NCBI RefSeq assembly: GCF_014243345.1
Contig: NZ_JACLZF010000002.1
Location: 806,001-870,000, forward strand
Length of the DNA: 64,000 bases
Source: Robiginitalea sp. SC105
GTDB taxonomy: Bacteria; Bacteroidota; Bacteroidia; Flavobacteriales; Flavobacteriaceae
Direction: 5' to 3'
The notes below the pieces were generated by a model that saw only the letters and a program-made list of their open reading frames with translations, had not been told where the DNA came from and did no database searches. This document shows, one piece after another, positions 1-64,000 of the stretch. The position numbers and the translations under genes are program-made. Within the stretch, counting starts at the first letter, position 1; each line of letters opens with the position of its first letter.

Positions 1-1
1 A

Positions 2-754
2 CAACTGATCCGGATACCGACCACAGTGCTCGCACAAAACGATGCGGCCGTAGGGGTGAAAAACGGGATCAACGCCTTTGGAAAGAAAAATTTTATCGGC
101 ACGTTTGCAATCCCGCTGGCCATTGTCAACGACCCGTATTTCCTGACGACGCTGGAAGACCGGGACTGGATTGCGGGCACGGCCGAAGCCGTCAAGGTGG
201 CACTTATCAAGGATGCGGATTTTTTCGGATTCCTGGAGGCGCATGCACAAAGCCTCCGCGCCCGGGAAATGGCCCCGATGCAGGAGCTCATCTTCCGGTG
301 TGCGGAATTGCATATGGAACATATTTCCGGGGGAGGCGACCCATTTGAAGCGGGTTCCTCACGCCCCCTCGACTTTGGCCACTGGTCGGCCCACAAACTC
401 GAGCACCTCACGGGATACAGTCTGAGACACGGGGAGGCCGTGGCGTTGGGCATGGCCCTGGATGTTATCTACAGCCGGCGGCTGGGAATCCTTACCGCAG
501 GCGATAGTGAGCGCATCCTCCGGATCCTGTCGGAACTCGGTTTCGACCTGCAGTTGCCGGACCTGGGGCCCGAAGGCCCGTCGGTACTGCTCCGCGGCCT
601 GGACGAGTTCCGGGAACACCTCGGGGGGGTGCTGACCATTACCCTGCTGGAGGGGATCGGTTTAAAAAGGGATGTGCACGAAATTGACCGGGAGCTGATG
701 GCCGCCGCCATTGGCGAACTCATGGGGGGCAAGGCGATTCATAAAGCTTCCTGA
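2..754 (+). CDS. eboD: EboD-like 3-dehydroquinate synthase family protein (5' end outside window)
   Basis: Partial gene; the reading frame is open from base 2, so the start lies upstream. The protein belongs to the 3-dehydroquinate synthase / sugar-phosphate cyclase fold. It opens in the conserved region RIPTTVLAQNDAAVGVKNG, followed by GKKNF, the metal-binding glutamate region (GTAEAVKVALIKD) and the histidine region (FGHWSAHKLEHLTGYSLRHGEAVALGM). True AroB proteins usually read GHTFAHAIE where this one has GHWSAHKLE, so it is probably a paralogue rather than the shikimate enzyme. The stop overlaps the eboE start (TGATG), and eboE and eboF follow. That order is the conserved ebo cluster, linked in cyanobacteria to moving metabolites to the periplasm. 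The substrate is unknown. Plain AroB is the alternative, less likely in this context. Confidence 0.85.
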   Translation, partial: QLIRIPTTVLAQNDAAVGVKNGINAFGKKNFIGTFAIPLAIVNDPYFLTTLEDRDWIAGTAEAVKVALIKDADFFGFLEAHAQSLRAREMAPMQELIFRCAELHMEHISGGGDPFEAGSSRPLDFGHWSAHKLEHLTGYSLRHGEAVALGMALDVIYSRRLGILTAGDSERILRILSELGFDLQLPDLGPEGPSVLLRGLDEFREHLGGVLTITLLEGIGLKRDVHEIDRELMAAAIGELMGGKAIHKAS

Positions 755-1953
755 TGCTCCTCCGCAATACTTTCCATACCACCTATTGTACGAATATCCA
801 CCCCGGGGGTGACTGGGATACCACCTTTTCTGCCCTTGAAAAACACCTGGTGGGAATCCGCAATTCAGTTGCCCCGGGAATGCCCTTTGGCCTTGGCCTG
901 CGACTTTCCGACAAGGCCAGCCGCGAACTCGGCCTGGGGGAGCGGCTTGCCGATTTCAGGCGCTGGCTCGATGCGCGGGATATCTATGTGTTCACCATGA
1001 ACGGGTTCCCGTTCGGGACCTTCCACGGGCAGCCGGTCAAGGACCGGGTACACGAACCTGACTGGACCACCCCGGAGCGCCTCGCATATACCCGGCGGCT
1101 TTTCGACCAGCTCAGCTTTTTGTTGCCACAGGGGGGTGAAGGGGGGATTTCCACCTCCCCGGTCAGCTACCGGCACTGGTTTGCCACGCCGGAGAAGCGG
1201 GTTGCGGCCCTGAAGTCCGGGGCCCGGAACATGGCCCAGGTAGCCATGGACCTGATCGAAAAGGAACGGGAAACCGGGCAGTACCTGCACCTGGATATTG
1301 AACCGGAACCGGACGGCCTGCTCGAAAACAGTGCCGATGTCCTGGAATATTACCGGGATTACCTCCTTCCGGAAGGGATCTCCCTCCTTTCGGAACGGTT
1401 GGGAATGCCTGAGGGGGAAGCCCGGTCAGCACTCCTGCGGCATATTACCATCTGTTATGACATCTGCCATTTTGCCCTGGCATTTGAAGGGCCCGAAACG
1501 GTTTTCGGCCTTTTGGCGGAGCAGGGCATACAGGTGGGTAAAATACAGGTGAGTGCGGCCCTGCGGATCCGGGCCGATAAGAGCGGGAGGGAGGACGCCC
1601 TCAGGGCACTTGCCGAATTCAACGAACCGGTATACCTGCACCAGGTAACCCAGTTAACCCCGGCAGGCGTCCGGACCTGGCCGGATCTACCCGACTTACT
1701 GGCAGCGCCCCCCGAATTCGGGGAACTCCGGGCGCACTTCCACGTGCCCATCTTTGCGGAAGGGTACGGGGTGCTTGGGGCTACGCAACAGGAAATCCTG
1801 GAGGTGCTGGCTTATCTGGCTGCGAACCCTGTTTGCCGGCACCTGGAGGTGGAGACCTACACCTGGGAGGTTTTGCCAGCCGGGTTGAAAGAGGACCTGG
1901 CCGCATCCATATCACGGGAGCTGCTCTGGCTCCGCAATGCCCTGGAAGCATGA
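754..1953 (+). CDS. eboE: EboE-like metabolite traffic protein (TIM-barrel, xylose isomerase-like)
   Basis: A 399-residue protein that starts inside the eboD stop codon and ends overlapping the eboF start, so the three genes are translationally coupled. It looks like the EboE family, a TIM-barrel protein related to xylose isomerase-like sugar-phosphate isomerases. Features seen are the N-terminal TNIHPGGDWDTTF region, YVFTMNGFPFGTFHG, HLDIEPEPDGLLE (a likely metal or substrate-binding strand), the ICYDICHFALAFE histidine and acid cluster, and HFHVPIFAEG near the C-terminus. No signal peptide or membrane segment is present, so it should act in the cytoplasm. Established knowledge: ebo genes are needed in Nostoc to export a scytonemin precursor, and similar clusters occur in many bacteria with unknown metabolites. 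The exact reaction is unknown. Confidence 0.85.
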   Translation: MLLRNTFHTTYCTNIHPGGDWDTTFSALEKHLVGIRNSVAPGMPFGLGLRLSDKASRELGLGERLADFRRWLDARDIYVFTMNGFPFGTFHGQPVKDRVHEPDWTTPERLAYTRRLFDQLSFLLPQGGEGGISTSPVSYRHWFATPEKRVAALKSGARNMAQVAMDLIEKERETGQYLHLDIEPEPDGLLENSADVLEYYRDYLLPEGISLLSERLGMPEGEARSALLRHITICYDICHFALAFEGPETVFGLLAEQGIQVGKIQVSAALRIRADKSGREDALRALAEFNEPVYLHQVTQLTPAGVRTWPDLPDLLAAPPEFGELRAHFHVPIFAEGYGVLGATQQEILEVLAYLAANPVCRHLEVETYTWEVLPAGLKEDLAASISRELLWLRNALEA

Positions 1954-3326
1954 AAAAGACCGTTGTCATCAACGCAGTCGGGTTGACCCGGCGCCTTATC
2001 GGGACGGCCACCCCGAGGATCCGGGATTTTATGGAAGCCGGGAAGTCCTGCGACATTTATCCCGTGTTGCCGGCGGTGACCTGTGCCGCCCAGGCCACGT
2101 ACCTGACCGGGAAGGAGCCCTCCGAACACGGCATTGTGGGAAACGGTTGGTTTTTCAAGGAAGAATTTGAGGTAAAATTCTGGCGGCAGGCCAACCAACT
2201 GGTACAGGGCCCGAAGCTCTGGGACCTTTTGAAGGAGGCGGAACCAGGATTTACCTGTGCCAACATGTTCTGGTGGTACAATATGTACTCCAGCGTGGAT
2301 TACAGCGTTACCCCCCGGCCCAATTACCTCGCAGACGGCAGGAAGATACCGGATGTATACAGCCACCCCGCGGGGCTTCGGGATGAACTGCAGGACCGCC
2401 TCGGGCAATTCCCCCTGTTTAAATTCTGGGGGCCGATGGCAGGTATCGAATCGACCCGATGGATCACCGATGCCGCCATCCACACCGACCGCACCTACGA
2501 CCCTACCCTGACGCTGATTTACCTGCCCCACCTGGATTACAACATGCAACGGCTGGGGCCCGACCTTGCCCGTCTGGAACCGGACCTGAGGGCCCTGGAT
2601 GCAGAAGTGGGGCGGTTGCTCGACCACTACGTGCCGCAAGGGGCACAGGTGGTCATCCTTTCGGAATACGGGATCACCGCTGTCAGCCGGCCGGTACACC
2701 TCAACCGGGTATTGCGCAATAAGGGGCTGCTGGCCATCCGCGTGGAGCGCGGCCTCGAATTGCTGGATGCCGGCGCCAGCGAGGCGTTCGCAGTTGCCGA
2801 CCACCAGGTAGCACATATCTACGTCCGCAACCCGGCCCGGCTGCAGGAGGTCCGCGAACTCATCGCCGCCGTGCCGGGGGTGGAAAAAGTCCTCACCGGC
2901 GAATCCCGCAAAGCAGCCGGGCTGGACCATGACCGGGCCGGGGACCTGGTTGCCGTGGCCGGGCCGGATTCCTGGTTTACCTATTATTTCTGGGAGGACG
3001 ACAGCAAGGCTCCCGACTATGCGCGGATGGTGGATATCCACAAAAAGCCGGGGTATGACCCGGTAGAACTGCTTACGGACCCGTCCGACCCGCTGGTAAA
3101 ACTCAAGATCCTCTGGAAACTCGCCAGGAAAAAACTGGGATTCCGCAGTACCCTCAACGTGATCCCCCTCAGGGCGGAACTCGTACGGGGATCCCATGGC
3201 AGGATACCTGAAGATACCGCAGATTATCCTATTTTTATAAGCAACAACCCGGGTACCCTGCCGGAATCGCCGATGCCTCCCACAGCAGTTTTCGGCGAAC
3301 TGTACCGCCTGGCCAGGGGCCTTTAA
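1950..3326 (+). CDS. eboF: EboF-like alkaline phosphatase / nucleotide pyrophosphatase family protein
   Basis: A 458-residue protein of the type I phosphodiesterase / nucleotide pyrophosphatase (alkaline phosphatase) superfamily. The start at 1950 (MKKTVVINAVGL) overlaps the eboE stop (ATGA), which makes it a better choice than in-frame starts inside eboE. The nucleophile region is PVLPAVTCAAQATYLTGKEPSEHGIVGNGWF; in this family the Thr of PAVT is the metal-coordinated nucleophile. LIYLPHLDYNMQRLGPD and VVILSEYGI resemble the later metal-binding segments (D-x-x-x-H and D/E-H-G in the family). DSWFTYYFWEDD and DIHKKPGYDP follow. The last gene of the ebo operon usually encodes this type of enzyme. 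There is no signal peptide, so it is probably cytoplasmic. It may remove a phosphate or nucleotide from the ebo product; that step is an inference. Confidence 0.82.
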   Translation: MKKTVVINAVGLTRRLIGTATPRIRDFMEAGKSCDIYPVLPAVTCAAQATYLTGKEPSEHGIVGNGWFFKEEFEVKFWRQANQLVQGPKLWDLLKEAEPGFTCANMFWWYNMYSSVDYSVTPRPNYLADGRKIPDVYSHPAGLRDELQDRLGQFPLFKFWGPMAGIESTRWITDAAIHTDRTYDPTLTLIYLPHLDYNMQRLGPDLARLEPDLRALDAEVGRLLDHYVPQGAQVVILSEYGITAVSRPVHLNRVLRNKGLLAIRVERGLELLDAGASEAFAVADHQVAHIYVRNPARLQEVRELIAAVPGVEKVLTGESRKAAGLDHDRAGDLVAVAGPDSWFTYYFWEDDSKAPDYARMVDIHKKPGYDPVELLTDPSDPLVKLKILWKLARKKLGFRSTLNVIPLRAELVRGSHGRIPEDTADYPIFISNNPGTLPESPMPPTAVFGELYRLARGL

Positions 3327-3337
3327 ACAACCCAACC

Positions 3338-3697
3338 ATGCAAAAGTTCACAAAAGTCTTCGCTTATGTAATGACCGTCCTTTTTATCTGGGCGGCCTAT
3401 GTCCAGCTCAACGATCCGGATTCTGGGATGTGGATCGGCATTTACGCCGTAGCGGCTCTTGGATCCCTGCTTTTTGCCCTCGGCCGTTTGCCTTCGTGGC
3501 TCTTCCTGTTGATGGGGATCGCCTTCCTTGCCGGTGCGCTGTTTTCCTGGCCTGAAACCTACGAAGGCGTGCGGTTCGGGGAGCGGGGGATGGCAAATAT
3601 AAATATCGAGCTGGGACGGGAATCCCTTGGCCTGGGTATTACCGCCCTTATTTTCTTTCTGTACAGCTGGCGGGCCAAAGGCAGGAAGATTTCATAG
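3338..3697 (+). CDS. Transmembrane 220 (TMEM220) family protein
   Basis: A 119-residue integral membrane protein starting 11 bases after eboF, so it is probably read in the same transcript. It has about four hydrophobic helices (residues about 5-22, 32-48, 53-68 and 93-112). The motif YVQLNDPDSGMWIGIY, with Q-L-N-D-P-D after the first helix, is the signature of the TMEM220 family, which has bacterial and animal members and no known biochemical function. The final six bases overlap the end of dnaX on the other strand, so the two genes converge with no room for a terminator. Whether it works with the ebo proteins is unknown; the link rests on spacing only. Confidence 0.82.
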   Translation: MQKFTKVFAYVMTVLFIWAAYVQLNDPDSGMWIGIYAVAALGSLLFALGRLPSWLFLLMGIAFLAGALFSWPETYEGVRFGERGMANINIELGRESLGLGITALIFFLYSWRAKGRKIS

Positions 3698-5653
3698 CTC
3701 CAGGTCAAAGGTCTTCCTCAGCAGGTCGATTGCCGGGTTCTTTTCTTTGAGCTTCTGGTATTTTTCTTCCGGCGTGAACGCGTATTGCCGGGCGGTATCC
3801 TCGTTAATGGTGATCTTGAGCTGGATACTGTGATTGTTGAGTTTTGCCCGAAGGTATTCCATCAACTCGTACTGGTCCCGTTCCACTTCCTTTTTCATGG
3901 TGCCGTTGGGCAGTTCGATCCAGATGACATGGTCCCCGATAAGCTTGGGCAGGTCGGTGCCTAGGCTCGCCGCGAGGATTTTGCGGCCTTTGCGGCCTGT
4001 TTGTTCCGTAAAGTCTTTCCAGTGCGCCTGCAGATCCGCTTCCTCAAAAGGGGTACGCGGCAGGTCTTCCGGGTTGGTATTTATCTGGTTGCGGGAGGCC
4101 TGGTGCGCCTTTTTGGCCCGGATACTGGACAGGGACAGACCCGAAACCTTCTGGGCCGGTTTTTCACCGCCGATGCGTATGGCAGGTTTTTCCGAGGATT
4201 TCGCTTTTTCCACCGGGGCCCTGGGGGCCTCTTTTTCAGCACGGGCGGCAGGTCCTGCAGGTGCGTTGTCCGCTACAGGTGACACAGGTGCTTTGTCTGC
4301 TACAGGTGCTGAAGTGGCCCTGGTGGTGTCCTGACCTGCAGCGGCACCCGAAGCGGTTTTTTGTGTTGATTCGGGTGTTGCTGTTTTGGGGCCTCCCGGT
4401 TTGGGGGATACCCCGGGATATCCGGATGGTTCCGCAGGCCTTCCGGCTGCTTCCTGTACCGGGGTGACCGTCTTTCCCTCCGGTTTTAAGACGGGGCCGG
4501 TGGCAGGGCCAGCGGATACTTTTTTCTGTGGTTTCCCGTGGAAGGTGGCCGCCGGGATCAGCCGGACATCGCAGCCGTGTTCAGGCTTTTTTTTTTGATC
4601 CTGGGAAAGGGACGCGAGCTTCATCAGGGCCAGTTCCACCAGGAGGCGGTGGTTCTTGCTGTTTTTGTAGTCCAGGTCGCACTGGTTGGCAATTTCCAGT
4701 GCGCGGAGCAGGAAGCCGTCCCCGCATTGACCTGCCTGTTCCAGATAGCGATGGCGCGTTCCTTCGCTGGTCTCAAGCAGGGAGACGGTTTGCTCGCTGG
4801 TACAAACCATCAGGTCCCTGAAATGGGAAGCCAGGCCGTTGATATAGTGGTGGCCTTCGAACCCCTGTGCGAGGATTTCATTGAAATGGAGCAACAGGGC
4901 GGGGATATCCCCGTGGAGGATGTGGTCCGTACTTTCAAAATACACATCCACGTCCAGTACGTTGAGGTTTTCAGCAACCGCTTTTCTGGTCAGGGTATTC
5001 CCGGCAAAACTTACGACCCGGTCAAAGATGGAAAGCGCATCCCGCATGGCCCCGTCTGCTTTCTGGGCAATCATGTGCAACGCCTCTTCATCCGCTTCTA
5101 TCCCCTGCTGATCGGCAATGTACCTCAGGTATTCCGCAGCATCCTTTACGGTGATCCGGCGGAAATCGAAAATCTGGCAGCGGGAGAGGATGGTCGGGAT
5201 GATCTTGTGCTTCTCGGTGGTGGCCAGGATAAAAATGGCGTGTCGGGGGGGCTCTTCCAGGGTTTTTAGAAAGGCGTTGAAGGCCGACTGGGAGAGCATG
5301 TGCACCTCGTCGATGATATATACCTTGTACTTGCCTACCTGGGGGGGGATGCGCACCTGGTCAATCAGGCTGCGGATGTCATCCACCGAATTGTTGGAAG
5401 CCGCATCCAGTTCGAAGATATTGAAGGCAAAGTCTTCGCCATCCTGCTGGGTGCCATCTTCGTTGATTTTTTTTGCCAGGATCCGCGCACAGGTCGTTTT
5501 GCCCACCCCGCGGGGCCCGCAGAAAAGCAACGCCTGTGCAAGGTGGTCGTTTTCAATGGCGTTGAGCAGTGTCCGGGTGATGGATTGCTGCCCCACCACG
5601 TCCTCAAAGTGCTGGGGTCTGTATTTCCGTGCTGATACGATAAAAGGTTCCAT
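3692..5653 (-). CDS. dnaX: DNA polymerase III subunit gamma/tau
   Basis: Clamp-loader ATPase of the replicative polymerase, 653 residues. The N-terminal AAA+ domain shows Walker A (CGPRGVGKTT, about residues 44-53), Walker B (YIIDEVHM, about 114-121) and the arginine-finger SRC motif (LSRCQIFDFR, about 156). DELAASNNSVDDIR-type text after the P-loop fixes the family. The short segment between ARILAKKIN and FELDAASNN lacks the four zinc-binding cysteines found in E. coli DnaX, as I recall for flavobacterial homologues. Residues about 370-500 are a low-complexity Pro/Ala/Lys-rich linker, followed by a C-terminal tau-like region ending DLLRKTFDLEL. No slippery frameshift site for a short gamma form was identified. 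It is transcribed away from rnpB. Confidence 0.95.
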   Translation of the reverse strand: MEPFIVSARKYRPQHFEDVVGQQSITRTLLNAIENDHLAQALLFCGPRGVGKTTCARILAKKINEDGTQQDGEDFAFNIFELDAASNNSVDDIRSLIDQVRIPPQVGKYKVYIIDEVHMLSQSAFNAFLKTLEEPPRHAIFILATTEKHKIIPTILSRCQIFDFRRITVKDAAEYLRYIADQQGIEADEEALHMIAQKADGAMRDALSIFDRVVSFAGNTLTRKAVAENLNVLDVDVYFESTDHILHGDIPALLLHFNEILAQGFEGHHYINGLASHFRDLMVCTSEQTVSLLETSEGTRHRYLEQAGQCGDGFLLRALEIANQCDLDYKNSKNHRLLVELALMKLASLSQDQKKKPEHGCDVRLIPAATFHGKPQKKVSAGPATGPVLKPEGKTVTPVQEAAGRPAEPSGYPGVSPKPGGPKTATPESTQKTASGAAAGQDTTRATSAPVADKAPVSPVADNAPAGPAARAEKEAPRAPVEKAKSSEKPAIRIGGEKPAQKVSGLSLSSIRAKKAHQASRNQINTNPEDLPRTPFEEADLQAHWKDFTEQTGRKGRKILAASLGTDLPKLIGDHVIWIELPNGTMKKEVERDQYELMEYLRAKLNNHSIQLKITINEDTARQYAFTPEEKYQKLKEKNPAIDLLRKTFDLEL

Positions 5654-5701
5654 CCGAATGGGGCTGGGACCGGTGGATTCCGGCCGGGTTCCGCTTTATC
5701 A

Positions 5702-5709
5702 CAAATATA
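5702..5709 (-). promoter_or_regulatory. Candidate dnaX promoter, -7 element
   Basis: On the minus strand the bases read TATATTTG, a full match to the Bacteroidota -7 consensus TAnnTTTG, 48 bases before the dnaX start. The -33 region (TTTAC) is weak. Position and match support it; it is not experimentally shown. Confidence 0.55.
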
Positions 5710-5775
5710 GGGATCGCACCCCGTAATCGGGTAAATGTACCCGTTTTAAACCCCGGTTTTTATTAACAAATGAGG

Positions 5776-5783
5776 TATCTTTG
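5776..5783 (+). promoter_or_regulatory. Candidate rnpB promoter, -7 element
   Basis: TATCTTTG is a full match to the Bacteroidota -7 consensus TAnnTTTG and ends about seven bases before the predicted 5' end of the RNase P RNA, the expected spacing. The upstream -33 region is only T-rich (GGTTTTTATT), without a clear TTG. Confidence 0.6.
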
Positions 5784-5789
5784 GCCCCG

Positions 5790-6106
5790 AGCAGGCCGCT
5801 TATCGCCCCGGGGTAGCCCGGGGAGGAAAGTCCGGACACCAAAGTGCAGCATAGCGGGTAACACCCGTCACCCGGGAGGGGAGCAATCTCATCCCGGGGA
5901 GGACCAGTGCAACAGAAAGGATGTACAGTTCGGCTGTAGTGAAATCGTGTAAACTCTATGCGGTGAAACGCCACGTAGGCCAGCATTAAGGGCGGCACGT
6001 CCGAGTTGGCGGGTAGGCGGATTGAGGCCCGGGGGCAACTCCGGGTCCAGATAAATGATAGGCGCCCCGGTCTTCCGGGGTTACAGAATCCGGCTTATGG
6101 CCTGCT
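5790..6106 (+). ncRNA. rnpB: RNase P RNA (bacterial type A)
   Basis: Catalytic RNA that trims tRNA 5' leaders. The universally conserved core is visible: GAGGAAAGTCCGGAC at 5822-5836, ACAGAAA near 5909, GTGAAACGCCACGTAGGCC in the middle, and AGATAAATGATAGG followed by ACAGAATCCGGCTTAT near the 3' end. The ends are set by helix P1, in which GCAGGCC at 5791-5797 pairs with GGCCTGC at 6099-6105. A run of T follows directly, so P1 plus the T-run probably doubles as the terminator. Length is about 317 bases, normal for type A. The gene lies between dnaX and rsmD, both pointing left. Exact ends are uncertain by a few bases. Confidence 0.95.
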
Positions 6107-6111
6107 TTTTT

Positions 6112-6654
6112 TTATGCTTTCCTGAAGAAGCTGAACACGGTTCCGCCGTAGCGCCTCGCCTGTTCAAAACCCGTGAGGTGGGCCAAATCGTGGTCCTTGG
6201 TGTGTTCCAGGACCAGCAACCCGTCGGTTTCCAGCAAATCCCGGTCAAAAACGGCACATACCAGCTCCCCGAGCCCTCCGGCATCCAGGTCATAGGGCGG
6301 GTCTCCGAAAATGAAATGGAATTTCCGCGCCGCGTGTTGCAGGTAGGCCAGGCTGTCCGATTTCACCGCATGTATGGGCATATCCAGGGAAGCGGCGGTC
6401 TTTCGCATAAAGGCCACGCACCCCGGGTCCGCATCGACCGCCGTGATTTCAGATCCTCCCCGTGACGCGCATTCATAGCTGATATTGCCGGTGCCTGCAA
6501 AAAGGTCCAGTACACGGGCCTGCTGCCAATCGATCACAGGTGCCAGGATATTGAAAAGGGCTTCTTTGGCGCGGTCCGTCGTGGGCCGGACCGGCAGGTT
6601 TTTGGGTGCCCGGATCCGGCGTCCCTTGTGTGTGCCCGAAATAATGCGGATCAT
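6112..6654 (-). CDS. rsmD: 16S rRNA (guanine(966)-N(2))-methyltransferase RsmD
   Basis: A 180-residue SAM-dependent methyltransferase that modifies G966 of 16S rRNA during small-subunit assembly. The N-terminus (IISGTHKGRRI, then PVRPTTDRAKEALFNIL) is diagnostic of the family. The SAM-binding motif is VLDLFAGTGNISYECASRG, followed by VDADPGC. The catalytic DPPY motif is present in FIFGDPPYDL. Length matches the family. Its start overlaps the end of the DUF3822 gene by four bases (ATGA), so the two are translationally coupled. Its end lies just beyond the rnpB T-run on the other strand. Confidence 0.95.
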   Translation of the reverse strand: MIRIISGTHKGRRIRAPKNLPVRPTTDRAKEALFNILAPVIDWQQARVLDLFAGTGNISYECASRGGSEITAVDADPGCVAFMRKTAASLDMPIHAVKSDSLAYLQHAARKFHFIFGDPPYDLDAGGLGELVCAVFDRDLLETDGLLVLEHTKDHDLAHLTGFEQARRYGGTVFSFFRKA

Positions 6655-7484
6655 AGTGAATTGATCAGCGTAAAGTCAATCCCTTCCTCAGGCCCCTCGA
6701 ACTGGAAAGGGTGGCCGGAAGGGACAAAAATGGAAATATTCTCGATATACCGGGACGCCAGTTCATAGGTGGCGTCGCCCTCTTCAACTTCCCCGAGCAG
6801 GCGGAGTTTGATGGTGGACGGGTCCAGTTGCAGTTGTTCCAGGGCAAACAGCAGGTAATACATGATATCTGCCTCATTACTGCATGAAAAGCTGTTGAAA
6901 TACTGGAGCTTCTTACCTGTAAATACGGCCATATCCATCTGCCCTTCGGCCAGGTGGACGTAGCAGATTTCCCCCGTGCCGCTGTTGGGGAGCTTTACCA
7001 GGGTTTCCAGCAGCACCGTGGCAGTGTGCTTGAATTCGAACTCTCCGAAAAGGTCGTAGAGGTAATTGTTGACATTCGCAAAGGGCACATAGACGTTCAT
7101 CGCATCGAGGCCGTCGATGGCATCGTAGTCGAGATGGTCGGTAGGTAAAATTTTTGCGTTGAATTTCAGGTAATTGGCCAGGTCGTCCTCGCTGAAAAGG
7201 GCCTGAGGCACCAGGCTGAACAACGCATTGCGGTGGATGGCAATCACCTCTGAAAAGGTGAAATCCAGCACGCCGTTTACCCGCAGGCTCTCCCGAAGTT
7301 CCCGCTGGAGGTCATACGGGCTGAGCTCCTCGTTGAACCGTAGGGAGTGGCTCAGGGCAAGCCGCTTGCCTATGGTGTCCAGGATACAAAAAGAAAGTCC
7401 ATTCAGGCTGACCTGAATGGACAATTTGTAAAAACTATCTTCTTTCTGTCCCAGCCTGTTACTGTTGGTCTCCTTTTTTGTCAT
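6651..7484 (-). CDS. DUF3822 family protein
   Basis: A 277-residue protein with the chosen start MTKKETNSN at 7484; an upstream in-frame ATG at 7505 would add seven residues. The text KLSIQVSLNGLSFCILDT and the RFNEELSPYDLQRELRESL region are typical of DUF3822, a Bacteroidota family nearly always found just upstream of rsmD. The fold is thought to be actin/hsp70-like, as in type IV pilus assembly ATPases of the PilM kind, but no function is known. It overlaps rsmD by four bases and the preceding gene by 26 bases, forming a tight leftward operon of three genes. No membrane segment or signal peptide is seen. Confidence 0.85.
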   Translation of the reverse strand: MTKKETNSNRLGQKEDSFYKLSIQVSLNGLSFCILDTIGKRLALSHSLRFNEELSPYDLQRELRESLRVNGVLDFTFSEVIAIHRNALFSLVPQALFSEDDLANYLKFNAKILPTDHLDYDAIDGLDAMNVYVPFANVNNYLYDLFGEFEFKHTATVLLETLVKLPNSGTGEICYVHLAEGQMDMAVFTGKKLQYFNSFSCSNEADIMYYLLFALEQLQLDPSTIKLRLLGEVEEGDATYELASRYIENISIFVPSGHPFQFEGPEEGIDFTLINSL

Positions 7485-8112
7485 AAATCGGGGGCCAGTT
7501 TCCACTGGTACTTACCTTGGTGAGTGAGCCCACGGTAATTTCAGGGCCGTTCACCTCTTCCACGCTGACCTGGGAATTCTCCCGTGCCACCAGGTCCTGT
7601 GGCTGGTCGTAAAGGACTATATTCTTGGCTACCTTGGCTTCGAATACTGGCGCGCGGTAACCGCTCTGATCGAGCATGTCCGCCTTCATGGTGAATTTTT
7701 CGTTGTTGGGTGCATAGGGCACATTCATCATGTTCATATACCGGTCGGAGCCCTTGAACAGGGAATCCTTGACGGAAACATAACCGAGGGTATCGATAAT
7801 CTTCACCTCCTGGAGCATGTCGATCTGGTAGGTCTTGTCAAATTCCATGTAGGAGGAATCCCGTTGGGTGGTGATTACGTACTGGCCTGTGTCGACAAAT
7901 TTGATCAGGCTTTCAAAATCATTGGCGTATTTGCGGTTCACGGATTTATAGGCTTCCTGGGCGTTGCGGATGTCCTTGAGCCGGTTGATCACTTCAGCAT
8001 ATCGTTCCTGTTTAATTTTCGCAAACTCAATGGGGCCGGTAACCGAGCGGTATATCAGATACCCCAATACAATACAAACAATCCAAAGAACAATCTGAAG
8101 TATGGTTTTCAT
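7459..8112 (-). CDS. Conserved hypothetical protein with one N-terminal membrane helix
   Basis: A 217-residue protein that I do not recognise by name. Residues about 4-22 (ILQIVLWIVCIVLGYLIYR) form one membrane helix without a clear cleavage site. It is followed by a charged, probably helical stretch (KIKQERYAEVINRLKDIRNAQEAYKSVNRKYANDFESLIKFVDTG). This layout recalls pilin-like or type II secretion minor pseudopilin stalks (helix, then NAQEAY...YA.DF..L), but the membrane segment lacks a clear prepilin cleavage motif. The remainder is mixed beta. It is first in an operon with the DUF3822 gene and rsmD. Since DUF3822 may have a PilM-like fold, the pair could be remnants of a pilus-like module; this is speculation. 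Confidence 0.7.
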   Translation of the reverse strand: MKTILQIVLWIVCIVLGYLIYRSVTGPIEFAKIKQERYAEVINRLKDIRNAQEAYKSVNRKYANDFESLIKFVDTGQYVITTQRDSSYMEFDKTYQIDMLQEVKIIDTLGYVSVKDSLFKGSDRYMNMMNVPYAPNNEKFTMKADMLDQSGYRAPVFEAKVAKNIVLYDQPQDLVARENSQVSVEEVNGPEITVGSLTKVSTSGNWPPIYDKKGDQQ

Positions 8113-8146
8113 TTTCGTGGTGTTATTTTGATTTAGCGGTTAAACA

Positions 8147-8154
8147 CAAATCTA
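8147..8154 (-). promoter_or_regulatory. Candidate promoter of the rsmD operon, -7 element
   Basis: On the minus strand the bases read TAGATTTG, a full match to TAnnTTTG, 35 bases before the start of the first gene of the operon. A TTTTG lies about 17 bases further upstream and may serve as the -33 element, slightly closer than the usual 19-21. Confidence 0.5.
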
Positions 8155-8213
8155 CGATTTTTTTTTAATCACAAAAGGGTTACCCATAAAAAGGTCCGTA
8201 TCTTTAAACCCCT

Positions 8214-9653
8214 ATGGAATCGCTTACCGCCCCCGCATTTTACAGGCTTTTAGAGGAAAAGTTCCCCCATGATCCCACCCGAAACCAGGGAGTTGCGCTT
8301 AAGCTTCTTTCCGATTTTATCATCGGCAGGGATACCGATAAGATCTTCCTGCTCAAAGGGTATGCCGGTACGGGGAAGACCACCCTGCTGGGCACGCTGA
8401 TCGCCAACCTCTGGCATACCAAAAAAAAGGCGGTCCTGATGGCGCCTACCGGCCGGGCGGCCAAGGTGATGTCTTCCTATACGAATACCAGGGCCTTTAC
8501 CATCCACAGGCAGATCTACATCCCCAAAAAAGAGCGGTCCGGGGGGGTCCGGTTTACACTGTCGCCCAACCGACACCGCAATACCCTGTTTATCGTCGAC
8601 GAGGCTTCCATGATCCCGGATGCCCCGGTGTCCACCGCGAAGGGATCCGAGAGGTCCCTGCTGGACGACCTGATGACCTACGTGTATTCGGGCTTTAAGT
8701 GCCAGCTGGTGCTCATAGGGGACACCGCCCAGTTGCCACCCGTAAAACTCAGTCTCAGCCCCGCCCTGCAAGCCGACACCCTGGAACTCAGCTACAGCAG
8801 GGACGTGATCGAACTCGAACTGGACGAGGTTGTCCGGCAGACACAGGATTCAGGTATCCTGATGAACGCCACAGGACTTCGGGAAGCCCTGGCTGCCGAG
8901 CCCGTGGGCCTTTTCAAATTCGACCTGGAAGGTTATGCGGACATTGTCCGGCTGATCGACGGGTATGAGATACAGGATGCCATCAACCGGGCTTTTGACG
9001 AAGGAGGGAAGGAGGAAACGGCCGTTATCGTCCGCTCCAACAAACGCGCAAACCTCTACAATGAAAATATCCGCAGCCGGTTGCTTTTCCTGGAAAATGA
9101 ACTGGCGGTCGGCGACTACATGATGGTCGTGAAGAACAATTATTTCTGGCTCAAGAGCAACTCGGAAGCGGGGTTTATCGCCAACGGCGATATTATAGAA
9201 GTCCTGGAGATCTTTTCCATCAAAGACCTGTACGGCTTTCGCTTTGCCGAGGTTAAGGTACGGATGGTGGACTATCCCGGGCAGAAGCCTTTTGAGACCG
9301 TACTGCTGCTCGATACCATCAAGGCGGAAAGCCCGGCCCTCTCCTATGAGGACGGGAACCGCCTTTACCAGGAAGTCATGCAGGACTACGCAGGGGAAAC
9401 CTCCTCCTACAAGAAATTCCTGAGTGTCAAGAACAACCCGCATTTCAACGCGCTCCAGGTGAAGTTTTCCTATGCCATTACCTGCCACAAATCACAGGGG
9501 GGGCAATGGGAAACCGTTTTCGTGGAACAGCCTTACCTGCGGGAAGCCCCGGACCGCGAATACCTGCGGTGGTTGTACACGGCCGTTACCCGCGCCCGCT
9601 CCAAACTCTACCTGATCGGCTTCCAGAACGATTTTTTTGTAAATGGCGAATGA
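8214..9653 (+). CDS. RecD-like superfamily 1 DNA helicase (AAA family ATPase)
   Basis: A 479-residue ATP-dependent helicase of superfamily 1, similar to the RecD / exonuclease V alpha family. Walker A is GYAGTGKTT at residues 49-57. MAPTGRAAKVM is motif Ia. FIVDEASMI (about 129-137) is Walker B. LVLIGDTAQLPPV is motif III. The C-terminal UvrD-like part has YAITCHKSQGGQWETVFVEQ and YTAVTRARSKLYLIG (motifs V and VI). It lacks the long N-terminal domain of RecD2, so it is a compact form common in Bacteroidota, where it often stands alone. No recB or recC lies nearby. It probably acts in DNA repair or recombination; the specific task is unknown. Confidence 0.88.
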   Translation: MESLTAPAFYRLLEEKFPHDPTRNQGVALKLLSDFIIGRDTDKIFLLKGYAGTGKTTLLGTLIANLWHTKKKAVLMAPTGRAAKVMSSYTNTRAFTIHRQIYIPKKERSGGVRFTLSPNRHRNTLFIVDEASMIPDAPVSTAKGSERSLLDDLMTYVYSGFKCQLVLIGDTAQLPPVKLSLSPALQADTLELSYSRDVIELELDEVVRQTQDSGILMNATGLREALAAEPVGLFKFDLEGYADIVRLIDGYEIQDAINRAFDEGGKEETAVIVRSNKRANLYNENIRSRLLFLENELAVGDYMMVVKNNYFWLKSNSEAGFIANGDIIEVLEIFSIKDLYGFRFAEVKVRMVDYPGQKPFETVLLLDTIKAESPALSYEDGNRLYQEVMQDYAGETSSYKKFLSVKNNPHFNALQVKFSYAITCHKSQGGQWETVFVEQPYLREAPDREYLRWLYTAVTRARSKLYLIGFQNDFFVNGE

Positions 9654-9684
9654 CGTATTTTAGGGACATGAGCCTGAAGCGAGG

Positions 9685-10248
9685 ATGAGCGGAGAGACCA
9701 TTATCAGTATTTTTTTGGGTATCGGCCTGGCGGCCTCCACGGGCTTCCGGGTATTCCTGCCCCTGTTTGCATTGAGCCTGGCGGCTTATAACGGCCTGTG
9801 GGACCTCAATGATAACTGGGAGTGGATCGGTAGCCTGGCAGCATTGATCACTCTGGGGGTGGCCACCCTGGCCGAACTGTTTGGCTATTTTATTCCATGG
9901 GTGGATAACGCCCTGGATGCCCTGGCGGTCCCCCTGGCTGCGCTGGCCGGAACAGCGGTGGTGGTATCCACCGTTACGGGCGTAGACCCGGTGATTACCT
10001 GGTCACTGGCCATTATCGCCGGCGGGGGTACGGCTACGGCCATAAAAGGTGCGGCCGCAGGCAGCCGGATGGCTTCCTCCCTGTCTACGGGAGGCCTGGC
10101 AAACCCGGCAGTTGCAGCCGTGGAAACCGGTACGGCAACCGTACTGAGCCTGGCATCCATCCTGGCCCCGGTCATCGGGGTGGTACTGGTCATTGTGATC
10201 CTGGCTTTCGTGTTCCGGATCTACCGCAAACTGCGACCAAAAATATAA
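9685..10248 (+). CDS. DUF4126 family membrane protein
   Basis: A 187-residue integral membrane protein. The N-terminus (IISIFLGIGLAASTGFRVFLPLF) and the central GYFIPWVDNALDALAVPLAALAGT match the DUF4126 family as I know it. Five or more hydrophobic segments are visible, rich in Ala, Gly and Val, with glycine-rich turns (IIAGGGTATAIKGAAAGSR). A purine-rich stretch (GAAGCGAGG) just before the ATG can serve as ribosome binding site. It starts 31 bases after the helicase gene and may share its transcript. Family function is unknown. Confidence 0.85.
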   Translation: MSGETIISIFLGIGLAASTGFRVFLPLFALSLAAYNGLWDLNDNWEWIGSLAALITLGVATLAELFGYFIPWVDNALDALAVPLAALAGTAVVVSTVTGVDPVITWSLAIIAGGGTATAIKGAAAGSRMASSLSTGGLANPAVAAVETGTATVLSLASILAPVIGVVLVIVILAFVFRIYRKLRPKI

Positions 10249-10269
10249 GTGAATCCCCTCAAATAACTG

Positions 10270-10277
10270 TACATTTG
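10270..10277 (+). promoter_or_regulatory. Candidate promoter of the kdsB operon, -7 element
   Basis: TACATTTG is a full match to TAnnTTTG, 30 bases before the GTG start of kdsB. No clear TTG lies at the expected -33 position. Confidence 0.5.
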
Positions 10278-10307
10278 AGGCCTGCTAAAACTAGAAAAAC
10301 GTAACCC

Positions 10308-11036
10308 GTGAAGGTAGTTGCCATGATTCCTGCCCGCTACGGAGCCTCCCGCTTCCCCGGTAAGCTCATGAAAGACCTCGCAGGGAAACCGGTCATCGTA
10401 CGTACCTATGAAGCAGCCCTGGGCACGGGCTTGTTTGGCCGGGTGGTTGTGGTTACCGACAGTAAAGATATTGCCGAAGCCATCCGCAACGCCGGGGGGG
10501 AGGTGATCATGAGCCGGGAAGACCACGAAACGGGGAGCGACCGGATCGCTGAAGCCGTGGAGCAACTCGACGTGGATATCGCGGTCAATGTGCAGGGGGA
10601 TGAACCCTTTATCGAGGGGGAGAGCCTCGCAAAACTCCTGGACGTTTTCCGGGCCGACCCGGATGGGGAAATCGACCTGGCCTCCCTGATGACCGAGATC
10701 ACGGACCCGGAGGAAATTGCCAGCCCCAATACGGTCAAGGTCATTACCGACCACCGTGGGTTTGCCCTTTATTTCTCCCGCGCTCCCATCCCGTATCCCC
10801 GCTCGGAAACCGTCAGGGCCACCTATTTCAAACACAAAGGGGTTTACGCATTCCGGAAGCAGGCTCTGCTGGATTTCAGGCGCCTGCCCATGCAGCCATT
10901 GGAAGCGGTGGAAAAAATTGAAGCCATCCGTTACCTGGAGTATGGCAAGCGCATCAAGATGGTGCAGACCCGGGTGACCGGTATTGAGATCGACACCCCG
11001 GAAGACCTCGAAAAAGCGAAGGCGGCATGGACATGA
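10308..11036 (+). CDS. kdsB: 3-deoxy-manno-octulosonate cytidylyltransferase
   Basis: A 242-residue enzyme that activates Kdo (or 8-amino-Kdo, see the KdnB-like neighbour) as the CMP-sugar for lipopolysaccharide core synthesis. The N-terminus [23 protein letters not shown] is the nucleotide-binding signature. [11 protein letters not shown] carries the metal-binding aspartate region. [15 protein letters not shown] and [16 protein letters not shown] complete the family pattern. The chosen start is a GTG at 10308, giving [12 protein letters not shown], which matches the usual length before the signature; the ATG at 10323 would remove the first strand. It overlaps the next gene, heading a four-gene rightward operon. 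Confidence 0.95.
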
Positions 11037-11728
11037 ATTTCAGCAACATAACCACCATCGGTTTCGATGCGGACGACACCCTCTGGGTAAACGAAACCTA
11101 TTTCCGGGAGGCCGAGGATGCCTTTGCCGCCCTGTTGGAGGATTATGAGACGCGGAACACCATCGACCAGGAACTCTTCAAAATGGAAATGCGGAACCTC
11201 CGGCTCTACGGATACGGCATCAAGGGGTTCGTCCTTTCGATGATGGAATCGGCCCTTGAGTTGTCCAATTACAGGGTTCCCCAGAAAACGCTCGCAAAAA
11301 TCCTGGAACTGGGCAAAAACATGATTGCCCACCCGCTGGAGTTGCTGGATGACGTACCTGAGGTCCTGGAAAAACTCCACGGGCGTTACCGGTTGCTGGT
11401 CCTCACAAAAGGCGACCTGCTGGACCAGGAACGCAAACTGGAACGCTCCGGCCTGATGGACTATTTCCACCATGTGGAAGTACTGAGTGACAAGAAGGAA
11501 ATCAACTACAGCCGGCTGCTGGAGCACCTTGAAATAGATATATCCGAGTTCCTCATGGTAGGGAATTCCCTCAAGTCGGATGTTTTACCTATACTGGCCC
11601 TCGGGGGCAGGGCGGTTCACGTACCCTTCCACACCACCTGGGCCCATGAAGAGGTCGACCCAACGGATCACACCAATGACCACCTCACCCTCAACCGATT
11701 GAACGAACTCTTGAAATACCTAAACTGA
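11027..11728 (+). CDS. HAD family hydrolase
   Basis: A 233-residue haloacid dehalogenase-type phosphatase. Motif I is FDADDTLW near the N-terminus, with the nucleophile aspartate first. Motif II is LLVLTKGD, motif III the lysine in [13 protein letters not shown], and motif [20 protein letters not shown]. The helical cap lies between motifs I and II, so it is a subfamily I enzyme like the YjjG/FMN-phosphatase group. Two starts are possible (11027 and 11033), both overlapping the end of kdsB. Being between kdsB and a KdnB-like gene suggests a phosphatase step in Kdo or Kdo8N metabolism, but it does not look like canonical KdsC, which is shorter and capless. Confidence 0.85.
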
Positions 11729-11732
11729 CGGA

Positions 11733-12857
11733 ATGAAAGTGAAAGGAGAACCCACCAACGTTGAAGCCGCCAGGGCTGGTTCCAATTACAGGAACTTCCC
11801 AATGGTACCCCGCGTGATTTTCGGACCGGGCAGTTTTGACCAGTTGGGCGAAATTCTGATGCCACGTCGCAAACACGCGGAGGCCCCGGTCGTTTTCCTG
11901 GTGGATGACGTATTCGAGGACAGCCCGCTGCTGGGGCGTATCCCGCTCCTCTTCGACGACCAGATTATCCTGATCTCCGCCAGTGAGGAACCGAAAACCT
12001 GGCAGGTGGATGCCCTGGTGTCCCGGATTCGGGAAAGCTTTTCCTCCACGCCTTCCGGGATCGTGGGCATCGGGGGCGGCACCCTCCTGGACCTGGCCAA
12101 GGCGGTCGCCATCATGCTGAACAACCCCGGCGAAACCTCGGGTTACCAGGGATGGGACCTCGTTGGCAAACCGGCGGTTTACCATGTCGGTGTCCCCACC
12201 CTTAGCGGGACCGGGGCCGAGGTTTCGCGTACGGCCGTCCTGCTGGGCCCCGACCGGAAACTGGGGATCAATTCGGATTACACCACCTTTGACCAGGTGG
12301 TCCTCGACCCGGACCTGACCCGGGGTGTACCCAGGGACCAATGGTTCTATACCGGAATGGACTGTTTTATCCATTGCGTGGAATCCCTGAACGGTACCTA
12401 CCTGAATGCATTCAGCCAGAGTTATGGGGAAAAGGCACAGGAGCTTTGTGAGGAAGTCTTCCTCGGGGACCTGCCAGAGGCGGAAAGCCGCGAAAAACTG
12501 ATGATGGCCTCCTGGCACGGGGGGATGAGCATTGCGTACTCCCAGGTAGGGATTGCCCATGCCCTCAGCTATGGGTTGTCCTATGTGCTTGGCACGCCGC
12601 ACGGGCTTGGGAATTGTCTGGTGTTCCGGCACCTTGGGGCGTATTACCCAGAGGGCGTGAGACAGTTCGGCAGCATGCTCGCCAAAAACAACATCCGCCT
12701 TCCCGAGGGGGTGTGTGCCGGGCTCACCGAACACGACCTCGATACCATGGTCCAGGTGGCCCTCAGCATGGTACCCCTCTGGGAAAATGCGCTGGGCCCG
12801 GATTGGCAAACCCAGGCAACCCCGGAAGTGATTGTGGATATCTATAAACGCATTTAA
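11733..12857 (+). CDS. kdnB: KdnB-like iron-containing alcohol dehydrogenase (3-deoxy-D-manno-octulosonate 8-oxidase)
   Basis: A 374-residue iron-dependent alcohol dehydrogenase. Nucleotide binding: GIGGGTLLDLAKAVAIML. Probable metal ligands: Asp210 and His214 (in MDCFIHCVES), His276 (GIAHALSYGL) and His290 (GTPHGLGN), all present. Segments such as VVFLVDDVF, EEPKTWQVDAL, YQGWDLVGKPAVYHVGVPTLSGTGAE and FDQVVLDPDL resemble Shewanella KdnB as I remember it. KdnB oxidises C8 of Kdo, and the aminotransferase KdnA then makes 8-amino-Kdo before KdsB loads it. The gene starts four bases after the HAD gene in the kdsB operon, which supports this role. No kdnA is in the window. A general alcohol dehydrogenase is the alternative. 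Confidence 0.75.
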   Translation: MKVKGEPTNVEAARAGSNYRNFPMVPRVIFGPGSFDQLGEILMPRRKHAEAPVVFLVDDVFEDSPLLGRIPLLFDDQIILISASEEPKTWQVDALVSRIRESFSSTPSGIVGIGGGTLLDLAKAVAIMLNNPGETSGYQGWDLVGKPAVYHVGVPTLSGTGAEVSRTAVLLGPDRKLGINSDYTTFDQVVLDPDLTRGVPRDQWFYTGMDCFIHCVESLNGTYLNAFSQSYGEKAQELCEEVFLGDLPEAESREKLMMASWHGGMSIAYSQVGIAHALSYGLSYVLGTPHGLGNCLVFRHLGAYYPEGVRQFGSMLAKNNIRLPEGVCAGLTEHDLDTMVQVALSMVPLWENALGPDWQTQATPEVIVDIYKRI

Positions 12858-12872
12858 TCCCCCGCGCTTTCC

Positions 12873-13409
12873 ATGCAACGTATCGCCTCATTTATATTCC
12901 ATCGTCTGATGGGATGGCAACTGGTCGGGCGTTTCCCCGAAGTCGACCAGTGCGTGGTAGCGGTCGCCCCCCATACCAGCTGGGTGGATTTCCCGCTGGG
13001 ACTGGTGGTGCGGAGCATGCTGGGCGAACCTATCCATTACGTAGGGAAGAAAAGCCTGTTCAAGCCTCCCTTTGGCTGGTTTTTCCGGTGGACCGGGGGA
13101 GCCCCGGTAGACCGGGGGCAGCGAAAGGACACCGTCCAGGCTGTGGCCGATATCTTCAGCCGCCGCAAGGTGTTCCGTTTGGCCCTTGCCCCTGAAGGCA
13201 CCCGTAAGAAAGTAGACCGCTGGCGCACGGGATTTTACTTTATCGCTCAAAGGGCAGGGGTACCCATTGTCCTGGTGGCTTTCGATTTTGGGAAGAAGCA
13301 GGTTAAGATTTCCGAGCCCCGCTTTCCGACCGGGGACTTTGAGGCGGATTATGCCGGTTACCGGAAATTTTTCGAAGGCGTAAAAGGATACGTGCCGGAA
13401 TTCTCCTGA
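12873..13409 (+). CDS. Lysophospholipid acyltransferase family protein (PlsC-like)
   Basis: A 178-residue acyltransferase. The catalytic H-x4-D motif is HTSWVD (His34, Asp39). The second block is GKKSLFKPPFGWFFRWTGGAPVDR, and the third is the PEGTR motif at residues 107-111. It is shorter than typical PlsC (about 240) and has no obvious membrane anchor beyond the N-terminal amphipathic stretch. It follows the KdnB-like gene by 15 bases at the end of the kdsB operon. The neighbourhood suggests lipid A or phospholipid acylation, but the acceptor cannot be told from sequence. Confidence 0.82.
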   Translation: MQRIASFIFHRLMGWQLVGRFPEVDQCVVAVAPHTSWVDFPLGLVVRSMLGEPIHYVGKKSLFKPPFGWFFRWTGGAPVDRGQRKDTVQAVADIFSRRKVFRLALAPEGTRKKVDRWRTGFYFIAQRAGVPIVLVAFDFGKKQVKISEPRFPTGDFEADYAGYRKFFEGVKGYVPEFS

Positions 13410-14029
13410 GGCCGGGACGGTAACGCAATTTTCGAGGCGACCCTCAGAGGGATAATTAGTATGGGGATTTCCTTCGCATAAGTCCAATTTTTAGAATTGC
13501 CTTTACGCCCTTTCCTAGTAACGTAAACCTATTCGTACAACCCATTGGGTCGATTTAGTTAAAGCAGAAGTTAAGCCAAATAATCAACCTTACCATTTAC
13601 CGATATTTTATGTCGCTTATCGAATAGGAATGCGATTGGACTGGTATTTAGTCCTTAAAACCCTAGTTTCAGCATCCAGAAGCCAACCAGTAACTGATGA
13701 CGCTTCGCCAAAAGGGCTAACCACCCTAGTTTTCTATTGTTTGTTCCCCCTTTATTTAATTGGAAGTCACCCCACACTTACTTCCGACCTACACTTCTTA
13801 TGCAATGGTGCAACGAGAGCACTTTTGCCTATGAAACAATTTTACGCTGGGATTTCGGCAGGTTTTTATTTGCCAGGTCCCTCTCCGGATTACCCGCTAT
13901 TTTCCTCTTTGGCGGGTTCCATTGGACGGCCCGCCAGGGTTATGTCCCGGGATTGTTGTGCAGGAAAAGATGACTCTTGTTCATTTAGCATGAACCATTT
14001 ACATCATCATCCCACAAACAGCTCCCATT
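13410..14029. other. Long AT-richer non-coding region before the giant surface-protein genes
   Basis: About 620 bases without a convincing gene. Base composition is clearly more AT-rich than the flanks. No terminator hairpin and no complete TTG-N19-TAnnTTTG promoter was found, although near matches occur (for example TATTGTTTG near 13735). It probably holds the promoter and 5' leader of the two-gene giant operon. An open frame from 13630 to 14064 has no recognisable protein character. Confidence 0.5.
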
Positions 14030-17000
14030 ATGGAAAATGTAGTCCGTCTACGCCAATGTCTTAGTCGAGTAATCCGTATCGTCCAGGAGACGAACCTTTG
14101 GATGCAACCCTCCCATTTAATTGTCCGGACTGTTCCGGCATTCAATCGGAAATGGCTGTCGCTGATTCTATTGAGCCTTGCCCTGATGGGTTCCGGCCTT
14201 ACAGAAGCGGTCAGGGCACAAGCCGATTTGGCCGTTACCCCGGCAAGTTCAACCGTAAGTGTGGATGATACTTTCACCCTGACGGTTGAAGTGCAATCGA
14301 GTGGTCAGTCGTATGACCTGGCGGAGGTGTACCTGAGTTTTGACCCGGCGATTTTGGAAGTGCAATCCCTGACACCTGTTACAACCAGTCTTCCCATCCC
14401 ACTCGTGTCAGCGGTATTTGATAATACCCTGGGGACGATTGCCTATGGGGGCGGCACCTTCAGTAATTTTCCCTCCTCGGATTCCGACCTCCTTCAAATT
14501 GAATTCAAGGCCCTTGCCCCTGGGAATTCCGGGATAGATTTTTACGATCCTGATGGTGCCGCCTCCACCCTGGTGACTTTCGATGGGGCAAACATTCTGG
14601 GTACCGCCAACGGCGCATCGGTTACCGTGGAAATTGCCAATCTGCCTCCCATAGCCTCCTTTACCACTTCCTCGACGCTTGTGGGCGTCAACGATGTGGT
14701 TTCCTTCGATGCCGGCGCCTCCTCCGATCCTGATGCGGGTGACTTCATTACGAATTATTCCTGGGATTTCGGGGATGGTTCCCCAGCTGGCAATGGCCAG
14801 ACAACGGACCACAGTTATAATGCTACGGGAACCTATACGGTTACCCTTACAGTTACCGACAACAACCTGGCCACCGGGCAAAGCACCGAGACTATTCAGG
14901 TGCAGACTATTTCGGTCCCCACCTATACCATCAGTGCGAGCGTTACGGGTATAGGCGGATCCATAGATCCGGAAGGCGAGGTGGTGGTCGATGAAAACGC
15001 CAATCAACTATTCACCTTTACGGCAGATACGGGTTACGAAATCGACCAGGTGCTGGTAGACGGGAATCCGGTAACGCCAGACGGGACCCCGGAGCAGGGG
15101 ACTTTTGAAATTACAGGTGTAACCTCAAATCAGGACATTAGTGTCTCCTTTAGTGAAATCCCGCCATTCCAGCTGTGCATAGCTTCCGGAAACGGAGACC
15201 TGACGGCATTCGGCCGCTCCTTTGTCGGGGATCCGAATGCTGCGGCACCCACGGGAGCCGGCTTCAGCCGGACCAATGGTAAGCCCTACGTTGGATATAG
15301 TGGTGGAATCGCCGGCACTACGACGGGTACGGGTGAGGAGCTCCTGTTCCAGAAAGAAATTTACGGTGGTGCCGGTGGTACCAACCCTTCATTTATATAT
15401 GATATCCCTGTGGCCAATGGCTTTTATCAGGTAGACCTCTATTTTGCCGAAGTGTTCCATCCTGCTTCAGGCGGCAGGATTTTTGACGTTTTCCTGGATG
15501 GAAATCGGATCCTGGACGAATACGACCTGGTGGACCCCGTCAAGGACGGGTTGGGTTCCAATCAGACAGCCATTACCAGAACTTACTTCGTTCAGGTTAA
15601 TGACGGCAACGTATCCCTACAGATAGGCGACGCAACCGTAGACAATGGTAAGCTATCCGGAATCTGCATTACTGAGGTAGCATCAGCCAACCTCCACCCC
15701 CTGAGCAATATCGGGAACCTGGATGTCAATGCGGCGGAGGCCGCAGCTGCCCTTTTGAATATCAGCGACCCCGAAAGCGATGCGCTTACTGTGGTGCTCA
15801 ACGGGTTGCCTGCCAGCCTGTCCTACAACCCAACCAGCGGACAACTGGAGGGCACGCCCCTCGTTGGCGAGGTGGGCGTTTACACCATCAATGCGATTAT
15901 CAGTGATGGTACGAATGCAGCGGTAACCGAAGAATTCACATTGACGGTGAATCCACCGGCTGGGGATGACCCGCCCGTTATAACAGCTATCGCCAACATT
16001 GAAATTAATGAAGGCGCTCCGCTGTCCATACCCATTACCGTAACCGATGACTTCAACCCGGCTGCCAGCATTGAGATCTTCGATATCAGTGCCGGGGGAA
16101 CCAATAACCCTTTTACACCGACTACTTCGGTTTCAGTCGGATCCCTTACGGATAACGGAGGCGGCAGTTATAGCTTTGACTGGACCCCCGCCCCGGGGAC
16201 CGGGCGCTCCTATCTGGCTGTTGTCACAGCCAATGATGGGGTGAACACTCCCGTCACGGAATCTTTCCGGATCAATGTGGCCCAGCAGGTTCCGGGTACT
16301 ATCCTGGCACGGACCTTCAATAACCCCGACCCCTGGTATGGTTCCAGTGCCCCGGGTGCTGGATATTCTGTTGCCATTGAAACTTCTACGGCACAGAATA
16401 TCGGCTACATCGACAATGGGGATTTTGTTGAATACCTTGTCAACGTGCCTGCACCAGGACTCTTTGACCTGGAAGTCCAGGCAGCCAAAGGGAATGCCGG
16501 TACAACCACCGTAACTTTTTCTGAAAATTCTGGCGGCGGATTCACGCCCATCGGATCTGTCGGAGTCGTGAATAATGGCGCCGGCTGGCAGGACTACGCG
16601 GCCTATACCACCCAGGTCACTTTCCTCAATGCGGGATTGCAGACGTTGCGCCTTGATTTTAGCGCTGGTGCAAACATTGCCCAATTCAGTTTTACCGAGG
16701 TTAGCGGCAATACGGCTCCGGTAGTCGCGATCACCAGCCCGGCAGATGGCATCTATGCAACTTCCGACGCTGGCCTGAGTTTTACCGGAACGGCCAATGA
16801 CCCGGATGACGGGGACCTTTCGGCCAGCATCAGTTGGGAGTCCGACCTTGACGGATCCCTGGGCACCGGTTCTACAATAACCCCCACGCTTTCTGTGGGA
16901 ACCCATGTCATCACCGCCTCGGCTACCGACCTGGATGGTTCCAATCCGCTCACCGGGCAATCCAGTATCACGGTCATTATCGTGGATCCTGCGCCATTCT

Positions 17001-20000
17001 GTGCCACGCCGAGTTTCCGCGTGAATGCGGGCGGACCGATTGTATTTTCGGCCAACGGGGATTTTGAAGAAGACCAGAAAGCGACAGGACCGACCAATGG
17101 GACAGCCCAGCTCGGAACACCCTCGCCCTATCTGGACCTTACTCCTCCCGCAGAGGACACTACTTTTGGATCGAACGCCCCCCTGGCATCCAATGATACA
17201 GGATACCCGGACTATCTGTTTCAGACCGAGCGCTACAGCCAGGTTGCCAACCCGGACAATATGAACTGGTCCTTCCCAACCGGGAACGGCGTTTATGAAG
17301 TCAAGATGTTGTTCAATGAAAACTGGACCGGGGAGATCAACAACCCCAGGGTCTTCGACGTGGAGATCGAAGGGAATCTCGCGCTAAACGATTATCGTCC
17401 GTCCGGACCAACCGGGGCGGATGTCAACGTTGCGAAGGTGGAAACCTATACTGCCACCGTAACGGACGGCGTATTGAACATCAATTTTATCAAGGGAACG
17501 CAAAATCCTTCCATTAAAGGGTTTGACATTTGTTTCGTTTCCGAAGTCCTTTCCGTGCCTCCGGTCTTTACCGCTGAAATATCCAACCAGATTAATCTGG
17601 AAGGGGATAGCCCGGTCGGGTTATCGGTTGCGGCCAATGACCCGGACGGAACCGCGGTCACGTTCAGCGATAACGGGACTTTACCTACGGGTCTGACTAT
17701 TGACCCGGTTTCCGGTGCCATTAGCGGGACGATTTCAGCCGGAGCCGCTTTGGGCAGCCCTTATGCCGTGGTAATCACAGCAACAGATGAACAAGCGGAA
17801 AGCAGCACAAGTAGTTTTACCTGGGAAGTGCTCGCACCTGTAGGCCTGCCACTGTGTATCAATTCAGGTGACCAGGGACCTGTTTCGGCCTTTGGTCAGA
17901 GTTTTATAGCAGATTCCTATGTAACGCCTGCAGGGGGTAATTTCTTTACCACTACCAGTGCCATTACCGGAACTACCCCGGGTAGCGGGGAAGAGCAAAT
18001 GTATCAGTCCGAACATTGGACGAATGATGCATTAGGGTTGCGCTATGACATTCCCACAGGCAATGGAGATTTCTCCGTGGATCTCTATATGGCTGAACTT
18101 TTTGCCGATAATGCGGATGTCCGTATCATCGATATAACGATCGAAGGAGTTCCAGTGGAAACGGGGATCGATTTGGTTGGTGATTTCGGAAAATTTACTG
18201 CGGCGACCTTTACTTACCCGGTAACAGTATCTGACGGTTTCCTCAATATTGTAATTACCACGCAAGCAGGTAAGGATAACCCAAAACTCAATGGGCTCTG
18301 TGTTTCAGCTGCTGCAAGTAACACCCCGCCAGTTGTCAGCATTATCGCTCCCTCCGCTGGCACCGATATCACCCGTGGTCAGGCCACGACCCTGACCGCA
18401 ACGGCTAGCGATATCCAGGATGGGGATGTTACTTCCTCCATTGTTTGGACTTCTGGGGACACACAGTTTATCCCAGCGGGAAGCGGTGGCAACACAACCG
18501 GAACCTTTGTAACCCCAGGCCCTCAGACCCTGCGTGCAACTGCCCAGGATACGGAGCCCCTGGAAGGTTTTGATGAGATATCCGTCAATGTTTTGCCGCC
18601 TGCCGTGACTTTTGTAAGCCCGACCGCAGGGGAAACACTTGGGAGCTTGACAGTAAACGTTGAGGTAAATCCAACGGACGTCCTGTTTGGCAATGCGGAA
18701 CACTTCCATTTTTACATCAACCCGCCCGATGTCAATAACCTGGATATCGATACGCGTATTTCCTCTGCCGCACCGGCCGCATGGAAACTCAGTGATACCG
18801 AGTTTATCTTTGACGAAAACAGTGACGCGCTCTCGTCGAATGGCCTGGGCAATGGCATCGTTGAGGGAGAAAATACGATTGTCGTTGTGGTGGCTGACCA
18901 GTTCCACACGGAATTCTCAAACCCGGAAGCCAAGGCAGTGGTGACCTTTGACGTCTGCCTGACCTCCATCACGGAGATAGTGGGTACAGATCCAATTAAC
19001 TGCGAGGTCCCGGACGGATCTATAGTAATCACAGCGAACGGAACCAATTTGCAGTATAGTATCGACAACGGTGCCACTTTCCAGGCTTCCAACACTTTCC
19101 CTGGGTTGTCTGCCGGCACCTACGACGTTGTGGTGCAGCGCACGGATGACGCAAGTTGCGAGGCCACCGGCCAAGTCACCTTAAATGCCCCGGAGAGCCC
19201 CATGCCGTTAATCAGCGGACCGCTCACCTACCTCCAGGGAACCCCGGGGGTCACCCTGGATGCCGGTGCAGGATATACAAGTTACCAGTGGTCCACTGGC
19301 GAAACCTCCCAAACCATAGAGGTCACCGCCGGATCGTATTTTGTAACGGTAACCGATGCGAATGGGTGCGAGGGAACATCCAGCACGGTTTTGGTCGAAG
19401 AAACCAACGATGCGGAAAATCCGGTTGCTGTCTGTCAGCCTCTGGAGATTTTCCTGGATGAAAATGGATTGGCCACCCTGGTGGCAGACGACCTCGATGG
19501 CGGCTCCACGGATAATGCAGGAATTGCCAGCTTTGAAGCCAGCAAAACCAGTTTCGATTGCGGTGATCTGGGTGTCAACCAGGTCATGCTCACGGTATTT
19601 GACGTAAACGGCAACAGCGATTTCTGTATGGTCGATGTAACCGTTACTGACCCGTTAGCCCCGGATGTGAACTGTGCCGCGAACGTGATTGTAACCAGCA
19701 GCAATGGCAACCCGGTTGTGGTATCCGTGCCCGAACCCAGTGTCACAGACAACTGCGACACCGGCCTGACGGCAACGCCCACGCGTAGTGATAATGCCAG
19801 CCTTACGCTAAATGACCCCTTCCCGGTGGGTACTACCCAGATCCTGTGGTCGGTTGCGGATAATTCTGGCAACACAGGAACCTGTACCCAGAACGTTATT
19901 GTCAACTTTACGCCTTCGACAGGCAACGATATCGTAAGTTTCAGCGTGACCAACCAGTCAGGAAGTTCCGTGATCGACGCAATCGCGCATACGGTACAAT

Positions 20001-23000
20001 TCACCATGCCGTTTGGCACGGACCTGAACAGTTTATCCCCGGCCATTGGGGTATCGGCTTTTGCCACGATCACCCCTGAATCTGGTTCGAGCCAGGATTT
20101 CAGCACTCCAGTTGACTACACGGTTAAAGCGCAGGATAACTCCGAACAGGTATGGCGTGTGACGGGTTCCGTTGAAGGTGATAGTGAGCCACCCCAACTA
20201 ACCTGTTCACCTGACTTATGGATTCAGACAGATCCCGGGGTTTGTGAGGCGACATTCGATTTGAGTGCATCGTTATATGCTGCCACAGCTATTGACAATG
20301 ATGGACTGCCCCCTGTAATAACTTATTCGGCTGAACCGGACTGGATATTCCCAATAGGACTTACGGTAGTAACTGTGCAGGCAAGGGATGCCGCAGGTAA
20401 TACTGCAACTTGTAACGTCAATATAACTATTGTGGATAATTTGGCGCCTGAATTAACCTGTCCCGGGGATCAGGATTTCCTGGGTACGGATATTGTAGAA
20501 GGGACAGTTATTGGTGAGCTTCCCGATTTCACTGCACTTGCAGAAGTTTCAGATAATTGTGGCATCGCTTCTGTTGTGCAGGATCCGGCTCCCGGAACCC
20601 CGGTCTCAGGCGACGGATCAATAACAACTGTTACCCTTACGGTATTGGACGTTAACGGAAATGGGGCACAATGCTCTTTTAATGCACAATTGTTCCCACC
20701 TCTGGATGCACAGATTGGGGGACGGGTATGGGATGACCTCAATGCCAACGGCTTACAGGATGCAGGAGAACCCGGAATCGAATCTGTCCCGGTATTTCTT
20801 ACGGATTGTGTAACGGAGCTAAGTTTCTCTACTACTACCGATGCGAATGGTGAATATAATTTTGCAGGGTTGGTAGCTGGAAACTATAGGGTACAACTAC
20901 CTACGCTACCAGGTTATGCGTTTACCTCGCCAAATGTGGGAGGGGATGATAATATCGATTCCGATGTTACTGGTGATGAAACTAGTGGGGCAATTGACTG
21001 CTTTGAATTGGCCTTTGGTGACATGATTATAGTGGATGCCGGCATGTTCATTGAATCACCTGCGCTACTCGTCATAGAACCTTCCTCCATGGAGGAAACC
21101 CTGTACCCGGACCAGTCCGTACAGGTTTCCTATATCGTGGATTCGGACGATGCCAGCACCCTGCCTACGCCGGCTGCCATGAGCATTACGGATAATGCCA
21201 CAAGCAATCCGGCCAGCTGGGCATCCACCACGTCGGCGGCTAACCAGGGAACCCCCTATGAGGTGATCTTCAACAGCAACGGTTTGTCACCGGGCACCTA
21301 TACAGGTGTGCTGGAAGCCGGGCCTGTGTCCGGATATACCAACGCCAGTATCCCGATTACCTTTACCGTGGAACCCGTTCCACCGCTGGGCGTCCTGCAG
21401 TTTGTCCTGGTGAACGCCGATTCGAATACGGACTTGTTCGTGATCACCAACGGCATGGAGGTCGATCCGGCCACTCTGCCCACAGCTAACCTGAACATTC
21501 GCGCCCAGGCAACGCCTGATGCAGAAAGCGTGGTCATGCAACTCAGCGGGGCATTGACAAATAACCGCACGGAAAGCGTTCCACCCTATGCCCTCTACGG
21601 GGACAACTCTGGGAATTATTTTGCCCAGGTATTCCCGATTGGCAATTACAACCTGTCTGCAACGGCCTATTCCGGTAACGGAGGAGGCGGTACGGCAGGT
21701 GCCACTGCGAACGTCAGCTTCAGCTTTGTGGACGAAGATCCGATTTGTGCCGAATTCGACGCCAGCCTGGCCGGCAGCAGTAATCCCACCACCTGTTCCG
21801 GTACCGAAGGGAGCGCCACCATTGCCGTCATCGGGGCTACCGGTGAGGTCTCCTATACATGGAGCCACAACGGCAGCCTGAACAGTGCTTCGGCAACAGG
21901 ACTGGCTGCAGGTGCTTACAGTGTTACGGTCACTGATGCCAACGGGTGTACGGACGTAGTCGGATTCACCCTGACAGGGCCACCTCTGCCAGTGGTAACC
22001 CTGGCCCCGTTTGCCAGTGTACTCAACACGGATGCGCCCTTTGCCCTTTCGGGAGGTTCGCCTGCCGGGGGTACGTATAGCGGAACGGGTGTAAGCAGTG
22101 GGTTCTTCAACCCCTCTGTGGGTCCCGGAACCTTTGCAATTACCTATACCTATACTGATGGAAATGGTTGCACCAACAGTGCGGTTCGCAACATCGTGGT
22201 TACTTCCTCCATCGGAAGTTCCCCGCTGATCGTACTGAATGCCAATACAGACACGCAACTTTTTGCACTCACAGACGGGCTGGTGATTAACAAGGCAGAT
22301 ATTGGAGATACCCCATTGGGCGTGATTTTCAACCCGAACATTAACTCAGGAGGGGTACAGTTCAACCTGAGTGGCCCTATTACCCAGAACCGGTACGAAG
22401 GCCCGGCACCGCGATCCCTGTTCGGGGATATCGGAGTCGATATCCAGGGACAGCCATTCCCGGTTGGGAATTATACTCTGGTGGCAGACCCCAACAACGG
22501 ACCGACCATTACCGTAAACTTCTCGGTTGTGGATCAGAACCCGGTCTGTGCGGCATTCGAGGCCACCGTGGCAAGCAGTTCCAACCCAACTGGGTGTACG
22601 CTGTCTAACGGAAGTGCAACAATTGCCGTGAGTGGGTCAACTGGCACCTTGTCCTATTCATGGAGCCACAACGCCGGGTTGAACAGTGCCACGGCCACCG
22701 GTCTGGCTGCCGGATCCTACAGTGTTACGGTGAGTGACACCAATGGCTGTGTGGATGTGGTGAGCTTTACACTCTCCGGACCCCCACTGCCGACCGTAAG
22801 CCTGGCCGCGTTCCCGAGCGTCCTCAATACGGATGCGCCCTTTACCCTCACAGGCGGTTCTCCCGCAGGAGGCATCTATACGGGCACGGGGGTAGTTGGC
22901 GATACCTTTAATCCTGCAGTAGGACCGGGTACCTTCCCGATTACCTACACCTATACGGATGCCAGTGGTTGCAGCAACAGCGCTGTTCAGAATATCGTGG

Positions 23001-23623
23001 TAACCACCACAATCGGCAACTCGCCGCTGATTGTCCTGAACGCCAATACCGATACCGAGCTCTTTGCCCTTACGGATGGCCTGGTGATTTCCAAGGAAGT
23101 GATCGGGGAAACACCACTGGGCGTGATATGGAACCCGAATGTAAATTCTGGAGGGGTACAATTCAACCTGACCGGCCCGTTAACCGAAAGCCGGTTTGAA
23201 AGCCCGGCCCCGCGCTCCCTCTTCGGGGATATCGGGACCAATATCCTGGGTAAACCTTTCCCGGTGGGGAATTACACCCTGGTGGCCGACCCGAACATCG
23301 GGCCTACCGTCACGGTTAATTTCTCCGTTGTAAACAGCACGACCACGGCCCGAACTGCGGTTACAAACCCGGTGAAAGCGAGTCCGAACCCGGCAGATAC
23401 GGAAGTTACGCTTCAATTCGAGGAGCCGATACGCCTGGTTACCCTCCAGGTTTACGATACGGCCGGAAGGCTTGTGCGGGTAGTCCGTGCCAACGGAGAC
23501 CAGGATTTGCGTTCCTATCGATTGGATGTCATTGACCTGCCTATCGGAATGTACTACGTCAGGATAACGGATGCCAACGGGCAGTCCTATCAGGAAGAAG
23601 TCCTTGTCAGCAGGTACCGGTAA
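14030..23623 (+). CDS. Giant T9SS-secreted surface protein with N-terminal cohesin module, malectin, PKD, CBM6-like, SprB and HYR-like domains
   Basis: A 3197-codon protein. The signal peptide core is LSLILLSLALMGSG, cleaved after VRAQA near residue 65; a start at 14102 is also possible. Domains in order: cohesin (about 66-200, TPASSTVSVDDTFTLTVEV, then YLSFDPAILEV, IEFKALAPG); PKD (204-290, SWDFGDGSP); InlB-like (298-377); malectin 1 (380-550); two Ig/cadherin-like; CBM6-like (755-894); Ig-like; malectin 2 (992-1174) and 3 (1273-1430) with Ig-like spacers; SprB-like (1645-1723); HYR-like repeats (1794 to about 2220); SdrD B-like (2226-2340); a repeat block; and a type A T9SS sorting domain in the last 80 residues (SPNPADTEVTLQF, YDTAGRLVR, LPIGMYYVRITDANG). 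It should be displayed on the cell surface and bind glycans. The dockerin protein gene follows 30 bases downstream. Confidence 0.92.
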   Translation: MENVVRLRQCLSRVIRIVQETNLWMQPSHLIVRTVPAFNRKWLSLILLSLALMGSGLTEAVRAQADLAVTPASSTVSVDDTFTLTVEVQSSGQSYDLAEVYLSFDPAILEVQSLTPVTTSLPIPLVSAVFDNTLGTIAYGGGTFSNFPSSDSDLLQIEFKALAPGNSGIDFYDPDGAASTLVTFDGANILGTANGASVTVEIANLPPIASFTTSSTLVGVNDVVSFDAGASSDPDAGDFITNYSWDFGDGSPAGNGQTTDHSYNATGTYTVTLTVTDNNLATGQSTETIQVQTISVPTYTISASVTGIGGSIDPEGEVVVDENANQLFTFTADTGYEIDQVLVDGNPVTPDGTPEQGTFEITGVTSNQDISVSFSEIPPFQLCIASGNGDLTAFGRSFVGDPNAAAPTGAGFSRTNGKPYVGYSGGIAGTTTGTGEELLFQKEIYGGAGGTNPSFIYDIPVANGFYQVDLYFAEVFHPASGGRIFDVFLDGNRILDEYDLVDPVKDGLGSNQTAITRTYFVQVNDGNVSLQIGDATVDNGKLSGICITEVASANLHPLSNIGNLDVNAAEAAAALLNISDPESDALTVVLNGLPASLSYNPTSGQLEGTPLVGEVGVYTINAIISDGTNAAVTEEFTLTVNPPAGDDPPVITAIANIEINEGAPLSIPITVTDDFNPAASIEIFDISAGGTNNPFTPTTSVSVGSLTDNGGGSYSFDWTPAPGTGRSYLAVVTANDGVNTPVTESFRINVAQQVPGTILARTFNNPDPWYGSSAPGAGYSVAIETSTAQNIGYIDNGDFVEYLVNVPAPGLFDLEVQAAKGNAGTTTVTFSENSGGGFTPIGSVGVVNNGAGWQDYAAYTTQVTFLNAGLQTLRLDFSAGANIAQFSFTEVSGNTAPVVAITSPADGIYATSDAGLSFTGTANDPDDGDLSASISWESDLDGSLGTGSTITPTLSVGTHVITASATDLDGSNPLTGQSSITVIIVDPAPFCATPSFRVNAGGPIVFSANGDFEEDQKATGPTNGTAQLGTPSPYLDLTPPAEDTTFGSNAPLASNDTGYPDYLFQTERYSQVANPDNMNWSFPTGNGVYEVKMLFNENWTGEINNPRVFDVEIEGNLALNDYRPSGPTGADVNVAKVETYTATVTDGVLNINFIKGTQNPSIKGFDICFVSEVLSVPPVFTAEISNQINLEGDSPVGLSVAANDPDGTAVTFSDNGTLPTGLTIDPVSGAISGTISAGAALGSPYAVVITATDEQAESSTSSFTWEVLAPVGLPLCINSGDQGPVSAFGQSFIADSYVTPAGGNFFTTTSAITGTTPGSGEEQMYQSEHWTNDALGLRYDIPTGNGDFSVDLYMAELFADNADVRIIDITIEGVPVETGIDLVGDFGKFTAATFTYPVTVSDGFLNIVITTQAGKDNPKLNGLCVSAAASNTPPVVSIIAPSAGTDITRGQATTLTATASDIQDGDVTSSIVWTSGDTQFIPAGSGGNTTGTFVTPGPQTLRATAQDTEPLEGFDEISVNVLPPAVTFVSPTAGETLGSLTVNVEVNPTDVLFGNAEHFHFYINPPDVNNLDIDTRISSAAPAAWKLSDTEFIFDENSDALSSNGLGNGIVEGENTIVVVVADQFHTEFSNPEAKAVVTFDVCLTSITEIVGTDPINCEVPDGSIVITANGTNLQYSIDNGATFQASNTFPGLSAGTYDVVVQRTDDASCEATGQVTLNAPESPMPLISGPLTYLQGTPGVTLDAGAGYTSYQWSTGETSQTIEVTAGSYFVTVTDANGCEGTSSTVLVEETNDAENPVAVCQPLEIFLDENGLATLVADDLDGGSTDNAGIASFEASKTSFDCGDLGVNQVMLTVFDVNGNSDFCMVDVTVTDPLAPDVNCAANVIVTSSNGNPVVVSVPEPSVTDNCDTGLTATPTRSDNASLTLNDPFPVGTTQILWSVADNSGNTGTCTQNVIVNFTPSTGNDIVSFSVTNQSGSSVIDAIAHTVQFTMPFGTDLNSLSPAIGVSAFATITPESGSSQDFSTPVDYTVKAQDNSEQVWRVTGSVEGDSEPPQLTCSPDLWIQTDPGVCEATFDLSASLYAATAIDNDGLPPVITYSAEPDWIFPIGLTVVTVQARDAAGNTATCNVNITIVDNLAPELTCPGDQDFLGTDIVEGTVIGELPDFTALAEVSDNCGIASVVQDPAPGTPVSGDGSITTVTLTVLDVNGNGAQCSFNAQLFPPLDAQIGGRVWDDLNANGLQDAGEPGIESVPVFLTDCVTELSFSTTTDANGEYNFAGLVAGNYRVQLPTLPGYAFTSPNVGGDDNIDSDVTGDETSGAIDCFELAFGDMIIVDAGMFIESPALLVIEPSSMEETLYPDQSVQVSYIVDSDDASTLPTPAAMSITDNATSNPASWASTTSAANQGTPYEVIFNSNGLSPGTYTGVLEAGPVSGYTNASIPITFTVEPVPPLGVLQFVLVNADSNTDLFVITNGMEVDPATLPTANLNIRAQATPDAESVVMQLSGALTNNRTESVPPYALYGDNSGNYFAQVFPIGNYNLSATAYSGNGGGGTAGATANVSFSFVDEDPICAEFDASLAGSSNPTTCSGTEGSATIAVIGATGEVSYTWSHNGSLNSASATGLAAGAYSVTVTDANGCTDVVGFTLTGPPLPVVTLAPFASVLNTDAPFALSGGSPAGGTYSGTGVSSGFFNPSVGPGTFAITYTYTDGNGCTNSAVRNIVVTSSIGSSPLIVLNANTDTQLFALTDGLVINKADIGDTPLGVIFNPNINSGGVQFNLSGPITQNRYEGPAPRSLFGDIGVDIQGQPFPVGNYTLVADPNNGPTITVNFSVVDQNPVCAAFEATVASSSNPTGCTLSNGSATIAVSGSTGTLSYSWSHNAGLNSATATGLAAGSYSVTVSDTNGCVDVVSFTLSGPPLPTVSLAAFPSVLNTDAPFTLTGGSPAGGIYTGTGVVGDTFNPAVGPGTFPITYTYTDASGCSNSAVQNIVVTTTIGNSPLIVLNANTDTELFALTDGLVISKEVIGETPLGVIWNPNVNSGGVQFNLTGPLTESRFESPAPRSLFGDIGTNILGKPFPVGNYTLVADPNIGPTVTVNFSVVNSTTTARTAVTNPVKASPNPADTEVTLQFEEPIRLVTLQVYDTAGRLVRVVRANGDQDLRSYRLDVIDLPIGMYYVRITDANGQSYQEEVLVSRYR
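21385..23335 (+). repeat. Alternating A-B-A-B-A protein-domain repeat inside the cohesin protein gene
   Basis: Two module types alternate. Module A (about 105-120 residues, LIVLNANTDTELFALTDG to PFPVGNYTLVADP) occurs at about 21385-21740, 22217-22530 and 23020-23335. Module B (SprB-like plus Ig-like, SNPTGC, TWSHNGSLNSATATGLAAG, then SGGSPAGGTYSGTGV) occurs at about 21750-22208 and 22545-23015. The second and third A copies and the two B copies are the most alike, also at DNA level, so the last A-B unit was probably duplicated recently. Confidence 0.85.
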
Positions 23624-23653
23624 CTCAAATCGCATTTTAAAGAGATCATAATT

Positions 23654-26600
23654 ATGAAGATTTTCATCCCACATACACCAATTCATATGAAATCCCGACG
23701 CCCAATTCGGGTAATACTGGGACTGTTCATCCTGCTGCTTTGTGCGGCAGGTTCGGTCCAGGCCCAATCATTTAGTTCCAGTCAATTGAATTTCAACGGG
23801 AACGGGGGCGTAAACCAGGGGACCTCCCTGATGTTCGGTCCTGACGGACGGCTTTATGTCCTGCAGCTCAATGGCACCATCGATATTTTTACCATCCAGC
23901 GAAACGGGGTTGATGATTATGTCGTGACTGCCAGCGAGGAGTTGTTACTGGTCAAGAATATCCCGAACCACAATGACGATGGGAGTTCCAATGCGAATAA
24001 CAATAGAGAAGCTACCGGGATCACCGTAGCGGGTACTGCCAGCAACCCGGTGATCTATGCAACCTCCAGCGATAGCCGGGTCGGTGGTCCCGGTGGGGAT
24101 GCAAACCTGGACACGAATTCCGGGGTGATCACCCGGATTACCTGGACGGGATCGAGTTGGGATGCCGTGGACATAGTCCGCGGGCTGCCCCGTTCCGAGG
24201 AAAACCACGCGACAAATGGCCTGGAGTTCGTGACCATCGGGGGCACGGATTACCTGATTGTGGCGTCGGGAGGGTTTACCAATGCTGGTTCCCCCTCGGA
24301 CAATTTTGCCTGGACCACGGAATACGCACTTTCCGCGGCTATCCTTTCGGTCAACCTGACCATGCTGGAGGCCATGCCCATCCAGAACGACGGGGTACGG
24401 AATTACATTTACGATATTCCCACCCTGGACGACCCCACCCGGGCCAATGCCAATGGTATTACGGATCCGGATAGCCCGGGCTACAATGGGATCGATGTGA
24501 ATGACCCCTGGGGCGGGAATGACGGCCTCAACCAGGCCATGGTGGTCGAAGGTGGCCCCGTGCAGATCTTCTCACCGGGATACCGTAACTCCTATGACCT
24601 GGTCGTTACCCAGGATGGCAAGGTATATGCCACGGATAATGGCGCCAACGGGGGATGGGGAGGATTACCTGTCAATGAAGGCACTGCGAATGTCAACAAT
24701 GATTATATATCCAGTGAACCGGGCAGTTCCGCTTCTGTAGGGGGGGAGCAGGTCAATAACCAGGACCACCTGACGCTGATTACCACGGATATCCAAAGCT
24801 ATACCTTTGGGAGTTTTTACGGGGGCCATCCGGCCCCGGTCCGGGCAAATCCCGCAGGAGCCGGACTTTTCACAAACCCGGAAGTAAATTCGTATAATCC
24901 GGCTACTTCGGTCTTCCGGACGCTGATTTACGATCCGGATGGTTCGACACCGGGATCAACCACAAACCCGAACATTGCACTACCCGCCAACTGGCCACCG
25001 GTACCTGTAAGCCTGGCCAACCCCGATGAAGGAGATTGGCGTGGCCCTGGGATCGGAAATCCGGACGGCCCTAGCGATGTCCTGGTTACCACTTGGGGTA
25101 CGAATACGAATGGTATCGATGAGTATACCGCTTCCAACTTCGCAGGGGCGATGCAGGGAAATTTGCTTGCCGGAACCAATGGAGGAGCGCTGCGTCGTGT
25201 TGAACTCAATGCGAGTGGCAACCTGGATAACCTGACCAACACCTTTATCTCAAACCTGGGCGGAAATGCCCTGGGGATCACCTGCAATTCCGATTCCGAT
25301 CCCTTCCCGGGAACAATTTGGGTTGCTCCGTTCAATGGTTCCATAGTAGTTTTGGAACCCCAGGATTTTGTGATTTGTATCCTCCCTGGAGAAGCCGGAT
25401 ACGATCCCCTTGCCGATAATGACGGTGACGGCTACACGAACCAGGATGAAATCGACAACCTGCTTCCCGGTCAGACCATTGAGCAAGTAATCTGCAATGG
25501 GGGGAACCAACCCAATGATTTTGACAAAAACGCAGGCGGGACCCTGGTTTCGGACCTCAATGACAACGATGACGATGCCGACGGGATTCCGGACGGGTCG
25601 GACCCCATGCAATTGGGCAATCCGATCGATTCGGGTTCCGACGCCTTCGATTTACCCGTACTGAATGACCTGCTTTCGGATAACCCGGTCCTGCAGGGCT
25701 ATCTCGGGCTGGGATTTACCGGGATGATGAACAACGGGGACACGGGCGCCAACTGGCTTAACTGGCTGGACCGGCGTGACGATCCTGCCGACCCGAACCC
25801 CAATGACATCCTCGGGGGCGCCACGGGTTCCATGACCATGCAGATGACGGCGGGAACGGCCTTGGGAACGGCAAACACCCAGGAAAAAGCATTTCAATAT
25901 GGCGTCAATGTAAGCACAGCCACAGGAGGTTTTACGGTGGAAAGCCGTTTGTTCAACTTCAACGACCCTTTGCAGTTATATGATGCAGCTTCCCCGGCCA
26001 ATGGCGAACTCGGTATCTTCATTGGAGATGGGACTCAAAGCAATTACATCAAACTTGTAATTACAAAAAACGGGATCAATGCATTGCAGGAACTTGACGA
26101 TACACCCCAGACGCTCACAGAACTCAATGTAACGATCGACCCCTCGGACCGGCCGGCAAACGCCGTTACCTTTTCATTTGTAGTGGATCCGACAACTGGG
26201 TTGGTGACCTTGCAATACCAATTCGACAACGACCCGGTGCAAACCCTGGGAACCATGAATGCTGGTGGCGCGATACTTACGGCCATCCAAAACGCGGGCA
26301 CCCCACTCATGGTAGGTTTTATCGGCTCCTCAAACGCAACCGGCGAAGAGGTGGAAGGCACCTGGGATACCCTCAATGTGCAGGGCAGCCAGCCGGCCGT
26401 GGAACAGGATTTTCCGGAGGTGAGTGTATTAACGGGTGCTAGTGCAACTTCCCTGAACCTGGATGAATTTTTCTCAGATGACGGAGGGGATGGGAATCTG
26501 ACCTACACCATTCAAAATAACACAGATCCCGCAATCGGTGCGAGCATCAGTGGAAGTACCCTGAACCTGACTTTTCCCGCAACCGCGGCAACATCGAATA

Positions 26601-29600
26601 TCACTATCCGGGCGGCGGATACCGGGGGATTGTTCATTGAACAAGTCCTAACTGTTAACGTATCCGATGAACCGGTGCCGATCGTCCGAATCCGGGCAAA
26701 CGGGGCCACCATCGCAGCTACCGATGCCGGGAACCCCGACTGGGTGGGCGTTACGGCCACGGGTGCCCAAAATGGCACCTCCAATGGATTTAGCTGGTCC
26801 GTCAACACCGGTAACCACTCCACCCACAACATCGCCGGACGCCATGCGTCAGTTCCCGCTTACGTACCCCAGGCCCTATTTGCCAACGAGCGCTGGGATC
26901 CGGAGGCTGCCCCCGAGATGCAGTGGGATATAGCGCTTCCCAACAATGAATCCTATGTGGTCCGCCTTTATATGGGGAACGGATTTGCAGGAACCTCAGG
27001 CATCGGGCAACGGGTCTTCGATATCTCTATTGAGGGGAACCTGGTACAGAATGATCTGGACCTGGTACAAACCTTTGGCCACCAGGTCGGGGGGATGCTT
27101 GAATATCAGGTGAATCTTACAGATGGCACCCTGAACATCCTCTTTGAACACGTAACGGAGAACCCGACGGTCAATGGGATTGAAATCCTCAGCCTTGGAG
27201 GATCTTTCGCCCCGCCGATCTCCGTGGAACCCATCGCAAATCAAACAAATTTTGAAGGCGACCTGATCAACTTCAATGTGGCTGCCAGCGGAGGCGATAG
27301 TAATGAAAACTTTGGCTATTCGGCCACCGGTATGCCACCGGGGATCAGCATTGAGCCTACCACGGGCCTGATTTTCGGCAACATCGATACAGGGGCTTCT
27401 GCGGGGAGCCCATACAACCCAACCGTAACGGTGAGCAAGCCCGGCAGTGCTTCGGTGCAGGTGAATTTCAGTTGGACCGTTTTGGACCCCAGTACCACCG
27501 GGACCGCGCTGTTCCGAGTCAATGCGGGCGGGGCGCTTACCCCCTCCAATGATGCCGACCCAAAAAGCTGGGATGCGGACCAGACGGTTGCAACTCCCGG
27601 AGGCACAGCAACGACCGGTACACCATCCCCCTATGTTAATAGCGCCGCCGAGGACGAGACCTTCGGTGCTGCCGTAACCACAGGGTTCACCAATACCACC
27701 GGTTATCCGGATGCCCTTTTTACCACCGAACGCTATAATACGCTGGCCGTCCCTGATAATATGCAATGGGATTTCCCGGTTCCCAACGGCAACTATACGG
27801 TAAATTTACTTTTTGCCGAGATTTGGACCGGAGCTCAGACTGCTGGCGTCCGGGTATTTGATGTCGAAATCGAGGGTAATCTGGTGCTGGACGACCTGGA
27901 CCAGACGGCGGCCTATGGCTGGGAGACAGCCGCTGTTGAGACCTTTGCAGTAACTGTTACCGATGGGAACCTGGACATCGACTTTATCCAGGGTATACAG
28001 AACCCGAGCATCAAAGGGATTGAAATCCTCCCTTCTGGTCCTCCGGCCGAACTGCAATGGACCGACCAGACCGACGACGAGAATTACACGGCCCGCCATG
28101 AAGCCTCTTTTGTGCAGGCCGGGGACAAGTTTTATTTGTTTGGCGGCCGGGAAAATTCTTCCAGTCTGGATGTGTATGACTACCAGTCCAAGACATGGTC
28201 GACTATTTCCAATTCGGCCCCATCCGAATTCAACCACTTCCAGGCCCTGGAGTATAATGGCCTGATTTGGGTGATCGGCGCATTCAAAAACAACGCTTTC
28301 CCCAACGAACTCCCGGCGGATTATGTCTGGGCGTATAACCCGGCCCAGGACACCTGGATCCAGGGCCCGGAAATTCCGCCTGCCCGTAAACGGGGTTCTG
28401 CTGGCTTAGTTGTCTACAATGATAAGTTTTATGTGATCGCCGGAAATACCATAGGCCATAATGGCGGTTACCAGGCCTGGTTCGACGAATTCGACCCGGC
28501 CACCGGGGTTTGGACAACGCTTACGGATGCGCCAAGGGCCAGGGACCACTTCCATGCCGAGGTCATTGGAGACAAGCTCTACGTGGCAGGTGGAAGGCTT
28601 TCCGGCGGAACCGGCGGGACCTTTGCCCCGCTGATTGCAGAAGTGGATGTGTATGACTTTACCAGCGGGACCTGGTCCACGCTGCCTTCCGGACAAAATC
28701 TCCCCACACCCAGGGGTGCGGCTTCCGTGGCTGTGTTCCAGAATGAGCTTTATGTCATTGGCGGGGAGATCGGGGTCGACCTCCAGGGGAACACGATAAA
28801 CGATGCCCAGAAGACCACCGAATCCTATAATCCGGTAACCGGCACCTGGACGACCCGGGCCGACCTGATTACGGAGCGGCATGGGACCCAGGCCATTGTT
28901 TCCGGAGACGGAATCCATATAACTGCCGGTTCCAATACCCAGGGAGGCGGCGGCACCATGAAAAACATGGAATTCTATGGGACCGATAACCCGAGCGGCA
29001 CTCCCCTAACGGCTGGTCAGCTCAGCGTTGCATCCTCCCTGACAGTAACAACCGGCGGGGCCTCCGTGATCACGCTCAACAATGCTGCAGGGAATACCGG
29101 GATCATCGTTACCGGGGCCCAACTCGGCGGGGGCGATGCCGGGAACTTCCAGATTGTTTCAGACCTGGAATTCCGGTTTATCCCACCCGGGGGATCACTC
29201 GATGTATTTATCGGCCATACCGGAGCGACGGACGGGGACGTGGCATTGCTCACCTTCCAGTACGACGGGACCAACAGCTCCCCGGTGGCCCTGACCTCCG
29301 GCGAGTCACAGGCCACTGTGCTCTATCGGATCAATACGGGTGGGCCGCTGACTGCGGCAACCGACAGCCCGAACCCGGATTGGGAACAGGATACGGGTGT
29401 TTTTGGCACGGCCGGGAATTCGACTTACCTGACAGGTGCTACCGCCACCGGCGGCACCTTTGATCAGTCTTCCGCAAGTGCTTATCAGGGGCCGATCGTA
29501 ATGACCGACCCGTCGCTTCCGGCAGGAACCCCGGTCTCCATATTCCAGACGGAGCGTTTTGATGCAGCTGCGGCGCCTGAAATGACCTGGGCTTTCCCGG

Positions 29601-32275
29601 TAACTGCGGGGACCACCGTAGAGGTACGCCTCTACTTTGCCGAACTGTTCAATGGTATTACTGCAGCAGAGCAGCGCGTCTTCGATGTATCTGTGGAAGG
29701 ATCCGTACCCGCCGCGTTCAATGACATCGATCAGTTTGCGCGCAATGGGGCGCTTGGCGCTTTCATGTTGAGCCATACCCTGGTGGTTTCGGACGGGACC
29801 CTGAACCTCGAGTTCATACACGGGGTTGAAAACCCCAATATCAAGGCCATAGAAATCATTGATCTCGGTGGCACTCCCGTCAATACCCCGCCTGTGGTGA
29901 CCAACCCCGGGATCCAGCAAGGAGTGGAGGGCGACGCAGTCAGCCTGGCCATTCAAGCCTCTGACCTGGACCCCTGCGGCCCGCTGACCTATAGCGCCGA
30001 GGGCTTGCCGCCTTCCCTTAACATCAACCCTTCTACGGGCGTTATAACCGGAACCCTGGATGAAGGGTCTGGATCTGGTGTGGCCGGGGCTTATATAGAG
30101 AATGGCGGGCTTGTGATGATCGAGGCTGAAAACGATTTTACAGACACTCCAGGTGGTTGGAATCCACTCACGGATAGCGGGGTAGATTATCTGGTGGCCA
30201 GTACCAACCACTTTGGCGATACGAATGGCCAGACGGTGGACTATTCTTTCCAGATCAATACCCCGGGCGTTTACCGCTTCCATATGAAATCTGCAATTTC
30301 GGGCACGGTATTTTCGGATGAGAATGACACCTGGTTCCGGATCGTGAATACACCAGATGTGCATTTCTTTTGTGTATTAGGTTCGGCAAATGCACTCTCG
30401 GGGACCTCTGAATTCGAGGGTATCCTGGCAGGTAATCCAACTTCGAAGGAAATCTTCTATCCGGCGGGGAATGCTATGGGCCGTCCGGACCATGGAACCG
30501 AAAATCCTGGAGTTAACGGATTTTTTAAAGTGTACCGCTCAGGTAGTGGAGGTAACAAATGGAGCACAATTACCATTGACAATAGCGCAGGCACACCTGT
30601 ATATGCCTATTTCCCAAATGCCGGCACCTTTACCATTTCCATGTCCGAACGTTCAGCCGGTCATCGGGTCGACCGCTTTGCGCTTGTGCACATAGATGAT
30701 GTCAGTACCGGAACTCCGACGACAACTCTGGATAATGCCCCCCAATCCCAGCAAACCGTTGGAGGTACCCCCGGGGCGGCAGACAACAGTCCTTACAACG
30801 TGACTGTTACCGTGGCAGATGGATGCGACCCGGCTTTGTCCTCAACCGTGGATTTCGTTTGGAATGTGACGGATACCCCTCCTACGGGTACCCCTTCAGC
30901 ACTTTTCGAAATTACGCCTGGAAGTGGGATAGATGCCAGTACCTATGGGGCCAATAGTCTGCAACTGACCAATACCTCCACGGGTAACATTCAGATTACC
31001 AGTATAACCATCGACTTGAGCACGGGGATCCTACCTGATAATGTATTCGACCCGGTTGGAACCGGCGGGGATGCCACGGCAAGCTGTTTTACGGCAAATA
31101 GCGGAGCCGCTGCTACCGGACTGATTGCCCCTGCAGATCCCTGCGTGGATCCCTTCAGCCAGCCGCGCAATGGAGGCTATGATGTGATGAGTTTGAGTTT
31201 TTCTGAATTTGATCCGTCTGAAGCCCTGTTCTTTACGGTCGATGTGGACCCGAACAGCATACAGGGGGTTCCCGGGGCCGGTGCAGCCGGTGCGGTTTCC
31301 GGATTCGAACTGGTCGGGGCTACCATTACAATCAGCTTCAGTGACGGATCGACGGTAGTCGGAAGTCTTTATGAGGACGGAAGTTTTGGCGGCTCCCAAA
31401 TTCTAACGGGATCTGCTCCCACCACTCCGAGCATCAGCATGCTGGATGTGGGTACCGGACCTGCAACCGTCGCCGACCTGAATCAGGTCATGCAGATCAG
31501 CGGGAACCCGGGAGACTATGTTTCCCTATTGCAGATGGATTCCAGGCTCTACATTGCCTCGGGAGATCCGCCCTTCAATGTGCCGGATCCGACCTATTAT
31601 GCCAACGAGGCGGTGAACAAGGCTTTGTATACCGGACAAATCCCGGCTGGAGGTACCCTGGACATCCCGGTCACCCTGTTGCAGACTGCGAGTACGGATA
31701 CGGGGCCGGATGGAGGGCTCAACCAGTTTATCGCGGTGAGTTCCACCCAGCCCTATGCGGTGGACCAGCCCGTCAGCAATACCTCCAATGTGGTTACCAT
31801 CCTCTACGATCCCAATTTCCAGCAGGCCCAGGCCAACCTGTCCTATACCTTGCAGGGAAGGACCGATTATACGGCCGACCTTACCGTGGAATTTTACGAA
31901 ACCGGTCAGACGACCCCATCCCTGAGCTTCACTGTGAGCGGGGACGCGACCGGCACGGGGTTGATCGAGGACCTGCCGGTAGGGGACTATTCCGTGGCGG
32001 TCAAAGCTGATAAGTACCTGCAACGCGTCATTGCGGTGAGCCTTGTGGACGGGCCAAACACCATTAATTTTGGGCAGTTGCTGGCCGGGGACGCCAACAA
32101 TGACAACCAGGTTACCGGATTGGACTTTTCCATCCTGGCGGGCACCTACAACCTGACTTCGGGCGATACCGGATATGACGACCGGGCCGATTTCAACGGA
32201 GACGGTCAGGTAACCGGTCTCGACTTCTCGCTGCTGGCGAGCAATTACAATGTTTCAGGCGAGATTGTGGAATAA
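23654..32275 (+). CDS. Giant secreted protein with sugar-dehydrogenase-like propeller, malectin and Kelch domains and a C-terminal type I dockerin
   Basis: A 2873-codon protein with a signal peptide (VILGLFILLLCAAGSVQAQ, cleaved near 37). Order: glucose/sorbosone dehydrogenase-like propeller (about 39-579); calcium-binding TSP3-like stretch (580-660, DNDGDGYTNQDE); lectin/LamG-like region (663-913); cadherin-like; malectin 1 (1009-1181); Ig-like; malectin 2 (1286-1461); six Kelch blades (1466-1777); ASPM-like (1783-1885); malectin 3 (1889-2073); an Ig-like domain split by a carbohydrate-binding-like insert (2147-2372); and a dockerin (2809-2869). Both dockerin repeats have the full calcium pattern: DANNDNQVTGLD and DFNGDGQVTGLD. 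No T9SS sorting domain follows; the protein ends eight residues after the second repeat. It may dock onto the cohesin of the upstream protein (inference). An alternative start is 23687. Confidence 0.92.
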   Translation: MKIFIPHTPIHMKSRRPIRVILGLFILLLCAAGSVQAQSFSSSQLNFNGNGGVNQGTSLMFGPDGRLYVLQLNGTIDIFTIQRNGVDDYVVTASEELLLVKNIPNHNDDGSSNANNNREATGITVAGTASNPVIYATSSDSRVGGPGGDANLDTNSGVITRITWTGSSWDAVDIVRGLPRSEENHATNGLEFVTIGGTDYLIVASGGFTNAGSPSDNFAWTTEYALSAAILSVNLTMLEAMPIQNDGVRNYIYDIPTLDDPTRANANGITDPDSPGYNGIDVNDPWGGNDGLNQAMVVEGGPVQIFSPGYRNSYDLVVTQDGKVYATDNGANGGWGGLPVNEGTANVNNDYISSEPGSSASVGGEQVNNQDHLTLITTDIQSYTFGSFYGGHPAPVRANPAGAGLFTNPEVNSYNPATSVFRTLIYDPDGSTPGSTTNPNIALPANWPPVPVSLANPDEGDWRGPGIGNPDGPSDVLVTTWGTNTNGIDEYTASNFAGAMQGNLLAGTNGGALRRVELNASGNLDNLTNTFISNLGGNALGITCNSDSDPFPGTIWVAPFNGSIVVLEPQDFVICILPGEAGYDPLADNDGDGYTNQDEIDNLLPGQTIEQVICNGGNQPNDFDKNAGGTLVSDLNDNDDDADGIPDGSDPMQLGNPIDSGSDAFDLPVLNDLLSDNPVLQGYLGLGFTGMMNNGDTGANWLNWLDRRDDPADPNPNDILGGATGSMTMQMTAGTALGTANTQEKAFQYGVNVSTATGGFTVESRLFNFNDPLQLYDAASPANGELGIFIGDGTQSNYIKLVITKNGINALQELDDTPQTLTELNVTIDPSDRPANAVTFSFVVDPTTGLVTLQYQFDNDPVQTLGTMNAGGAILTAIQNAGTPLMVGFIGSSNATGEEVEGTWDTLNVQGSQPAVEQDFPEVSVLTGASATSLNLDEFFSDDGGDGNLTYTIQNNTDPAIGASISGSTLNLTFPATAATSNITIRAADTGGLFIEQVLTVNVSDEPVPIVRIRANGATIAATDAGNPDWVGVTATGAQNGTSNGFSWSVNTGNHSTHNIAGRHASVPAYVPQALFANERWDPEAAPEMQWDIALPNNESYVVRLYMGNGFAGTSGIGQRVFDISIEGNLVQNDLDLVQTFGHQVGGMLEYQVNLTDGTLNILFEHVTENPTVNGIEILSLGGSFAPPISVEPIANQTNFEGDLINFNVAASGGDSNENFGYSATGMPPGISIEPTTGLIFGNIDTGASAGSPYNPTVTVSKPGSASVQVNFSWTVLDPSTTGTALFRVNAGGALTPSNDADPKSWDADQTVATPGGTATTGTPSPYVNSAAEDETFGAAVTTGFTNTTGYPDALFTTERYNTLAVPDNMQWDFPVPNGNYTVNLLFAEIWTGAQTAGVRVFDVEIEGNLVLDDLDQTAAYGWETAAVETFAVTVTDGNLDIDFIQGIQNPSIKGIEILPSGPPAELQWTDQTDDENYTARHEASFVQAGDKFYLFGGRENSSSLDVYDYQSKTWSTISNSAPSEFNHFQALEYNGLIWVIGAFKNNAFPNELPADYVWAYNPAQDTWIQGPEIPPARKRGSAGLVVYNDKFYVIAGNTIGHNGGYQAWFDEFDPATGVWTTLTDAPRARDHFHAEVIGDKLYVAGGRLSGGTGGTFAPLIAEVDVYDFTSGTWSTLPSGQNLPTPRGAASVAVFQNELYVIGGEIGVDLQGNTINDAQKTTESYNPVTGTWTTRADLITERHGTQAIVSGDGIHITAGSNTQGGGGTMKNMEFYGTDNPSGTPLTAGQLSVASSLTVTTGGASVITLNNAAGNTGIIVTGAQLGGGDAGNFQIVSDLEFRFIPPGGSLDVFIGHTGATDGDVALLTFQYDGTNSSPVALTSGESQATVLYRINTGGPLTAATDSPNPDWEQDTGVFGTAGNSTYLTGATATGGTFDQSSASAYQGPIVMTDPSLPAGTPVSIFQTERFDAAAAPEMTWAFPVTAGTTVEVRLYFAELFNGITAAEQRVFDVSVEGSVPAAFNDIDQFARNGALGAFMLSHTLVVSDGTLNLEFIHGVENPNIKAIEIIDLGGTPVNTPPVVTNPGIQQGVEGDAVSLAIQASDLDPCGPLTYSAEGLPPSLNINPSTGVITGTLDEGSGSGVAGAYIENGGLVMIEAENDFTDTPGGWNPLTDSGVDYLVASTNHFGDTNGQTVDYSFQINTPGVYRFHMKSAISGTVFSDENDTWFRIVNTPDVHFFCVLGSANALSGTSEFEGILAGNPTSKEIFYPAGNAMGRPDHGTENPGVNGFFKVYRSGSGGNKWSTITIDNSAGTPVYAYFPNAGTFTISMSERSAGHRVDRFALVHIDDVSTGTPTTTLDNAPQSQQTVGGTPGAADNSPYNVTVTVADGCDPALSSTVDFVWNVTDTPPTGTPSALFEITPGSGIDASTYGANSLQLTNTSTGNIQITSITIDLSTGILPDNVFDPVGTGGDATASCFTANSGAAATGLIAPADPCVDPFSQPRNGGYDVMSLSFSEFDPSEALFFTVDVDPNSIQGVPGAGAAGAVSGFELVGATITISFSDGSTVVGSLYEDGSFGGSQILTGSAPTTPSISMLDVGTGPATVADLNQVMQISGNPGDYVSLLQMDSRLYIASGDPPFNVPDPTYYANEAVNKALYTGQIPAGGTLDIPVTLLQTASTDTGPDGGLNQFIAVSSTQPYAVDQPVSNTSNVVTILYDPNFQQAQANLSYTLQGRTDYTADLTVEFYETGQTTPSLSFTVSGDATGTGLIEDLPVGDYSVAVKADKYLQRVIAVSLVDGPNTINFGQLLAGDANNDNQVTGLDFSILAGTYNLTSGDTGYDDRADFNGDGQVTGLDFSLLASNYNVSGEIVE

Positions 32276-32292
32276 CATGAAAGCCGATTGAT

Positions 32293-32327
32293 AAAAAAAG
32301 CCCCCGGATTTCCGGGGGCTTTTTTTA
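32293..32327. terminator. Bidirectional intrinsic terminator
   Basis: Perfect stem AGCCCCCGGA/TCCGGGGGCT with a two-base loop, flanked by an A-run on the left and a T-run on the right, so it works for the giant operon (+) and for yebC (-), whose stop codon lies in the T-run. Confidence 0.9.
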
Positions 32328-33035
32328 TTCCTCCATACTGTGGTAGACGTTCTGCACATCGTCGTCCTCCTCGATGAGTTCCAGGAGCTTTTCGACGTCC
32401 TCGGCTTCCTCGGGGGTGAGGGACTTGGTGACCTGGGGGATGCGTTCAAAACCGGATGAAAGGATCTCGATACCGCGGGATTCGAGCTCTTTCTGGATGG
32501 AGCCGAAACTCTCAAAAGGGGCGTAGATCAGGATGCCGTCTTCATCGACGAAGACTTCTTCGGCACCAAAGTCAATCATTTCCAACTCGAGTTCTTCGGG
32601 GTCTATGCCCTCGGCCGGGATGCGGAAGTTGCAGGTGTGGTCGAACATGAATTCCACGGAACCCGAGGTACCCAGGCTGCCGTTGCATTTATTGAAATAG
32701 GATCGGATATTGGCAACCGTCCGGGTATTGTTGTCCGTAGCGGTTTCGATCAGGATCGCAATTCCGTGGGGGGCGTATCCTTCGAAGAGGACCTCCTTGT
32801 AGTCGCCCTGGGACTTGTCGCTGGCCCGTTTGATGGCCCGTTCGATATTGTCCTTGGGCATGTTTACCGCCTTGGCGTTCTGGATCACCGCCCTCAGGCG
32901 GGAATTCGCATCCGGATCCGGCCCGCCTTCCTTGACGGCCATCACGATGTCCTTGCCAATCCGGGTAAAGGCCCTGGACATGGCTGCCCATCGCTTTAAT
33001 TTGCGTGCTTTCCGGAATTCAAAGGCTCTTCCCAT
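32325..33035 (-). CDS. yebC: YebC/PmpR family (TACO1-like) regulatory protein
   Basis: A 236-residue cytoplasmic protein. The N-terminus (MGRAFEFRKARKLKRWAAMSRAFTRIGKDIVMAVKEGG) and the NSRLRAVIQNAKAVNMPKDNIERAIKRA block define the family. EGYAPHGIAILIETATDNNTRTVANIR and the acidic C-terminal part complete it. Members were long called transcription regulators. More recent work ties YebC and mitochondrial TACO1 to translation of proline-rich stretches on the ribosome. Many family members begin with MAGHSKW; here the sequence is MGRAFEF, a common variant in Bacteroidota. It is transcribed from its own promoter and ends in the shared terminator. Confidence 0.93.
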   Translation of the reverse strand: MGRAFEFRKARKLKRWAAMSRAFTRIGKDIVMAVKEGGPDPDANSRLRAVIQNAKAVNMPKDNIERAIKRASDKSQGDYKEVLFEGYAPHGIAILIETATDNNTRTVANIRSYFNKCNGSLGTSGSVEFMFDHTCNFRIPAEGIDPEELELEMIDFGAEEVFVDEDGILIYAPFESFGSIQKELESRGIEILSSGFERIPQVTKSLTPEEAEDVEKLLELIEEDDDVQNVYHSMEE

Positions 33036-33054
33036 GGATACTGGTTTTATCCCA

Positions 33055-33084
33055 CAAATGTAGCAATTCCGGCCTATTCAACAA
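33055..33084 (-). promoter_or_regulatory. yebC promoter (-33 and -7)
   Basis: On the minus strand: TTG (33084-33082), a 19-base spacer, then TACATTTG (33062-33055). Both elements and the spacing fit the Bacteroidota sigma-70 consensus exactly. The -7 box ends 20 bases before the yebC start. Confidence 0.75.
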
Positions 33085-33179
33085 GCGCCTGAACGGAGCT
33101 GGAGAGCGCTTGCCGGCCAGGCTCGGGAATGCATTTCCCGGAAGCCGTCCGGGCGCTGCCTGGCGGGCCATTCCGGGTG

Positions 33180-33470
33180 TCAGGGCTGTTCGGAAACCAA
33201 TTTTTCAATGATCCCTGCCAGCTTGAAGTCCTTGCTCGTGACCCCGCCGGCATCGTGGGTGCTGAGGCGAATTTCCAACTGGTTGTAGACATTCGTCCAG
33301 TCGGGGTGGTGCTGCTGGTCTTCGCATTCAAAAGCAATGCGGGTCATCACGGTAAAGGCCTCCCGGAAATTCTGAAATTCGAAGGTGGTGACCAGGCAGT
33401 TGTCCTGGTATTCCCATCCGTCCAGGCTTTTCAGCTTCTCCTGTATGGTTGTATCTGATAGTTTTTCCAT
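33180..33470 (-). CDS. 4a-hydroxytetrahydrobiopterin dehydratase (pterin-4-alpha-carbinolamine dehydratase)
   Basis: A 96-residue enzyme that dehydrates the carbinolamine left by pterin-dependent aromatic amino acid hydroxylases. The signature is HHPDWTNVYNQLEIRLSTHDAGGVTSKD, with the active-site histidine pair and the later His-Asp. WEYQDNCLVTTFEFQNFREAF is the usual N-terminal strand and helix. Length is normal for the family. No phenylalanine hydroxylase lies in the window. In some bacteria such proteins have other roles, for example in molybdopterin metabolism, so the physiological substrate is not certain. Confidence 0.92.
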   Translation of the reverse strand: MEKLSDTTIQEKLKSLDGWEYQDNCLVTTFEFQNFREAFTVMTRIAFECEDQQHHPDWTNVYNQLEIRLSTHDAGGVTSKDFKLAGIIEKLVSEQP

Positions 33471-33511
33471 GTTGCGTGTTTTCCCAAAAGATACGCAATT
33501 GTATCCGCGCT

Positions 33512-33519
33512 CAAAATTA
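33512..33519 (-). promoter_or_regulatory. Candidate promoter of the pterin dehydratase gene, -7 element
   Basis: Minus-strand TAATTTTG is a full match to TAnnTTTG, 41 bases before the start. A near match (TATCTTTTG, one base too long) lies closer to the gene, so the choice is uncertain. Confidence 0.35.
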
Positions 33520-33572
33520 GCAGGTGCACAGGATTGCGGATTTGTCGATTTCCGCAGCGCTGAGCACCTGGA

Positions 33573-34400
33573 TTACTGCGGGATGTGGTGGTCGATGACC
33601 TCCTGGTAGCCCAGCTGCAGGTTTTTAGGCAGGAGGTTGTGTTTGGGCAATACGGCGAGGTAGCGCTCCTCGTTCGTGGTGTAGACGCGTTTGAGTAGGG
33701 GTTTGCGGTCGCTGAGGTGGCCGGTGATCTCCCGGATAAAATCCTCGTGGTGTACCAGGTCCCGGGAACCCAGGTGGAAGACCCCGTGCTTGTCCTGGTT
33801 TATCATATAATGCACCTGCTGGCAGAGCTTGTCGGCAGAAGTGACGTTGATCACCAGGTTGGGGAATACCTCGATGGCTTCGCCTGCATCCAGGGCTTCC
33901 TTGATTTCCCGGATGCGGGGAGAGGCATTCCCAAACACCATGGGGAGGCGGAGGATGCCCATCCGCTCGGCGGGCAGGCGCAACAGCATGTTCTCGATAC
34001 GGATTTTCAGCCGGCCGTAGATACTCTCGGAAAGCGTCTTGTCGAATTCGTAGGAGGGATATTTGCTGTATGCGTCAAATACATTGGCAGAGGAGAGGAA
34101 CAGCATCCTGCATTCATTCCTGGCCAGGTATTCCGACAGGTGGGCGTGGGCCTGGATCTGCGCCCCGAAATCGCCGCGGAGGGCCGAAATGATGATATGG
34201 GGACGGACTTCGTGAAGCACCTGGTGGATATCGTCTTCCAGCAGATCGTAGTGCAGGAACTGCCCGTTATCGCCAAAGCGGCTTCGCGCAGAACAATAGG
34301 TGCCATAGGTGTCAAAATAGTTGCAGAGTTCCCGGTACAGGGCGTAACCCAGAAAGCCACTGCCTCCCAATATGAGTATCCTTTTTCCTTCCTCTCGCAC
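33573..34400 (-). CDS. NAD(P)-dependent epimerase/dehydratase family protein (extended SDR, RmlD-like)
   Basis: A 275-residue Rossmann-fold protein. The dinucleotide motif GGSGFLG lies near residues 11-17. LFLSSANVFDAY holds the active-site serine, and YGRLK is the catalytic Y-x3-K. IISALRGDFG fits the NAD-binding strand after beta-4. The C-terminal GVFHLGSRDLVHHEDFIREI is the usual substrate-binding end of RmlD/GalE-like enzymes. It lies 24 bases after gcvT and probably shares that transcript. The substrate is likely a nucleotide sugar, but cannot be named. Confidence 0.85.
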   Translation of the reverse strand: MREEGKRILILGGSGFLGYALYRELCNYFDTYGTYCSARSRFGDNGQFLHYDLLEDDIHQVLHEVRPHIIISALRGDFGAQIQAHAHLSEYLARNECRMLFLSSANVFDAYSKYPSYEFDKTLSESIYGRLKIRIENMLLRLPAERMGILRLPMVFGNASPRIREIKEALDAGEAIEVFPNLVINVTSADKLCQQVHYMINQDKHGVFHLGSRDLVHHEDFIREITGHLSDRKPLLKRVYTTNEERYLAVLPKHNLLPKNLQLGYQEVIDHHIPQ

Positions 34401-34424
34401 GCCTCTCTTTCCTTTATCCTGCTT

Positions 34425-35510
34425 CTATCCCTTGTAAAAAGGGGGTTTCACGATGGTTGCGGGTATTTTGTTTTTCCTTATCTGTATATATACGGTCGTT
34501 CCCGGGGTAGCCAGCTCCGTCGAAACGTAACCCAGACCGATCCCCTTGTTCAGGGATGGCGACATGGTCCCGGAGGTCACCCGGCCCACGGGGGTGCCAT
34601 CGGCATCCACGATATCGTAATCCTTGCGCGGGATGCCGCGTTCCAGGAGTTCAAACCCCACCAGTTTCCGGGTAACCCCTGCCTCCTTCTGGGCGGCCAG
34701 GGCTTCGTGGTTCACGAAGTCCTTGGTGAACTTGGTGATCCACCCCAAACCGGCTTCCAGGGGGGAAGTGGTATCGTCGATGTCGTTGCCGTAGAGGCAA
34801 TACCCCATTTCCAGGCGAAGCGTATCCCGGGCGGCGAGCCCGATGGGCTTTATGCCATAGGGTTCCCCGGCCTCCATCACGCGTTCCCAGACCTGCCGGA
34901 CCTCTTCGTTCTTACAATAGATTTCAAAACCGCCGGAACCGGTATACCCGGTGGCCGAGATGATGGCATGGGGGATTCCCGCAAAATCGCCAACTACAAA
35001 ATTATAGAAGGGAATGCCCGCCAGGTCCACGGAAGTGAGGGATTGCATGGCCTCCACCGCTTTGGGACCCTGGATGGCAAGCAGGGAGTAGGCATCCGAC
35101 AGGTTGCGCATCTCGGCACCAATCCCTTCGTTATACCGGGAGATATGGTCCCAGTCTTTCCCGATGTTGGACGCATTCACCACCAACAGGTAGGTGGCGT
35201 CCTTCACGCGGTATACGATCAGGTCGTCCACAATCCCCATGGACTCGTTGGGCATGCAGCTGTACTGTGCTTTCCCGATTTCCAGTTTGGAGGCGTCGTT
35301 GGAGGAGATGCGTTGGACCAACTCCAGCGCCCTGGGCCCCTCAATGAGGAATTCGCCCATATGCGATACGTCAAAAACACCCACTCCCTCCCGGACGGTT
35401 TGGTGTTCCGCATTGACGCCTTCGTAGGAAACAGGCATCAGATAACCTGCAAAAGGAACCATTTTGGCCCCCAGCGATTCATGGACCTGCCTGAGTGCAG
35501 TTTCTTTCAT
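34425..35510 (-). CDS. gcvT: Glycine cleavage system aminomethyltransferase (T protein)
   Basis: A 361-residue enzyme that moves the methylene group from the H-protein aminomethyl arm to tetrahydrofolate and releases ammonia. The start at 35510 gives [31 protein letters not shown], the standard N-terminus; the frame is open further upstream but without protein-like text. [35 protein letters not shown] and [17 protein letters not shown] are family blocks, the last with the folate-contacting region. [20 protein letters not shown] is the C-terminal barrel. The other glycine cleavage genes (gcvH, gcvP) are not here, as is common in Bacteroidota, where they are scattered. Confidence 0.95.
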
Positions 35511-35531
35511 GTGACCCGGTTTTGTTCCCGG

Positions 35532-35539
35532 CAAATGTA
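35532..35539 (-). promoter_or_regulatory. Candidate gcvT promoter, -7 element
   Basis: Minus-strand TACATTTG, a full match to TAnnTTTG, lies 21 bases before the gcvT start. The -33 element is unclear. It suggests gcvT is not simply the tail of the thr operon. Confidence 0.5.
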
Positions 35540-35580
35540 TTGAAAATAGTTCGGAAGTCGCCCCGGGGATACCCCCTAAT

Positions 35581-36897
35581 TCACGGGGCCTTTCGGCTCC
35601 CCCGGGTATCCAGCAAGAAGGTGCGCAGGTCCTCGTATTTACGGATGGGGATGGCCATTTTTTCCTTGTCGAGGAGGCCGCGGATCCGCTCTGGGATGGG
35701 AAGCTGAATCCCAAGTGTCCGTTCGACCTCAGGTCGGAATTTGATCGGGTGGGCGGTCTCCAGGAAGATCCCGGGGCCGTTGGCATCGCCCCGCAGGTAA
35801 TCCATCAAACCGAGATATCCCACGGCGCCGTGGGGGTCTGCCGTGTATCCACAGGTCTTGTGGAGGAACCTCATGGCCCCTCTTGTTTCGTCATCCGTAT
35901 AGGAACGCGCAGTGAGCATTTCGGCCAGGTCGGGGAAACGATCCCCGAACAGCTTCTGGACCCGGATAAAATTGCTGGGGTCCGCGACGTCCATCGCATT
36001 GGAAATGGTCGGTACCGACTGCCTGGGATCATAGGCTTCAGTCTCCATATACCGGGGAACGGTATCGTTCACATTGGTCGCTGCGACGAACTGCCTGCAG
36101 GGCATCCCCATCCGGTGGGCCAGCATGCCGGCGCAGATATTCCCGAAATTACCACTGGGTACCGAAAAAACAGGCGGGTCGCAATCCGGACCCAATTGCC
36201 TAAGGGCGAACACATAGTAAAGCATCTGCGGGATCCAACGGGCCACGTTGATGCTGTTGGCCGATGTCAGGCGGCGGCCCTGGCTGAGTTCCCTGTCCAC
36301 AAAGGCTTCCTTGACCATCCGCTGGCAGTCGTCAAAACTGCCAGCCACACGGAGGGCGCGGATATTCTGGCCCAGGGTGGTCAGCTGACGCTCCTGAATA
36401 TCGCTCACCTTGCCTTCCGGGTAGAGGATCACCACCTCCACTCCGGGCACCCCGAGGAAGCCGTCTGCCACCGCTCCGCCCGTATCCCCGCTTGTGGCCA
36501 CCAGGACGGTTACCTCCTCGGGGGACCGGGAAGAGAAATACCCGAGGCAACGGGCCATAAAACGGGAACCGACATCCTTGAAGGCCAGGGTGGGCCCGTG
36601 GTACAGTTCCAGGGAGAAAACATTCGGGGCCACAGGTACCAGGGGAAAATCGAAATTCAGGGTTTCCTCCAGGATACGCTCCAATACAGGGTCCGGGATA
36701 CTTTCCCCGGCATAGGGTCGGATCAGGTCCAGGGCAATCGCCAGCATGGGTCGTTCCCCCAATTGCCGCCAGAAAGCTTCCGGGAATACCGGGACCTGAT
36801 CGGGGAAATACAGCCCCTTGTCCGGGGCGATCCCGCGGATAACGGCTTCCCGGAAGCTGGCTGGGGGCGCAGAGTGGTTCAGGCTGTGGTATTTCAT
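35581..36897 (-). CDS. thrC: Threonine synthase
   Basis: A 438-residue PLP enzyme that turns O-phosphohomoserine into threonine, the last step of the pathway. The start at 36897 gives MKYHSLNHSAPPASFREAVIRGIAPDKGLYFP, the normal N-terminus. The PLP lysine is Lys107 in TLAFKDVGSRFMAR. VLVATSGDTGGAVADGFLG is the phosphate and PLP-binding loop. SANSINVARWIPQMLYYVFAL and VPSGNFGNICAGMLA are further conserved blocks. It is of the longer type typical of Gram-negative bacteria. It follows thrB by 22 bases. Confidence 0.96.
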   Translation of the reverse strand: MKYHSLNHSAPPASFREAVIRGIAPDKGLYFPDQVPVFPEAFWRQLGERPMLAIALDLIRPYAGESIPDPVLERILEETLNFDFPLVPVAPNVFSLELYHGPTLAFKDVGSRFMARCLGYFSSRSPEEVTVLVATSGDTGGAVADGFLGVPGVEVVILYPEGKVSDIQERQLTTLGQNIRALRVAGSFDDCQRMVKEAFVDRELSQGRRLTSANSINVARWIPQMLYYVFALRQLGPDCDPPVFSVPSGNFGNICAGMLAHRMGMPCRQFVAATNVNDTVPRYMETEAYDPRQSVPTISNAMDVADPSNFIRVQKLFGDRFPDLAEMLTARSYTDDETRGAMRFLHKTCGYTADPHGAVGYLGLMDYLRGDANGPGIFLETAHPIKFRPEVERTLGIQLPIPERIRGLLDKEKMAIPIRKYEDLRTFLLDTRGSRKAP

Positions 36898-36919
36898 GGC
36901 TTCGGGAGCTTTGGGGTTC

Positions 36920-37858
36920 TCAGTTGTCTTCCACGGCATAGATACCGCGTCGGTTGATGGGGCCGGCATGCAGGTCATAGGGGATGCCAAATCCGTCATA
37001 GGCCTTGCCAAGGGCCGTTGATACCGCTGCTGCCGCGTCGGCACCCCGGGTAAGCGCGAAAACGGACGGGCCGGATCCCGATATGCCGAAACCCAGGGCG
37101 CCGGCGGCAAGGGCTGCCTCCCGCATCTGCCCGAACCCGGGGATCAGCAGGGACCGGATCGGTTCGATGATGCAATCCTCCAGCGACCGGCTGATCAGGC
37201 CAAAATCTTCCGTGAACAGGCCGGTAATCAGGCCGCCCACATTCCCCCATTGCCGGATCCCTTTGCTCAGCGGGATGGATGTGCGGAGCACTTTGCGGGC
37301 GTCCGATGTTTTCAGTTCAATCTGTGGGTGCAGGATACAGGCGTGGAGGGACTCCGGGCAGTGGACCCGGGCTATATCCAGCGGATCGTAGCTGCGCACC
37401 AGGGTAATCCCCCCGTACAGGGCCGGTGCCACGTTGTCTGCATGTGCCGCCCCGCTTGCCAGGGCTTCGCCTTTCATGGCGAAAGCCACCAGTTCCGGGA
37501 GGCCGAAGGGTTCATCCAGCAACCGGTTGAGGGCCCAGACGGCTCCTGCAGAGCTCGCGGCGCTGCTGCCAATGCCGCTGCCCGGGGCAATCCGTTTTTC
37601 GATGGCGATGCGCACGCCCCCGCCATAATCCGGCAGGGCTTCCAATAATGCGGTTGCTGCGATACCTGCCACATTGCGGTCGGGGTCCAGGGGCAGGTCT
37701 GCCCCCTGAATGGAGGAAATCACGACCCCGGGCTCTGTTGTGAGTTCCAAATGCATGGTGTCCCCGATCCCGTCCAGGGCCAGCCCGAGGACGTCGAACC
37801 CACAGGAAAGGTTGGCGATGGTAGCCGGGGAGAATACGGAGAGTTGTTTGCTTTTCAT
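36920..37858 (-). CDS. thrB: Homoserine kinase
   Basis: A 312-residue GHMP-family kinase that phosphorylates homoserine with ATP. The N-terminus VFSPATIANLSCGFDVLGLAL is diagnostic. The ATP-binding GHMP motif is PGSGIGSSAASSAGAVWALNRLL. The C-terminal GFGISGSGPSVFALT is motif 3. It sits between thrA (18 bases upstream) and thrC (22 bases downstream), giving the classical thrABC order of one operon. Confidence 0.96.
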   Translation of the reverse strand: MKSKQLSVFSPATIANLSCGFDVLGLALDGIGDTMHLELTTEPGVVISSIQGADLPLDPDRNVAGIAATALLEALPDYGGGVRIAIEKRIAPGSGIGSSAASSAGAVWALNRLLDEPFGLPELVAFAMKGEALASGAAHADNVAPALYGGITLVRSYDPLDIARVHCPESLHACILHPQIELKTSDARKVLRTSIPLSKGIRQWGNVGGLITGLFTEDFGLISRSLEDCIIEPIRSLLIPGFGQMREAALAAGALGFGISGSGPSVFALTRGADAAAAVSTALGKAYDGFGIPYDLHAGPINRRGIYAVEDN

Positions 37859-37876
37859 GCGAGGTTGCCGGGGGCG

Positions 37877-40315
37877 TTAGAAGTTACCAATTCTGATGAT
37901 GTCCGCAAACAGCCCGGAGGCCGTAACCTCTGCGCCTGCACCGGCCCCTTTGATGATCAGCGGCTGTTCGCTGTAGCGGTCGGTGTAGAACAGGACGATG
38001 TTATCGCTGCCGCTGAGGTTGTAAAAGTCATGTCCTTCAGGGATTTCTTCGAGGCCCACAGAAGCCTTTCCGTCATCCAGGTTTGCCACGTATTTGAGCC
38101 TGCAGTTTTTGGCGGCGGCCTGCTGGTAGCGTTTCCGGAAATGGGCCTCTTCCTGCTCCAGTACGTGGTAAAAGTCCTCCACGCTCCCCGCTTCCAGGGC
38201 ACCGGCGGGCAGGAAGGAGGCGTTTTCGATGGCCTCCATGTCCAGGGGATAGCCGCTTTCACGTGCCAGGATGAGGATTTTGCGCATGACGTCCACACCG
38301 CTCAGGTCGATTCGCGGATCCGGCTCCGTATACCCTTCTTCACCCGCCACCCGCACCGTATCGGCAAAGGAACCCTCCCCCTTATAGGTGTTGAAAACAA
38401 AATTCAGGCTGCCGGAGAGAACGGCGCGGATCCGCCGGACCCGGTCCCCGGACAGGATGAGGTTCTTGAGCGTGTCGATTACAGGCAGGCCGGCGCCCAC
38501 ATTCGTTTCGAACAGGAAGGGAGCGTTGTAGGTCCGGGCCAGTTGCTTGAGCTCGGTGTACACCTCAATCCCCGAGGAACAGGCAATCTTGTTGCAGGTT
38601 ACCACGGAGATGCTGTTTTTCAAATAGTCGGCATACCTACTGGAAACGGTTTCACTGGCTGTATTGTCTATGAATATGGCATTGCGAAGGTTGAGTTCCC
38701 GGACCCGTGCGAAGAACCCGTCCAGGTCAGCCGGTTCCCCGTTTTCAAGGGCCGGGGCCCAGTCCGCCACAGGCAAACCCCCGGCATCAAAAACCATCTT
38801 CCGGGAATTGGATATGCCCACCACCCGGATATTGAGCCGCAGTTCCTTTTTCAATACGCGCTGCTGGTTGGCGATCTGTGCGAGCAGGCGGGAACCCACG
38901 TTGCCCACCCCCATGACAAACAGGTTCAATTGCTTTACCTGTTCCTCAAAAAATGCCTCGTGGAGTGTGTTCAGGGCCTTTTTTACGTCTTCCGCCCGGA
39001 TGACCGCCGAGATATTCCGCTCGGAGGCCCCCTGGGCAATAGCGCGGATATTTACGTTGTTGCGGCCCAGGGCGCTGAACATCTTCCCGCTGAGTCCCTG
39101 GTGCTGTTTCATCTGGTCGCCGACCAGTGCGATAATGGCCAGCCCGTCTTCCGACTGGGCGGGTTTAATGAGCTGCCTTTCGATTTCATAGGCAAACGTC
39201 TGGTTGACTGCATCGAGGGCGCGCGGCAGGTGGACGCTGGCAATCCCGACACAAATGGAATGTTCCGAGGAGGCCTGGGTAATAAATATAATACTGATGC
39301 CCGCATCGGAAAGCGTTTCAAAAAACCGTTTGCTGATACCGGGAATGCCGATCATGCCGGGACCCTCCAGGGAGACCAGCGCAATGTCGGGCACATGGCT
39401 GATACCCCGTACGGTCCGTCCCTGCGTATTCCCGCCCGCGTGGATCAGCGTCCCTTCGGTTTCGGGCTCAAAGGTGTTCTTTATCCGGATCGGGATCCCG
39501 GCCTCCAGCGCCGGCTGTATGGTCGGCGGGTAGAGGACCTTGGCCCCGAAATGTGACAGTTCCATGGCTTCCTCATAGGAAATCAGTGGAATGGGCCTGG
39601 CCTGCCGGACCAGACGCGGGTTGGCGGTGTACATGCCGCTGACGTCGGTCCAGATCTGGAGTTCCCCCGCATCCAGGGCTGCCGCGATGATGGCAGCGGA
39701 GTAATCCGACCCCCCGCGTCCCAGGGTCGTGGTATCCCCGTTTTCGGTTGCGCCTACAAAGCCGGGTAGTACGCTGATACCGGAATTGCCCAATAAGGCT
39801 TTGCGGATCCGGGCCCGGCTGGCAGCCATGCGCACATGGGCATTGCCAAAGGCCCCATCGGTGACGATGAGTTCCCGGCTGTCCCGGAATACGGCGACCA
39901 GCCCCTGGCTTTCATAGTATGCGGCAATCAGGAAAGAAGAGAGCAATTCCCCGTAACTCACGATCTTGTCGAGCAGTTTGGGGGTGGTCTCCCCGATGAG
40001 GAAGGCCCCTTCGAGCAGGGTTTCCAGGGTGTTCAGGTCCGTTTTTATCCGCCCGATCACTCCCGCCTGACGGGCCGGGGGGATCAATTCGCGAATGGCA
40101 TCCAGATGCCTTTTCTCCACGGATTCCAGGCCTTGCTGGTAGTCTGTTTGCTGGGCAGCGGCCTGGGCGGCGGTGCGCAGCAACAAGTCGGTTACTCCCC
40201 CCAGGGCGGATACCACCACGGCCACCGGGCCCCCTTCCGCGGAGACGATTTTTCGGGTTTCGACAATGGCCTGGGCATTTGCTACGGAGCTGCCGCCAAA
40301 TTTCAGGACTTTCAT
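37877..40315 (-). CDS. thrA: Bifunctional aspartate kinase / homoserine dehydrogenase I
   Basis: An 812-residue fusion enzyme carrying the first and third steps from aspartate to homoserine. The kinase half begins MKVLKFGGSSVANAQAI and contains GRGGSDYSAAIIAAAL. The regulatory middle (about 310-460) holds ACT-like segments (ALVSLEGPGMIGIPGIS, GLAIIALVGDQMKQHQGLSGKMFSALGRNNVNIRAIAQGASE), which in relatives bind threonine for feedback control. The dehydrogenase half starts near VMGVGNVGSRLLAQIA (NAD(P)-binding) and has CNKIACSS, FETNVGAGLPVIDTL and GSLNFVFNTYKGEGSF. It heads the thrABC operon; a possible leader peptide and a promoter lie upstream. Confidence 0.96.
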   Translation of the reverse strand: MKVLKFGGSSVANAQAIVETRKIVSAEGGPVAVVVSALGGVTDLLLRTAAQAAAQQTDYQQGLESVEKRHLDAIRELIPPARQAGVIGRIKTDLNTLETLLEGAFLIGETTPKLLDKIVSYGELLSSFLIAAYYESQGLVAVFRDSRELIVTDGAFGNAHVRMAASRARIRKALLGNSGISVLPGFVGATENGDTTTLGRGGSDYSAAIIAAALDAGELQIWTDVSGMYTANPRLVRQARPIPLISYEEAMELSHFGAKVLYPPTIQPALEAGIPIRIKNTFEPETEGTLIHAGGNTQGRTVRGISHVPDIALVSLEGPGMIGIPGISKRFFETLSDAGISIIFITQASSEHSICVGIASVHLPRALDAVNQTFAYEIERQLIKPAQSEDGLAIIALVGDQMKQHQGLSGKMFSALGRNNVNIRAIAQGASERNISAVIRAEDVKKALNTLHEAFFEEQVKQLNLFVMGVGNVGSRLLAQIANQQRVLKKELRLNIRVVGISNSRKMVFDAGGLPVADWAPALENGEPADLDGFFARVRELNLRNAIFIDNTASETVSSRYADYLKNSISVVTCNKIACSSGIEVYTELKQLARTYNAPFLFETNVGAGLPVIDTLKNLILSGDRVRRIRAVLSGSLNFVFNTYKGEGSFADTVRVAGEEGYTEPDPRIDLSGVDVMRKILILARESGYPLDMEAIENASFLPAGALEAGSVEDFYHVLEQEEAHFRKRYQQAAAKNCRLKYVANLDDGKASVGLEEIPEGHDFYNLSGSDNIVLFYTDRYSEQPLIIKGAGAGAEVTASGLFADIIRIGNF

Positions 40316-40380
40316 AAAGCGTTACTTAGGGAGTTGAGAACTGGTTGCAATACAGGTTGGGCCGGAGGGAATACAGGATC

Positions 40381-40443
40381 TTACCCCCAGGGGGTGGTGG
40401 TACCGGGGTGGAAGGAGGTGCTACCGGCTAATGCTGCTTGCAT
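40381..40443 (-). CDS. Possible threonine-operon leader peptide
   Basis: A 20-codon frame starting about 19 bases after the predicted transcription start and ending 65 bases before thrA. It reads MQAALAGSTSF, then HPGTTTPWG, with three consecutive threonine codons (ACC ACC ACC) plus an earlier one, as expected of an attenuator peptide. Against it: no clear hairpin plus T-run lies between it and thrA, and the ACC run sits in a GC-rich stretch where GGT/ACC triplets could arise by chance. Confidence 0.4.
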   Translation of the reverse strand: MQAALAGSTSFHPGTTTPWG

Positions 40444-40468
40444 GGCGAATTCGTTTCGTTACTCCTGT

Positions 40469-40498
40469 CAAAAGTAGCACATTTCAATATCCGGGCAA
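40469..40498 (-). promoter_or_regulatory. thrABC promoter (-33 and -7)
   Basis: On the minus strand: TTG (40498-40496), a 19-base spacer, then TACTTTTG (40476-40469), an exact Bacteroidota consensus. The predicted start near 40462 gives a leader of about 147 bases before thrA. Confidence 0.72.
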
Positions 40499-40534
40499 GG
40501 AAATGCCCGATTTTTACAAAGTCCGCACCGATTG

Positions 40535-40566
40535 TTGTGTTTTCCTCCGGATAGCTGCTACTTTTG
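40535..40566 (+). promoter_or_regulatory. nnrD promoter (-33 and -7)
   Basis: TTG (40535-40537), a 21-base spacer, then TACTTTTG (40559-40566). It is divergent from the thrA promoter, the two -7 boxes being about 80 bases apart and sharing the same octamer. Confidence 0.65.
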
Positions 40567-40628
40567 TAGGGATAACCGCAAATCGTTCAACGGGGATCCC
40601 GGTCATCCCCTGCAAAAAAGGACCCGCC

Positions 40629-42173
40629 ATGAAGATATTGAACAAGGACCAGAGCTACCAGGCAGACCAGCAAACACTGGCTGCCCAGGATATCAGCAGT
40701 ACCGAGCTGATGGAGCGGGCTGCGGTCTCCATCTTCAACTGGCTGCACAACCGGTTGCAGGGCGCCCCGGTGCAGATCGCCATCTTCTGCGGCACCGGGA
40801 ACAACGGGGGGGACGGCCTGGCCCTGGCCCGCCACCTGGCCGAGCACGGCTACCACCTGCGCGTTTACCTCGTGAACTACAGCAAAAAACGCTCCGAAGA
40901 TTTCCTGGTCAACCTCGAAAGGCTCAAACAGCGCAAGGTCTGGCCCGAGTCCCTGGATGAAAGTTCCGCCCTGCCGGACGTAAGCGAGGCCGATATCCTG
41001 GTGGATGCGATCTTCGGCATCGGGCTGAGCCGGCCCCCGGCCCCCTGGGTTCGGGAACTGATTGCCCACCTCAACGGGTCCGCTGCTTTCCGGCTGGCCA
41101 TTGATTTGCCCTCCGGTTTGCAGATGGATGCCGTTCCCGAATTCCCCGAAGGGGTTTTCCGGGCGGAATTCACCCTGACCATAGGCAGCCCGAAGCTGGT
41201 GCTTTTCCTGCCCCAGACAGGTATCTATTCAGATGATTTTGCCGTCCTGGACATCGGTTTTGACCGGGCATTCATGGCCGGGGTACCTGCCGAATTCGAA
41301 TGGATCGGGAAGGCGGAGGCGCTGTCCCTGTTGCGCCCGAGGGAACGCTTCACCCACAAGGGCAATTTCGGACATGTGTGCATGGTTGGCGGTTCCTACG
41401 GGAAAATAGGTGCAGTTTCCCTATCGGCCAGCGCCTGCCTGCATACCGGTGCGGGGTTGGTCACGGCCTGGGTGCCCCGCTGCGGGTACCTGCCCCTGCA
41501 AACCGGCTTGCCGGAAATCATGGTGCAAACCTGTCGGGAGGAAGAGTGGCTCGACAGCTTCCCCGAACCGGATGCCGGCCGACATTTTGGAGTAGGCATG
41601 GGGATGGGGACCGGCCCGCAGACCCGGGAGGCTTTCCTGGAATGGCTGGGGCGGCTCGGCGGGCCTGTCGTGATCGATGCGGACGGGCTCAACAACCTGG
41701 CCGCGCAACCGGAAGCACTTGCCGGTTTGCCCCCCGGAAGTATCCTAACCCCGCATCCGGGGGAATTGCAACGATTGATCGGGGAGTGGAAGGACGATTT
41801 TGAAAAATTGGCGAAGGCGCGCGACTTTGCGAAAAAACACCAGTGCATCCTGCTGATCAAGGGTGCCTATACGGTGATCCTGGGGGAAGGAAAGGGGTTT
41901 GTCAACAGCAGCGGCAACCCGGGAATGGCTACCGCCGGCAGCGGCGACGTGCTCTGCGGTATGCTTACGGCCCTGATCGCCCAGGGGTATCCCCCATTGG
42001 AGGCGGCGGTTTTTGGCGTGTACCTCCACGGGCGGGCGGGCGACCTGGCGGCTGCATCCAGCGGGCAGGAATCCCTTACGGCCCGGGGTATTATCCGGGC
42101 GATAGGCAGCGCGTTCCTGGACCTTAAATCAGTAAACCCGCCCCCGGAAACCGGGGAAGGGGAGGAGAGCTGA
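40629..42173 (+). CDS. nnrD: Bifunctional NAD(P)H-hydrate epimerase / ADP-dependent NAD(P)H-hydrate dehydratase
   Basis: A 514-residue metabolite-repair enzyme that restores NAD(P)H from its damaged hydrate. The start at 40629 (MKILNKDQSYQADQQTLAAQ) is the family N-terminus; the frame is open further upstream across the promoter, without protein-like text. The epimerase half (about 1-215) has SSTELMERAA, FCGTGNNGGDGLALARHLAEHG and DAIFGIGLSRPP. The kinase-like dehydratase half (about 235-505) has HKGNFGHVCMVGGSYGKIGA, VIDADGLNNL, ILTPHPGELQRL and the catalytic-type GSGDVLCGMLTALIAQG. It converges on the next gene with only 11 bases between the stops. Confidence 0.94.
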   Translation: MKILNKDQSYQADQQTLAAQDISSTELMERAAVSIFNWLHNRLQGAPVQIAIFCGTGNNGGDGLALARHLAEHGYHLRVYLVNYSKKRSEDFLVNLERLKQRKVWPESLDESSALPDVSEADILVDAIFGIGLSRPPAPWVRELIAHLNGSAAFRLAIDLPSGLQMDAVPEFPEGVFRAEFTLTIGSPKLVLFLPQTGIYSDDFAVLDIGFDRAFMAGVPAEFEWIGKAEALSLLRPRERFTHKGNFGHVCMVGGSYGKIGAVSLSASACLHTGAGLVTAWVPRCGYLPLQTGLPEIMVQTCREEEWLDSFPEPDAGRHFGVGMGMGTGPQTREAFLEWLGRLGGPVVIDADGLNNLAAQPEALAGLPPGSILTPHPGELQRLIGEWKDDFEKLAKARDFAKKHQCILLIKGAYTVILGEGKGFVNSSGNPGMATAGSGDVLCGMLTALIAQGYPPLEAAVFGVYLHGRAGDLAAASSGQESLTARGIIRAIGSAFLDLKSVNPPPETGEGEES

Positions 42174-42184
42174 ATTCCGCAGGT

Positions 42185-42598
42185 TCAGGCAGCCTTTACC
42201 CTGCGCCGGACCCAATCCAGGGCATTCCGGTATTCAATGTAAAATTTCATGGGTTTTTTGTAGAACATGCGTTCAATATTGAAATTGTGCATGTCCACTT
42301 CCCGTGAGGATACGATCGCATACGCCTTCAGGTTGTCGAGTTCCCGCAGGTAGGTGTACACCACCGGGTCGATAGCGAACGAATGGATGCGATGGCTTAT
42401 AATCCCGAAGGATTTGTCCCGGAAATGGATTTCGGAAATCCCGATAATCTGGTAAACCCGTTCCAGCGTCAGGGTAGCGCCTTCGTCGAAAATCGCCACC
42501 AGGTAGTTCTCGAATACCTGGATTTTCCCGACATCGAGCAGGTATTCCCGCACGATCACGGTCTTCTTGGCCGGTCCTGTATTATTGCCCATATTCAT
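42185..42598 (-). CDS. Conserved hypothetical protein
   Basis: A 137-residue soluble protein that I cannot assign. It has no signal peptide or membrane helix. A beta-rich N-terminal half (VGKIQVFENYLVAIFDEGATLTLERVYQII) is followed by a segment reading HRIHSFAIDPVVYTYLRELDNLKAYAIVSS and a basic C-terminal tail (DWVRRRVKAA). The layout is reminiscent of the small STAS or SpoIIAA-like proteins common in Bacteroidota, but no motif proves it. The codon pattern is the same as in the neighbours, and the stop is close to the convergent nnrD stop, which supports a real gene. Confidence 0.65.
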   Translation of the reverse strand: MNMGNNTGPAKKTVIVREYLLDVGKIQVFENYLVAIFDEGATLTLERVYQIIGISEIHFRDKSFGIISHRIHSFAIDPVVYTYLRELDNLKAYAIVSSREVDMHNFNIERMFYKKPMKFYIEYRNALDWVRRRVKAA

Positions 42599-42735
42599 AT
42601 AGTGTGTCTGAGACGAATGTAGATGACCGGCCAGCCATATTGAAAAATACTAGATGATCGACATAAATATCGTTTAACCGGCAGCCGGCCCGAATTGCTG
42701 TCGATGGTTTCCTACGCAGGTAGCCCATGGGGGAT

Positions 42736-42768
42736 AAAAAAAAGGGTCATCTTTGGATGACCCTTTTT
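42736..42768. terminator. Bidirectional intrinsic terminator
   Basis: Stem AAAGGGTCAT/ATGACCCTTT with loop CTTTGG, with A-run and T-run flanks. It lies 20 bases beyond the clpC stop and ends clpC transcription on the minus strand. Confidence 0.88.
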
Positions 42769-42788
42769 CAGTATTCTCCTACGTCGGT

Positions 42789-45341
42789 TCAGGCCTCCTT
42801 GGAGGACTTGCTCGGCTTTTTGATGGAGATGGTCAGTTTGTCATTTTCCTCGTCCAGGTCCATGGTGATATTGTCCCCCTCGTTGAGTTTGGAGTTGACA
42901 ATCTCCTCGGCCAGGGCATCCTCAATATATTTCTGGATGGCCCTTTTCAGGGGGCGTGCCCCGTACTTTTTGTCAAAGCCTTTCTCCGCGATGTAATCGC
43001 GGGCCTTGTCGGTGAGGATCAGGTTGTAACCGATATCCGCAATGCGGTCGTACAGTTTCTTGAGTTCGATTTCGATGATCTGGTGGATATGCTCCCGCTC
43101 CAGGGGGTTGAATACGATCACGTCGTCGATCCGGTTCAGGAATTCCGGGGCAAATGCCTTTTTCAGCGCATTTTCGATCACGCTCTTGTGGTGCGTATCG
43201 GCCTGGGACTTTTTAGCCGCAGTGCCAAACCCAACACCCTGTCCAAAATCCTTCAGCTGCCGGGCCCCGATGTTCGAGGTCATGATGATGATCGTGTTCC
43301 GGAAGTCGATCTTGCGGCCCAGGCTGTCGGTCAGGAACCCGTCGTCCAGGACCTGCAGCAGCATATTGAATACATCCGGGTGCGCTTTTTCCACCTCGTC
43401 CAGCAGGATGACGGAATAGGGCTTGCGGCGCACCTTCTCGGTGAGCTGCCCGCCTTCTTCATAGCCGACGTACCCGGGAGGGGCACCTACCAGCCTGGAG
43501 ATGGCAAATTTTTCCATGTACTCGCTCATGTCGATCCGCACCAGGGCATCCTCTGAGTCGAAGAGTTCCTTGGCCAGGACCTTGGCGAGCTGGGTTTTAC
43601 CGACCCCGGTCTGCCCCAGGAAGATAAAGCTTCCGATGGGTTTGTCGGGATCCTTGAGCCCTGCACGGTTCCGCTGGATGGCCTTGGCTACCTTGGCTAC
43701 CGCCTCGTCCTGCCCGATCACGCTGTTTTTGATCAGTTGCGGGAGTTCGGCCAGTTTGTTGCTTTCGGTCTGGGCAATTTTGTTGACGGGGATGCCGCTC
43801 ATCATGGAAACCACGTCAGCGACGTTGTCCTCCGATACGGTTTCCCGGTGCATCTTGCTGTCTTCCTCCCATTTTTCCTGGGCGGTGGACAGTTCTTTTT
43901 CCAGTCGCTTCTCGTCGTCCCGCAGTTTGGCAGCTTCCTCATAGCGCTGTTTTTTGACCACGCTGTTCTTGAGTTCCCGCACTTCTTCGAGCTGTTTTTC
44001 CAGCTCAAGGATTTGTTTGGGAACGTCCATATTGATGATGTGTACCCGCGACCCGGCCTCGTCCAGGGCATCGATGGCCTTGTCCGGAAGGAAACGGTCG
44101 GTCATATAGCGGTTGGTAAGCTTCACGCAGGCTACCAGGGCTTCTTCGGTATAATTTACGTTGTGGTGGTCTTCGTATTTGCCGCGGATATTCCGGAGGA
44201 TTTCGATGGTTTCCTCCACGGTGGTGGGCTCGACCATCACCTTCTGGAAGCGGCGCTCCAGGGCCCCGTCCTTCTCGATATACTGCCGGTACTCGTCCAG
44301 GGTGGTAGCCCCGATACACTGGATTTCACCACGTGCCAGGGCCGGTTTGAACATGTTGGAGGCATCCAGGCTTCCCGTGGCGCCGCCGGCGCCTACAATG
44401 GTGTGGATTTCGTCAATGAACAGGATAACGTCGTCGTTTTTCTCGAGTTCGTTCATCACGGCCTTCATCCGCTCCTCGAACTGCCCGCGGTATTTGGTCC
44501 CGGCAACCAGGGAGGCCAGGTCCAGGGTCACCACGCGCTTATTGTAGAGGATGCGGGAAACCTTCTTGTTGATGATCCGCAGGGCGAGGCCTTCGGCGAT
44601 GGCGCTCTTGCCCACCCCGGGTTCCCCGATCAGCAGCGGGTTGTTCTTTTTACGGCGGCTCAGGATCTGGGAGACCCGCTCGATTTCCTTCTCCCGGCCC
44701 ACTACGGGGTCGAGTTTGTTTTCCTCGGCCAGGCGGGTGAGGTCGCGGCCAAAGTTATCCAGCACGGGGGTTTTGGATTTTTTATTGCCCTTCTGGGCAG
44801 CGCCCCCTGAAAAAGTGCCTTCCTTGCTTTCGCCCGTGTCGTCCGAATCGCTCGGGAAGGATTCCGAAGTCGGGCTGTCCGTATAGTCGTCGTCGCTGGT
44901 AATCATGCTTTTGAATTGCTCCTTGACCCCGTCGTAGTCCACCTTCAGCTTGTGCAGCAGTTTGGTGGTCGGGTCGTTCTCGTTCCTGAGGATACACAGC
45001 AGCAAATGCGCCGTGTTGATGGACGAACTCTGGAAAAGCTTGGCCTCCAGGAAGGTCGTCTTCAGGGCGCGTTCTGCCTGCCGGGTCAGGTGCAGGTTCT
45101 TTTTGTCCTTGGGTTGGGAACCCGCGTCCGGGTTTGCCGGGGAGAGGATCTCCACCTTCCTGCGCAGGTGGTCCAGGTCCACGTCCAGCGCATCGAGTAT
45201 GCTGATTGCCTTCCCGTTCCCGTCGCGCAGCAGGCCCAGCATCAGGTGTTCCGTCCCGATGAAGTCGTGCCCCAAGCGCAATGCCTCCTCCTTGCTATAA
45301 GCAATTACATCTTTTACTCGCGGTGAAAAATTATCATCCAT
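42789..45341 (-). CDS. clpC: ATP-dependent Clp protease ATP-binding subunit ClpC
   Basis: An 850-residue Hsp100 unfoldase that feeds proteins to ClpP and acts in protein quality control. The start at 45341 ([25 protein letters not shown]) is preceded by GGAGG at ideal spacing, an unusually strong Shine-Dalgarno for this window. The N-terminal Clp repeats (about 1-150) include [14 protein letters not shown]. The first AAA+ domain has [15 protein letters not shown] and [17 protein letters not shown] coiled UVR-like linker ([25 protein letters not shown]) separates it from the second domain with [19 protein letters not shown] and [16 protein letters not shown]. The UVR-like linker points to ClpC rather than ClpA or ClpB. 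Confidence 0.95.
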
Positions 45342-45450
45342 ATATCCTCCGTATTCAACTTTAAAATTAGTAAAACTTATCATAAGAACGTCAAATACCG
45401 TACCTATATTCGATAAAGCTTCCCTAAATGACGAAAAAAACAAGGAAGTG

Positions 45451-45458
45451 CAAAATTA
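45451..45458 (-). promoter_or_regulatory. Candidate clpC promoter, -7 element
   Basis: Minus-strand TAATTTTG, a full match to TAnnTTTG, 109 bases before the clpC start. The -33 region is T-rich without a clear TTG. The 260-base divergent gap to gyrA otherwise shows only a near match for gyrA (TATATTGG at 45555). Confidence 0.45.
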
Positions 45459-45602
45459 TTAACAGGGATTTTATTAAAAATACACAGGGTGTTTTCTGTT
45501 GATAAAAACTTTAATAAAAGCTGCGCAACCTGCCTCGAAAGGGTCCTTTTTACGTATATTGGCATGATTTTTTAACCACAAAAACACAAGCCCGATTCAG
45601 CT

Positions 45603-48134
45603 ATGGCGGAAGGAGAGAAACTGATTCCGATTAATATAGAAGATGAGATGAAATCGGCCTACATCGACTACTCGATGTCGGTCATTGTGTCACGTGCCCT
45701 GCCAGATGTTCGGGACGGCCTGAAACCGGTTCACCGGCGTGTCCTCTACGGCATGCACGAACTGGGGGTCCGGTCTTCGAGCGCCCACAAGAAATCCGCC
45801 CGTATTGTCGGGGAGGTTTTGGGTAAATACCACCCGCACGGGGATTCCTCTGTTTACGATACCATGGTGCGTATGGCCCAGGACTGGAGCCTCCGGTACA
45901 TGCTGGTGGACGGCCAGGGAAACTTTGGTTCCATCGACGGCGACAGCCCGGCGGCCATGCGGTATACGGAAGCGCGCATGCGCAAGATCGCCGAGGAGAT
46001 GCTGGCCGATATCGACAAGGAAACCGTTGACCACCAACTCAATTTTGACGATTCGCTGGAGGAGCCGACGGTTCTGCCCACACGTATCCCGAACCTGCTG
46101 GTAAACGGTGCATCCGGTATTGCCGTGGGGATGGCTACCAACATGCCCCCCCACAACCTGTCGGAAGTGGTGGATGGCACCATCGCCTATATCGATGACA
46201 GGGAAATCACCATAGAGGGCCTGATGCAGCACATCAAGGCGCCGGACTTCCCCACCGGGGGGGTCATTTACGGGTACGACGGCGTAAAGGAAGCCTTTGA
46301 GACCGGTCGCGGCCGCGTAGTCATGCGCGCCAAGGCCAGCTTTGAGGAAGTACAGGGCCGGGAGTGCATCGTGGTCACTGAAATCCCGTACCAGGTCAAC
46401 AAGGCGGACATGATCAAAAAGACCGTCGACCTGATCAACGAAAAGAAAATCGAGGGGATCGCCACGATCCGGGACGAATCCAACCGCAAAGGGATGCGGA
46501 TTGTATATATGCTGAAACGGGACGCCATCCCGAACATCGTCCTGAACACCCTTTACAAGTACACCGCCCTCCAATCCTCATTCAGCGTAAACAACATCGC
46601 CCTGGTAGCTGGTCGGCCCGAATTGCTGAACCTCAAGGAGATGATCGGGCATTTTGTGGACCACCGTCACAAAGTAGTGGTCCGCCGTTCCGAATTCGAA
46701 CTGAAAAAGGCCGAGGAACGGGCGCACATCCTGGAAGGGCTCATCATCGCCTCGGACAATATCGACGAGGTCATTGCCATTATCCGGGGCAGCGCCAACG
46801 CAGAGGATGCCCGGGAAAACCTCATCAAGCGGTTTGAACTGAGCGAGGTTCAGGCGCGTGCCATCGTGGAGATGCGCCTGCGCCAGCTGACCGGGCTGGA
46901 GCAGGACAAGCTCCGCACCGAATACGAGGAGGTGCTGGCAACCATCGAAGACCTTAAAGACATCCTTGCCCGGGAAGAACGGCGGATGGAAATCATCAAG
47001 CAGGAATTGCAGGAGGTGCGGGACAAATACGGGGACGAGCGCCGCAGCGAGATCAACTATGCCGGCGGGGACCTCAGCATCGAGGACATGATCCCGGACG
47101 AGCAGGTGGTCATTACCATTTCCCATGCCGGGTACATCAAGCGGACGCCGCTGACGGAATACAAGACCCAGAACCGCGGGGGCGTAGGCCAGAAGGCCTC
47201 CTCCACACGGAACGAGGATTTCCTGGAACACCTGTTTGTGGGAACCAACCACCAGTACATGCTGTTCTTTACCCAACAGGGCCAGTGTTACTGGTTGCGG
47301 GTATTCGAAATCCCGGAAGGCAGCCGGACCTCCAAGGGCCGTGCCATCCAGAATCTGATAAATATTGCCCAGGACGATAAGGTCAAGGCTTTTATCTGTA
47401 CCCAGGACCTCAAGGACGAGGAATACGTCAACAGCCACTACGTCATTATGGCGACCAAGAAAGGGGTGGTCAAGAAGACCTCCCTGGAGCAGTATTCCCG
47501 CCCCCGCCAGAATGGGATTATCGCTATTGGCATACGGGAGGGCGACGAGTTGCTCGAAGCCAGGCTTACCACCGGTTCCAGCCAGATCTTCCTCGGGCTC
47601 AAGTCCGGGAAAGCGATCCGGTTCGAAGAGAGCAAGACCCGTCCGATGGGCCGGAGTGCCTCCGGTGTCCGGGGGATCACCCTGGCCGATGACAAGGACG
47701 AAGTGGTCGGTATGGTGAGCGTCAACAACTTTGACGACGACATCCTGGTGGTTTCCGAAAACGGCTATGGCAAGCGTTCCAGCATCGAAGACTACCGGGT
47801 CACGAACCGTGGAGGCAAGGGCGTAAAGACCATCTCCATCTCCAAAAAGACCGGCGGCCTGGTAGCGATCAAGAATGTCTCCGACTCGGACGACCTGATG
47901 ATCATCAACAAATCGGGGATTGCCATCCGCATGAGCGTGGAAGACCTGCGGACCATGGGTCGCGCCACCCAGGGCGTAAAACTGATCAACCTGCGGGATA
48001 ACGACTCCATTGCCGCGGTTGCCAAGGTCATGAAAGACGAGGATGACCTGGATGACGCGGATATCCTGAATATCGAGGTGGATGCCGAAGATGGCACGGC
48101 TCTTGATACTGATGGTGCGGAATCCGAAGAATAA
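45603..48134 (+). CDS. gyrA: DNA gyrase subunit A
   Basis: The 843-residue DNA-breaking subunit of gyrase. The N-terminus ([36 protein letters not shown]) and [22 protein letters not shown] are diagnostic; the catalytic tyrosine is Tyr121. In the quinolone-resistance region, [15 protein letters not shown] keeps Ser82 and Asp86 (E. coli 83 and 87), so the common resistance changes are absent. The C-terminal propeller has [14 protein letters not shown] in the place of the gyrase box (QRRGGKG in E. coli) and a second RGGKG. The protein ends in a long acidic tail ([12 protein letters not shown]). GyrA is preferred over ParC by the full-length propeller and acidic tail. Confidence 0.95.
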
Positions 48135-48145
48135 ATGATAAACAC

Positions 48146-48153
48146 TAAATTTG
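48146..48153 (+). promoter_or_regulatory. Candidate promoter of the TPR gene, -7 element
   Basis: TAAATTTG fully matches TAnnTTTG, 18 bases before the preferred start at 48171. No clear -33 TTG is present. It suggests separate expression from gyrA and argues against the earlier in-frame start at 48135. Confidence 0.45.
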
Positions 48154-48170
48154 CACAAATACTTTTTTTG

Positions 48171-49433
48171 ATGAAAACTAGAATGATTGTATTGGCAGCC
48201 CTGATTTTAGGGACTGTCGGATTTGCACAGAAATCTGAGATCCGGGATGCCGAGAAGGCACTCAAGGATGGAAATACGGCTGGTGCCAAGGCCAGCCTGG
48301 ATGCGGTCCAGGGCGTTATTGCCGGCGAAGACGAACGGCTACAGGCCGAGTACTACCTGCTCAAGGGCCGGGTATATGCAGACCTGGCGGCAAAAGGGAA
48401 CAACGAAGCCTTTGACGAGGCAATTGCTTCCTTCAAGAAAACCGTTGCGATCGAGGAGCAGAGCGGCAAGCAGCGCTACTCGGATGAAGCCAAGCAACGC
48501 CTGAAGGCGATTTCCGCCGACCTGGTGAACTCCGCGGTGGATGACAACAACGCTAAAAATTTCGACGCTGCGGCTGAGAAGCTCTACCTGAGCTACCAGA
48601 TTAGCCCCCAGGATACCATCTACCTGTACTACGCCGCGAGTAGCGCCGTCAATGGCGGGAATTACGAGCGGGCCCTGGATTTCTACAAGGAACTCAAGGA
48701 AGTCGGCTACGACGGAAGCGGCATGGTTTACAAGGCGACTAACGTCGAAACCGGTGAAGTGGAGGAAATGAACAAGGCCCAGCGGGACCTGATGGTCAAG
48801 TCGGGGACGTACGCAAACCCGGTGGATGAGAAGGAACCTTCCAAAAAAGCCGAGATCGTAAAGAACATGGCGCTGATCTATACCCAACTCGGCAGGAATG
48901 AAGAGGCCCTGGAAGCCTACAAGGACGCGCGTGCCGACAACCCGGACGATGTGAACCTCGTGCTCAACGAGGCCAACCTGTACTACCAAATGGGCGACAA
49001 GGAGACTTTCCGCGACCTGATGGCAGAGGCTGCCTCCATGGCGCCGGACAACCCGGACCTCTATTACAACATCGGGGTGATCAACATGGAAATGGGGAAC
49101 ACCGAGGAAGCCCGTGACGCCTATGAGCGCGCAATTGAGATCAACCCCGGCTATGTGAACGCCCAGTTGAACCTGTCAACCACCTATGTGAACGAAGGCA
49201 ACGCCCTGATCGATGACATGAATGCCCTCGGGACGTCCCAGGCGGATATAAAGAAATACGACGAACTGAAGGAACAGAAGGACAGCCTCTTTATGAAGGG
49301 TGCCGAAGTCCTGGAAGCTGCCCTGAAGGTAAACCCGGACAACCAGAGCGTCCTGACCCAGCTTAAAAACATCTATGGCGCCATGGGCGACAATGAGAAC
49401 TTTATGCGGATCAAAAAGCTGTTGGGAGAATAA
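48171..49433 (+). CDS. Secreted tetratricopeptide repeat protein
   Basis: A 420-residue protein. The start at 48171 gives a clean signal peptide (MKTRMIVLAALILGTVGFAQ); an in-frame ATG at 48135 would place 12 extra residues before it. Several TPR units are visible: KSEIRDAEKALKDGNTAGAKASL, VKNMALIYTQLGRNEEALEAYKDARADNPDD, DLYYNIGVINMEMGNTEEARDAYERAIEINPGY and the terminal NPDNQSVLTQLKNIYGAMGDNENF. TPRs bind partner proteins; in Bacteroidota such periplasmic proteins are common and often unnamed. It follows gyrA and ends in a strong terminator. The partner is unknown. Confidence 0.88.
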   Translation: MKTRMIVLAALILGTVGFAQKSEIRDAEKALKDGNTAGAKASLDAVQGVIAGEDERLQAEYYLLKGRVYADLAAKGNNEAFDEAIASFKKTVAIEEQSGKQRYSDEAKQRLKAISADLVNSAVDDNNAKNFDAAAEKLYLSYQISPQDTIYLYYAASSAVNGGNYERALDFYKELKEVGYDGSGMVYKATNVETGEVEEMNKAQRDLMVKSGTYANPVDEKEPSKKAEIVKNMALIYTQLGRNEEALEAYKDARADNPDDVNLVLNEANLYYQMGDKETFRDLMAEAASMAPDNPDLYYNIGVINMEMGNTEEARDAYERAIEINPGYVNAQLNLSTTYVNEGNALIDDMNALGTSQADIKKYDELKEQKDSLFMKGAEVLEAALKVNPDNQSVLTQLKNIYGAMGDNENFMRIKKLLGE

Positions 49434-49451
49434 GGTCCAGCAAACCCTCGC

Positions 49452-49482
49452 AAAAAACCCCGGCTTCTGGCCGGGGTTTTTT
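49452..49482. terminator. Bidirectional intrinsic terminator
   Basis: Stem AAAAAACCCCGGC/GCCGGGGTTTTTT-type with a TTCTG-like loop between the TPR gene (+) and the NlpC/P60-like gene (-), followed by T-runs on both strands. Confidence 0.9.
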
Positions 49483-49483
49483 A

Positions 49484-50236
49484 TTAAAGGATTTTTTTGA
49501 TGACCCGCAGCGGGTGGGTGTAGTTGCGCAATTCGCTGTTGAATATACCGCTGTGGTCAATTCGGTCGATGCGGACCCGGCCGAAGGCGTGGATGATATA
49601 ATTGTCCTTCATGATGAGACCCACATGGTTGATCTGCCCGTCCGGCCCGTCGAAAAAGGCGAGGTCCCCGGGCAGGCTTTCTTCTATGAAACTCAGGGCA
49701 GTTCCCTCTGCGGCCTGTTCCGAAGGCGTGCGCCGGAGCGCTACGCCACAGCATTTGTAGACCATTTGGGCCAGGCCCCCGGCGTCAATTCCAAACGGGG
49801 AGCGCCCCCCGGCCATTTCCGGGCTGTTGAGGTACATCAATGCAGTGCGGATCAATTGGTCCCGTCCTTCCGAGGGGTTAAAGCTCGTACCTTCGAAATG
49901 TTGCCCGAGCAGGGGGGCATTGTGAGCATCAGAACCCAGGAGGACCGGCAGCAGCAAGCCCTCGCGGGTACAGCTGTGCCCGATCAGGTCTGCGGCGCAT
50001 CCCGCGGAGGTGCCGCTGGGGGAGGAGGTATATTGTTCCTCGGTAAGTTCCAGCAGCTGGTCGTTGCGGACCCAGCCTTCCGTTTGGTCCAGCCGGACAC
50101 GGATCCGGCTCCAAACCTTGCGGGATTCCAGAATTTTAAAACATTCGCCAAACAGCAACTGGCTCCGCAAAGAAGCCGTTCCTTCGGGCGATTCGTAAAC
50201 GGGTACTAGGCTTAATGGGCAGATTCCGTAGCGCAT
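49484..50236 (-). CDS. NlpC/P60-like (C40 family) protein lacking the catalytic cysteine
   Basis: A 250-residue protein with an N-terminal SH3-like half (LVPVYESPEGTASLRSQLLFGECFKI, then WSRIRVRLDQTEGWVRNDQL) and a C-terminal NlpC/P60 half. In active family members the catalytic site reads FGIDCSGF; here it reads FGIDAGGL, so the nucleophile cysteine is Ala152 (codon GCC). The histidine is kept (His204 in INHVGLIM). Two cysteines follow a few residues later (YKCCG) but not at the catalytic position. The gene is intact, so this is probably a binding or regulatory pseudoenzyme of peptidoglycan rather than a pseudogene. No signal peptide was seen. It lies 21 bases after the thiolase gene. Confidence 0.85.
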   Translation of the reverse strand: MRYGICPLSLVPVYESPEGTASLRSQLLFGECFKILESRKVWSRIRVRLDQTEGWVRNDQLLELTEEQYTSSPSGTSAGCAADLIGHSCTREGLLLPVLLGSDAHNAPLLGQHFEGTSFNPSEGRDQLIRTALMYLNSPEMAGGRSPFGIDAGGLAQMVYKCCGVALRRTPSEQAAEGTALSFIEESLPGDLAFFDGPDGQINHVGLIMKDNYIIHAFGRVRIDRIDHSGIFNSELRNYTHPLRVIKKIL

Positions 50237-50257
50237 GGTACTGGAGCGGGGCCGGGG

Positions 50258-51433
50258 TCAGGGCCTTTCTAAAACGATTGCCGAAGCGCCACCGCCTCCG
50301 TTGCAGATGGCGGCGGCCCCCAGTTTTGCCTGCTGCTGACGCAGGATGTGGATAAGGGTTACGGTAATCCGTGCCCCGGAGCAACCCAGCGGATGACCCA
50401 GGGAAACGGCTCCCCCGTGGATGTTCACGTTTTTATCGCTCAGCCCCAGGAGCTTGATATTGGCCAGCCCTACCACGCTGAAGGCTTCATTGAATTCAAA
50501 GTAGTCGATATCCGAAAGGCTCAGTCCGGCCTTCTCCAGCGCCAGGGGCAATGCCTTGGCGGGGGCCGTGGTAAACCACTTCGGTTCATGGGCGGCGTCG
50601 GCGTAGCTGCGGATCCGCACCAGGGGTTCCAAGCTCAATTCGCGGGCCTTTTCTGCGCTCATCAGCACCAGGGCGGCCGCCCCGTCGTTGATGGTGGAGG
50701 CATTGGCTGCAGTGACCGTACCGTCCTTGCTGAAAGCCGGACGCAACTGGGGGATTTTCTCCATTTTCACATTCCGGAATTCTTCGTCTTCGCTCACAAT
50801 GACAGGTTCCCCCCGTCGTTGAGGCACTTCCACGGGAACCACCTCGTCCTTAAATTTACCCGCTTCCCATGCAGTTTTTGAACGCTGGTAGGATTGGACC
50901 GCAAAAGCATCCTGCTCCTCGCGGCTGAATTTGTATTCGGCTGCACAGGCGTCTGCGCAGACCCCCATGGCCTGCTGGTCATAGGCATCGACCAACCCGT
51001 CCCGCTGCATGCCGTCTTCCAGGGTGGCCGGCCCGAATTTATGGCCATTTCGCATGTGGACGTAGTGCGGGATCAGGCTCATGTTTTCCATACCGCCCGC
51101 CACAACGATGGAACGGTCTCCGAGGGCGATGCTCTGGGCTGCCTGCATTACAGCCTTCATCCCGGATGCACATACCTTGTTCACCGTGGTGCAGGGGACC
51201 GTATCGGGTATTCCCGCATAGATGGCGGCCTGCCTTGCGGGCGCCTGTCCTGCGCCCGCCTGCACCACATGGCCCATGAGTACTTCCTCTACCCGGGAGG
51301 GCTCCAGCCCGATGGAATCCAGGGCTCCCTTAATGGCCGTAGCGCCCAGCCTGGGGGCAGGCACCGACGAGAGGCCCCCCATAAAACTTCCGATAGGCGT
51401 GCGTACTGCCGCAACCACAACTACCTCTTTCAT
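50258..51433 (-). CDS. Acetyl-CoA C-acyltransferase (thiolase)
   Basis: A 391-residue thiolase that joins or cleaves acyl-CoA with CoA. The start at 51433 gives MKEVVVVAAVRTPIGSFMGGL; an ATG 21 bases upstream is also in frame. The nucleophile cysteine is in NKVCASGMKAVMQAAQSI. GGMENMS, NASTINDGAAALVLMS, the NEAF motif (FEFNEAFSVV) and HGGAVSLGHPLGCSGAR with GGGGASAIVLE carry the remaining active-site residues, including the second cysteine region near the C-terminus (CNGGGGA). The type (acetyl-CoA acetyltransferase for ketogenesis or beta-oxidation) is likely degradative or biosynthetic with short chains; sequence alone does not settle it. Confidence 0.94.
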   Translation of the reverse strand: MKEVVVVAAVRTPIGSFMGGLSSVPAPRLGATAIKGALDSIGLEPSRVEEVLMGHVVQAGAGQAPARQAAIYAGIPDTVPCTTVNKVCASGMKAVMQAAQSIALGDRSIVVAGGMENMSLIPHYVHMRNGHKFGPATLEDGMQRDGLVDAYDQQAMGVCADACAAEYKFSREEQDAFAVQSYQRSKTAWEAGKFKDEVVPVEVPQRRGEPVIVSEDEEFRNVKMEKIPQLRPAFSKDGTVTAANASTINDGAAALVLMSAEKARELSLEPLVRIRSYADAAHEPKWFTTAPAKALPLALEKAGLSLSDIDYFEFNEAFSVVGLANIKLLGLSDKNVNIHGGAVSLGHPLGCSGARITVTLIHILRQQQAKLGAAAICNGGGGASAIVLERP

Positions 51434-51524
51434 TTGTTCCGTTTTGGTACGCACGAAAATACGAATTTAATACCGGACCCGATTACTTCCGGGCCAAAAG
51501 CCCCGAGATGCCAAGGGTTTTTTC

Positions 51525-51532
51525 TATTTTTG
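51525..51532 (+). promoter_or_regulatory. Candidate pgpH promoter, -7 element
   Basis: TATTTTTG fully matches TAnnTTTG, 19 bases before the ATG at 51552. The -33 region lacks a clear TTG. Confidence 0.45.
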
Positions 51533-51551
51533 GTCGATACAACCGCGCTTC

Positions 51552-53600
51552 ATGCCAAAAACGCTGGATACCTTCTACCGATCGCAGTCCCTGATCTATA
51601 AGTACGTCCTCTACTTTTTTACGATCGGCGCCATCGTTTTTTTCTTCCCCAAGGGAGGGCAGTTCAAATACGAATTCCAGAAGGGCAAGCCCTGGCAATA
51701 CGAAAACCTCTACGCGCCCTTTGACTTTTCCATCCGGAAGACGGATGCCGAGCTACAGGCCGAACGCCAGCAGTTCCAGCGCGACCAGATTCCGTATTAC
51801 CGCTTCGACACGGAAACCGCCCGGGGGGTCTACCGGGCCTATGAGAACCTGTTCCCGGAGTACTTTCCGGGTTCCGGGTATTCCACCCGTCAGCTGGAGG
51901 TTTTGCGCCAGCGGGGACGGGGCGTACTGGACAGCCTGTATACCCGGGGCATCTGGGATGGCACCAACCCGCCGCTCAGGGGAGAGGTTTACCTGGTGCG
52001 CGACAACCAGGCCCGGCGCGTCCAATTTGACAGCATCTACAAGTCGGGCGATTTGCGCAACACCGTGCGCAACCTGCTGGAATCCTCGGGGATATCGGCC
52101 AACCGCTCCGAATTCCAGGAACTCCTTTTCCGGGTTGCCGAACCCAACGTTACCCTGGACCAGGACCTGACGGGGCAGGAACTTCGCAACCAGCTGTCGG
52201 GTATTTCACTGACCCGCGGGAATGTGGACGAAGGGGCCCTGATCGTTGCCAAAGGCGAAGTGGTGGAAGGGGAGAACCTGAAAAAACTGGAGTCCCTCCG
52301 GACGGAGTACGAGTCAGAACTCTGGAACGCCAACAACTATTACTTTATCCTTTCCGGCTATACGATCCTGGTGGCCCTGGTGCTGATCATGCTCCTCCTG
52401 TTTTTAAAGCGGTACCGGCCCGAGGTATTCCGGAACAACGTAAAGGTGACCTTTATCTTTTTCAACATCCTGGTGATGGTCTTCCTGACCACTTTTGTCG
52501 TCAAGTACAACGAAGCCCTTGTATTTGTGGTACCCCTCTGCATCCTGCCGCTGATCCTAAAAACATTCTTCGACGCCCGCCTCGGGTTGTTCGTGCATGT
52601 GCTTACGGTGCTCATCCTCGGTTTTGTGGTGCCCAACAGCTTCGAGTATATCTTTTTACAGATCATTGCGGGAATCGTCACCATCCTCACGGTATCCGAG
52701 CTCTACAAGCGGGCCAACCTCTTTATCTCCGTCGGTCAGATCACGCTGATCTATATCCTGGGGTACTTTGCCTTCCACATCATCCACGAGGGCAACCTGG
52801 AAAACGTCATCTGGGTGAATTTCGGGTTTTTCCTCCTCAACGGCATGATCACGCTCTTTGTACAGCCGCTGATCTATATCTACGAGAAGATGTTCGGCAT
52901 GGTTTCGGATGTTTCCCTACTGGAATTGTCCGACACGAATTCCCGGTTGCTGAAGGAACTTTCCAACAAGGCCCCCGGCACCTTCAACCACTCCCTGCAG
53001 GTGGCCAACCTGGCCGAGGCAGCCGCGAACGAGATCGGTGCCAATGCCATGCTGGTAAGGGTCGGGGCCCTTTACCACGACATCGGCAAGATGAACAACC
53101 CCACGTACTTTACCGAGAACCAGATCACCAACATCAACCCTCACGACGAGCTGCCGCCCGAAAAGAGCGCCCGCATCATCATCAAACACGTGATCGAGGG
53201 GATCGAACTCGCCCGCAAGCAGAATATCCCGGACCGCATCATCGATTTTATCCGTACCCACCACGGCACCACCATGGTTTATTACTTTTACAAGAAAGCC
53301 CGCGAGCGCGACGGGGATGAAGTAGATGAAAAGGATTTCCGCTACCCGGGCCCCATCCCCTTCTCAAAGGAAACCGCTATCCTGATGATGTCCGATTCCG
53401 TGGAGGCAGCCTCCAAGAGCCTGGTCAACCCGACCTACCTGATCATCGACGAGTTCGTCGACAAGATTATCGGGGGGCAGATGCAGGCCGGCCAGTTCCT
53501 CAACGCGGACATCACCTTCAAGGAGATCGAAACGGTCAAGAAGGTACTCAAACAACGCCTCACCAACATCTACCACCTCCGCGTGGAGTATCCGGAATAA
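51552..53600 (+). CDS. PgpH-type HD-domain membrane phosphodiesterase (probable cyclic di-AMP hydrolase)
   Basis: A 682-residue membrane protein. One N-terminal helix (about 16-34) leads to a periplasmic domain (about 45-260, 7TMR-HDED type, with KGEVVEGENLKKLESLR). About seven membrane helices follow (270-470). The cytoplasmic HD domain (about 480-682) shows FNHSLQVANLAEAAANEIG, ALYHDIGKM (the H-D pair), IIIKHVIEGIELARK, RTHHGTTMVYYFYKKA and SDSVEAASKSL. In Listeria the related PgpH breaks down c-di-AMP; in Bacteroidota the same architecture is widespread. It stands alone, divergent from the thiolase gene. The c-di-AMP substrate is family knowledge, not shown here. Confidence 0.9.
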   Translation: MPKTLDTFYRSQSLIYKYVLYFFTIGAIVFFFPKGGQFKYEFQKGKPWQYENLYAPFDFSIRKTDAELQAERQQFQRDQIPYYRFDTETARGVYRAYENLFPEYFPGSGYSTRQLEVLRQRGRGVLDSLYTRGIWDGTNPPLRGEVYLVRDNQARRVQFDSIYKSGDLRNTVRNLLESSGISANRSEFQELLFRVAEPNVTLDQDLTGQELRNQLSGISLTRGNVDEGALIVAKGEVVEGENLKKLESLRTEYESELWNANNYYFILSGYTILVALVLIMLLLFLKRYRPEVFRNNVKVTFIFFNILVMVFLTTFVVKYNEALVFVVPLCILPLILKTFFDARLGLFVHVLTVLILGFVVPNSFEYIFLQIIAGIVTILTVSELYKRANLFISVGQITLIYILGYFAFHIIHEGNLENVIWVNFGFFLLNGMITLFVQPLIYIYEKMFGMVSDVSLLELSDTNSRLLKELSNKAPGTFNHSLQVANLAEAAANEIGANAMLVRVGALYHDIGKMNNPTYFTENQITNINPHDELPPEKSARIIIKHVIEGIELARKQNIPDRIIDFIRTHHGTTMVYYFYKKARERDGDEVDEKDFRYPGPIPFSKETAILMMSDSVEAASKSLVNPTYLIIDEFVDKIIGGQMQAGQFLNADITFKEIETVKKVLKQRLTNIYHLRVEYPE

Positions 53601-53798
53601 GTCCCCAAGGGCGTCCTGGTCTGCAGAGATCCCTGACTTGTTCTACAAATTGGGAAGCATTGCAAAAGGCGGGAAACTATGCTTTCTTGAAAGTCCGGAT
53701 GGCACTTTTAACAGGAAAAAGCATAAAAACTTTAATTTTTCAGTATAATTGGGATTTCTGGGCTAATTTTTGAGGTGTTTCATGGAAATACTCAAGAT

Positions 53799-56126
53799 AT
53801 GCGATCGTTTCTATTTCAAGTCCTGATCCTTCTCATCTTCTTCATGCCCAATCTCGCGGCCCAGCGTGACTCCCTGGCGGCCAACTGGGGGGACCCGCCG
53901 GTTCCCGGCATCAAGGGCAGCGGTGTCCTGGATTCCCTGGTGCAGCGGCAGGAACGGGTGACCCTGCACACGGACCGAAGTGTGGCCGCCCCCGGTGAGC
54001 ACTTGTTTTTCAAGGCCTACCTGACCACGGGCCCCTACCGGCAACGGGTGAGTGCCAGCAAAGTCCTCCGCGTGGAACTGCTGGACCCAACCGGCGCCCT
54101 GGTGAGCACCCAGATGTATCCGGTCGAGTCGGGGGTTAGCGAAGGCGCCCTGGAAATACCCGAAAAATTAAGTGCAGCCTCCTATACGATCCGGGCTTAT
54201 ACCCGGTGGATGCAAAACTACGGCCCAACCAGCTTTTACCTGCAACCCCTCCGCATCACATCCGGAACGGAAACCTTACAGGATCAGGCATTGTCCGGTA
54301 ATCCAGTTTTCTACCCGGAAGGCGGACAATTGCTCCGGGGCATCAACAACAAGATGGTCATTAAAATGGAAGATGTTACCGGTTGCCCTGTGGCGCCCAA
54401 TGGACGGATCACGAATGCTACAGGCACGATTTCCGTGCCAGTGCAGGCCTATGGAGAAGGATTGGGGATGGCCCTTTTTAACCCGGGAAATGAAGGCCCG
54501 TATTATCTGGAGCTGGAAGACCGACGTAGATTTGCCATCCCGGAAGCGAATACCAGTGGGTACGCCCTCCAAATAAACAACCTGGAACGCCACCTGATCC
54601 GCGTACGCCTCAGGGCTACCGCAGATCGTGTGAACAAAACCATGCGGTTGCGCGCATCCGTCGGCAACCAGACCATCATGGTACGGGAGCTCGAAATCGG
54701 GAAGGAACTGGAAGCAAACCTGGAGATCGCCACGGAGGCAATGCCTTCCGGGGTCCTGGAACTGGAGCTCCTGGACCTTGACGGGGAAGTTTGGGCCAGC
54801 CGCCCGGTGCTGCTTGATGAAAACCGTGCCCTGGATATCTCGATAGTGCCCCTGGCAACCTACTTGCAAGAAGGGGAGGAGGCTGCCTTCCGGCTTCGGG
54901 TTACCGATGCCGCCGGTAACCCGGTCCAAACCAAAATATCATTTTCCGTGACTGACGGAACCCTGTCCGGCCCGGAGGAATGCGGGCCTTTTGGGAGCAG
55001 GCTCCCGGCCAGTCCGATGCCCTCCAGGAAGGACCGCTTCCTTCGGGACCTGCAAACCCTGGCCCAGCCGGTCCCGAAGGAATACCCGGAAGCCATCCGA
55101 TATCCGGTTCAGAAAGGCCTGGAACTGATCGGTTATGCCTATGACCTGAACAATAAACTCCTGCTGAACACTCCGATTCAGGTATTAGCCTCCAACGATT
55201 CCACCTTGCTCATGCAGGAGGTCCGCACAGACGCATCCGGCATACTGACTTTGAAGGATTTGCATTTTTTCGGAAAAACCCCTTTGATATTCAGGACCCG
55301 GGGAGAAGATACGCGCAGTAACCTGGTACAGATTGAACCTATCCATGATGAAATCCGCTCAACAAGCATGGCTGCCGGCTTGGAATCATCCAGGCGCAAG
55401 CGGGACCAGCAGGTGGAAACCACACCCTGGACCGAGATTGATACGGCTGGGCTGATCCGGTTGAACCAGGCGGTGGTTCAGGGCAAAAAATCGGAATCCA
55501 AAGGGAGCCCTTCCCTGTATAATATAACCCCGGATGCCACCGCCTACCAGGACCCGGAGCGCCCGGTGCCTACCGAAATATTGATGTCCCGGATCCCGGG
55601 GGTTACCGTAACCGGCGATTTCAATATGAATCCCAGGATCACCCTGCCCATGCGAATCACGGGCACTATGGCTCCAGTTCTCTGGGTCGTTGACGGACTG
55701 GTATTGCAGGGGCAGGGGATGGAGAACCATCCTTTCGGGATGATTCCTTACTCGGAAATTGAGCGAATCGAATTGGTCTCCGGGCCGGATGCGGCCATAT
55801 TCGGGGCCCGCGGGGCAGGAGGTGCTTTCCTCCTGTACACCCGCAATGGTTCCGGGATGGATTACATCCGGAGGAAGGAAGCTTCCATCCAGTTCAGGGG
55901 CTTCGAGCCCCCCATTGAGTTTGAACCGGGCATGACTGCGATCGTAAAGGGCCGCAGGCAGTCCGGCACCCCCAAGGCCCTGTACTGGAATCCCAGCGTT
56001 AAAACCGATGCCAATGGGGAAGCCGTTGTGCGCTTTACGAGCCCGGCAAATTATACGCGGGTGTGGGTTACGGCCATGGGCGTAACCCCGGAAGGTGCCT
56101 CGGGCGCTATAAGGCAGGCCTTCTAG
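53799..56126 (+). CDS. Secreted MG2-like protein with a C-terminal TonB plug domain and no barrel
   Basis: A 775-residue protein with signal peptide (MRSFLFQVLILLIFFMPNLAAQ; the ATG at 53799 is preferred over an upstream GTG at 53775). The N-terminal part resembles the macroglobulin MG2 fold (RVTLHTDRSVAAPGEHLFFKAYLTTG, then PSGVLELELLDLDGEVWASRPVLL). Ig-like segments follow. Residues about 590-690 are a TonB-dependent receptor plug (PTEILMSRIPGVTV, APVLWVVDGLVLQG, IPYSEIERIELVSGPDAAIFGARGAGGAFLLYT). It ends after an Ig-like macroglobulin segment (DANGEAVVRFTSPANYTRVWVTAMG) with no beta-barrel. Such MG2-plug proteins are common in Bacteroidota and may sit in the periplasm or outer membrane; the role is unknown. 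The tRNA operon follows. Confidence 0.85.
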   Translation: MRSFLFQVLILLIFFMPNLAAQRDSLAANWGDPPVPGIKGSGVLDSLVQRQERVTLHTDRSVAAPGEHLFFKAYLTTGPYRQRVSASKVLRVELLDPTGALVSTQMYPVESGVSEGALEIPEKLSAASYTIRAYTRWMQNYGPTSFYLQPLRITSGTETLQDQALSGNPVFYPEGGQLLRGINNKMVIKMEDVTGCPVAPNGRITNATGTISVPVQAYGEGLGMALFNPGNEGPYYLELEDRRRFAIPEANTSGYALQINNLERHLIRVRLRATADRVNKTMRLRASVGNQTIMVRELEIGKELEANLEIATEAMPSGVLELELLDLDGEVWASRPVLLDENRALDISIVPLATYLQEGEEAAFRLRVTDAAGNPVQTKISFSVTDGTLSGPEECGPFGSRLPASPMPSRKDRFLRDLQTLAQPVPKEYPEAIRYPVQKGLELIGYAYDLNNKLLLNTPIQVLASNDSTLLMQEVRTDASGILTLKDLHFFGKTPLIFRTRGEDTRSNLVQIEPIHDEIRSTSMAAGLESSRRKRDQQVETTPWTEIDTAGLIRLNQAVVQGKKSESKGSPSLYNITPDATAYQDPERPVPTEILMSRIPGVTVTGDFNMNPRITLPMRITGTMAPVLWVVDGLVLQGQGMENHPFGMIPYSEIERIELVSGPDAAIFGARGAGGAFLLYTRNGSGMDYIRRKEASIQFRGFEPPIEFEPGMTAIVKGRRQSGTPKALYWNPSVKTDANGEAVVRFTSPANYTRVWVTAMGVTPEGASGAIRQAF

Positions 56127-56238
56127 TATCGGCGGCGGAGGATTGGAAATACTAAACGCTAAAACCCCGCTGTCTGATGCGGAAACCGGCCGCAACCCTG
56201 ACAGTGTATCATACCCCATCAAAAAACAGGTCGAAAAG

Positions 56239-56269
56239 TTGCGTCACTCTCCATGAAAAACTACATTTG
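56239..56269 (+). promoter_or_regulatory. Promoter of the tRNA-Ser/tRNA-Pro operon
   Basis: TTG (56239-56241), a 20-base spacer, then TACATTTG (56262-56269), an exact Bacteroidota consensus, 33 bases before tRNA-Ser. Confidence 0.75.
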
Positions 56270-56301
56270 CATCCGCATTTGAACCAAGCGGTTCTGTGTG
56301 A

Positions 56302-56385
56302 GGAGAGGTGCCGGAGTGGTAACGGAGCAGATTGCTAATCTGTCGGCGGGTAACCGTCGCCTGGGTTCGAATCCCAGTCTCTCCG
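56302..56385 (+). tRNA. tRNA-Ser (anticodon GCU)
   Basis: Acceptor stem GGAGAGG/TCTCTCC, D arm, anticodon loop TTGCTAA with anticodon GCT at 56334-56336, a long variable arm (class II), and T loop GGTTCGAATCC. Discriminator G; CCA is not encoded. It reads AGC/AGU codons. Confidence 0.95.
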
Positions 56386-56461
56386 CAAGGTCCCTTCAGG
56401 GGCCATTTAAATTCCAAACCCCTGGTTTCGAATTGGAATTCGGGATTTGGAATTTGTTTTT

Positions 56462-56536
56462 CGGGGTGTAGCGTAGCCCGGTTATCGCGCCTGCTTTGGG
56501 AGCAGGAGGCCGCAGGTTCGAATCCTGCCACCCCGA
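56462..56536 (+). tRNA. tRNA-Pro (anticodon UGG)
   Basis: Acceptor stem CGGGGTG/CACCCCG, anticodon stem CCTGC/GCAGG with loop TTTGGGA, anticodon TGG at 56497-56499, T loop GGTTCGAATCC, discriminator A, no encoded CCA. It reads CCN proline codons. Confidence 0.95.
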
Positions 56537-56540
56537 CCAG

Positions 56541-56573
56541 GAAAATCCAATCACAAAAGTGGTTGGATTTTTC
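56541..56573 (+). terminator. Intrinsic terminator of the tRNA operon
   Basis: AAAATCCAA..CAC pairs with GTG..TTGGATTTTT around an AAAA loop, followed by TTTTTC, right after tRNA-Pro. Confidence 0.8.
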
Positions 56574-56604
56574 ATTTGCAAAAAGCCGCAAGTTTACTTG
56601 CAGG

Positions 56605-56713
56605 CTGGTGCAAATTAAGAAGACATCCGGGCCTGCTTGGCCCGGATTGGATTTTCCTGAATCACCCCCCATCAGGATCACCGACCGCAGGGAGGTAATC
56701 CTGTGTCACGGGC
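56605..56713. repeat. Structured direct repeat, copy 1
   Basis: About 109 bases repeated at 56735-56844 with roughly 90 % identity by eye. It contains two possible hairpins: CCGGGCC-loop-GGCCCGG (56627-56645) and CAGGATCACC...GGTAATCCTG (56674-56703). No gene is seen in it. Likely a small mobile or REP-like element. Confidence 0.75.
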
Positions 56714-56734
56714 CTCCTCCGGCTTACTTTCTTA

Positions 56735-56844
56735 CTGGTACAAATGAACAAGACATCCGGGCCAGCTTGGCCCGGATTGGATTTTCCTGATTCACTCCCC
56801 CATCAGGATCACCGACCGCAGGGTGGTAATCCTGGACCACGGGC
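56735..56844. repeat. Structured direct repeat, copy 2
   Basis: Second copy with the same two hairpin arms; differences from copy 1 include AGCTT for TGCTT in the first loop and GTGG for GAGG in the second. The period is about 130 bases. It lies just beyond the 3' end of the esterase gene. Confidence 0.75.
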
Positions 56845-56924
56845 GCTATTCGGATTCCCAGGAGACCTACACCTACACTGATTCACCCGAAAAAGGGGAA
56901 ATCCGGGCAGGTACAAATCGACTT

Positions 56925-57875
56925 TCAACCACCCGGGGCAGCCGTCAGAAACCCATTGACACCCAACCAGTGGATAAAGGCATCAAACCAGCGATTGCTG
57001 GTCCGATTCGGGTTTCCCAGCCCAAAGCCATGACCCCCGTTCTGGTACAGGTGGAATTCTACCGGTTTGCCCGCTTTAAACCAGGAATCGATGACGCCAA
57101 ACTGCCCCCTGAAAAGAAAATCATCGGTAGCTATTACGTTGAACATGGGCGGGGCATCCTCAGGCACTTCCACGGGACCCATACCCCCATAGATCGGCCC
57201 GATAAAGGCCAGGCGCATGGTTTCGGAATTCAGCGTGGCATGCATGGTGAGGCCGGCACCGGCTGAAAAGCCGATCATGCCTATCCTGTCCGTATCAACC
57301 CCCCATTCCCCGGCTCGTTGTACGATCATCGCGTAGGCCGCTTCGGCATCCTCCAGCTGGTTGGAAAGATCCGTTCGCGGCGGGCCCGGGGGCGGGGTAT
57401 CCTGATCCGCATCGGAAGCAGGTGCTGGAGGCGTGCGCGGGCGATTCATCCAGGCGCTGAAATCGTCGAGTGATTCGGGGGTGGGATGGAGCCGGTACTT
57501 GAGCACAAACGCGGCGATTCCCTGTTTTGCCAGTGCCTCCGCAACTTCCCAGCCTTCGTTGCCCATGGAAAGCCACCTGAAGCCTCCCCCGGGGGCGACG
57601 ATTACAGCTGCACCATTGGCCTTGCCGGGTTCCGGCAGGAAGGGGGTGAGGGTTGCCCTGGTAATGTTGCGGGCCATGGGATCACCCCATTGGCGAAACC
57701 AGGTCTCCCCGGCGGGTTGGTCATCGACCCCTCCCGTACCGAGCGGGATGGCCTTCGGTTCAGGCGGGGCCTCAAGCGGGTAGATGGTTCCATCCTGTGC
57801 GAGTACGGGCAGCGCAAAAAGGAATAGTAATACAAAGGAGAGCGATCTGGGGAGGTTTCTGAGACGATAGGACAT
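56925..57875 (-). CDS. Secreted alpha/beta hydrolase (acetylesterase-like)
   Basis: A 316-residue hydrolase with a signal peptide (LSFVLLFLFALPVLAQ). The oxyanion region is VIVAPGGGFRWLS, the nucleophile elbow is GFSAG (MIGFSAGAGLTMHA), the acid is probably in NVIATDD, and the base His in NGGHGFG. This combination matches the BD-FAE-like esterases that remove acetyl or similar groups from plant and algal polysaccharides. An unusual proline-rich insert (RPRTPPAPASDADQDTPPPGPP) lies before the nucleophile. It is near a hybrid two-component regulator, which often controls glycan utilisation, but no SusC/SusD pair is in the window. The natural substrate is unknown. Confidence 0.85.
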   Translation of the reverse strand: MSYRLRNLPRSLSFVLLFLFALPVLAQDGTIYPLEAPPEPKAIPLGTGGVDDQPAGETWFRQWGDPMARNITRATLTPFLPEPGKANGAAVIVAPGGGFRWLSMGNEGWEVAEALAKQGIAAFVLKYRLHPTPESLDDFSAWMNRPRTPPAPASDADQDTPPPGPPRTDLSNQLEDAEAAYAMIVQRAGEWGVDTDRIGMIGFSAGAGLTMHATLNSETMRLAFIGPIYGGMGPVEVPEDAPPMFNVIATDDFLFRGQFGVIDSWFKAGKPVEFHLYQNGGHGFGLGNPNRTSNRWFDAFIHWLGVNGFLTAAPGG

Positions 57876-58206
57876 GACACGATAATTTGAACCCTTAATG
57901 TAGTGTATTTTTTACACGAATCATTTATTTCCCCCAAAAAATTCATCAGAAAGCCCTCTTAACGATCTGTTGTAAAATGCATTACCTTACAGGATCACCC
58001 ACCGAAGGGAGGTAATCATGGCCCGCAGGCGTAATCCGGAATTACTGGTAAGTAGTCCCGGACAAACAGGTGTAATCCGCGTAACCGGGTGGACCGTTCT
58101 TTTACATCTGAAATTGAATCACACCGCAATGCAGCGGTGAAGATTACCCTGCAACATTACCCGGACGGCCTATTTTTTAATATCTTTTCATTAGAAGCAC
58201 CAACCA
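57876..58206. other. Divergent intergenic region with a partial third repeat copy
   Basis: About 330 bases between the esterase and the hybrid sensor. At 57989-58026 lies a partial copy of the 56605 repeat (CAGGATCACCCACCG, then GGAGGTAATC). The rest holds no gene. A near -7 match TATCTTTT (58181) could serve the hybrid sensor gene; no good promoter was found for the esterase. Confidence 0.5.
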
Positions 58207-61200
58207 ATGCCCTTAAATCGATTCAGCCTGCTGTTCCTGCTCCTGTTAGCTGGGGTTTTTCCGGAGATTCGGGCCCAGGAACAAATCAGCTTTAAACAAT
58301 TATCCATCAAGGACGGGCTCTCCCAGAATTGCGGCATCTCTGTAGCTCAGGACAGCACGGGTTTTCTGTGGATTGCCACCCAGGACGGGCTGAACCGGTA
58401 CGACGGGAATGAATTCGTCAAATACCCCTTTATTTTTTCGGATATAACCCGACCCAGTTTCAGCCAGTTGGGGAAAGTTTATGTGGACCGTCTTGGCCAT
58501 GTCTGGAGCATCCCGGACACCGGCGTGCTTCACCGGTACCTTTCGGATACGGATTCCTTTGAGGCCTATCCTGAATTGTCAGATGCGAGCGTGTTGTGGC
58601 AGGATTCGGACCAGAAATACTGGATGGGCACCTATAACCGCGGGCTCCGCTGGTTTTTCCTCATGGAGGGGGAACTCAGGATGGGGGGGCGTATCCCCAT
58701 TGAAAGCCCGGTATATGCACTGGAGGAGTCCGGGGGGTTGTTGCTGGCGGCTACCGGGGAGGGTGTGGTGGAAATCTATAAGCGGACGGGGACCATCAAG
58801 GATACGCTGGTGTTGCAAACCAACGGGGAGCGTATCCGGCGGGGAATCAGTTCCATTCTGGTATCCGACGCAGGCAGGCAGTGGTACGGCACTTATGGTG
58901 CGGGACTATATTACCGGGATAAGGGCAGTGACCGCCTGGAACCCGCGTCGGCTCGCTTCCCGGACGGTGAATTGCCCCCCGACCTGAACATCCTGTCCCT
59001 CTTCCAGGATTCCGCGGGCCGTATTTGGATAGGGACCTATGGGGATGGTTTATATGTCCTGAACCCGGAATCCCGCGAAATCCAGCATTTTTCCCCGGAC
59101 AAGCGAAACCACCGGGCCATCCATTACAACGATATCCTCAGTATCTATGAGGATTACACCGGTACCCTCTGGTTTGGGACGGACGGGGCGGGTCTGAGTT
59201 ATTACGACCCCTACCTGGAAAAATTCAATTCCATTACCAATGCCCAGGTACCCAACGACATCAATGTGGATGTGGTCCGGGCCATTGAGCGCGATTCCAG
59301 CGGCATGGTCTGGATAGGCACCTCTGGCAAAGGGCTGATGCGCTACAACCCCCCGGAGGATACCTGGGAAAAATTCTCCGCAGCGAACAGTGACCTGCCC
59401 TCCGACCGGGTCATGAGCCTCTTTCACGATGGCAACTATCTCTGGATTGGCACACAGGGAGGGGGCCTGGCACGACTGGATGCGGAGGGCAAGATCGTGC
59501 CATACACTCCGGAAGGGACCAATAGCCTTGATGCAATTACCATCTGGGACATATTCCGCGACAGCCGCTCCCGCCTGTGGCTGGCAACCCGGGAATACGG
59601 CCTGGTACAGTTCGACCCTGTTCAGGGGGCTGTCCGCTATTTCAACCGGAACAGCACCCCGGAAACGCCTGTATTTGATAATATCCGTGTGGTCATCGAA
59701 GGAGCGGATGGCAATCTTTGGATTGGTGGGGAGGAAGAAGGACTAATCCGTTTCAATCCCGATAATGGCGAATTCCGGACTTTCAGGGCCGGGACGTCCC
59801 CGGGGGAACTGCCTGACGACAAGGTTAAATCCCTGTATATGGACCAGGACGCTTCCCGGTTGTGGATTGGGACCAATGGTAGTGGGATCAGTGCCCTGGA
59901 TCTGGAAACGATGCAGTTCCATACCTACTCAGTTGCCGACGGGTTGGCGAACGACGTTATTTATGCAATCCTGCCGGACCGGGACGGAGACCTGTGGCTG
60001 AGTTCCAACCGGGGGATCACCCGGTTTGGTCCTCCTGGTCGCTGGGAGGAATCGCCGGAGATTGAAAACTATACGAATTACGAGGGGCTCGCCACCGAAT
60101 TCAATACCGGAGCGGCCTATAAATACCTGGATGGCACCCTATATTTTGGTGGCCTTGAAGGCTTTTACTGGTTTGTCCCGGACCAGATCCGGAAAAACCC
60201 GCACCTGCCCAAGACGGTCATCACGGGCATACAGGTAGCCAACGAACCTATGCGGATGAGCGGGAATATGCAGTTGAGCAATCGGGAGCACAGCCTGACC
60301 TTTATTTTTTCCAGCCTGCAGTTTGCGTTGCCGGACAAGAACGAATACAAATACCAATTGCTCAACTACGACCAGGACTGGGTGGACGCGGGACCTATCA
60401 ATTTTGCGCGGTATTCCTTCCTTCCCCCTGGTTCCTATGAGTTCCAGGTCAAGTCCAGTAACTACGACGGTGTCTGGAACCCGACCCCTGCGGTATTTAC
60501 TTTCAGCATCGCCCCGCCCTGGTATGCCACCCTCTGGGCCAAAATAGGTTATGTCCTTTTGTTTGGGTTGCTGGCCTGGGGGACGTATGCGTATTTCCGT
60601 TCGCGCTGGCGGATGAAATTAAACCTCAGCCTGAAGGAGGCTGAGACGCAGCGTTTGCAGCGCCTCAATGAATTCAAATCCAAACTGTACACCGATATTT
60701 CACATGAGATCCGAACACCCCTTTCGCTCATTGCGGCCCCGGTGGAAGCAAAGCTCAAAGAGGGTGGCCTCAGTGATGCGGACTATTCCCGGTATTCACT
60801 GATCAACCGGAATACGAACCGGATCATTGCCCTGGTAGACCAGATGCTGCACCTGGCACGACTGGAAAAGGGCAAACTCACCCTGAAACGCGAAAAGGGC
60901 GACCCCGGGCTTTTCCTGCGGGTACTTGTAAAAGCTTTCGAATACCGGGCCGATCAGGCCAGCGTGGCACTGACCTGGGATATCGGCGATTCCGGGATGG
61001 CTGGTTTTGATGCAGACATCCTGGAAAAGATCGTATCCAACCTGCTTTCGAATGCCATTAAATACACCCCGGCCGGGGGTGCCTGTCATTTTGGGGCGGA
61101 CTATCCGGACGACCAATTGGAAATCCGCATCAGCAACACGGTCCGGGATCCCGAAACCATCGATCCGGAACAGCTTTTTTCCAGGTTCTACCAGGGGGAC

Positions 61201-62169
61201 GATACTTCCGAGGGATCTGGCGTCGGACTGGCCCTGGTCAGGGAACTGGTATCCCTCCATGAAGGAACGATAGAGGTGGCCCTGCGGGATTTCGAGATTC
61301 ATTTCCGTGTCGTGTTGCCCCTGGAATCCGCAGTAAATAAAGATGAGTTGCCTGCCCCGCCGGAGGCCCAAAGCAACCCTGCGACCAGGGCTGCAGCCAA
61401 TGGCAGTTCCAAAGAGCCTTCGGATAAACCCATTGTGCTGGTGGTGGAGGACGATGCTGAGGTGCGGGAATACCTCCGCAGGGCATGGGAAGGCAGATAC
61501 CAGGTGCAAACAGCCCCCGACGGGGAACGGGGACTTGAGCAGGCCATCGAACAGGTGCCCGACCTGGTACTCTCCGATATCCGGATGCCGGTCCTGGGAG
61601 GCATTGAACTCTGCAACCGGCTCAAGACTGACGAGCGCACGAGCCACATTCCAATCATTTTGTTTACCTCAGGTTCCGGAGTGGAACAGGAACTCCGCGG
61701 CCTGCAATCCGGAGCAGACGATTTTGTGACCAAACCTTTCAAGCTGGCCGTACTGGAAAAGCGTATCGATAACCTGATCCGTATCCGGAGCGCCCTGAAG
61801 GAGCGCTACTCGGAACAGAATATTTTCAAGGCCAGGGATATTGCTGTCACCCCGACGGACGAGGCATTCCTCCGGAAAGTACAGGACATCCTGGACAACC
61901 ACCTGAACGATGCCACCTTCAATGCCGAGGCCTTTGTGCGGGAGGTTGGAATGAGCCGCATGCAGCTCCACCGGAAATTGCAGGCCTATACGGGCCTGAG
62001 CACTACGGCATTCCTCCGGTCACAGCGCCTCAAACAGGCAGCGGAACTCCTTAAAACTTCCGATTTGGGGGTGAGTGAGGTCGCCTATATGGTTGGTTTC
62101 AACACCCCTTCCTATTTCATCAAATGCTTCCGGGAAACCTATGGGACAACCCCTGCCGAGTACGTCTAG
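58207..62169 (+). CDS. Hybrid two-component system sensor/regulator (propeller, Y_Y_Y, histidine kinase, receiver, AraC HTH)
   Basis: A 1320-residue one-protein signalling system. The signal peptide (FSLLFLLLLAGVFPEIRA) leads to a periplasmic two-bladed sensor propeller region (about 30-680) with repeats such as GFLWIATQDGLNRYD and GRIWIGTYGDGLYVL. A Y_Y_Y domain (692-769) and a membrane helix (775-796) follow. The kinase has DISHEIRTPLSLI with phospho-histidine His833 and the N box IVSNLLSNAIKYT. The usual G1 box DxGxG is missing (SNTVRDPETI), but GSGVGLALVRELVSLHEG is present. The receiver (1077-1190) has VEDD and phospho-aspartate Asp1124 (LSDIRMP). The AraC helix-turn-helix fills the C-terminus. 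Such systems in Bacteroidota sense glycan fragments. Its target may be the lipoprotein gene downstream (see the operator entry). Confidence 0.93.
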   Translation: MPLNRFSLLFLLLLAGVFPEIRAQEQISFKQLSIKDGLSQNCGISVAQDSTGFLWIATQDGLNRYDGNEFVKYPFIFSDITRPSFSQLGKVYVDRLGHVWSIPDTGVLHRYLSDTDSFEAYPELSDASVLWQDSDQKYWMGTYNRGLRWFFLMEGELRMGGRIPIESPVYALEESGGLLLAATGEGVVEIYKRTGTIKDTLVLQTNGERIRRGISSILVSDAGRQWYGTYGAGLYYRDKGSDRLEPASARFPDGELPPDLNILSLFQDSAGRIWIGTYGDGLYVLNPESREIQHFSPDKRNHRAIHYNDILSIYEDYTGTLWFGTDGAGLSYYDPYLEKFNSITNAQVPNDINVDVVRAIERDSSGMVWIGTSGKGLMRYNPPEDTWEKFSAANSDLPSDRVMSLFHDGNYLWIGTQGGGLARLDAEGKIVPYTPEGTNSLDAITIWDIFRDSRSRLWLATREYGLVQFDPVQGAVRYFNRNSTPETPVFDNIRVVIEGADGNLWIGGEEEGLIRFNPDNGEFRTFRAGTSPGELPDDKVKSLYMDQDASRLWIGTNGSGISALDLETMQFHTYSVADGLANDVIYAILPDRDGDLWLSSNRGITRFGPPGRWEESPEIENYTNYEGLATEFNTGAAYKYLDGTLYFGGLEGFYWFVPDQIRKNPHLPKTVITGIQVANEPMRMSGNMQLSNREHSLTFIFSSLQFALPDKNEYKYQLLNYDQDWVDAGPINFARYSFLPPGSYEFQVKSSNYDGVWNPTPAVFTFSIAPPWYATLWAKIGYVLLFGLLAWGTYAYFRSRWRMKLNLSLKEAETQRLQRLNEFKSKLYTDISHEIRTPLSLIAAPVEAKLKEGGLSDADYSRYSLINRNTNRIIALVDQMLHLARLEKGKLTLKREKGDPGLFLRVLVKAFEYRADQASVALTWDIGDSGMAGFDADILEKIVSNLLSNAIKYTPAGGACHFGADYPDDQLEIRISNTVRDPETIDPEQLFSRFYQGDDTSEGSGVGLALVRELVSLHEGTIEVALRDFEIHFRVVLPLESAVNKDELPAPPEAQSNPATRAAANGSSKEPSDKPIVLVVEDDAEVREYLRRAWEGRYQVQTAPDGERGLEQAIEQVPDLVLSDIRMPVLGGIELCNRLKTDERTSHIPIILFTSGSGVEQELRGLQSGADDFVTKPFKLAVLEKRIDNLIRIRSALKERYSEQNIFKARDIAVTPTDEAFLRKVQDILDNHLNDATFNAEAFVREVGMSRMQLHRKLQAYTGLSTTAFLRSQRLKQAAELLKTSDLGVSEVAYMVGFNTPSYFIKCFRETYGTTPAEYV

Positions 62170-62297
62170 GCAGGCTACGGGAATACCGGGGCCCGGATGT
62201 TACATACGTGCAACAATCGGGGACATTTGTGGTATGCTTCTGCTGGCCGGTTCTCTATCTTGGACTTATCGAAAAACCCCAAAAACCGTCCGGAGAA

Positions 62298-62408
62298 ATG
62301 AAACCACAGGAAAAGAAAGCGCCCTTCAGGGCAGACGGATTTGTCATTACACTCCTGGCCATGTTGATACTGGCCATCACCGTACTGGTCAGTACCCTGG
62401 CCGGGTAG
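62298..62408 (+). CDS. Possible small membrane peptide
   Basis: A 36-codon frame with a good ribosome site (GGAGAA before the ATG). It encodes MKPQEKKAPFRADG followed by a single hydrophobic helix (FVITLLAMLILAITVLVSTLAG). A polar, basic head plus one clean membrane span is unlikely in random GC-rich sequence, but no homologue can be named. It lies 128 bases after the hybrid sensor gene and may have a weak promoter (TATCTTGG near 62256). Confidence 0.4.
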   Translation: MKPQEKKAPFRADGFVITLLAMLILAITVLVSTLAG

Positions 62409-62481
62409 CCCCCCCGAAACAAAGGGTAATCGTACCCGATTATTCCCCGTGCATACATCATTTGTAACGGGTTATACAGTC

Positions 62482-62518
62482 GTTACATTTCTGGCACTTC
62501 CCGATACATTTCTGACAT
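62482..62518 (+). promoter_or_regulatory. Candidate AraC-type operator: two direct repeats 21 bases apart
   Basis: The 16-mers at 62482-62497 and 62503-62518 share TACATTTCTG exactly and match at 13 of 16 positions. The 21-base period equals two helical turns, as for AraC-family sites. They lie about 110-140 bases before the lipoprotein gene and just after the gene for an AraC-type hybrid regulator. An inverted repeat TGTAACG/CGTTACA (62463-62487) overlaps the first copy. Function is inferred. Confidence 0.5.
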
Positions 62519-62624
62519 CCGTTCTGGGCCCCTACCGTTAGATTGATTGTAATACCGGGCTGGACAGCGTGTCCCGGACTTGCTTTTCACGCTGATTGAT
62601 TTTTCACCATTTAAACGCTTTATT

Positions 62625-62990
62625 ATGACTCACCACAAAAAGGACCGAATTTTTAAAGGATTGCAAACGTTGATCGCAGGGGTATGCCTGCTGGCCATTG
62701 CTACAGGCTGCAGCAATGACGATTCCGGCAACGGGATCGACGGCAATTGCGTTGACAATTTCAGCTGGTTCAACGAAGTTTCGGATGAGGTTTCGGCCCT
62801 TACCAATGCCGGGGCTGCCTATGGCCAGGATCCGACTGCGGCCAACTGTGCCACCTATGAGGCAGCAGCCATCGATTATCTGGATGCCCTTGAGGATGCC
62901 CTGGGTTGTGTATCGGGCACAGACCGGGATGCCCTTCAGGACGCGATCGCGGAAGCCCGGGCGGACGTGGATGGAGGTCTCTGCAACTAG
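62625..62990 (+). CDS. Small lipoprotein with probable surface-export signal
   Basis: A 121-residue protein with a lipoprotein signal: a basic start (MTHHKKDRIFKG), a hydrophobic core, and the lipobox IATGC with Cys29. The next residues SNDDSG match the acidic lipoprotein export signal that sends Bacteroidota lipoproteins to the cell surface. The mature part is small and acidic (SDEVSALTNAGAAYGQDPTAANCATYEAAAIDYLDALEDAL) with four further cysteines (CVDN, NCAT, GCVS, LCN), enough for two disulfides, and it looks largely helical. I do not recognise the family. An earlier in-frame ATG at 62580 would spoil the signal. It may be a target of the upstream hybrid regulator. Confidence 0.75.
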   Translation: MTHHKKDRIFKGLQTLIAGVCLLAIATGCSNDDSGNGIDGNCVDNFSWFNEVSDEVSALTNAGAAYGQDPTAANCATYEAAAIDYLDALEDALGCVSGTDRDALQDAIAEARADVDGGLCN

Positions 62991-63010
62991 GCCTTTAAGG
63001 CGCGAAGGGA

Positions 63011-64000
63011 TCAAACCATTCTAAAGGGCTGCCCGGTGCTTTGCAGGACGCCGAACCAGAATTCCCCTTCCGTATCGATTTTTTTCCGCTGGTCCACCAC
63101 CCGCGAAATGGGCAGGTATACAAAGCGGTTGTTCACCCGCCCGACCACGAATTTCGTTTTTCCGCACATGGCCCCGTGTACCGCCTGGTAGGCCAGCCAA
63201 TTGCAGAACTGGCTGTCCTTGGCGTTGGCGGGGGCACTGCGGATGATGTAGCTGGGGTCGATATACTTGATCGTGACCTCTTTTCCGGAGGCATTGAAAT
63301 AGGCCTGTATCCGGTCCTTGAGCAGCTTCCCTATGTCCCTGTGCTGAACATTTCCGGAAGCATCGGTTACCTGTTCAGCTTTTTCGAACAGATGCTGTCC
63401 CGCCCCTTCGGCTACCACGATTACCGCGTGGTGTTTGAGATCGAGGCGGTTTTCCAGTGCCTTTAGAAAACCATTGGGCCCGTCCAGGTCAAAGGCCATT
63501 TCCGGTATCAGCACAAAATTGACCACCGGCATGGAAAAGGCGGTGGAGGCGGCAATGAAGCCGCTGTCCCGCCCCATCAATTTGACGATGGCAATGCCGT
63601 TGTACGCCCCGATGGCCTCGTTGTGTGCATCCCGGACAATCGGGCTGGCCACGTCAAAGGCCGTTTCAAACCCGAAGGATTTATCGATGAGGTTGATGTC
63701 GTTGTCAATGGTCTTGGGGATACCGGCCACGGCGATCTTCAGGTTGCGTTTTTCGATTTCCTCACCGATGGCCCGTGCACCCTTCAGCGTACCGTCCCCA
63801 CCAATGGTAAACAACAGGTCAATCTTGTTTTGGACCAGTGTGTCTACCATTTCGGGTATGGGGTGGGCTCCCCGGGAGGAGCCGAGGATCGTACCCCCGA
63901 ATTCGTGGATATCCTTGACCCGGTCAGGGGTGAGCTCCAGGAATTCGTGGGGGCAGTCTTTGGAAAGCCCTTCATATCCGTAACGGATTCCGAGGATGCG
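63011..64000 (-). CDS. pfkA: 6-phosphofructokinase (5' end outside window)
   Basis: Partial gene, open to the right edge; 329 residues are visible. It phosphorylates fructose 6-phosphate in glycolysis. Visible blocks are RILGIRYGYEGL, EFGGTILGSSRG, FTIGGDGTLKGA, GIPKTIDNDINLIDKSFGF and KLMGRDSGFIAASTAF. The GGDGT glycine points to ATP rather than pyrophosphate use (PPi enzymes have GGDD), while PKTIDND is the group seen in plant- and protozoan-like PFKs. The C-terminal VKYIDPSYIIRSAPANAKDSQFC region is characteristic of the same group. The stop lies 20 bases from the convergent lipoprotein stop, without a clear terminator between them. Confidence 0.93.
   Translation of the reverse strand, partial: RILGIRYGYEGLSKDCPHEFLELTPDRVKDIHEFGGTILGSSRGAHPIPEMVDTLVQNKIDLLFTIGGDGTLKGARAIGEEIEKRNLKIAVAGIPKTIDNDINLIDKSFGFETAFDVASPIVRDAHNEAIGAYNGIAIVKLMGRDSGFIAASTAFSMPVVNFVLIPEMAFDLDGPNGFLKALENRLDLKHHAVIVVAEGAGQHLFEKAEQVTDASGNVQHRDIGKLLKDRIQAYFNASGKEVTIKYIDPSYIIRSAPANAKDSQFCNWLAYQAVHGAMCGKTKFVVGRVNNRFVYLPISRVVDQRKKIDTEGEFWFGVLQSTGQPFRMV

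Follow-up and report, generated by a model that had tools for sequence, protein, structure and literature searches.

Two adjacent giant genes

The window, by which we mean the whole 64,000-nucleotide stretch of Robiginitalea sp. SC105 DNA analyzed here, contains two giant open reading frames on the same (+) strand, encoding P0001 (14030–23623, 3197 amino acids) and P0002 (23654–32275, 2873 amino acids). A 30-base spacer (23624–23653, +) separates them, and the coordinates agree with the initial annotation, which had described two adjacent giant genes at this distance. P0001, the putative anchor partner, is composed of a signal peptide and a cohesin, modules of the PKD, malectin, HYR, and SdrD_B families, and a C-terminal sorting domain (CTD) of type A for the type IX secretion system (T9SS). 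P0002, the putative cargo partner, is composed of a signal peptide, an N-terminal core, malectin modules, a kelch stretch, and a dockerin. Both signal peptides were judged by eye.

All features of the two proteins lie on the + strand. The core of the P0001 cohesin, as delimited by PF00963, occupies 14234–14545 (modeled stretch, 14213–14641), the best malectin stretch 15173–15646 (residues 382–539), and the CTD 23381–23593 (residues 3118–3188, by TIGR04183). In P0002, a core that is common to CTD-ended relatives (23687–27481, residues 12–1276) is shared with a homologue in genome G098 at 36.8% identity; six further cargoes match P0002 at 35.5–37.3%, from a residue between 10 and 36 to residue 1278. 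The kelch stretch follows at 28052–28594 (residues 1467–1647), and a two-repeat type I dockerin forms the C-terminus (32084–32239, residues 2811–2862). As had been claimed for this pair, malectin and Ig-like modules are common to both proteins, with a Pfam scan finding three malectin stretches in each along with putative Ig (He_PIG) stretches.

A GC-rich hairpin located 3' of P0002 (32300–32326, unstranded), with an A run before it and a T run after it, is likely to be a terminator, possibly one common to P0002 and a convergent YebC-like gene. The hairpin was not among the matches of a consensus scan for promoters and terminators, and that scan gave no excess over shuffled sequences. Farther along the window (58207–62169) is a hybrid two-component regulator having a Reg_prop propeller, a kinase, a receiver, and an AraC-type HTH.

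A divergent cohesin in P0001

The initial annotation had placed a cohesin after the signal peptide of P0001, and had named profile and fold as the check on it. Both bear the assignment out. In a search of the genome, PF00963 matched P0001 with 29.7 bits (E 1.6e-6), and the excised module scored 30.5 bits (cut-off 24.1). This was the only match at E 0.001 in the 3.58-Mb genome (99.99% complete), a statement that is valid for what PF00963 detects, since the profile fails on the cohesin of R. myxolifaciens (G873). A search with an alignment of adaptor-type cohesins (A4) likewise yielded a single match there. The module appears to be a divergent member of its family, as the cohesin was absent from the Pfam list when the whole 3197-amino acid protein was scanned at E 0.01, and phmmer found nothing among PDB sequences at E 0.1. 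The AlphaFold2 (AF2) model, which was built from 24 sequences, has a mean pLDDT of 94.7 and adopts the β-sandwich fold of cohesins. Foldseek matched it to the PDB with a best E of 3.3e-10 (TM 0.76), and the best 50 of 102 matches at E 0.001 were all entries of cohesins or of cohesin-dockerin or scaffoldin complexes. A second PF00963 match in P0001 (20360–20668), seen at E 0.01, a threshold at which E. coli also matches, was below the cut-off at 17.8 bits.

A type I dockerin in P0002

The C-terminus of P0002 scored 39.7 bits with PF00404 (cut-off 22.9), and was the sole match to this profile in the window genome at E 0.001. Ten PDB sequences were matched by the dockerin at E 0.01, nine of them cellulosomal dockerin or enzyme/scaffoldin chains and the tenth a sarcoplasmic calcium-binding protein. 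Both repeats keep the ligands D1, N3, D5, and D12. The profile, together with two duplicated calcium loops having D/N ligands, places the module among type I dockerins, just as the annotation had it: a two-repeat dockerin with complete ligands at the end of P0002.

The same annotation had called the pair cellulosome-like, and this description did not survive. It would have the cohesin of P0001 recruit several dockerin-bearing enzymes, for which one can point to the presence of both modules and to multi-cohesin proteins in other Bacteroidota. Against this stand one cohesin and one dockerin, as counted by Pfam profile in a 99.99% complete genome, and a Pfam scan of P0002 at E 0.01 that matched no glycoside hydrolase family. 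The enzyme model NF049877 of NCBIfam scored far below its cut-off in P0001 and P0002, and only at malectin stretches. We saw neither a scaffoldin with several cohesins nor several dockerin-bearing enzymes in the window genome, and we rejected this explanation as highly improbable.

A sorting domain found in P0001 but not in P0002

The C-terminus of P0001 scored 39.5 bits with TIGR04183 and 43.6 bits with PF18962, above the respective cut-offs of 23 and 27, whereas P0002 had no match at E 0.01 to these or to other sorting-domain families. P0001 is thus a T9SS substrate of type A by profile and P0002 is not, and both halves of this division had been noted at the outset. The T9SS machinery is represented in the genome by SprA (SprA_N, 454 bits). 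SprA is the translocon pore of the T9SS, and we know of no T9SS route out of the cell for a protein without a CTD. The translocon of F. johnsoniae binds the CTD within SprA, and its substrates have been inferred to exit CTD first; a CTD-less fusion was used as a control in that work (PMC10994853, in part).

Dockerin and CTD replace each other among relatives of P0002

The best 78 of 260 relatives of the P0002 core were taken as loci, and their modules were called with HMMs built in this analysis. Eighteen of these loci are dockerin-ended, 33 are CTD-ended, and three have dockerin and cohesin on one chain; of the 24 others, which could not be scored, a contig end cuts 21 and three are masked. 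A cohesin gene adjoins the core in 16 of the 16 dockerin-ended loci in which the start of the neighbor is visible, and in none of the 33 CTD-ended loci as judged by a second set of cohesin HMMs. The first HMM had missed several partner cohesins that were seen by eye, and the second set was seeded with those sequences, so that 0/33 is a better test of absence at CTD-ended loci than 16/16 is of presence at dockerin-ended ones. With Pfam, one of five partner cohesins scored above the cut-off, three scored below it, and one had no match.

All 16 visible neighbors open with what looks like a signal peptide, followed by a cohesin, with that of L128 lacking its first residues. The neighbors of the other two dockerin-ended cores (L107 and L125) are cut, but have a CTD at their end. 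A CTD ends every partner gene whose end is in view (10/10), and six Lewinella-type partners run off their loci. The partner gene precedes the core gene in Robiginitalea, Arenibacter, and Maribacter and follows it in the Lewinella relatives, which argues that the arrangement is not one frozen layout.

A tree built from 90 cores, of which 66 were scored, implies at least three changes of state between dockerin or fusion and CTD, with Neolewinella maritima (L110) and G098c marking two of the places. The gene upstream of L110 ends 713 bases away, and its start is outside the locus. These changes indicate that the association of dockerin and partner has arisen repeatedly, yet the independent events are few, and much of the 16/16 versus 0/33 pattern is shared ancestry. 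One core gene, from a record titled Myxococcota MAG MO_167.B22 (L130), groups among Flavobacteriaceae on the trees and possibly belongs to a contig contaminating that MAG.

These comparisons bear on whether the joint might serve anchoring only, with P0002 leaving the cell by vesicles, lysis, or an unrecognized signal and then being captured by the surface cohesin of P0001. Cohesin-dockerin pairs have been used or inferred for surface attachment elsewhere, as far as the partial sources go, and a CTD-less endoglucanase of Bacteroidetes is abundant both extracellularly and in the periplasm, for which vesicles have been suggested (PMC6247017, in part). However, most relatives of P0002 own a CTD (33 of the 54 scored loci) and the dockerin occupies its place, whereas a module for capture could sit anywhere in the protein; a second export signal was not detected by profile. 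We consider anchoring alone to be unlikely, though the most serious of the alternatives.

Small adaptor genes

Looked at from the side of the cohesin, the association appears again. Adaptor-type cohesins numbered 14 in 13 genes from 11 of 397 Flavobacteriaceae genomes, and 12 of the 13 genes adjoin a dockerin-ended, CTD-less relative of P0002. The exception, in genome G992 (L224, 9609–10790), has a signal peptide, two cohesins, and a CTD but no dockerin neighbor; it may serve a cargo encoded elsewhere, and G992 has in addition a standard adaptor pair (L225). Nine of the 13 adaptor genes encode only 251–393 amino acids, essentially one or two cohesins between a signal peptide and a CTD. TIGR04183 was above its cut-off in 8/8 small single-cohesin adaptors scanned (of the nine minimal ones), while PF00963 on the eight minimal single-cohesin adaptors was above its cut-off in four, below it in two, and without a match in two.

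Genome G098 has three homologues in a row. Two of these are dockerin-ended and each is followed by an adaptor of 251–252 amino acids; the third, which ends in a CTD itself, is not followed by an adaptor. The start of the first homologue is cut by the contig end. The initial proposal that the dockerin protein is held by the cohesin of P0001 is strongly supported by these comparisons (16/16 versus 0/33, and 12/13 in the reverse direction), and holds as a prediction of binding.

In the genus Robiginitalea, four of 10 genomes (the window genome and three of the nine others) have a relative of the P0001 cohesin, and in the same four the next gene ends in a dockerin. PF00963 alone detects the cohesin in three of them. 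Flanking genes are conserved in the three other genomes of this set. A fifth dockerin hit in the genus, in a genome without a cohesin (G876), was rejected, as its frame looks like a receptor, by eye presumably of the SusC/TonB kind.

Two further arrangements were observed. A minimal pair occurs at the same site in four genomes (L223, L225, L228, and L229), and the gene beside the dockerin cargo there has an end that we take to resemble that of SecA. In genome G836 (L199, 7884–9866), a gene for a 270-amino acid cohesin-CTD protein is followed by one for a 386-amino acid protein that combines a cohesin with a dockerin slightly under the Pfam cut-off and that showed no CTD; judged from its modules, this may be a second, unrelated type of cargo in the phylum.

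Concerted change of the dockerin repeats

The two 21-residue repeats were compared within and between proteins for 32 of 33 compiled dockerins, using 2000 shuffles and without correction for kinship. Agreement within proteins exceeded that between proteins at positions 7, 9–11, 13, 14, 16–18, 20, and 21 (at most 1 of 2000 shuffles), being 0.88 versus 0.27 at position 10 and 0.72 versus 0.20 at position 11. No within-protein excess was seen in these dockerins at positions 2, 4, 6, 8, and 15. We take positions 10, 11, 17, and 18 to be the classical specificity positions. Such concerted change is what selection on a two-fold face for cohesin binding would be expected to produce, and would fit the two-fold symmetry described for the binding faces of type I dockerins (PMC12484212, in part). 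For 27 pairs, the distance at face positions correlated with cohesin distance given core distance (partial Mantel r 0.43, 0 of 5000). Control positions correlated as well (r 0.24, p 0.006), so that face and control are separated only in part and the test is no more than suggestive of a coupling of the dockerin face to cohesin distance.

Fusions and co-occurrence

In Neolewinella persica (L122) and Portibacter lacus (L121), core, dockerin, cohesin, and CTD occur on one chain. The dockerin and CTD of both are above Pfam cut-offs, and the cohesins were identified with the HMMs built here, that of L122 also matching PDB cohesins by fold. The L121 fusion has, in addition, a neighbor with several cohesins and a dockerin. 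The third chain (L142) joins dockerin and cohesin with no recognized CTD, and its dockerin is slightly under the Pfam cut-off (21.4 bits). An AF2 model of the dockerin-cohesin stretch of L122 has well-folded domains, but a pTM of 0.63 and a low-confidence linker. Dockerin-only and cohesin-only rows aligned imperfectly to this natural fusion: in A2 and A3 the first strand or strands of the cohesin-only rows are out of place, and A5 looked worse. A3 was the one folded, which makes the model weaker evidence than that of the P0001 cohesin. Such fusions could favor intramolecular pairing or polymerization. Cohesin, dockerin, and CTD were all in one protein in five of 20 loci from searches of the class and phylum, and a strict division of labor is therefore not universal in the phylum.

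Among 395 genomes of the class, 41 had both modules, 24 a cohesin only, 62 a dockerin only, and 268 neither. Both modules would be expected in 17 genomes (Fisher p 3.5e-12, uncorrected for relatedness). In 149 genomes of the family, a dockerin match was seen in 12, and these include all three in which PF00963 found a cohesin (p 4e-4, likewise uncorrected). These counts are probably diluted by false dockerin matches of the receptor type. Six weak hits in the family (L010–L015) were set aside as receptor-like by eye, in the same way as G876. SusC-type receptors (L010–L015 and L089) have a calcium-loop-like stretch that mimics half a dockerin at 21–26 bits, and weak PF00404 matches in Bacteroidota need checking.

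We also considered that the dockerin might be a calcium-stabilized C-terminal cap that does not serve the neighboring cohesin, with adjacency reflecting inherited linkage. The few independent events on the tree would be compatible with this, as would the dockerin matches without a detected cohesin in 62 of the 103 class genomes with such a match, although some weak matches are receptor-like (7/7 weak hits that were translated looked so by eye). A cap would leave unexplained the 16/16 versus 0/33 contrast, the 12/13 association in reverse, the minimal adaptors, the fusions, and the concerted change of the repeat faces, and we regard it as very improbable, if somewhat less so than recruitment of several enzymes.

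A proposed sorting domain in trans

P0001 and P0002 have the form of a pair in which a CTD-less dockerin cargo adjoins a cohesin-CTD gene. Our preferred reading, to which we assign a probability of roughly 0.7, is that the two proteins form one surface fiber through a calcium-dependent cohesin-dockerin bond, with the CTD being provided in trans and export probably occurring jointly through SprA. The dockerin of P0002 is located at the C-terminus, where most scored relatives have their CTD, and from the sequence comparisons we conclude that it probably stands in for the missing CTD, which would be supplied in trans by the cohesin protein. The N-terminal cohesin of P0001 would bind the C-terminal dockerin of P0002, thereby giving it a CTD. 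P0002 would then trail P0001 as the complex, led by its CTD end, passes the SprA translocon, and the final order would be cell, CTD, P0001, cohesin:dockerin, P0002. A C-terminal dockerin on the cargo and an N-terminal cohesin on P0001 and the adaptors would result in the polarity of a single passenger-CTD chain.

The claims that make up this fiber differ in strength. Surface coupling of P0001 and P0002 is well supported as a prediction from gene content and arrangement. Piggyback export of P0002 goes further, and we infer it, as we do binding, joint export, the final topology, and any part that the fiber plays in adhesion or in binding carbohydrate. Export was not a topic of the initial annotation. 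Since we know of no exit through the T9SS without a CTD, the joint probably contributes to passage across the outer membrane as well as to anchoring. Export as a complex appears to be the simplest account of a CTD-bearing family whose members lack a CTD only alongside a cohesin-CTD gene. The malectin and kelch modules suggest that the fiber may bind glycans. More tentative, and in our estimate a little short of even odds, is the generalization that dockerin and cohesin act as a T9SS secretion signal in trans, in which cargo would be loaded onto its adaptor in the periplasm, the noncovalent complex would pass through SprA, the dockerin would be a detachable replacement for the CTD, and dockerin and CTD would have been exchanged more than once.

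Relation to known systems

Archaeoglobus fulgidus has, to our knowledge, no T9SS, and we know of no exchange of its cohesin-dockerin pair against a sorting domain; its natural cohesin and dockerin genes are presumably neighbors. As in the window, the cohesin and dockerin of this organism are noncellulosomal, and they form a usable binding pair (PDB 2xdh; PMC9705933, in part). The model of the P0001 cohesin matches the fold of 2xdh with E 9.4e-8.

The anchors of clostridial cellulosomes belong to Gram-positive bacteria, which have no outer membrane to cross. Clostridial anchoring scaffoldins (SLH or sortase) likewise combine an anchored cohesin with a dockerin on the cargo (PMC9012536 and PMC12484212, in part), but unlike P0001 and P0002, clostridial cellulosomes have many cargoes per system. 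Compared with type A substrates of the T9SS (PMC10994853), P0001 and the adaptors are alike in having their own sorting domain, whereas P0002 would use the CTD of another chain.

The closest precedent is Ca. Stygibacter (Cloacimonadota), in which a CTD-bearing cohesin protein has been inferred to hold proteins with dockerins on the surface of its own cell (PMC8542988, in part). That system has a large tandem-cohesin scaffoldin and dockerin enzymes. The system described here differs from it in having one cohesin per dedicated cargo, adaptors of as few as 251 amino acids, and evidence for replacement of a cargo's CTD by dockerin plus adaptor. The earlier suggestion of a distinct design is accordingly only partly upheld. 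A scaffoldin with a CTD had already been inferred (PMC8542988), while the parts seen of the literature on cohesins or dockerins with type IX secretion, on Bacteroidetes, and on noncellulosomal cohesins contain no description of a single-cohesin CTD adaptor for one cargo.

If the preferred reading is true, it would account for T9SS cargo that does without a sorting domain, and counts of CTDs would miss such cargo. It would give noncellulosomal cohesins and dockerins a specific job, and would constitute a natural two-part display system of Bacteroidota, composed of an adaptor of ~250 amino acids and a dockerin tag of ~60. Whether the SprA translocon passes a noncovalent two-chain complex would then be a testable question.

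An absence of cohesins and dockerins has been called consistent with other Bacteroidetes genomes (PMC5831590, in part). Our class totals, with cohesin matches in 65 of 395 genomes and dockerin matches in 103 of 395 (some of the latter false), indicate that this statement, in the part of the source seen, is not general. Eight genomes of one family (f51) in the class Bacteroidia, each of 1.7–2.2 Mb (G306, G336, G414, G437, G477, G496, G515, and G532), have from 5 to at least 10 cohesin matches and from 14 to at least 16 dockerin matches apiece, and G515 has frames of 5272 and 5737 amino acids with several cohesins. From these module counts, the f51 genomes look as though they encode genuine scaffoldins and, within Bacteroidota, a system resembling a cellulosome.
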